From NCBI GenBank assembly GCA_013286765.1, contig JABDFB010000030.1, positions 1-21,153 of the forward strand: a stretch of DNA of 21,153 nucleotides, in the 5' to 3' direction. A program made the translations under genes and the position numbers. The stretch comes from Deltaproteobacteria bacterium (GTDB lineage Bacteria > Bdellovibrionota > UBA1018). This document shows positions 1 through 21,153 of this stretch, one piece after another. Positions within the stretch are counted from its first letter, which is position 1; each line of letters starts with the position of its first letter. The notes under the pieces are model-generated. The model did no database searches, was not told where the DNA came from, and saw only the letters and a list, made by a program, of their open reading frames with translations.

Positions 1-369
1 TTTGAGTTTGTCACAATGCGGCTCGCAATTATTCTTAAATCCTTCTTGAAAAGCCTCGATTAGTTGGTCTTTGCTAATATTTCGCAAGAATATTAGTTCC
101 AGTTTTTTAAGCTGATCTGATTCAACAGCGACTTTATGGTCCTGGGTCGGCGATTGCAAATAAAGACCTGCAGCGTAGACTTTGGCTTTAAAAATAGTCT
201 TAGTTCGTAATCCTACTCCGTTTAGATTAAGAGTGGTATCATTGATAGTCAACTTTTCCGGAAAGTTAAAACCGGCTATTTCTTTGGTGGAGGCCTGGGA
301 AGCAGAGGCAACCATTAGTAGATTCAACAGTAATACACTAGTTCCAATCTTTCTTGAAAGATCCATCAT
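1..369 (-). CDS. Chalcone isomerase-like secreted protein (3' end outside window)
   Basis: Reading the minus strand from an ATG at 369 gives 123 open codons that run off the window edge. The protein begins with a signal-peptide-like stretch (basic start, LLLNLLMVASA, then SQAS). About residues 30-75 carry the pattern NGVGLRTKTIFKAKVYAAGL, the hallmark of the bacterial chalcone isomerase-like family (small periplasmic proteins of CHI fold, generally not flavonoid enzymes). A second ATG follows immediately (366-364), so the exact start is ambiguous by one codon. It begins 25 bp after the NFACT gene stop on the same strand, so the two are probably co-transcribed. The family usually runs to about 180-200 residues, so roughly the first two thirds is visible. 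Function in the cell is unknown. Confidence 0.8.
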   Translation of the reverse strand, partial: MMDLSRKIGTSVLLLNLLMVASASQASTKEIAGFNFPEKLTINDTTLNLNGVGLRTKTIFKAKVYAAGLYLQSPTQDHKVAVESDQLKKLELIFLRNISKDQLIEAFQEGFKNNCEPHCDKLK

Positions 370-394
370 TCTTTATTTTTATTTCAATTTGGCT

Positions 395-1915
395 TTATAC
401 ACAAGCCTTTCTTTGCAGTCGTTTCAATCTTTCGGGGTCTATTTGAACTATAAGTGATTTATTGTGGGTATAGCTTACCTCATTTGAGTCCTTAATTCTT
501 TTCACATATTTCTTAAAGGTATAGTCGATTTCTGTTTTGCCCCAGTTTTCACCCTTACTATAGTAAATAGCCAAAGTGGCACCATCTAACAGAGTTTCTA
601 ACGGCGCAGATTTACCGTGTGGGATTTGGATGACGACATGAGCCCCCGGCTTGCCACGGACATGCATCCAAATATCGTTGCCCCGAGTATGTTTGAAGGT
701 GAGTTCCAAGTTTTCTTGCGAGGTGCGGCCTACACAAATGGGTAAATCATCGATGGATGTAAAGATTTTGCCTGTCCAAGTCCATTTTTGATCTGATTTT
801 TTTTTCTTATCCGATTTCGATTTTTGAAATGCAGGAGTAAGACTTTTTGCACTTTCTTCCATCTTTTTGAGAGCAGCCCAATCCTCTAGGTTGAGTTTTT
901 GAGCAAGCAGTTTTGTGAGTAAATCGGTTTCGTTCTGCGTTTCTTCTATCCGTAATTTAGATTCTTCCTGTTTACGCTGGGAACGCTTAAAATTCTGATA
1001 GAATTTCTCAGTTTGCTCTACCAAAGAGAGTTTTGGATCACAGGGGATTAGGACGTCTTGGTCCGTCTGGTAATCATGGACCTTTCGATTAAAATCGATA
1101 TCAAGAGTCGGAGAATGGTGCAGATTTGCCTTAAGCAAGTCTGCCCAGTACTTCCAGTTAGCCTCCTGATTCACTTCGGATAGCGCAATTCGACTATCTT
1201 TCAGGCGCGTCCTGAGTAGTTTTAGACGGCGTTGAATAGTTCGAGTCGCAGCTTCGACACGCTGGGTGAAAGCCTCAGTTCGTAATTCACTTTCAATTGA
1301 GTTGAAATAAGCAGAAGGTGATTCAATGAGTTCCTTGCGAATAGGAAGGTGATCCGGAGCGCTTGCCCCTTTCGGAGGAACAAAAGTCCGGTCTGACTCG
1401 ATATTCTTCGCGGCACGACTACTTGCAATAACTAACCAGCCTCTATCCTGATCCTCATCGCTTTTTTCGACCAATAGGGCTTCGGGATGCGCCGGGATCA
1501 AGACCAGGATCAGGCCTACCCGTAGATGGGAATGGTGAGAGTGCTTAAACCAAAATACGACAATGCGTTCTTTCGGGAGAGCATTTACTTCAAGTACCCT
1601 CGAACCTTTGAGATGTTTTAGTAGGACAAGATCAAAGGCTGAGCGCGTCGCGTGAGAGGACGTCTTCAATTCCCGTTGCTGATCCCAAGCCAGATAAGGT
1701 TGCCCCGAGCGGACGCTAAAGACCAAATGGCCTTGCGTTTGGCGATTATTTCGATTCCGACCTGAAAGTCTGATAGCCCATTCACCCTTTAAAAAGCTTT
1801 GTGGAAATTCAGGGCGTTCGGGGACTATGACTCGTTCAATAAACAAACCCTGAATTTCTGGGCTGATCTTCTCAATTAATAGAGCTAACTCTTTATAGTT
1901 TAAAACAGGAACCAT
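395..1915 (-). CDS. NFACT family protein, RqcH-like (ribosome quality control / RNA-binding)
   Basis: This 506-aa protein has the NFACT layout: an NFACT-N domain (about 1-185), a helical middle with long coiled-coil-prone segments (about 205-350), a lysine-rich linker (365-377) and a C-terminal NFACT-R domain (about 380-500) with the signature NDIWMHVRGKPGAHVVI at 413-429. The family includes bacterial RqcH, which binds obstructed 50S subunits and recruits tRNA-Ala to add C-terminal alanine tails; older annotations call it fibronectin-binding protein. In RqcH an Asp-Arg pair in NFACT-N is needed for tailing; here the aligned pair reads Glu116-Arg117 (KERIV). The start ATG has only a weak ribosome-binding site. 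It is divergent from the RlmI-like gene with 40 bp between starts and is followed closely by the chalcone-isomerase-like gene. Family assignment is confident; tailing activity is inference. Confidence 0.88.
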   Translation of the reverse strand: MVPVLNYKELALLIEKISPEIQGLFIERVIVPERPEFPQSFLKGEWAIRLSGRNRNNRQTQGHLVFSVRSGQPYLAWDQQRELKTSSHATRSAFDLVLLKHLKGSRVLEVNALPKERIVVFWFKHSHHSHLRVGLILVLIPAHPEALLVEKSDEDQDRGWLVIASSRAAKNIESDRTFVPPKGASAPDHLPIRKELIESPSAYFNSIESELRTEAFTQRVEAATRTIQRRLKLLRTRLKDSRIALSEVNQEANWKYWADLLKANLHHSPTLDIDFNRKVHDYQTDQDVLIPCDPKLSLVEQTEKFYQNFKRSQRKQEESKLRIEETQNETDLLTKLLAQKLNLEDWAALKKMEESAKSLTPAFQKSKSDKKKKSDQKWTWTGKIFTSIDDLPICVGRTSQENLELTFKHTRGNDIWMHVRGKPGAHVVIQIPHGKSAPLETLLDGATLAIYYSKGENWGKTEIDYTFKKYVKRIKDSNEVSYTHNKSLIVQIDPERLKRLQRKACV

Positions 1916-1944
1916 AGTTTTTCTTTACCGCAAGTTCCGACTTG

Positions 1945-1973
1945 AGTTAAGCAAGATGCTCATGTTGTCTCAA
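1945..1973 (-). promoter_or_regulatory. Candidate sigma70 promoter for the NFACT gene
   Basis: On the minus strand TTGAGA (1973-1968) is followed by a 17-nt spacer and TTAACT (1950-1945), about 30 nt upstream of the NFACT ATG. The -35 is good and the -10 matches consensus at only about half its positions. The site overlaps the first codons of the divergent RlmI-like gene, as expected for a 40-bp divergent gap. It rests on consensus matching alone. Confidence 0.35.
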
Positions 1974-3269
1974 AGAAGTTCTTTTCCCATTTGGCATCTT
2001 CGTAGTGGGTCGGATCGTCGCTTTCGGTCTGGCCATCCCTGGGTCTATTCCAACGAGTTAAGGGAGAGCCCAAAGGGAATTAAGTTAGGGGAGGTTGTTG
2101 AATTAAGAGATGCGGGCGGCGTTTTTCTCGCGCGCGGCATCGGAAATCCCCATTCTCTGATTGCATTTCGAGCTTTGAGCCGAGATTCGAGCGTTTCTCA
2201 GCCGTTGTCAGTGGAAAATGTCGTAGGTGCACTGGTAAAGGCTCTGCGGTTACGCACAAATTTAGGTTTTAGTTCCTATAGCCACCGTCTTTGCTATGGG
2301 GAAGTGGATGGTTTGCCAGGTCTGGTGATCGATCGCTATGTTCTGTGCGGCAGAGCGGGGCAGGTCTTTGTTGTTCAGGCGCATACGGCTGGGATGGATG
2401 TGCTCATGCCGGAAATTGAGCAAATTCTGGAACAATTTGTTCGAAGCAATGAAATTCATAATAATTGGGACCGAACGGGTATTGTCATCAGAAATGATTT
2501 AGGCGTCCGATCGCTAGAGGGACTCGAGTCACAGGAACCCCGGATTTTGAAAGAGATTTCGGGTGTTGATCTGAGGCAGGCGATGATTGAGGTCAGACCT
2601 GTATTAGGAGCTGAGCCGCTGAAATTTCATGTGGATTTGGTCGAAGGACAAAAGACTGGTTTTTTTCTCGATCAATTTGCGAATATTCAGATTGCCGCAT
2701 TGAGATTTAGGGACTTGGTCGGTGCAGGCAGTAAGAAAGTGGTGAGAATCCTGGATTTATGTTGCTACGCCGGGCAGTGGGGGGCGCAGCTGGCACAGGT
2801 TTTTCGGGACCAGGGTGTTCCTATCCAAGTAGTGCTGGCGGATGCGTCCGCCAAAGCACTGGAGCAGGCAAAGAAAAATATCGGGACCGGTGCAACCATT
2901 GAAACGCTTAAAATAGACGTCCTAAAGGACCTGACTGCACTTCCGAGCCAGAGTTTTGATATCGTGATTTCAGACCCTCCTGCACTGATCAAATCACGCA
3001 AGGATATTCCCACAGGAAAACAAGCTTACGTAAAACTGACGACACAAGCTCTGAGGCTGGTCAAACCCGAAGGGGGAGTAGTTATTTGTTCATGTTCTGC
3101 GTTGCTAGACGAAGAAATGTTTTCACAAATACTATGTAAATCCAGTTCTAAGGCAGGAGTTACTACTCAGTGGATCGCTCGAGGGGTGCAATCGCCCGAT
3201 CATCCCATATTGCAGGAATTCCCCGAAGGGAAGTATTTGAAGTGTTGGGTCGGAGTGGTTCGAAAGTAA
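1956..3269 (+). CDS. rlmI: RlmI-type 23S rRNA (cytosine-5) methyltransferase
   Basis: This 437-aa class I SAM-dependent methyltransferase has an N-terminal PUA-like RNA-binding domain (about 12-80, with the family signature SGHPWVYSNEL at 25-35), a central domain with YGEVDGLPGLVID (114-126), and a Rossmann catalytic domain. The SAM-binding motif is DLCCYAGQWG at 267-276, motif IV is DPP at 340-342 and the cysteine motif is CSCS at 378-381, containing the likely nucleophile. The E. coli relative RlmI makes m5C1962 in 23S rRNA. The family motif before the SAM site normally ends FFLDQR; here it is FFLDQF at 236-241. An alternative ATG lies two codons downstream (1962); neither has a strong Shine-Dalgarno. 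It is divergent from the NFACT gene and ends 30 bp from the convergent motor operon, with no clear terminator between. The exact target base is inferred. Confidence 0.85.
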   Translation: MLMLSQRSSFPIWHLRSGSDRRFRSGHPWVYSNELRESPKGIKLGEVVELRDAGGVFLARGIGNPHSLIAFRALSRDSSVSQPLSVENVVGALVKALRLRTNLGFSSYSHRLCYGEVDGLPGLVIDRYVLCGRAGQVFVVQAHTAGMDVLMPEIEQILEQFVRSNEIHNNWDRTGIVIRNDLGVRSLEGLESQEPRILKEISGVDLRQAMIEVRPVLGAEPLKFHVDLVEGQKTGFFLDQFANIQIAALRFRDLVGAGSKKVVRILDLCCYAGQWGAQLAQVFRDQGVPIQVVLADASAKALEQAKKNIGTGATIETLKIDVLKDLTALPSQSFDIVISDPPALIKSRKDIPTGKQAYVKLTTQALRLVKPEGGVVICSCSALLDEEMFSQILCKSSSKAGVTTQWIARGVQSPDHPILQEFPEGKYLKCWVGVVRK

Positions 3270-3299
3270 ACTGTTGTTCGTGCTCTATGCTGTCAAAAA

Positions 3300-3833
3300 T
3301 TAATACCGAGTCGTATGATTAAGTTCTGTTGAATAAGAGAAAGGTTGCATTCCAGGGTGGGGTGCGGTTTTCCATTGTTTCACGATGGCAGAGATACACT
3401 CTTGGGTCTCGGGCAAAATTTCTGGGAAGGTAACGAGGCCCTTATATTCGCCGGTAGGTTGCCACAAGAGTTTCATTTTAATAGTGACGGGTAAATTGCT
3501 CGGTTCGTCGTCGGTGTCGGTTTTAGCTGCAGTTTTGTTAAGACAGGAAGCAATTTGAAAGCCACTCTCGTTGAGATTTTTTTCAATTTGAGAAAAGCTG
3601 TTTTTGCCCGATAATTTCACGTTTTTTTTATCGCTTGGTTTATCTTTTGATTTGTCTTTTGAACCATTAGTTCGTGTTGGGGTTGGAGTAGGCGAGGGAG
3701 CCGGAGTCACAACGGTTGGTGTTGGAGATGGCGATTCAGACGGCTTTGATTTTAGATGATGGAATAATTTACTAGAGGTAAAAAATAAAATTAACACCAC
3801 TATCAATATAAAAATAGTTTGTATAAATTTCAT
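3300..3833 (-). CDS. Membrane-anchored protein with AgmX/PglI- or TonB-like C-terminal domain
   Basis: This 177-aa protein is the last gene of the motor operon. It has one N-terminal membrane segment (about 4-19), a Pro/Ser/Thr-rich linker (31-55) of the kind that spans periplasm, a Lys/Asp/Ser-rich stretch (57-75), and a C-terminal domain (about 80-170) with paired cysteines C97 and C146. That domain follows the shape of the AgmX/PglI C-terminal domain of myxobacterial gliding proteins, itself TonB-like: Cys, then a beta strand of the VTIKMKLLW kind, then a strand after a Gly turn, then Cys followed by V..W. The start has an AGAGGG ribosome-binding site, and the ATG overlaps the upstream TPR gene stop by 4 nt. 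In such systems these domains link inner-membrane motors to outer-membrane partners. Domain assignment is by eye and moderate. Confidence 0.6.
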   Translation of the reverse strand: MKFIQTIFILIVVLILFFTSSKLFHHLKSKPSESPSPTPTVVTPAPSPTPTPTRTNGSKDKSKDKPSDKKNVKLSGKNSFSQIEKNLNESGFQIASCLNKTAAKTDTDDEPSNLPVTIKMKLLWQPTGEYKGLVTFPEILPETQECISAIVKQWKTAPHPGMQPFSYSTELNHTTRY

Positions 3834-5434
3834 GGAGCCCGACCCTCTTTAAGTAGTTTATTGGCAGCTCGATCAAATGATTCTCTAAAAACGGTGGGGA
3901 TCTTGATTTTAGCTGTGAGAGCCGGAAGGGAAAGAACCAAAGGTAGTCTCAGAGGGTTGATGCTTGCATGAGCGTCCTCTTCAAGCAAATTTTCAGTTTT
4001 ATTTATTTTGTTTATTTGATTGATAAAGTTCTGTTGATAAAGATCTACATCGTTCGCATTTTTGAAGTAGAGTTTCGCCAGATCCAACTTCTGAGTTTTT
4101 GGAATAACAAGAAAAGGAGACTGAACTGCAGTCGCAAACTGCTTATAGGAAACGAGTGGGTTCTCCTGGGAGAGTCGAGCTAGGAGCAGCGTCAATCTTC
4201 TTGCTTCTTTCCAGTTGTTTTGTTTCAGCACTGATTGAAGCAGGAGTCGGAGTAACTTAGCGCCGATTCGGATGCTCCTTTGGTCTTTTGTTTTATTATT
4301 GGATAGAAGTAGTTTATTCCAGAATGGATCTAGTCCGGACGGACACCCTTCAGTCAGTGCAACTGCTTTGGAAACCGCCATACTCGAAGAATGACTCGAC
4401 GAAAATACCTTCTCGAACAGTTTAAGAGCATGATCGGCTTTGATCGAAGACAAATGATCACAAAGCATGGTTTGAAGTTGGCGTTTTAAGATCGGATCGA
4501 GCTGAGCGTTCGAATTTGCTTCTGTCTCTGTGTCAGTTTGCAGCAAATCGTGGCTGATTCTCAAAATGGAATCGTCGTTAACATTTCCTGCTAATCCTCT
4601 AGCCATTGCTATGCGATAGTTCAACGCTGCCGTTTCGAAGGTAGAAGAGAGGTGGGGGAGTGCTTTTTGGTATTCCTGCAAGGCTTCTTTTGGTTTTCGT
4701 GTTTGAAAATATAAGTCGCCCAGACTGACGAGAGCTAATCCCTTCAAAAGGGCACGCAATTTATTGCATTTTTTTAATAGAGATTCAAAACTAACAGGGT
4801 CTTTTGTCGGTTGAGAGAGGTATTGCAGGGCGGTCCATTCACATTTCTCGACCAAACTGCCGCGAAGATTGGCCACGAAGGAACTTGGAATGGGTAAAGG
4901 TCTACTAGACACAACTCGGTAGGTTACAAAATCTTTGAGGGTGCTCGAGATATCTGTCGGTAACGTGAAATCACCTCTTAATGTCGGCTCTAGCAACGCA
5001 TCGATCACCTCTTGTGGAGTTTGATCGTAGTTCAAGCTTTGTTTCGTATCGGAATGGGTAACGCAAAAGTTCTGACTGGTAGACTCAGTTTCGTCTGCCC
5101 AGATTTCCCCAGAAGCCTTCCAGGCCAACTGTTTATCGGGATCAAAATTCTTTGATTGTTCACTATCCTGAAATCCGAACGGAGGTCTTTCTATTTCTAA
5201 CCAAGCCAATCTGAATAGGGCGCCCAAATCCGGACGGACTCGATCTAGTCGGGTGCTCCAGTAGCGTGCTCGAGACCAATCACAAGCTTTCAGTGCAGAC
5301 AAGCTGCCACGAACCACTGTGTGGGAGAATGTATGTTTCACAGTGTGGGGGGGTGTGTGCTCACCGGCAGTCGCGGGTGGGAGAACATAAAGCAGAATAG
5401 CAAAGACTGCGGTGAGACCCTTTAGAATAGACAT
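3830..5434 (-). CDS. Secreted TPR-repeat protein of the motor operon
   Basis: This 534-aa protein has a clear signal peptide (MSILKGLTAVFAILLYVLPP, cleavage near ATAG-EH at about 23-25), which places it in the periplasm or attached to the outer membrane. The best tetratricopeptide unit lies about residues 230-262 (LGDLYFQTRKPKEALQEYQKALPHL), followed by further helical pairs; much of the rest is alpha-helical and Leu-rich. I do not recognise a catalytic motif. It overlaps the upstream barrel gene by 13 bp and the downstream TonB/AgmX-like gene by 4 bp, so translational coupling is likely. By analogy with periplasmic TPR proteins of gliding and secretion machines (for example GltC or pilotin-like scaffolds) it may be an assembly scaffold; that is inference. 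The ribosome-binding site is weak. Confidence 0.75.
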   Translation of the reverse strand: MSILKGLTAVFAILLYVLPPATAGEHTPPHTVKHTFSHTVVRGSLSALKACDWSRARYWSTRLDRVRPDLGALFRLAWLEIERPPFGFQDSEQSKNFDPDKQLAWKASGEIWADETESTSQNFCVTHSDTKQSLNYDQTPQEVIDALLEPTLRGDFTLPTDISSTLKDFVTYRVVSSRPLPIPSSFVANLRGSLVEKCEWTALQYLSQPTKDPVSFESLLKKCNKLRALLKGLALVSLGDLYFQTRKPKEALQEYQKALPHLSSTFETAALNYRIAMARGLAGNVNDDSILRISHDLLQTDTETEANSNAQLDPILKRQLQTMLCDHLSSIKADHALKLFEKVFSSSHSSSMAVSKAVALTEGCPSGLDPFWNKLLLSNNKTKDQRSIRIGAKLLRLLLQSVLKQNNWKEARRLTLLLARLSQENPLVSYKQFATAVQSPFLVIPKTQKLDLAKLYFKNANDVDLYQQNFINQINKINKTENLLEEDAHASINPLRLPLVLSLPALTAKIKIPTVFRESFDRAANKLLKEGRAP

Positions 5435-6084
5435 GTGAGACCTAGTTGAAAGTTGCTTTCCAGAACAATAACTTTGGTGGTTCTTTGTTCGGGATATACT
5501 CGAAATCTAAATTCAGGGGTCAAAGCGATGGTACGCGAAAATAGATAATGGTTCATCCCTAAGCCGATTTCACCAAAGAGTTGGTAAGAATTCGAGAAAC
5601 GAACCCCGGGACCAAATAGTCCGTAAAGATCAAAATGAACGATAGATCTAGAATTCCAAGCATACTTTCCGTATACGGGAGTGTACACATAGGAAGTAGA
5701 AGCTTGAAAATGGGAAAGCTTTACGTCAGTTGAATAGCCTGTTTTAGCTTGAATGCTTCCTAAGAGACTTCCAGTGTCCGTATTGGTATAGGTAACACGG
5801 AGGAACTCCCAACCATGTTTTTCAGAAAAATGATATCTACCGCCAAAAGAGATAGCATAGGTGGTATAAAAATCTTTTCTTTCTTGAATACCTAAAGAGG
5901 GCCCCATGAATTGGAATTTTCCCTTTTTGATGATCTGTCTGTCCTGGACCACGGCGGATTCTTCTGGGACGCGGCCGTCCTGATTTAACCACTTATCCCA
6001 CGCAGTGGTTTCTGCTCTTGCTAGAGAGCTGGAACAGAAAACAAACAGGAAAAAAGAAAATAATCTAATTGCTATAGAATTCAT
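5422..6084 (-). CDS. Outer-membrane beta-barrel protein of the motor operon
   Basis: This 220-aa protein has a signal peptide (MNSIAIRLFSFFLFVFCSSS, cleavage near LARA-ET at about 24) and then, from about residue 50, alternating hydrophobic strands with aromatic girdles (for example YAISFGGRYHF, FQASTSYVYTPVYG, VHFDLYGLFGPGVRF, LFGEIGLGMNHYLF). It ends in a strand with terminal Phe (FQLGLTCLF), typical of BAM-inserted barrels. It resembles the small outer-membrane beta-barrel proteins seen in deltaproteobacterial gliding and adhesion clusters. It overlaps the VWA-like lipoprotein gene by 20 bp upstream and the TPR gene by 13 bp downstream. It likely anchors the machine to the outer membrane; that role is inferred from context. 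Confidence 0.75.
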   Translation of the reverse strand: MNSIAIRLFSFFLFVFCSSSLARAETTAWDKWLNQDGRVPEESAVVQDRQIIKKGKFQFMGPSLGIQERKDFYTTYAISFGGRYHFSEKHGWEFLRVTYTNTDTGSLLGSIQAKTGYSTDVKLSHFQASTSYVYTPVYGKYAWNSRSIVHFDLYGLFGPGVRFSNSYQLFGEIGLGMNHYLFSRTIALTPEFRFRVYPEQRTTKVIVLESNFQLGLTCLF

Positions 6085-7255
6085 AAATAACTCGAATTTG
6101 GTCTCCGATTACCGGTTCTTGTCCAGGTGGCATGTTTATGATGATTTCGGGTGGATGGGGACTAACGTGAAAATGATTAACATCGATCTTTTGGCCATTG
6201 ATCTGCACTCGTATAGTATTTTCGATGGGTTGTCGTTTTAAGACCATCTTCCAGTTTAGTTGGTTGATGTCGTTGGCTAAATTGACAAAATCTTTGCCCG
6301 ATCGATAATTATGAAGCAAAGTAGGAGAAGTTTTCATGAATGCACTCGCTAACCGATCATGGTTCTCCTGAAGAGGCCTCGCCGGGTCTCTAGCCAGCAT
6401 CATATGAATCCACGTTCGATTCGCTTGGAATGGAGGTTCGCCAACAGCTCTTCTCCATTCGTCTGCACGCTTTGATGTTTCCTCAGCCTCTTGATTCCGA
6501 GTGCTTTCAGATCGGAAATAGATGATATGTAGGTTGTATGGTTTGTCGTACGCCTCAATAAAACGATAATTTAATATATTAAATTTAAGTGTTGTAAGCA
6601 TATCGAGCATTGTACTCAACGGTGTTGAAGGGAGGCTGTTTTGTTGTTTTATTGAAAGATTATAGTAGGAACGCTCTAGAAATGATCTAACGTCATTAGC
6701 AGTAACAAATTTGTCAGTGTTGAGAAAATGCCGACTATCGCCATTGAGTGGTTGGGAATTCTTTGCAGCATATAGATGAATTCCTTTGTACTCATTTTCT
6801 GTTCCAAAAAGTGCTTCAGTAAATTGCTGGGCATAGGACTTGGAAGAATAGTCATAGGGATCAGGGACGATCAGATTTCTAAATACATTATCCAGAATAT
6901 AACTTTCTGGGTGAAAGAGGAAGACGATAGCCAGATTTCCGCGAGGTATCTGAAAAGAAAATTCCTCTGTGTACTCAAATCTGTGCCGAGATGGTGGCGG
7001 TGGTGGCGGCGGGGAAAAGGTTGACGGTGGTGAAGGAGTGACAATGCCGTTTATTGGTATAACAGTGCTACTATCTGGTTCCGCCGGTTGCAACTCAGAG
7101 GTTGGTTCAATCGTTGTATCGGGTTTTTGTGGCGGAACCCACTGCACGTCGTTGCAGCCGATCAAAAAAGTTGTTTGGCAAATCATCCAAAAAACGATTG
7201 CGGGTAGGAACGACCGCAAAGTGATGTTCGATGAACTTTGGGTAGTATGTTTCAT
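6065..7255 (-). CDS. Lipoprotein with degenerate VWA-like domain (no MIDAS)
   Basis: This 396-aa protein has a lipoprotein signal with lipobox LIGC (Cys34), a Pro-rich tether (about 40-89, with seven consecutive Pro at 82-88), and a globular domain from about 93. It appears to be a paralogue of the adjacent upstream gene. The first strand reads GNLAIVFLFHPESY, where the neighbour has GDVGFLWIVDNSES; HPESY (115-119) replaces the metal-binding DNSES. The later strand YNLHIIYF parallels the neighbour's RLFLFIIH. The C-termini share a beta-rich tail of the form L..P......V.I......P...I...P...G..I.V.Y. The MIDAS metal site is therefore absent. The start has a CAGGAG ribosome-binding site and overlaps the VWA gene by 4 bp. 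Function is unknown; a structural partner of the active VWA protein is plausible. Confidence 0.7.
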   Translation of the reverse strand: MKHTTQSSSNITLRSFLPAIVFWMICQTTFLIGCNDVQWVPPQKPDTTIEPTSELQPAEPDSSTVIPINGIVTPSPPSTFSPPPPPPPSRHRFEYTEEFSFQIPRGNLAIVFLFHPESYILDNVFRNLIVPDPYDYSSKSYAQQFTEALFGTENEYKGIHLYAAKNSQPLNGDSRHFLNTDKFVTANDVRSFLERSYYNLSIKQQNSLPSTPLSTMLDMLTTLKFNILNYRFIEAYDKPYNLHIIYFRSESTRNQEAEETSKRADEWRRAVGEPPFQANRTWIHMMLARDPARPLQENHDRLASAFMKTSPTLLHNYRSGKDFVNLANDINQLNWKMVLKRQPIENTIRVQINGQKIDVNHFHVSPHPPEIIINMPPGQEPVIGDQIRVIYEFYSN

Positions 7256-8376
7256 TTCACTACTCCTGGTGGAATAGTTCCAGGTAGGTTTCCGAGGAGG
7301 TTTGTCAGATCAGTATTTGTACCGGGAGCGGGTGTTGCTTCGGCCGGGTTAGTGGTCGGGTTAGTGATATAGCTAACGTTGATTAGACTGCCTTCGGGTA
7401 TCGGAGGTGCATTTAGTATTTTGACTTCATTGGTCAATGGATCAAATGTAAAATCGGTGCCGTATCCCAAAGTCCTAGAATCAGCGATCTGAAATGTCAT
7501 GCCTTGTGGCTGAAAGGGAACTTCAGATAGAATATATTTATTTTTGAAGGCAACCACTTCATAAATAAGAGTATTGGTTAAATTTTCAAAATCGGGGCTC
7601 AAGATATCAAATTCGCGAATCCGCTTGTCTTTCTCTGGGATAGGGAACTTACTGCGTAACTCATTTATGAAATCGGCTGCAGCTTTGGTTCTGGTTCCGG
7701 TTAGTACTCTATTTTTATTATGTATTATAAATAGAAATAAGCGATGGTATCCGGCAAGTTTGCCAAATTGCTCGATGTAAGTGGACGTATTATTCTCTTT
7801 TTCAGGTTCATCTCCTAATAGAAAAATAATAAATAATGGTCGTTGGGGCTGTCCCAGAAATGCTTTGCTTTGGAAGGCAGCTAATGCGGATGCGTAAGGC
7901 GTAGGCTTGGTGTACAACAATTCCCCATTTAGAATGGGACTTGGTCCGAAAAGCTCAGCCATATGACCGGCATAATCTTCCTCCGATGCAAAATTCGCTG
8001 GAACAACAGGTTGTGGTGTTGTGACCACTTGACTGCGATAGCGGAGCAGAGCTGCATCCGGACGCTGAGGGGTAGTGCTCGTTGGATTAGAGGGGCCCGG
8101 CATAGCTTCAATAAAAGCTTCGTATTGCGTTTTAAAAATAGTTAGTTCATCGCGGACAGACTCACTGTTATCGACTATCCAGAGAAACCCAACATCCCCG
8201 TGCGCTTTGCCAGCAATAAAATGATCAACCTTAGAAGACTGCTTTGGAGCGACAATCCATTTTTCCGTCTCCTTCACTCTTTCTTTCATGTGGATTGTTT
8301 GACTGGGGCGACAGCTCACTTGTGGCAAAAGGGTCAGTAAACTGAACAGTGTCAATAGGGTAGTGGCGTTTCTCAT
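7252..8376 (-). CDS. VWA-domain protein with MIDAS motif
   Basis: This 374-aa exported protein starts with a hydrophobic signal ending PQVSC (Cys22). The -3 Gln makes the lipobox atypical, so lipidation is possible but not sure. A von Willebrand factor A domain spans about 58-260: the first strand runs into the MIDAS motif DNSES at 69-73, and a later strand carries FLLGDEPE (185-192), the usual bacterial VWA pattern supplying a further metal-site Asp. The C-terminal beta-rich tail (about 270-340) is shared with the downstream paralogue, and it ends in a Pro/Thr/Gly-rich segment. MIDAS domains bind divalent metal and usually mediate protein contacts or adhesion. The ribosome-binding site is good (AGAGGAA). 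The ATG overlaps the FliF/FliG-like gene stop by 4 bp. A surface or periplasmic contact role in this machine is inferred. Confidence 0.8.
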   Translation of the reverse strand: MRNATTLLTLFSLLTLLPQVSCRPSQTIHMKERVKETEKWIVAPKQSSKVDHFIAGKAHGDVGFLWIVDNSESVRDELTIFKTQYEAFIEAMPGPSNPTSTTPQRPDAALLRYRSQVVTTPQPVVPANFASEEDYAGHMAELFGPSPILNGELLYTKPTPYASALAAFQSKAFLGQPQRPLFIIFLLGDEPEKENNTSTYIEQFGKLAGYHRLFLFIIHNKNRVLTGTRTKAAADFINELRSKFPIPEKDKRIREFDILSPDFENLTNTLIYEVVAFKNKYILSEVPFQPQGMTFQIADSRTLGYGTDFTFDPLTNEVKILNAPPIPEGSLINVSYITNPTTNPAEATPAPGTNTDLTNLLGNLPGTIPPGVVK

Positions 8377-9977
8377 TTTTGTAATTCCTCTAATTCTAAG
8401 GATCGATATGCCTTAATAAAGTCTGCACGGGCCTTGATTTTGGTAGCTTCTGTTAATTTAAGTTCCAAAGATAATAGTCTCTTTTGCAACGTACCAGGAA
8501 GTTGAGAAAGAAGTTTTTTGGACAGATCCTGAGAAAGCTGAGAGAGCAGTGCTTTCAACGAAACGAGTTCCATTTTGGTGCAAATCTCTACAAGCGCTTC
8601 TGCCTGTGTTTCGCTGACGAGCTTATCTACAGAGAAAATACTGTCTAACTTTAGTTCACTAGCTAGAGTGTGGCCTTCGCTGTCGGATAAGAAGACAGGA
8701 TACATGTCGATAGGGTTCTCGTCCGCTGACGCACGATTCTGCCAAAGAGCCTCAATGGTGGCTCCTAGCTCAGTGTCCATTTTGTGGCGATTTTCAATTA
8801 TTTCATTTTGATAATTGTAGAGTGCAATTCCTAATTGAATTTTTTCTTCGGACCCAAGCTGGCTCATTAAGAGCGGCCACTTATCCTGTTCGATATTGCA
8901 CAAACATGCAGCTTTTTGCTGAAGTGACTTGAGACTCGAAAATAGCTTTGAAAGCTGGCCATCTTGAAGACGAGAGAGCTTCATCAGCGGAAGCTCTAAT
9001 TCTGCAACTCTTCTCCAATGAGCTTGATCGAGCTGAGTCTTCAACCATTTTAAGGAGAGTTTTTCACCTTCTGTTGTAGAAGCAAGCGAAAGTGCTGTCA
9101 GACTCTTTAATCCCACCGGAGAGAGTTGAAGGCTTTGGGATAGTTTCTTAGGTTCAAAAATGCTAGTTATTTTTCTTAGATTGGTAAAGTCCTGGTCGAG
9201 GGCTAACTTCTCCACTAACCATTTAAGATCATCGCGGTAAGTTTTTAATAGGTATTCTTGTTCCGGGTTTTCGTTAACAGGAAAGATTTTTGAAAATTCC
9301 GTTTCTTCGCTGGTTTTTCCGGAGGTTTCATTTGCTTTGCCGATCCCCTCTTTTATTCGTCGGAAAAGTTCTGCTCTTTCTCTTAGATGCTTAATTCGGC
9401 CACGAGTAACTAAAACGAGCCCAAGGATCAGTCCAATAAGAACCAGTAAACCTAGAGTTACTAAGCAAACTGGCCAAATGAGATCTTTGATTTCTACCAG
9501 GGGTCGATCACCTTCTTCAGTTTTCTTCAGATTGGGGGAAATACCGCCGATCTTTTTTAGTTGTACTGTTAGTGGAACTGGGCAATCGTTTGCCAGTTGA
9601 TATAACATAATTTGCTGTAGAGATTTTCGATCACCTTCACTTAGTTTATTGTTAACAAGAACTGTTAATAGTACGGATTTTAATTCCGGAGTAGATGTGC
9701 TCTGCTTCGAACGAGTAAAGCCTAAGTTATCCAAAACTCGATTAGAAACAGTTTTAATTTGTGGATCGATCCTAAATCCGGGGCAGTCTTGACCACAATG
9801 CATCTCTAAAAGTGCTGAAACAATGGGAGAGAGCTTTTCACGAATCGCCATACCAGCGTCTTTAGTTGAAAGCTCAGGAGTTTTTTCTGTTACCGAATCC
9901 GGCGTTTCAGCTGAAAGCACAGGCGTACCGGCAGTTATTATCATGAGCGCTAAAATGGAACCAAAAACCTTCTTCAT
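8373..9977 (-). CDS. Single-pass membrane protein resembling a reduced FliF-FliG fusion
   Basis: This 534-aa protein has a signal peptide (1-23, LSA-ET), a periplasmic domain (24-165), one strong membrane segment (about 166-190) with basic residues after it, and a cytoplasmic, helical C-terminal half (about 195-534). In the periplasmic part, SVLLTVLVNNKLSEGDRKSL (101-120) resembles the ring-building strand/helix of FliF just before its second membrane helix. The last ~100 residues align by eye with the FliG C-terminal torque domain: F..D.LV, then a helix LVEICTKM, then L..LL..L....S.KLL..LP...Q..LL...L. The match is to hydrophobic spacing; the classical torque-helix arginine is not evident. 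It follows the MotB-like gene by 23 bp, with an AAGGAA ribosome-binding site. If correct, it provides the rotor or docking partner for the stator genes beside it. An unrelated helical protein remains possible. Confidence 0.6.
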   Translation of the reverse strand: MKKVFGSILALMIITAGTPVLSAETPDSVTEKTPELSTKDAGMAIREKLSPIVSALLEMHCGQDCPGFRIDPQIKTVSNRVLDNLGFTRSKQSTSTPELKSVLLTVLVNNKLSEGDRKSLQQIMLYQLANDCPVPLTVQLKKIGGISPNLKKTEEGDRPLVEIKDLIWPVCLVTLGLLVLIGLILGLVLVTRGRIKHLRERAELFRRIKEGIGKANETSGKTSEETEFSKIFPVNENPEQEYLLKTYRDDLKWLVEKLALDQDFTNLRKITSIFEPKKLSQSLQLSPVGLKSLTALSLASTTEGEKLSLKWLKTQLDQAHWRRVAELELPLMKLSRLQDGQLSKLFSSLKSLQQKAACLCNIEQDKWPLLMSQLGSEEKIQLGIALYNYQNEIIENRHKMDTELGATIEALWQNRASADENPIDMYPVFLSDSEGHTLASELKLDSIFSVDKLVSETQAEALVEICTKMELVSLKALLSQLSQDLSKKLLSQLPGTLQKRLLSLELKLTEATKIKARADFIKAYRSLELEELQK

Positions 9978-10000
9978 AAATATTCCTTCAAAATCAGCAA

Positions 10001-10615
10001 CTAAAAAATCAGCAAATTCACCCGTCTATTTTTAGAAAAATCTTCCTGAGTGGCTAGGGGCCTTGTGTCGGAAAAACCGTGCACCATCATTTGCCTCTCA
10101 TTCACTCCGTTCTCCTTTAGAAAATGCAGAACTTCTACGGCTCTCATTGCCGAGAGGGCCCAATTACTTGAAAATTGTTTATTGTGGATCGGGATATGAT
10201 CTGTGTGACCTTCTATTGCCAGTTGAAAACTCTTTTCAATTTTCGCCAAAATGATGGCAAATTCCTTTAAAGTTTTCACGCCATTGAGAGAGACAGCAGC
10301 TTCACCAGAGCTAAATAAAACGTTTTCGTCAAACTGGACGGAAAGCCCTTGATCCGTCAGTTCCGTTTTAACTTTTCCGTCTAAATTCTGTTCTTTGATG
10401 GATTGATCCAGCTGAGCCTTAACGTCTTGTAAAGCGCTATGTGTTTTCTTATTAAACGTCTGCTTCAACATGTCCAATCGAGAGCGACTCACTGTGGAAA
10501 TGGAGAGCATCAGACAAAAGAAGACAAAAAGTAGAGTGATCAGGTCGGCGTAGCTCACCAACCAGTTTTCTGAATCTCCATCTTCAAGTTCTCGTCTATG
10601 CGGAAAAGACATCAT
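10001..10615 (-). CDS. MotB-type stator subunit with OmpA peptidoglycan-binding domain
   Basis: This 204-aa protein has a short cytoplasmic N-terminus, then WLVSYADLITLLFVFF (18-33), the MotB signature in which Asp24 is the ion-carrying residue, in a single membrane segment (about 20-40). A helical periplasmic linker (45-85) follows, then an OmpA/MotB peptidoglycan-binding domain (about 87-204) with IEGHTDHIPI, SSNWALSAMRA, HGFSDTRPLA and the terminal NRRVNLLIF. The OmpA domain separates it from ExbD, TolR and AglQ/AglS, which lack it. The protein is shorter than flagellar MotB (about 260-300 aa), mainly through a short C-terminus. Two ATGs occur in tandem; an AGGAG ribosome-binding site lies 8-11 nt upstream. 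It overlaps the MotA-type gene by 4 bp, typical of stator pairs. Confidence 0.9.
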   Translation of the reverse strand: MMSFPHRRELEDGDSENWLVSYADLITLLFVFFCLMLSISTVSRSRLDMLKQTFNKKTHSALQDVKAQLDQSIKEQNLDGKVKTELTDQGLSVQFDENVLFSSGEAAVSLNGVKTLKEFAIILAKIEKSFQLAIEGHTDHIPIHNKQFSSNWALSAMRAVEVLHFLKENGVNERQMMVHGFSDTRPLATQEDFSKNRRVNLLIF

Positions 10616-11427
10616 GGTTGCGCACTCCTAGATGGATGGGAAGTAGCGATTGTCTTTTTTTCCGATTTATTCAATTCAAAACAGAATGAGCGAAGTTCTT
10701 GATTTAGAAGTGTCGGATCGGCTTGTTTTGCGACCGAAACAAACCAGTGTGCAATCATCTGATTTCTTTTCAATGCTTGGTCCCGAATGTCAGAGACAAA
10801 CTTTTGCATCGGAGCAAAAATTAAAGTAAAGCCGATCACACCGAAGAGGGTCCCTTGCATGGCTAGGCCCATGCTCTTGCTGATTTGATTCATATCGGAA
10901 ATATTTTGCAGCAAGCTAGTCATACCTAAAACGGTGGCTAGCATTCCGAAATAAGGAGCCATTTTTGCGAAAAAGTGAAAAGCTTTTGATAGGGAATCCC
11001 ATTGCTCGTCTTCAGCGTAGATCTTTCTCTGTAGTAGTCTTTCGACTTCCTCAGTCTGGTACTTTGCGGAGAAGAGTTCACCCGCATAGCGAATAGTGAA
11101 ATCAGGGTGAGCTTCGGAAAATTTTACCATCTGTGAAAAACCAAATTGTCCTCGTACTTGAAAGGACATATTTTCGAGGTCGTCAAGAATTTTTGAATTG
11201 GGTGATTTTTGCATTTCGAAAAAACGATTGAACATGCTTCTAAAATTCAACGATGCTTTTCCAAATAGAACCCAAACCAACACGGGTGCTAAAATGACGA
11301 AGACCGCGGCCTTAACGTCTAAGCCAGTCTCTGACGATAGTTTTGATTCCGATGCAATTAAGACAATACATAAGACCAGTACAAAGAGCGCAACCAGTCG
11401 TATGGTTGTCTTATAGATAAAGTTCAT
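10612..11427 (-). CDS. MotA/TolQ/ExbB-type stator subunit (MotA-like)
   Basis: This 271-aa inner-membrane protein has four predicted membrane segments: about 9-26, 39-55, 150-173 and 188-207. A cytoplasmic loop of roughly 95 residues lies between TM2 and TM3. TM3 begins with the family signature MAPYFGMLATVLGM (156-169), including the conserved Pro158. TM4 carries MQGTLFGVIGF and is followed by FAPMQK, as in MotA. With the MotB-like gene next to it, it should form an ion-conducting stator (five MotA to two MotB in known structures). The loop and short C-terminal tail (about 210-271) are MotA-sized, unlike the long tail of ZorA. It has the strongest ribosome-binding site of the operon (TAGGAGAG, 6-7 nt from the ATG), which suggests high expression. 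Its start overlaps the TPR lipoprotein stop. Confidence 0.9.
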   Translation of the reverse strand: MNFIYKTTIRLVALFVLVLCIVLIASESKLSSETGLDVKAAVFVILAPVLVWVLFGKASLNFRSMFNRFFEMQKSPNSKILDDLENMSFQVRGQFGFSQMVKFSEAHPDFTIRYAGELFSAKYQTEEVERLLQRKIYAEDEQWDSLSKAFHFFAKMAPYFGMLATVLGMTSLLQNISDMNQISKSMGLAMQGTLFGVIGFTLIFAPMQKFVSDIRDQALKRNQMIAHWFVSVAKQADPTLLNQELRSFCFELNKSEKKTIATSHPSRSAQP

Positions 11428-12029
11428 AAATTCTCTCCTAAATCATTTTCAATTGCCAAAATCGCTTCCTCGAGATCTGCGTTGGATTTATCCAGTTTTT
11501 GTGCTCGTTTGAACGACCCAAGGGCCAACTTTTTTTCTCCAATTTTGCGATAAAGTGTGCCTTGCATGATGAAAAGTTTTGCCTGCTTTGGGTACTGTTC
11601 GACTAGTGGAGCAAGCCGGATCAGCGCTTCAGAATATTTTTCTTTAGTATAGAGATCTTCGACTTCGGCTGTACCATTTAGATAGGAGAGGCTAAGGGGG
11701 CCCTTCTGATCGGAGCTTTTCACTTTTCCTTCACTGATGATTCTATCTGCGAAGGTGACTGCCAGATCCTTGTCGTTGGGATCTTTTTTTTGCATGTTTT
11801 CAACAACCAGTGTTTCAGGCGAGTGGTGCAATGGAATTGTTAAGCTCTCTTTTTTACCCGTTTGAACATCTTCGACTTGAAAATTTATGTTTCGTGCTAA
11901 GTCCTTTTCGCTCGCACTATAGGGCGGCGTAATCCACATACGGGTTTTTTTGCCGGAACAACTGACTATAAAAACCATTGTAATAGTCGCGGTTATCGAA
12001 ATTAAATATCTAAAAATCTTCTTATCCAT
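11424..12029 (-). CDS. TPR lipoprotein of the motor operon
   Basis: The frame can start at GTG (12041) or at ATG (12029). I prefer 12029 because an AGGTGA ribosome-binding site sits 8 nt upstream of it and would lie inside the longer reading. The 201-aa product has a lipoprotein signal with lipobox IVSC (Cys24 from this start), a beta-rich middle region, and two TPR-like units near the C-terminus (LYTKEKYSEALIRLAPLVEQ; LYRKIGEKKLALGSFKRAQK). It is expected in the periplasm, anchored to a membrane by lipid. It overlaps the MotA-like gene by 4 bp and follows the FlgO-like gene by about 20 bp. Small TPR lipoproteins serve as pilotins or scaffolds for outer-membrane rings and barrels; that role here is inferred from its position between the FlgO-like protein and the stator. 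Confidence 0.8.
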   Translation of the reverse strand: MDKKIFRYLISITATITMVFIVSCSGKKTRMWITPPYSASEKDLARNINFQVEDVQTGKKESLTIPLHHSPETLVVENMQKKDPNDKDLAVTFADRIISEGKVKSSDQKGPLSLSYLNGTAEVEDLYTKEKYSEALIRLAPLVEQYPKQAKLFIMQGTLYRKIGEKKLALGSFKRAQKLDKSNADLEEAILAIENDLGENL

Positions 12030-12037
12030 AATCTCAT

Positions 12038-12043
12038 TCACCT
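12038..12043 (-). promoter_or_regulatory. Ribosome-binding site deciding the TPR lipoprotein start
   Basis: AGGTGA on the minus strand lies 8 nt upstream of the ATG at 12029. It overlaps the alternative GTG at 12041, which itself has only a weaker purine stretch ahead of it. This favours the shorter protein. Confidence 0.6.
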
Positions 12044-12048
12044 GCCCA

Positions 12049-13257
12049 TTACCATGTCATCGAAAGTCTGAATAAAAGCCCCAGCCCACCAAAGGTTCCA
12101 GCTTTATCTGATCCTTCAGAAGCAACCTCACCATTATTTATTTCTTTGAGAATTTCGTCCGATAAAACCGATGTCTTAAATATATAAATCGGCATAAGAC
12201 TGAACGAAAAACGCCTAATCATTTGGAATTCTGGTCCCATTCCAATATAGGGTGTAACAAATCCGAGGCCAAGCAGTGCTCCGGCTTCAGTTGCGAGCGC
12301 AAATCGCATTGTGGATATATTGTATGGATTGAATATGTAAGTGAACTTGGGTCCGAGTTTCGCAGCAAAACCAATTGGTTTGCCTATGTTCTTCTTTTTA
12401 AGGTCGTCCTCATCAATGCCAACGTTAAACATTATTCCTGCGACGAATCCAAATAGCTTTCTTCCTCGATCGAATCGCTCTCCGATAAATAAATCAAGCG
12501 CGGGCATCATGAAACGATTGGAGCCACCACCGATATCGAGACCAGGCATGGAATTAAGTCCAAAGCTCGTGCTGAGTGCAAAAGCGGTTTCCCCTAAAAT
12601 GACATGCGATAGTGAATCTCTATGGCCGAGTTCGTAGGGGTCCTGTTCGTTCAGATTTTCGCGATCTCGCACTACCTGGGCCATGGAATATTGCTGACTC
12701 CAAAGGACATGGTCTGTCGAAGCTCTTACGAGGCGAATATTCAGAATTAAATCTTCCGGAGTGTAATTGAGATCCGCGTAGATCACATGATCTGTCCCAG
12801 CCTCAGAGCTAATACGTTTCGCCCGGCCTGTATCCGACGAATAGTTTTCAAAACGCAGCTGCCCATTGCCGGATTTAGTAAGCCTTGCCTCATCGCAATT
12901 AAGGCACTGTTTGACTTGGAGTTTATTTGAAAATAGGAGCGTCCGCTCTAATTTCTGACGGAAGTTGCGCTGATAGTGAGGCGGAAGATTCTCGTTAATT
13001 CTAACTTCATAAACTAATAGACTTGTTGTGTAGTGCTCGATCTTTGGTAAGTCTTTCTGCAAGATGGAGAGTAATTCGTCTTCCACCTTTTCGTAGGGCA
13101 CTTTAAGCCATTCAACATCTTTATTTTGTGGGGGCGTTTGTAAAGAGGCCTGCGCCGATGAATCATTTGCTAGGGTAGCTGACGGAGAGATCTGGAGGGA
13201 TAGAAAAAGAGATAGCGCGAGGACTAAAAAATGAATACGCATAATTCCAAATACCAT
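12049..13257 (-). CDS. Outer-membrane protein: FlgO/CsgG-like domain plus barrel-like C-terminus
   Basis: This 402-aa exported protein is the first gene of the motor operon. The signal peptide is best read from the internal Met6 (13242; MRIHFLVLALSLFLSLQISP, cleavage after ATLA at about 30), so 13242 may be the true start; neither start has a strong ribosome-binding site. Residues about 45-200 form a periplasmic alpha/beta domain like FlgO, CsgG or TolB N-terminal domains: TTSLLVYEVRIN, a helix and strand with LQVKQCLNC, then HVIYADLNYTPEDLILNIRL and DHVLWSQQYS (the A.V.G.L...RLVDA.TG.VVWS pattern). Residues about 218-402 are Gly- and aromatic-rich alternating strands consistent with an outer-membrane barrel, ending SMTW. 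FlgO belongs to the outer-membrane ring of sheathed flagella, so this fits an outer-membrane collar for the stator complex. The fold calls are inference. Confidence 0.65.
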   Translation of the reverse strand: MVFGIMRIHFLVLALSLFLSLQISPSATLANDSSAQASLQTPPQNKDVEWLKVPYEKVEDELLSILQKDLPKIEHYTTSLLVYEVRINENLPPHYQRNFRQKLERTLLFSNKLQVKQCLNCDEARLTKSGNGQLRFENYSSDTGRAKRISSEAGTDHVIYADLNYTPEDLILNIRLVRASTDHVLWSQQYSMAQVVRDRENLNEQDPYELGHRDSLSHVILGETAFALSTSFGLNSMPGLDIGGGSNRFMMPALDLFIGERFDRGRKLFGFVAGIMFNVGIDEDDLKKKNIGKPIGFAAKLGPKFTYIFNPYNISTMRFALATEAGALLGLGFVTPYIGMGPEFQMIRRFSFSLMPIYIFKTSVLSDEILKEINNGEVASEGSDKAGTFGGLGLLFRLSMTW

Positions 13258-13342
13258 AAATAAATACTTTCAAATTTTATAGAATTAGACGGAAACAGAG
13301 GCAATCAGAAATTCGTAATTCAAATTGTTTTGTCTGAATTCG

Positions 13343-13350
13343 TTGCGCAA
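13343..13350. promoter_or_regulatory. 8-bp palindrome at the motor operon start point
   Basis: TTGCGCAA is a perfect 8-bp palindrome that overlaps the 3' end of the -10 element and reaches the expected transcription start. It sits inside a wider CGTTG...CAACG inverted repeat (13342-13359 region). Its position would suit a repressor operator. Short palindromes also arise by chance. Confidence 0.35.
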
Positions 13351-13377
13351 TTTACAACGAATGGAGTTGAAAGTCAA
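13349..13377 (-). promoter_or_regulatory. Sigma70-like promoter of the ten-gene motor operon
   Basis: On the minus strand TTGACT (13377-13372) is followed by exactly 17 nt and then TAAATT (13354-13349). This is a near-consensus housekeeping promoter. The start point would be near 13342, leaving a leader of about 85-100 nt before the FlgO-like gene. No comparable promoter stands out between the ten genes, which mostly overlap, so one transcript for 13257-3300 is the simplest reading. Confidence 0.7.
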
Positions 13378-13506
13378 TACATACATTGAAAATATTTAAT
13401 AAATATAAACTTATGTAGTAGATAATTGAATTGGTTTAGCAGATATTTAATGTGCGAAACTGCTTTTCAGGGAAGGGGTCTAGTGCTCTGAATGGCTCGC
13501 TTAATA

Positions 13507-13527
13507 CCCACTACGCTGCCGTAGGGG
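13507..13527 (+). promoter_or_regulatory. Stable hairpin in the rlmL leader
   Basis: CCC-A-CTACG / CTGC loop / CGTAG-GGG forms an eight-pair stem with one bulged A, 58 nt before the rlmL ATG. No T-run follows, so it is not an obvious intrinsic terminator of plus-strand transcription. It could affect rlmL translation or mRNA stability. Confidence 0.4.
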
Positions 13528-13584
13528 CCACTTCTCGAATTAACCCTCCCCAATGGGCCTAAAAATCTGGTACAACCCCCCAGC

Positions 13585-14766
13585 ATGTCATTCCAAAAGG
13601 ATATTTATGACTATTTCGCTACGGCAGCCTTGGGGATTGAGCAAATCCTTGCTCAAGAACTGGCGGCCCTGGGGGCGCAGGAAATCCAAGTCAGTAAAGC
13701 GGGGGTCCGCTTCCGTGGCCCTTTGGAGCTAGGTTATAAAGCTTGCCTCTGGCTGCGAACGGCAAATCGAGTCTTGTTGGTACTTAGCCGATTTCCGGCG
13801 CCAGATTCTGACAGCCTCTACCGTGGGGTTCGAAAAATTCACTGGACGGATCATCTCACTTATAAAGATACGTTGGCGGTAGACTTTTCTGCTTCGTCGT
13901 CTGACATTGCCACCAGGGGAGTACATACGCATTTTGCGGCATTAAAGGTCAAAGATGCAATAGTAGATCAATTTAGGGTAGTAACGGGAGACCGTCCTTC
14001 CATCGACACGGCGACGCCAGACGTCCGAATTAATGTTTATCTAACCAATGGCGAAGCAACCGTCTGCATCGATTTATCCGGCGATAGTCTCCATTTGAGG
14101 GGGTATCGAAGGGAAGGAAGTGCGGCGCCACTCAAGGAAAACCTGGCGGCAGCCCTCCTCCTCCAGGCAGGATGGAACACCGATAGCGTTCGCGAACAGC
14201 CAGATCGAGCATTTTTGGATCCGATGTGTGGGTCGGCGACGCTGCTTATTGAAGCAGCGCTTATTGCTGCAAATGCAGCGCCCGGTCTAATGCGGCGCTA
14301 TTATGGATTTTTAGGTTGGCAGGGGCACGTCCCCAAACTTTGGCAAAGGATCAAGGAAGAAGCACAATCGCAGCATGTCACTAACGCTAAAAAAATCCCA
14401 CGCATTGTTGGCTATGATAGCGATGCCCGAGCAATTCGGATTGCGATTGCCAATATTGAGAGGGCGGGTTTCACCGGGATAGTCCACGTCGAAAAATGCG
14501 ATTTGAAAATGGCCGAGCTGACTTCTAAAAAAGGGCTCTTAGTGGTGAATCCCCCTTATGGAGAAAGACTAGGCGAGATTGAGACGCTCAAACCGTTGTA
14601 CAAAGACCTGGGCGATGTTTTTAAACAGCGGTTTAAGGGGTGGGAAGCTTATGTTTTTACCGGAAGTCGTGAGTTAGCAAAGTCCGTAGGGCTCAAAACG
14701 ACCCAAAAGACAGTATTCTATAACGGACCGATCGAGTGTCGCCTTCTGAAGTACGAGATCTTTTAA
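13585..14766 (+). CDS. rlmL: RlmL-type 23S rRNA (guanine-N2) methyltransferase with THUMP domain
   Basis: This 393-aa protein matches the RlmL family throughout. It starts with DYFATAALGIEQILAQEL (9-26), has a THUMP RNA-binding domain (about 45-165), the linker HLRGYRREGSAAPLKENLAA (170-189), and a Rossmann methyltransferase domain with DPMCGSATLLIEAAL (212-226) and the catalytic NPPYGERLG (322-330) typical of N2-guanine methyltransferases. In E. coli the same domain is the N-terminal half of RlmKL and makes m2G2445 in 23S rRNA; here the RlmK half is absent, as in many bacteria. The ATG is the only plausible start before an upstream in-frame stop, yet it has no clear Shine-Dalgarno. The 3' end overlaps the next gene if that gene uses its GTG start. 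Confidence 0.9.
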   Translation: MSFQKDIYDYFATAALGIEQILAQELAALGAQEIQVSKAGVRFRGPLELGYKACLWLRTANRVLLVLSRFPAPDSDSLYRGVRKIHWTDHLTYKDTLAVDFSASSSDIATRGVHTHFAALKVKDAIVDQFRVVTGDRPSIDTATPDVRINVYLTNGEATVCIDLSGDSLHLRGYRREGSAAPLKENLAAALLLQAGWNTDSVREQPDRAFLDPMCGSATLLIEAALIAANAAPGLMRRYYGFLGWQGHVPKLWQRIKEEAQSQHVTNAKKIPRIVGYDSDARAIRIAIANIERAGFTGIVHVEKCDLKMAELTSKKGLLVVNPPYGERLGEIETLKPLYKDLGDVFKQRFKGWEAYVFTGSRELAKSVGLKTTQKTVFYNGPIECRLLKYEIF

Positions 14767-15401
14767 AACCTTACCCTTTGACCCAGCAAGAAATTTTGAT
14801 AGACCTAATTGCTATGGAAAAGCAAGAAAACAGCGGAGCAGAAAATCCTGGGGAGCTTTTGCGAGACTCCGATGCGCAAACGAACGAGACCCTCAGCCAA
14901 ATTATTGATTATGAACGGGTCTTATCCAATCGAATATCGGGGGTTAAGACGGTTTTAGTTGTTATATCAGCAAGAGGAATGGCTTTCGATCGAGAAGCCC
15001 TGAGGACAAAAATCGCGGTGGCCTATCCCGACGCAAAGGTCTTCTTCAAAACCACTCAAAATGCTTCCTTGGGCGAGGAGATCCCCGCTAAGGTAGATTT
15101 ACTGATTGATTTTACCGGCCCGGGGGAGAGGCAGAGCTGGTGCTTCGCAAAGAAATTACGTAAAATGGCTCGCGTAGTGGTGGGACGAAACGCTGGCTGG
15201 TTTAGGCGCAAAATCTATGATCGCGTTTTTGATGAATCCGCATCGCCTGAGCCTTTATCGGAAGAAATATTGGAAAGAGAAAGAGCAGTACAGAAGCACG
15301 TCCTGGCCATGGCGGGTATTCCGCTTTTCCAGATGAGCAATACTCCCCCGGATCTCGGAAAGACTATCGCTTTGGAATTACCCGGCATGCGAAAGTTGTA
15401 A
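14736..15401 (+). CDS. Conserved-looking protein of unknown function
   Basis: I do not recognise this 221-aa cytoplasmic protein. From the GTG at 14736 it overlaps rlmL by 31 bp; an ATG at 14814 would give a 195-aa product without overlap, and neither start has a strong ribosome-binding site. A strand-rich segment VKTVLVVISARGMAF (about 70-84), then YPDAKVFFK and VDLLIDFTGP, followed by a basic region (KKLRKMARVVVGRNAGWFRR), suggests a Rossmann-like fold. The spacing weakly recalls the N-terminal half of family 9 glycosyltransferases, but half the enzyme would be missing. The C-terminus is acidic then Leu-rich (EEILERERAVQKHVLAMAGI). It sits between rlmL and resB, 3 bp from the latter, so co-expression is likely. 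Confidence 0.7.
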   Translation: MSPSEVRDLLKPYPLTQQEILIDLIAMEKQENSGAENPGELLRDSDAQTNETLSQIIDYERVLSNRISGVKTVLVVISARGMAFDREALRTKIAVAYPDAKVFFKTTQNASLGEEIPAKVDLLIDFTGPGERQSWCFAKKLRKMARVVVGRNAGWFRRKIYDRVFDESASPEPLSEEILERERAVQKHVLAMAGIPLFQMSNTPPDLGKTIALELPGMRKL

Positions 15402-15404
15402 ACT

Positions 15405-16871
15405 ATGGCAGAAAAAACAGCGGCAGAGAGAACTGCAGAAAGAATTTTTGCTACTCTTTGTTCACTAAAATTAGCAGTGTTAGTGATTCTGTCCTTGGCA
15501 ATTGCGCTGGCGGCAGCGACTTTTATTGAGTCGCTCTATGACACCGCTTGTGCGCAATATTGGATCTATCGGACCAATTGGTTTTATGGGCTTTTGTTCT
15601 TGCTGGGATTAAATATATTTTGTGTAGCAGTCAGTAGATTTCCGTGGAAGTTCAGACATGTTCCATTTTTACTAGCGCACCTCGGGATTCTTATTCTTCT
15701 GCTAGGATCGTGGATCACCTATAAAGTCGGAATCGACGGAAGTTTGCGGATATCAGAGGGCGAGGCAGCAAGCATTGTGGATTTGGATGCAGCGTCGCTT
15801 TTTGTTTATGACCGTAGTGAACTCAAAGCCTTACCAATTAAGTGGATTCCGCCGACGGTTTCATTTACTCCGATTCGACTTGCTTCGCACGGGCTTTCGT
15901 ATCCGATTGTGATTGATCAGTTTGTCAGCCATGCTGAGCCGATCGTCTCATTTATTTCTGATGGAATTCCCGCTTTTCCTAGTGAGAAAAAATCACCGGC
16001 TCTGAAAATCAGAGTCAAAGGTGGCCCGATGCAGATTTCACAGGAGATTTGGTTGTGGCACGGTACGAGTGAGTGGAAAGACGTTCAGGCAGGACCGGCG
16101 CGATTTTCGATTCGCGTGGAAGGCGAGAGTGAGGGTGAGGGCACCAAGACTTCAAAAACCAACGGGCCCACGATTTCATTTTTCTTGAGGAATAAAGGAG
16201 ATCTGAGTTTTGTCGCCAAGAGTTCTGCGGGCAAAATCGTTCGCGGTACTTTTAAACGGGATGAGGTGAAAGGCCAAGTGCTTCAACCCGGTTGGAAAGG
16301 TGGCGTCACTATCACGATGGAAGAGTGGTTTCCTAACGCTGTACCTTCAACAACCTATAAGCCTGCTAGGATTCAATATGGAAATCAAGCGCCGGGTTCT
16401 GCAATTCATCTGCGAATGGCTGACGGAAAAGACGGAGTTTGGCTTGGCCTTGGCGAACGAGCAGTACTTCAGCTGGAAAAACGACAAGTCGAAATTGCGT
16501 ACTATCCGAAGAGGGTTGTTCTTCCGTTTTCGATTCGGTTAGATCGCTTCAATATCGAACATGACGAAGGGACGGTGAATCCAGCGTCTTATTCTTCCAA
16601 TGTAACGGTTGAGGGGCGACAATCTACGATTAGCATGAATGAGCCTCTGGAAACAAAGGACTATACTTTCTACCAAGCCAGCTATGAAAATGCGATGCCC
16701 AGGCCTGTGACTTCCATCTTTACGGTAAATCGCGATCCGGGTCGGCCCTGGAAATACGGTGGATCATTACTCATTGTTCTAGGTACTATTCTCTTGTTTG
16801 TAATGAAGTATTTAAAATTCAAAGCGGTTAAGAAGAGTCCGGTCCTCACGGCAAGACTGGGAGACGCCTGA
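15405..16871 (+). CDS. resB: ResB/Ccs1 cytochrome c biogenesis protein (System II)
   Basis: This 488-aa protein has the ResB layout. Three N-terminal membrane segments (about 20-40, 60-76 and 86-104) include the family start LCSLKLAVLVILSLAIALA and the acidic-loop pattern FIESLYDT. TM3 carries a membrane-edge His in FLLAHLGILILLLGSWI. A large periplasmic domain (about 108-442) follows, ending with YTFYQASYE, a classic ResB motif, and a fourth membrane helix (about 445-466, YGGSLLIVLGTILLFVMKYL). ResB works with CcsA to carry haem across the membrane and attach it to the CXXCH motif of apocytochromes c. The ccsA partner starts 3 bp downstream, confirming the assignment. The periplasmic domain contains a low-complexity Gly/Glu/Ser stretch near residue 240. 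Confidence 0.9.
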   Translation: MAEKTAAERTAERIFATLCSLKLAVLVILSLAIALAAATFIESLYDTACAQYWIYRTNWFYGLLFLLGLNIFCVAVSRFPWKFRHVPFLLAHLGILILLLGSWITYKVGIDGSLRISEGEAASIVDLDAASLFVYDRSELKALPIKWIPPTVSFTPIRLASHGLSYPIVIDQFVSHAEPIVSFISDGIPAFPSEKKSPALKIRVKGGPMQISQEIWLWHGTSEWKDVQAGPARFSIRVEGESEGEGTKTSKTNGPTISFFLRNKGDLSFVAKSSAGKIVRGTFKRDEVKGQVLQPGWKGGVTITMEEWFPNAVPSTTYKPARIQYGNQAPGSAIHLRMADGKDGVWLGLGERAVLQLEKRQVEIAYYPKRVVLPFSIRLDRFNIEHDEGTVNPASYSSNVTVEGRQSTISMNEPLETKDYTFYQASYENAMPRPVTSIFTVNRDPGRPWKYGGSLLIVLGTILLFVMKYLKFKAVKKSPVLTARLGDA

Positions 16872-16874
16872 AAT

Positions 16875-18887
16875 ATGAAATCATCGAAAAACTTTAAGTC
16901 TGGATTCAAATTTGTACTGGGCACACTAGGGCTCGGATTGGGACTCACATTCGCCTGCCAGGCGTATCAATCCTCAGTGCTAGTGGCATCAGCACTAGCA
17001 GCGAAACCCCAGGCCGAGGCGAAACCCCAAGCCACCAATGCAATCAAGCACGAACTAATGCCTCACCGCAACTGGAGTTTTACGGAGCTGAGACGGGTGC
17101 CTGTTCAGAGCGGTGGGAGAATTAAACCACTAGATACGCTGGCTAGCGAAATCGTTCTCTTTGAAACAGGGAAAAGAAAATTTGAGAATTGGGATCCCCT
17201 GGATTTAATGCTGTCTTGGATTTCGTTCCCTCATTTTTGGGAATCGAAAGCGTTCATTCAGGTAACACGCGAAGATGTTAAGCGCCAACTAGGTTTGGAT
17301 GAGAAACGAACTACTTTTTCACCGAAAGAATTGCTGGCAAACCCTATCTTACTTCAGTATGCGGAGAAAATGTCTGGCCCGAATGTACAGGCACAAGCTC
17401 CCGATCCTATGGGATCTGCTAAGTCCAACCCTCGGGATCAAGAATTCAAAGCGGTGTTTGATCGCATTTCGACGTTCCACGGGGTCATTTCAGGCGAAGT
17501 TTGGCATTTGATTCCAAGAGACTCGCCTAGAGCTTGGGGAAGCTTACTGGACGAAAATGAAAATGTTCACCAGGGCGCACATAGAAACGCACTAAACGAA
17601 GATCAAGAATCCGAAAATCTGATCAAATCCAACTTTGTTCAATTGCTGAGGGACTACCAAGCCGGCGATACGACTCGCTTCTCAAGAAGTGCGGATTTGC
17701 TTCGAGCCTCCGTCGAAGGCGAAGTGGATGACTACGAATCGAAGTACCAATATAAGATTGGAGTCGAAGTCTTTTACAATCAGGTTCGACCGTTTTTATT
17801 CGCATGGATTTTCTACCTATCCGCCTTTTTGGCTTGGTCACTTTATCAGCTTCATTCTGAAGCGAAGTGGATGAAAGGGTTTAGAAGACTCGCGGTTCCA
17901 TTCACAGTGATTGCGCTCTCGTTTCACGTCGTCGGTTTCGCCTCTCGTTGTTATATTGCGGGAAGACCTCCCGTCACTAATATGTACGAGTCGGTGATTT
18001 GGGTAAGTTTAGGCGCGGTCGTTTTTTCTGTAATCATCGGCCTCCTACAACGCCATACGCTTTTACTCGCAGTCGGAACCGCTTTGGCGACGTTTGGAAT
18101 GATCGTAGGTGATATAGCTCCGTCCGTACTAGATCCATCTATTCATCCGCTGGTTCCGGTTTTGAGGAGTAATTACTGGCTGACGATTCATGTTCTGACT
18201 ATTACCTTGGGCTATGCTGCGTTTGCGCTAACGTTAGGACTATCTAATCTGACGTTGTTAAATTTCTTGAAAAGCAAGAAGCCGAATCAAAAACAAATCG
18301 CTAGCTTGAATCAAATGACTTATCGCGCTATGCAATTTGGCGTAGTCTTTATTGCGGCCGGAACGATTCTAGGTGGTGTTTGGGCGGATTATTCCTGGGG
18401 TCGATTTTGGGGTTGGGATCCCAAAGAAGTTTGGGCATTGATTACTTTGCTTTCTTACGTTGTAGTTCTGCACGGGCGGTTAACTGGCTGGATGGGGCAG
18501 CTGGGTTTTGCGGTATGTTCTGCCATCGGCTTTATGTCCGTAGTGATGGCTTGGTACGGCGTGAACTTTATTTTAGGAGTTGGATTGCATTCCTATGGTT
18601 TTGCTAGCGGTGGAACTCCCTGGGTCTTAGGATTTGTGGGTGCTGAATTAGTTTACGTCACAGCTGTTACTTTGGTTTGTAAAAATCGAGTCAGACTGGA
18701 AGCATTGGCTAAGACTAAGGCCAAAGTGATTGTTCCTGTGCCGGCTGCAGAAGCACTCTTAATTCCGGCATTGGAAAAAGAGCTGCAGGAGACTCCTGTT
18801 AAGGCCGCTTCTGAAAATCGCGAAAAGTTTGAATTTGACGAGGTCCCTCCTCCCACTCAAAATCAGCCAGCTTCTGACCCAAACTGA
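16875..18887 (+). CDS. ccsA: CcsA/ResC cytochrome c assembly protein with N-terminal extra domain
   Basis: This 670-aa multi-pass membrane protein is the haem-handling partner of ResB. A signal-anchor-like N-terminus is followed by a periplasmic domain (about 55-300) with RRVPVQSGGRIKPLDTLASE, a module seen ahead of CcsA in fused CcsBA proteins of several phyla. The CcsA part (about 305-610) shows GRPPVTNMYES, SNYWLTIHVLTITLGYAAFA and the tryptophan-rich WWD motif WGRFWGWDPKEVWALITLL (about 508-526), plus the external His loop GVGLHSYGFASGG (about 568-580). It ends in a charged, Pro-rich cytoplasmic tail (about 620-670). Plain CcsA is about 300-350 aa, so the extra length is the N-terminal module and the tail. 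The 3' end overlaps the convergent biotin-carboxylase-like gene by 89 bp. Confidence 0.9.
   Translation: MKSSKNFKSGFKFVLGTLGLGLGLTFACQAYQSSVLVASALAAKPQAEAKPQATNAIKHELMPHRNWSFTELRRVPVQSGGRIKPLDTLASEIVLFETGKRKFENWDPLDLMLSWISFPHFWESKAFIQVTREDVKRQLGLDEKRTTFSPKELLANPILLQYAEKMSGPNVQAQAPDPMGSAKSNPRDQEFKAVFDRISTFHGVISGEVWHLIPRDSPRAWGSLLDENENVHQGAHRNALNEDQESENLIKSNFVQLLRDYQAGDTTRFSRSADLLRASVEGEVDDYESKYQYKIGVEVFYNQVRPFLFAWIFYLSAFLAWSLYQLHSEAKWMKGFRRLAVPFTVIALSFHVVGFASRCYIAGRPPVTNMYESVIWVSLGAVVFSVIIGLLQRHTLLLAVGTALATFGMIVGDIAPSVLDPSIHPLVPVLRSNYWLTIHVLTITLGYAAFALTLGLSNLTLLNFLKSKKPNQKQIASLNQMTYRAMQFGVVFIAAGTILGGVWADYSWGRFWGWDPKEVWALITLLSYVVVLHGRLTGWMGQLGFAVCSAIGFMSVVMAWYGVNFILGVGLHSYGFASGGTPWVLGFVGAELVYVTAVTLVCKNRVRLEALAKTKAKVIVPVPAAEALLIPALEKELQETPVKAASENREKFEFDEVPPPTQNQPASDPN
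16978..17000. repeat. Perfect 8-bp inverted repeat inside the ccsA start
   Basis: TGCTAGTG and CACTAGCA flank a 7-nt loop, forming a 23-nt hairpin about 100 nt into ccsA, just after the signal-anchor. It may be chance or may tune translation of the membrane protein. Confidence 0.4.
17001..17036 (+). repeat. Two 18-bp tandem repeats in ccsA
   Basis: Two 18-bp units starting GCGAAACCCCA (17001 and 17019) encode AKPQAE then AKPQAT. This is a short in-frame duplication in the linker after the N-terminal hydrophobic segment, probably harmless length variation. Confidence 0.6.
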
Positions 18888-20721
18888 TTGGATCATCTAG
18901 TTTAGCTCGCCATAATGTAATGATTGAGGGGCGTGGAAGAGAATAAGGAACAAGGGTTCCAAAGGCCTCCACTAACAATATGGGTTCATGTGCAGGAACG
19001 ATCGCGCCTTTTTTAAATAAAATGGCATGAATTCGTCCCCCAGTTCGCGAATAGATTCCGCGACCCATTTTTTCGGGAAATTTCACCTGGAGAAACCAAG
19101 ACCCGAGTCTCACGTTCCATCGATCGGTGAGTGGGTATGCGCATACAGGGACGCCGCCAACGACACCAGAAAACCCCGTTCTTCCGTTTTCTTTCCAGAA
19201 GGTTGGTCCTTCGGTCCAGGCCCTTTGCAAAACCTCAGCACCTGATCCCTTGAACCACTGCTCGCCTGTACTCCACTGAAACGGCGAACCTTTGCCCAAC
19301 GGCGATAGACTCTGTTCTAATAGTTCGGACGGTGGGGTCAGAGAAGGAATAAACTCTTCATCAATAAAGCCGGTGTGGAAAACTCCCTCCTGTACCCAAG
19401 GGTGCTTTGCAAGCTCAACTAGATAATGTTCATTTGTTTGAATCGATCCCGTGATCCAAACATCACGAAATAGGTTGGGTGCTTTTCGCAGAGATTGTTT
19501 TTGGGCTTGCCCGAAAATATAGAGATGCCCAAGTACACCGGTATCCGTACTTTTTACCGTATCGCCAGGTTTGTAACTCAAGTGTAGCGCTGCTTCGCAA
19601 TCTGCATGGGGCCACTCCCGCTTCTCCTGTATCTGAAAAACTTTTCCCGGCTGTGGAAGATAGGAAAGCGAGTTTTCCGCATAAATTCTAAACGAAACCC
19701 CCGAGGATCGGACAGAACTGAGTTTCTTAAAGTAAGCTGGGGCGTAAGTCGATTGGGTCAATGTAGCTAACTGCCAGGAAACGGCATTTGTTCCAGCTAT
19801 TTTTTCCCAAAGGTGAAAAGAGGTATTCAAACGTGGGAGGCCCCCAACCAAAAAAGCCTGTGGGCCATCGACCAAGAATTCGAAGGCTCCGACTCCATGG
19901 TATTGAAATTCAGTTGCCAAGTTGCGGGTCCATTTTCTCAATAAAATCTGTGTTGAGTGCTCAATCTTCGAAGCTGGACAAAATTCAATAAGTTTACGAT
20001 ATTTAGATTGGAGCGAGGCGTCGACCGCCGGAAAAATCTGAATTGTCCCATCTCTAAATCGTGCAAATGGAACAGAAACCAGCCTGGCACTTTCCAGATA
20101 TTTTTCTGTGAAAAGGACGATTTCCCCTTGGTGGTATCGAAGTTGTTCAATCCACAGCGGGTACTCATTAGTCAAAGTACTAGCGTCATGAATAACGAGT
20201 AAGCCGAGATGGCCACCCCCTTTTGCGGTTTTCAAAACGATGGGAAAGACGTCTTCCGTTCTCGCTGCAAACGCTTCAATTTCTCTCCTCGTATGCATCG
20301 GTTCAGGGTTGACGATCAGGTTAGGAATGCCTAGTTTTTCGGCCTGTAACAAAAATTGTAGTCTATGCTCAAACACGGACAGGGTCTTTGCCGAAGGGCC
20401 GATCCAAGTTAGCCCGCAGCTATGTACGATATTTGCGAGTTCCGGCTTTTCGGCCCATAGGTCCGTGCCCGGATGGACCATCCCGTTGCCGTCCGTGCTT
20501 TCTGCAAAGTCAGTAAACAACTTTTTTAGTTTATTAAATCGATCAAATGAGGAGAGTTGAGGGAACGGTTCAGTCTTTCGATTGGCAAAAATCACCGGTT
20601 CTAGGCCATGGGCCTTGAGTTGTTCGGCTATGATTTGGGCATTTGCCAATTCCCCAAGCACCAGAACGTTGGGCTTAACAAAACTATTCGGGCCAGACAG
20701 GTCTAACTTCGACTCGTTCAT
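18799..20721 (-). CDS. Biotin carboxylase-like protein with degenerate active site and BCCP-like tail
   Basis: This 640-aa protein has the order of an acyl-CoA carboxylase alpha subunit: a biotin carboxylase N-domain (about 15-125; NVLVLGELANAQIIAEQLKA), an ATP-grasp domain (about 126-320) with K164 and a Gly-rich loop GGG (168-170), GVGAFEFL (276-283) with E281 kept, a C-domain with SFRIYAEN (343-350) and YLPQPGKV (354-361), and a biotinyl-carrier-like tail (about 545-605). The conserved FIEMNPRxQVEH block reads LVGGLPRLNTSF (291-302): the Mg-binding Glu and Asn become Gly293 and Leu295, the catalytic Glu becomes Ser301, and only Arg297 remains. The biotin motif EAMKM is EAFGT (585-589), so no lysine can be biotinylated. 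It is probably not a working carboxylase. No carboxyltransferase gene is visible here. It overlaps the upstream methyltransferase fragment by 38 bp. Confidence 0.8.
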   Translation of the reverse strand: MNESKLDLSGPNSFVKPNVLVLGELANAQIIAEQLKAHGLEPVIFANRKTEPFPQLSSFDRFNKLKKLFTDFAESTDGNGMVHPGTDLWAEKPELANIVHSCGLTWIGPSAKTLSVFEHRLQFLLQAEKLGIPNLIVNPEPMHTRREIEAFAARTEDVFPIVLKTAKGGGHLGLLVIHDASTLTNEYPLWIEQLRYHQGEIVLFTEKYLESARLVSVPFARFRDGTIQIFPAVDASLQSKYRKLIEFCPASKIEHSTQILLRKWTRNLATEFQYHGVGAFEFLVDGPQAFLVGGLPRLNTSFHLWEKIAGTNAVSWQLATLTQSTYAPAYFKKLSSVRSSGVSFRIYAENSLSYLPQPGKVFQIQEKREWPHADCEAALHLSYKPGDTVKSTDTGVLGHLYIFGQAQKQSLRKAPNLFRDVWITGSIQTNEHYLVELAKHPWVQEGVFHTGFIDEEFIPSLTPPSELLEQSLSPLGKGSPFQWSTGEQWFKGSGAEVLQRAWTEGPTFWKENGRTGFSGVVGGVPVCAYPLTDRWNVRLGSWFLQVKFPEKMGRGIYSRTGGRIHAILFKKGAIVPAHEPILLVEAFGTLVPYSLPRPSIITLWRAKLDDPISLGQKLADFEWEEGPRQIQTFRDFQKRP

Positions 20722-21153
20722 AAACTATTATTTCCCAATCGTCCATTTTTAAATAAGAAAAATAGGACTTTGCCCATTGGGCACCCAGCTCTAGCATAGC
20801 TTTATCCTGCTCGATCAGCGCCCAACTACCCTGTTTTGGCAGGCCAACGCTGCCATCAGCTTCGCCAGCAGCAATGCCACAGATGCCCGTTGCAGGGCCG
20901 GCACCAAACTCGATTCCATTGAGACTTTTGTGCGTCCAGCGAAAACCTAGCCGATGTAACTCCCCCCAAATTGACGCCATTCTAAATAGATTGCATGGCA
21001 TGAAATATAAGAAATAAGCTAAGCGAAGATTTTCTGGGTGCGAACTCCGCTTCCAATAAGGGCTTATTTTCCTGTCAGTCTCTTGCCTCAGTTTTTCTTG
21101 TCTCTGCTTTTCTCCCGGGGTCACGTCCAGCCGATTAAATAGGCTTGACAGCC
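20684..21153 (-). CDS. Shortened Rsm22-like methyltransferase (5' end outside window)
   Basis: The frame is open from the window edge at 21153, so the GTG at 21124 need not be the start. The visible 156 residues include PENLRLAYFLYFMPCNLFRM and then a SAM-binding glycine loop IEFGAGPATGICGIA, followed by ALIEQDKAMLELGAQWAKSY, the pattern of class I methyltransferases of the Rsm22 group (small-subunit ribosome-associated). The protein stops after about three strands of the fold (WEIIVYERVEVRPVWPE), well before the usual motif IV and C-terminal half. The gene therefore looks truncated, frameshifted or split. Its last 38 bp overlap the start of the biotin-carboxylase-like gene, in another frame. 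Family assignment is moderate. Confidence 0.55.
   Translation of the reverse strand, partial: LSSLFNRLDVTPGEKQRQEKLRQETDRKISPYWKRSSHPENLRLAYFLYFMPCNLFRMASIWGELHRLGFRWTHKSLNGIEFGAGPATGICGIAAGEADGSVGLPKQGSWALIEQDKAMLELGAQWAKSYFSYLKMDDWEIIVYERVEVRPVWPE

Follow-up and report, generated by a model that had tools for sequence, protein, structure and literature searches.

A MotAB operon with a putative membrane-anchored FliG suggests an ion-driven motor distinct from the flagellum in Bdellovibrionota

The window analyzed here, a 21,153-nucleotide stretch of DNA from a member of the Bdellovibrionota, carries genes for a flagellar-type stator beside genes for envelope and surface proteins, which raises the question of what such a stator would drive.

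A conserved operon containing a MotAB stator

Ten genes on the minus strand (G1 to G10, 3300..13377) form an operon. A sequence-only reading of this DNA had described them as such, and the operon proved real: all ten homologues occur in identical order in L002 and L003, and a third genome contains six of them before its contig ends. The same reading had placed the genes behind one strong promoter, a claim that did not hold, as the promoter scan of the operon returned chance-level matches only. The terminator scan likewise remained at chance level, and the Rfam scan was without a match. A Pfam scan of 18 window ORFs detected no genes for export, rod, hook, or filament proteins or for FliM/FliN. 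A search of viral contigs for relatives returned nothing, and a search of plasmids returned just two matches, both to distant MotA.

Judged by sequence, G3 and G4 are clear MotA and MotB stator proteins, as had been proposed. G3 (10612..11427, minus strand; 271 aa) matched PF01618 (1.4e-14) and its counterparts in L001-L003 (39-41%), and in the PDB it matched MotA (1.5e-13) and PomA (6.9e-13), with the alignment to MotA over residues 35-249 covering a MotA/ExbB channel and a MotA-type cytoplasmic domain. G4 (10001..10615, minus strand; 204 aa) combines a TM/plug segment with an OmpA_C peptidoglycan-binding domain (PF13677, 1.5e-14; PF00691, 4.2e-13) and matched MotB in the PDB at 4.8e-32 and its relatives at 46-55%. 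The predicted ion-carrying residue, Asp24 (codon at 10544..10546, minus strand), is invariant in 4/4 sequences and presumably corresponds to Asp32 of E. coli.

G5, a predicted membrane-anchored FliG

G5 (8373..9977, minus strand; 534 aa) appears to join a signal peptide, a periplasmic domain, a TM helix, and a cytoplasmic FliG-fold region in one chain and is best interpreted, from its modeled fold and its relatives, as a FliG anchored in the membrane. The periplasmic domain (residues 34-146; 9540..9878, minus strand) has a predicted alpha-beta-beta-alpha-beta, ferredoxin-like topology compatible with RBM3 of FliF; a single TM helix was placed by eye at about residues 168-192; and the FliG-fold region comprises residues 264-532 (8382..9188, minus strand). 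In a fold comparison that rests on a predicted model of modest confidence, the top 11 Foldseek matches were five chains bearing the name FliG plus six from C-rings, which we take to be FliG as well, and 85 residues of the C-terminal domain superposed on FliG with a deviation of 1.8 A.

The window protein itself, evidently too far diverged in sequence, did not reach the gathering score of Pfam FliG_C, FliG_M, or FliG_N. Direct hhalign comparisons of G5 with FliG and FliF were not significant, nor were those with the controls FliI, FliH, G1, G9, and MotA, and protein database searches with G5, by sequence and by alignment, recovered G5 alone from the 7995 candidates sharing most words that were scored each time. 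Three weak matches to the G5 profile within the phylum were by eye MgtE-like transporters and so were not counted as relatives of the operon. The L042 counterpart, which lies beside MotAB and is matched by the window-type G5 profile at 5.6e-5, exceeded the gathering scores of FliG_C (3.6e-10), FliG_M (1.7e-7), and FliG_N (1.7e-7). Of the FliF- and FliG-like halves originally read into the 534-aa protein, the FliG half is upheld by its fold and by relatives over the Pfam cut-offs, and the resemblance to FliF is at most one of fold. The earlier description of MotAB accompanied by a FliG-like single-pass protein without adjoining rod, hook, or filament genes therefore withstood the two findings named in advance as refuting it, a lack of FliG resemblance and a gene order conserved in no relative.

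Membrane-FliG genes with their own stators in other Bdellovibrionota

Related arrangements occur elsewhere in the Bdellovibrionota. In family F, FliG_C and FliG_M were matched by 15/15 members (with a score over gathering documented for one of them), and hhalign against flagellar FliG gave an E value of 6.8e-14 over 239 columns; 40 of 49 matches were so assigned, several of them split in two pieces. A third type was counted in 26 genomes by E value and length; in a tally of 100 genomes it is pooled with flagellar FliG and with family F. Among 20 neighborhoods of G1 homologues, 17 contained a whole membrane-FliG gene together with MotA and 15 contained MotB as well; the neighborhood samples (three sets of 20 regions and one of 17) were chosen by hand, as were the genomes sampled for FlhA (49), MotA (14), and FliP plus FliG_M (10).

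In a MotA tree that excluded ORFs shorter than 230 aa, the MotAs linked to family F formed one clade and those linked to the third type another, each with a support of 100. The label "window-type" in this tree covers the window, L001-L003, L042, and nine metagenome MotAs (P0003-P0011) included by similarity alone, and two assignments were made by hand (L135 was placed with the third type, the second pair of L106 under "other"). The pairing of membrane-FliG with its own MotAB is well supported and is seen in no fewer than three lineages of MotA within the phylum. We assume that genome G136 is Bdellovibrio bacteriovorus HD100 and that its membrane-FliG-associated pair is MotAB2.

Envelope and surface proteins of the operon

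The remaining genes encode predicted exported or envelope proteins. G1 (12049..13257, minus strand; 402 aa; 39-43% to L001-L003) is an outer-membrane candidate with, by eye, a signal peptide and a C-terminal barrel-like part, the latter following an N-domain with invariant C118 and C121. Homologues of G1 occur in 42/357 genomes, and a few members of the family had weak OMP_b-brl matches. It had been likened to FlgO/CsgG, a resemblance that the profiles do not bear out: FlgO (PF17680) matched 1/21 homologues, at 14.8 bits against a cut-off of 22.6 (E=0.026), and comparison of G1 with solved structures gave nothing significant, the best being LpoB at 0.37. G8 (5422..6084, minus strand; 220 aa; 38-40%) is predicted to be an outer-membrane beta-barrel, in agreement with the initial description, and scored 60.9 bits (1.4e-16) against TIGR04565 (OMP_myx_plus; cut-off, 60).

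G2 (11424..12041, minus strand; 205 aa; 40-47%) is lipoprotein-like, with an invariant C28 and a TPR-like C terminus (TPR match weak, below gathering), and G9 (3830..5434, minus strand; 534 aa; 26-28%), exported as judged by eye, matched TPR_2 at 2.5e-4, also below gathering. G6 (7252..8376, minus strand; 374 aa) is probably a VWA/MIDAS lipoprotein. It has an invariant lipoprotein-type C22 and a VWA domain, proposed at first reading and upheld by fold, set in a small beta domain formed by the N and C termini in a layout like that of MIDAS adhesins, and it carries a canonical DxSxS MIDAS motif (D69-N-S-E-S73; 8158..8172, minus strand) that is absent from the L001-L003 counterparts. The G6 sequence had no significant match among solved structures; its profile matched two L042 proteins, one of which scored 2.2e-10 with a model of the MIDAS adhesins of Bdellovibrio, short of the cut-off. 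G7 (6065..7255, minus strand; 396 aa; 22-23% to L002/L003) is a second lipoprotein-like protein (LIGC) that aligns with the G6 family and has a G6-like layout without the MIDAS motif.

G10 (3300..3833, minus strand; 177 aa; 20-29%) has an N-terminal TM segment, a Pro/Thr-rich linker, and a small C-domain with invariant C97, C146, and W154, and by position it resembles a TonB/GltG tail. The TonB/AgmX likeness suggested earlier is found in one relative, the syntenic L042 counterpart (GltG, 5.3e-6; AgmX/PglI tail, 9.9e-6; both below cut-offs), and the window G10 itself had no GltG or AgmX/PglI match.

Such a complement of proteins would also suit an energized outer-membrane machine of the Tol-Pal/TonB kind, in which motion of the FliG-like protein and the TonB-like G10, imparted by MotAB, would energize transport, secretion, or remodeling of the envelope without locomotion. 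The tail of the L042 G10 counterpart, the G8 barrel with G1 as a second barrel candidate, the TPR-like proteins, and a peptidoglycan-anchored MotB are all compatible with this explanation, but the PDB matches of the motor protein were to MotA and PomA, and the TolQ model TIGR02796 matched it at 1.4e-5, far below its cut-off. VWA lipoproteins are not known to be usual in such systems, which also counts against it, and on balance the explanation appears unlikely.

Relationship to the flagellum

A flagellar gene set is present in G001-G003, and FlhA was detected in 44/49 genomes tested, among them all three that carry an operon of the window type. As most tested carriers have flagellar genes, the operon therefore looks like an extra motor. 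The products could, less probably still, serve the flagellar motor itself, either by scaffolding its stators or as an additional FliG ring around the basal body, with periplasmic or outer-membrane disks formed by G1 and the TPR proteins. The co-occurrence with FlhA fits this possibility, as does the flagellar-motor-like character of MotAB, the FliG fold, and the TPR proteins, and PMC12827227, citing Morehouse 2011, attributes flagellar motility to the three MotAB pairs of B. bacteriovorus. The operon, however, contains VWA lipoproteins and no flagellar structural genes; G001 and G003 have one gene each for FlhA and FliP together with several for membrane-FliG; and seven genomes (G003, G133, G171, G245, G323, G338, and G339) have a FliG-size match without family F. 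In G296 the extended set is present and FlhA, FliP, and flagellar FliG were not found in its available sequence, but G346 and G126, in which FlhA and FliP were both missed although flagellar FliG is present, demonstrate that these genes can escape detection.

The torque-generating charges differ among the types. R281, D288, and D289 of FliG are kept in 0/4 window-type proteins, compared with all three in 13/13 flagellar FliG sequences; family F has acids at the D288 and D289 sites in 14/15 and an acidic residue at the R281 site in 15/15, and in the third type position 289 is acidic in 20/20 and 281 basic in 18/20. Of the MotA charges that contact FliG in E. coli, R90 and E98, the window MotA has a basic residue aligned near the R90 site and appears to have lost the E98-type motif, by a mapping that combines the alignment with PomA numbering. 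The acidic R281 site of family F and the missing E98-type motif together suggest that one salt bridge has been lost on both sides, which would speak for the motor favored below. Loss of the FliG charges, and MgtE_N matches over gathering that surpass any FliG model in the window-type orthologues L001 (5e-7) and L003 (1.5e-7), might suggest an MgtE_N-type sensory or regulatory domain gating the MotAB channel without rotation, but this is very improbable, as FliG ranked first and the MgtE cytoplasmic domain 35th (E 0.5) in the PDB fold comparison, relatives exceed the three FliG thresholds, and flagellar FliG itself scores MgtE_N over the cut-off, so that the MgtE_N match is no argument against FliG.

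Proposed machine and its significance

The explanation that we favor, and hold to be somewhat probable, is an ion-driven motor that is built from flagellar components yet distinct from the flagellum, in which a membrane-FliG ring, driven by MotAB, sets outer-membrane components and adhesive surface proteins in motion. The stator would consist of MotA and MotB, with the OmpA domain of MotB attaching it, by homology, to peptidoglycan. G5 may assemble into an inner-membrane ring that MotA would turn or push as it does FliG, and the periplasmic face of this ring could hand motion to the TPR and TonB-like proteins G2, G9, and G10 and through them to the outer-membrane parts G1 and G8 and the MIDAS/VWA lipoproteins G6 and G7. 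Movement of surface adhesins of the catch-bond type might then allow cells to glide, to keep a grip under load on surfaces or other cells, or to do both. More tentatively, and with considerable doubt, these pairs of membrane-FliG and MotAB, which span no fewer than three lineages of MotA, number as many as several in one genome, and would take in the cluster around MotAB2 of HD100, may constitute a phylum-wide class of nonflagellar rotary motors that is the missing motor for gliding or for traction on prey and surfaces, the window type being equipped with its own MIDAS adhesins.

We know of no setting other than the flagellum in which MotAB drives FliG. If a phylum of predators pairs a membrane-fixed FliG with its own stator, the torque generator of the flagellum would have found a second use as an independent engine, which may bear on crawling or gripping by these bacteria. 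If G136 is HD100, a genetically tractable strain has this class, which opens it to direct testing, and MotAB2, until now interpreted as flagellar, may have to be reassigned.

Comparison with known systems

The proposed machine shares with the flagellar motor a MotA/MotB stator, the FliG fold of G5, and, possibly, an RBM-compatible periplasmic domain with a TM segment as in FliF. It differs in that G5 is a single chain holding both the periplasmic and the FliG-like part and in that the operon supplies envelope and VWA proteins in place of FliM/FliN and of export, rod, hook, and filament genes. A one-chain combination of ring protein and FliG exists in the Vibrio FliF-FliG fusion, which was engineered in the laboratory from flagellar proteins (PMC11481574; PDB 8z4d); the family F profile matched this fusion at 5.2e-6, but the match is confined to the FliG part. 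The Zorya ZorAB anti-phage motor was considered, as the window MotB matches ZorB models (1.8e-21), and was rejected because no ZorA, ZorC, ZorD, or ZorE model matched among the ten proteins.

The Agl-Glt gliding machine of Myxococcus combines an ion-driven motor with a VWA surface protein, the adhesin CglB (PMC13104615), and the operon resembles it in having both, in the GltG-type tail of the L042 G10 counterpart, and in a G8 barrel family named after myxobacteria. The window motor consists of MotAB with a FliG fold rather than AglRQS, and none of the ten window proteins matched an NCBIfam Glt or Cgl model at E<=1 (for MotB, among 25 of its 40 matches). The Bdellovibrio MIDAS-family adhesins Bd0875 and Bd1483 are described in PMC11003981 as having a lipobox and a VWA domain inserted in a beta-rich domain of N- and C-terminal segments. 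G6 shares the lipobox and this layout, and its L042 relative fits the corresponding model where the window G6 has no match; what sets G6 apart from these adhesins is that it is tied to a motor operon.

Conservation of the operon and its stator genes

The ten minus-strand open reading frames (G1 to G10 in transcription order) occupy 13257 to 3300 of the window. They are flanked on the plus strand by genes for an RNA methyltransferase-like protein (1956-3269) and an RlmL-like protein (13585-14766). As the sequence-only reading had it, these genes mostly overlap: seven of the nine junctions do so, and the remaining two are gaps of 7 and 23 bases. It is because of this tight packing that G1 to G10 likely form one transcription unit, and not because of the strong promoter claimed for them, which scores as a 9-of-12 match; 17 such sites were found in 3100-13584, against 18.0 expected from shuffling, so that their frequency is at chance level.

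Beyond the operon, a 221-aa open reading frame lacking a Pfam match (14736-15401) lies between the RlmL-like gene and tandem ResB-like and CcsA-like genes (15405-18887; PF05140 and PF01578), an ordinary cytochrome c maturation pair. A 640-aa biotin-carboxylase-like protein is encoded at 18799-20721, its ATP-grasp and C-terminal domains scoring over the cut-off and its N-terminal domain below it.

The stator pair recognized from the sequence held up. MotA (G3) matched PF01618 at 1.4e-14, along with solved MotA and PomA structures, and MotB (G4) matched both the MotB plug family and the OmpA family as well as solved structures of MotB; Asp24, at the ion-carrying aspartate position, was invariant in the window and three related loci (4/4). 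These relatives, reached via the MotA alignment, were the sole confirmed cases among 41 pattern matches and come from two Oligoflexia metagenome-assembled genomes (L001 and L002) and one bacterial one (L003). Gene order proved to be conserved: L002 and L003 contain homologs of all ten genes in unchanged order, and L001 contains the first six before its contig ends. Identity to the window proteins ranged from 20 to 29% for G10, the lowest, to 46 to 55% for MotB, the highest. The window-type G5, the 534-aa membrane-anchored FliG candidate, occurred in 3 of 368 phylum genomes; given this count and the order shared by L002 and L003, the operon is rare in the searched genome collection yet kept as a unit. 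Three more weak G5 matches in the phylum resemble MgtE transporters and were set aside.

Membrane-anchored FliG proteins beside MotAB

A search with G1, the outer-membrane candidate, matched 42 of 357 phylum genomes. In the 20 neighborhoods fetched, four of which are cut short by contig ends (L041, L045, L049, and L052), G1 was accompanied by G2 in 19, MotA in 17, MotB in 15, and a whole membrane-FliG candidate in 17; the common membrane-FliG, termed family F, is represented in L041 and L045 by pieces at their truncated ends, and L056 contains the G1-like gene alone. Family F proteins, counted in 40/357 genomes, are about 780 aa long and comprise a signal peptide, a pair of periplasmic segments, a transmembrane helix, and a C terminus matching Pfam FliG_C and FliG_M in 15/15 (best, 6.7e-16 and 7.1e-10). 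They aligned with flagellar FliG over 239 columns (hhalign Prob 98.1, E 6.8e-14), matched solved FliG structures at 4.5e-12, and retrieved flagellar FliG of the same phylum at E values of 5e-7 to 5e-14. The flagellar FliG loci fetched had a FliF-, FliH-, or FliI-like neighbor in 13 of 14 cases, with none in the 9 kb read around L103 (G171).

The closest bridge to the window is L042 (genome G296), where G6- and G7-like genes are followed by G1, G2, MotA, MotB, and a 545-aa G5 counterpart that matches FliG_C (3.6e-10), FliG_M (1.7e-7), and FliG_N (1.7e-7), all over gathering, as well as the window-type G5 profile (5.6e-5). The opposite strand carries, in divergent orientation, another G6-like gene, a barrel resembling G8, an exported protein of 356 aa for which no family match was found, and a GltG-tail-like gene.

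A third type of membrane-FliG, represented by a 576-aa protein with MotAB nearby in L104, was counted in 26/357 genomes; among 20 regions fetched, 17 contained a MotA, which in 15 of them lay no more than 9 kb from the third-type protein. The single-contig genome G136, which we take to be Bdellovibrio bacteriovorus HD100, encodes a 577-aa example (FliG_C, 4.6e-10; FliG_M, 1.4e-7; FliG_N, 2.1e-5) at 2.91-2.92 Mb, which would then be near Bd3020/Bd3021. These two genes have been described as MotB2/MotA2 (PMC11323537).

In the MotA tree of 69 sequences, the 19 family F-linked and the 17 third-type-linked MotAs each formed one clade with support of 100. The 13 labeled window-type, nine of them by similarity alone, had support of 71, within a group of 16 (support 100) that includes the MotAs of L042, L057, and L153. 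These three also have membrane-FliG neighbors, assigned by Pfam in L042 and L057 and by layout plus a FliG_M match over the cut-off in L153.

Several neighboring genes were also observed. Relatives of a roughly 170-aa cyclic-nucleotide-binding protein of L043 (CRP model, 2.5e-12) lie between membrane-FliG and MotA in 11 of the 20 G1 neighborhoods (L043:4356-4868, L047:13763-14278, and others), and a zinc-ribbon-like protein often follows MotB, hinting at control by a second messenger. In L106 (G319; 4582-16205), the family F cluster adjoins a second MotAB pair with a 578-aa protein that has a similar layout but matched no FliG model. L153, from the same genome as L003 (G003), is a second five-gene set (G1-like, G2-like, 586-aa membrane-FliG, MotA, and a MotB running incomplete into the contig end). 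In G136, the third-type gene is adjoined by a convergent gene for a 583-aa membrane protein (L130:7672-9423), possibly a sensor, which neighbors in L104 and L135 resemble.

Torque surface

In Escherichia coli, the contact pairs are MotA R90 with FliG D288-D289 and MotA E98 with FliG R281 (PMC12505986). Flagellar FliG of the phylum kept all three charges (13/13). In family F, the D288 and D289 sites were both acidic in 14/15 and the R281 site was acidic in 15/15. The E98-type -LALE-like motif was kept in only four of the 69 aligned MotAs, all labeled "other." Family F thus appears to retain one salt bridge and to have lost the other on both partners, as expected for a genuine MotA-FliG contact. 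The third type had an acidic D289 site in 20/20, an acidic D288 site in 0/20, and a basic R281 site in 18/20. By column alignment, on which all site mapping rests and which is weakest for the window type, window-type proteins kept none of the R281, D288, and D289 charges (0/4), nor did the L042 counterpart. Window-type G5 would have to contact MotA in a different manner, if at all; this apparent loss and the lack of direct sequence significance for G5 count against the motor reading.

Relation to the flagellum

Of 49 genomes selected, 44 have FlhA, among them G001, G002, and G003; of the 40 that have family F, 38 do. The membrane-FliG/MotAB sets would therefore mostly be additional motors in bacteria that also carry flagellar genes. 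The two family F genomes lacking a FlhA match, G345 and G346, both have flagellar FliG, and of the pair only G345 has FliP. FlhA and FliP can be absent from genomes with flagellar FliG (G346 and G126); in G296, an assembly that may be incomplete, FlhA, FliP, and flagellar FliG were not found. G001 and G003 each have a single FlhA and a single FliP, with three FliG_M loci in G001 and four in G003, one of these being the window-type protein, below the cut-off.

Proposed role and known systems

Among the open-licence PMC literature matches listed, we recognized no description of a nonflagellar FliG with MotAB; a paper noting multiple motA copies in an Oligoflexia genome discusses MotA as flagellar (PMC8067016). 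In the conserved set, a MotAB stator is encoded together with a FliG-fold protein anchored in the membrane; this pairing recurs in several forms across the phylum, and in the window it is linked to VWA, barrel, TPR-like, and small transmembrane proteins. The FliG-fold protein may form a ring that MotAB would move, with the motion carried to the cell surface; force-bearing adhesion or gliding would be our first guess at its function. We know of no machine such as these parts would form. Each of the core parts itself belongs to a known family.
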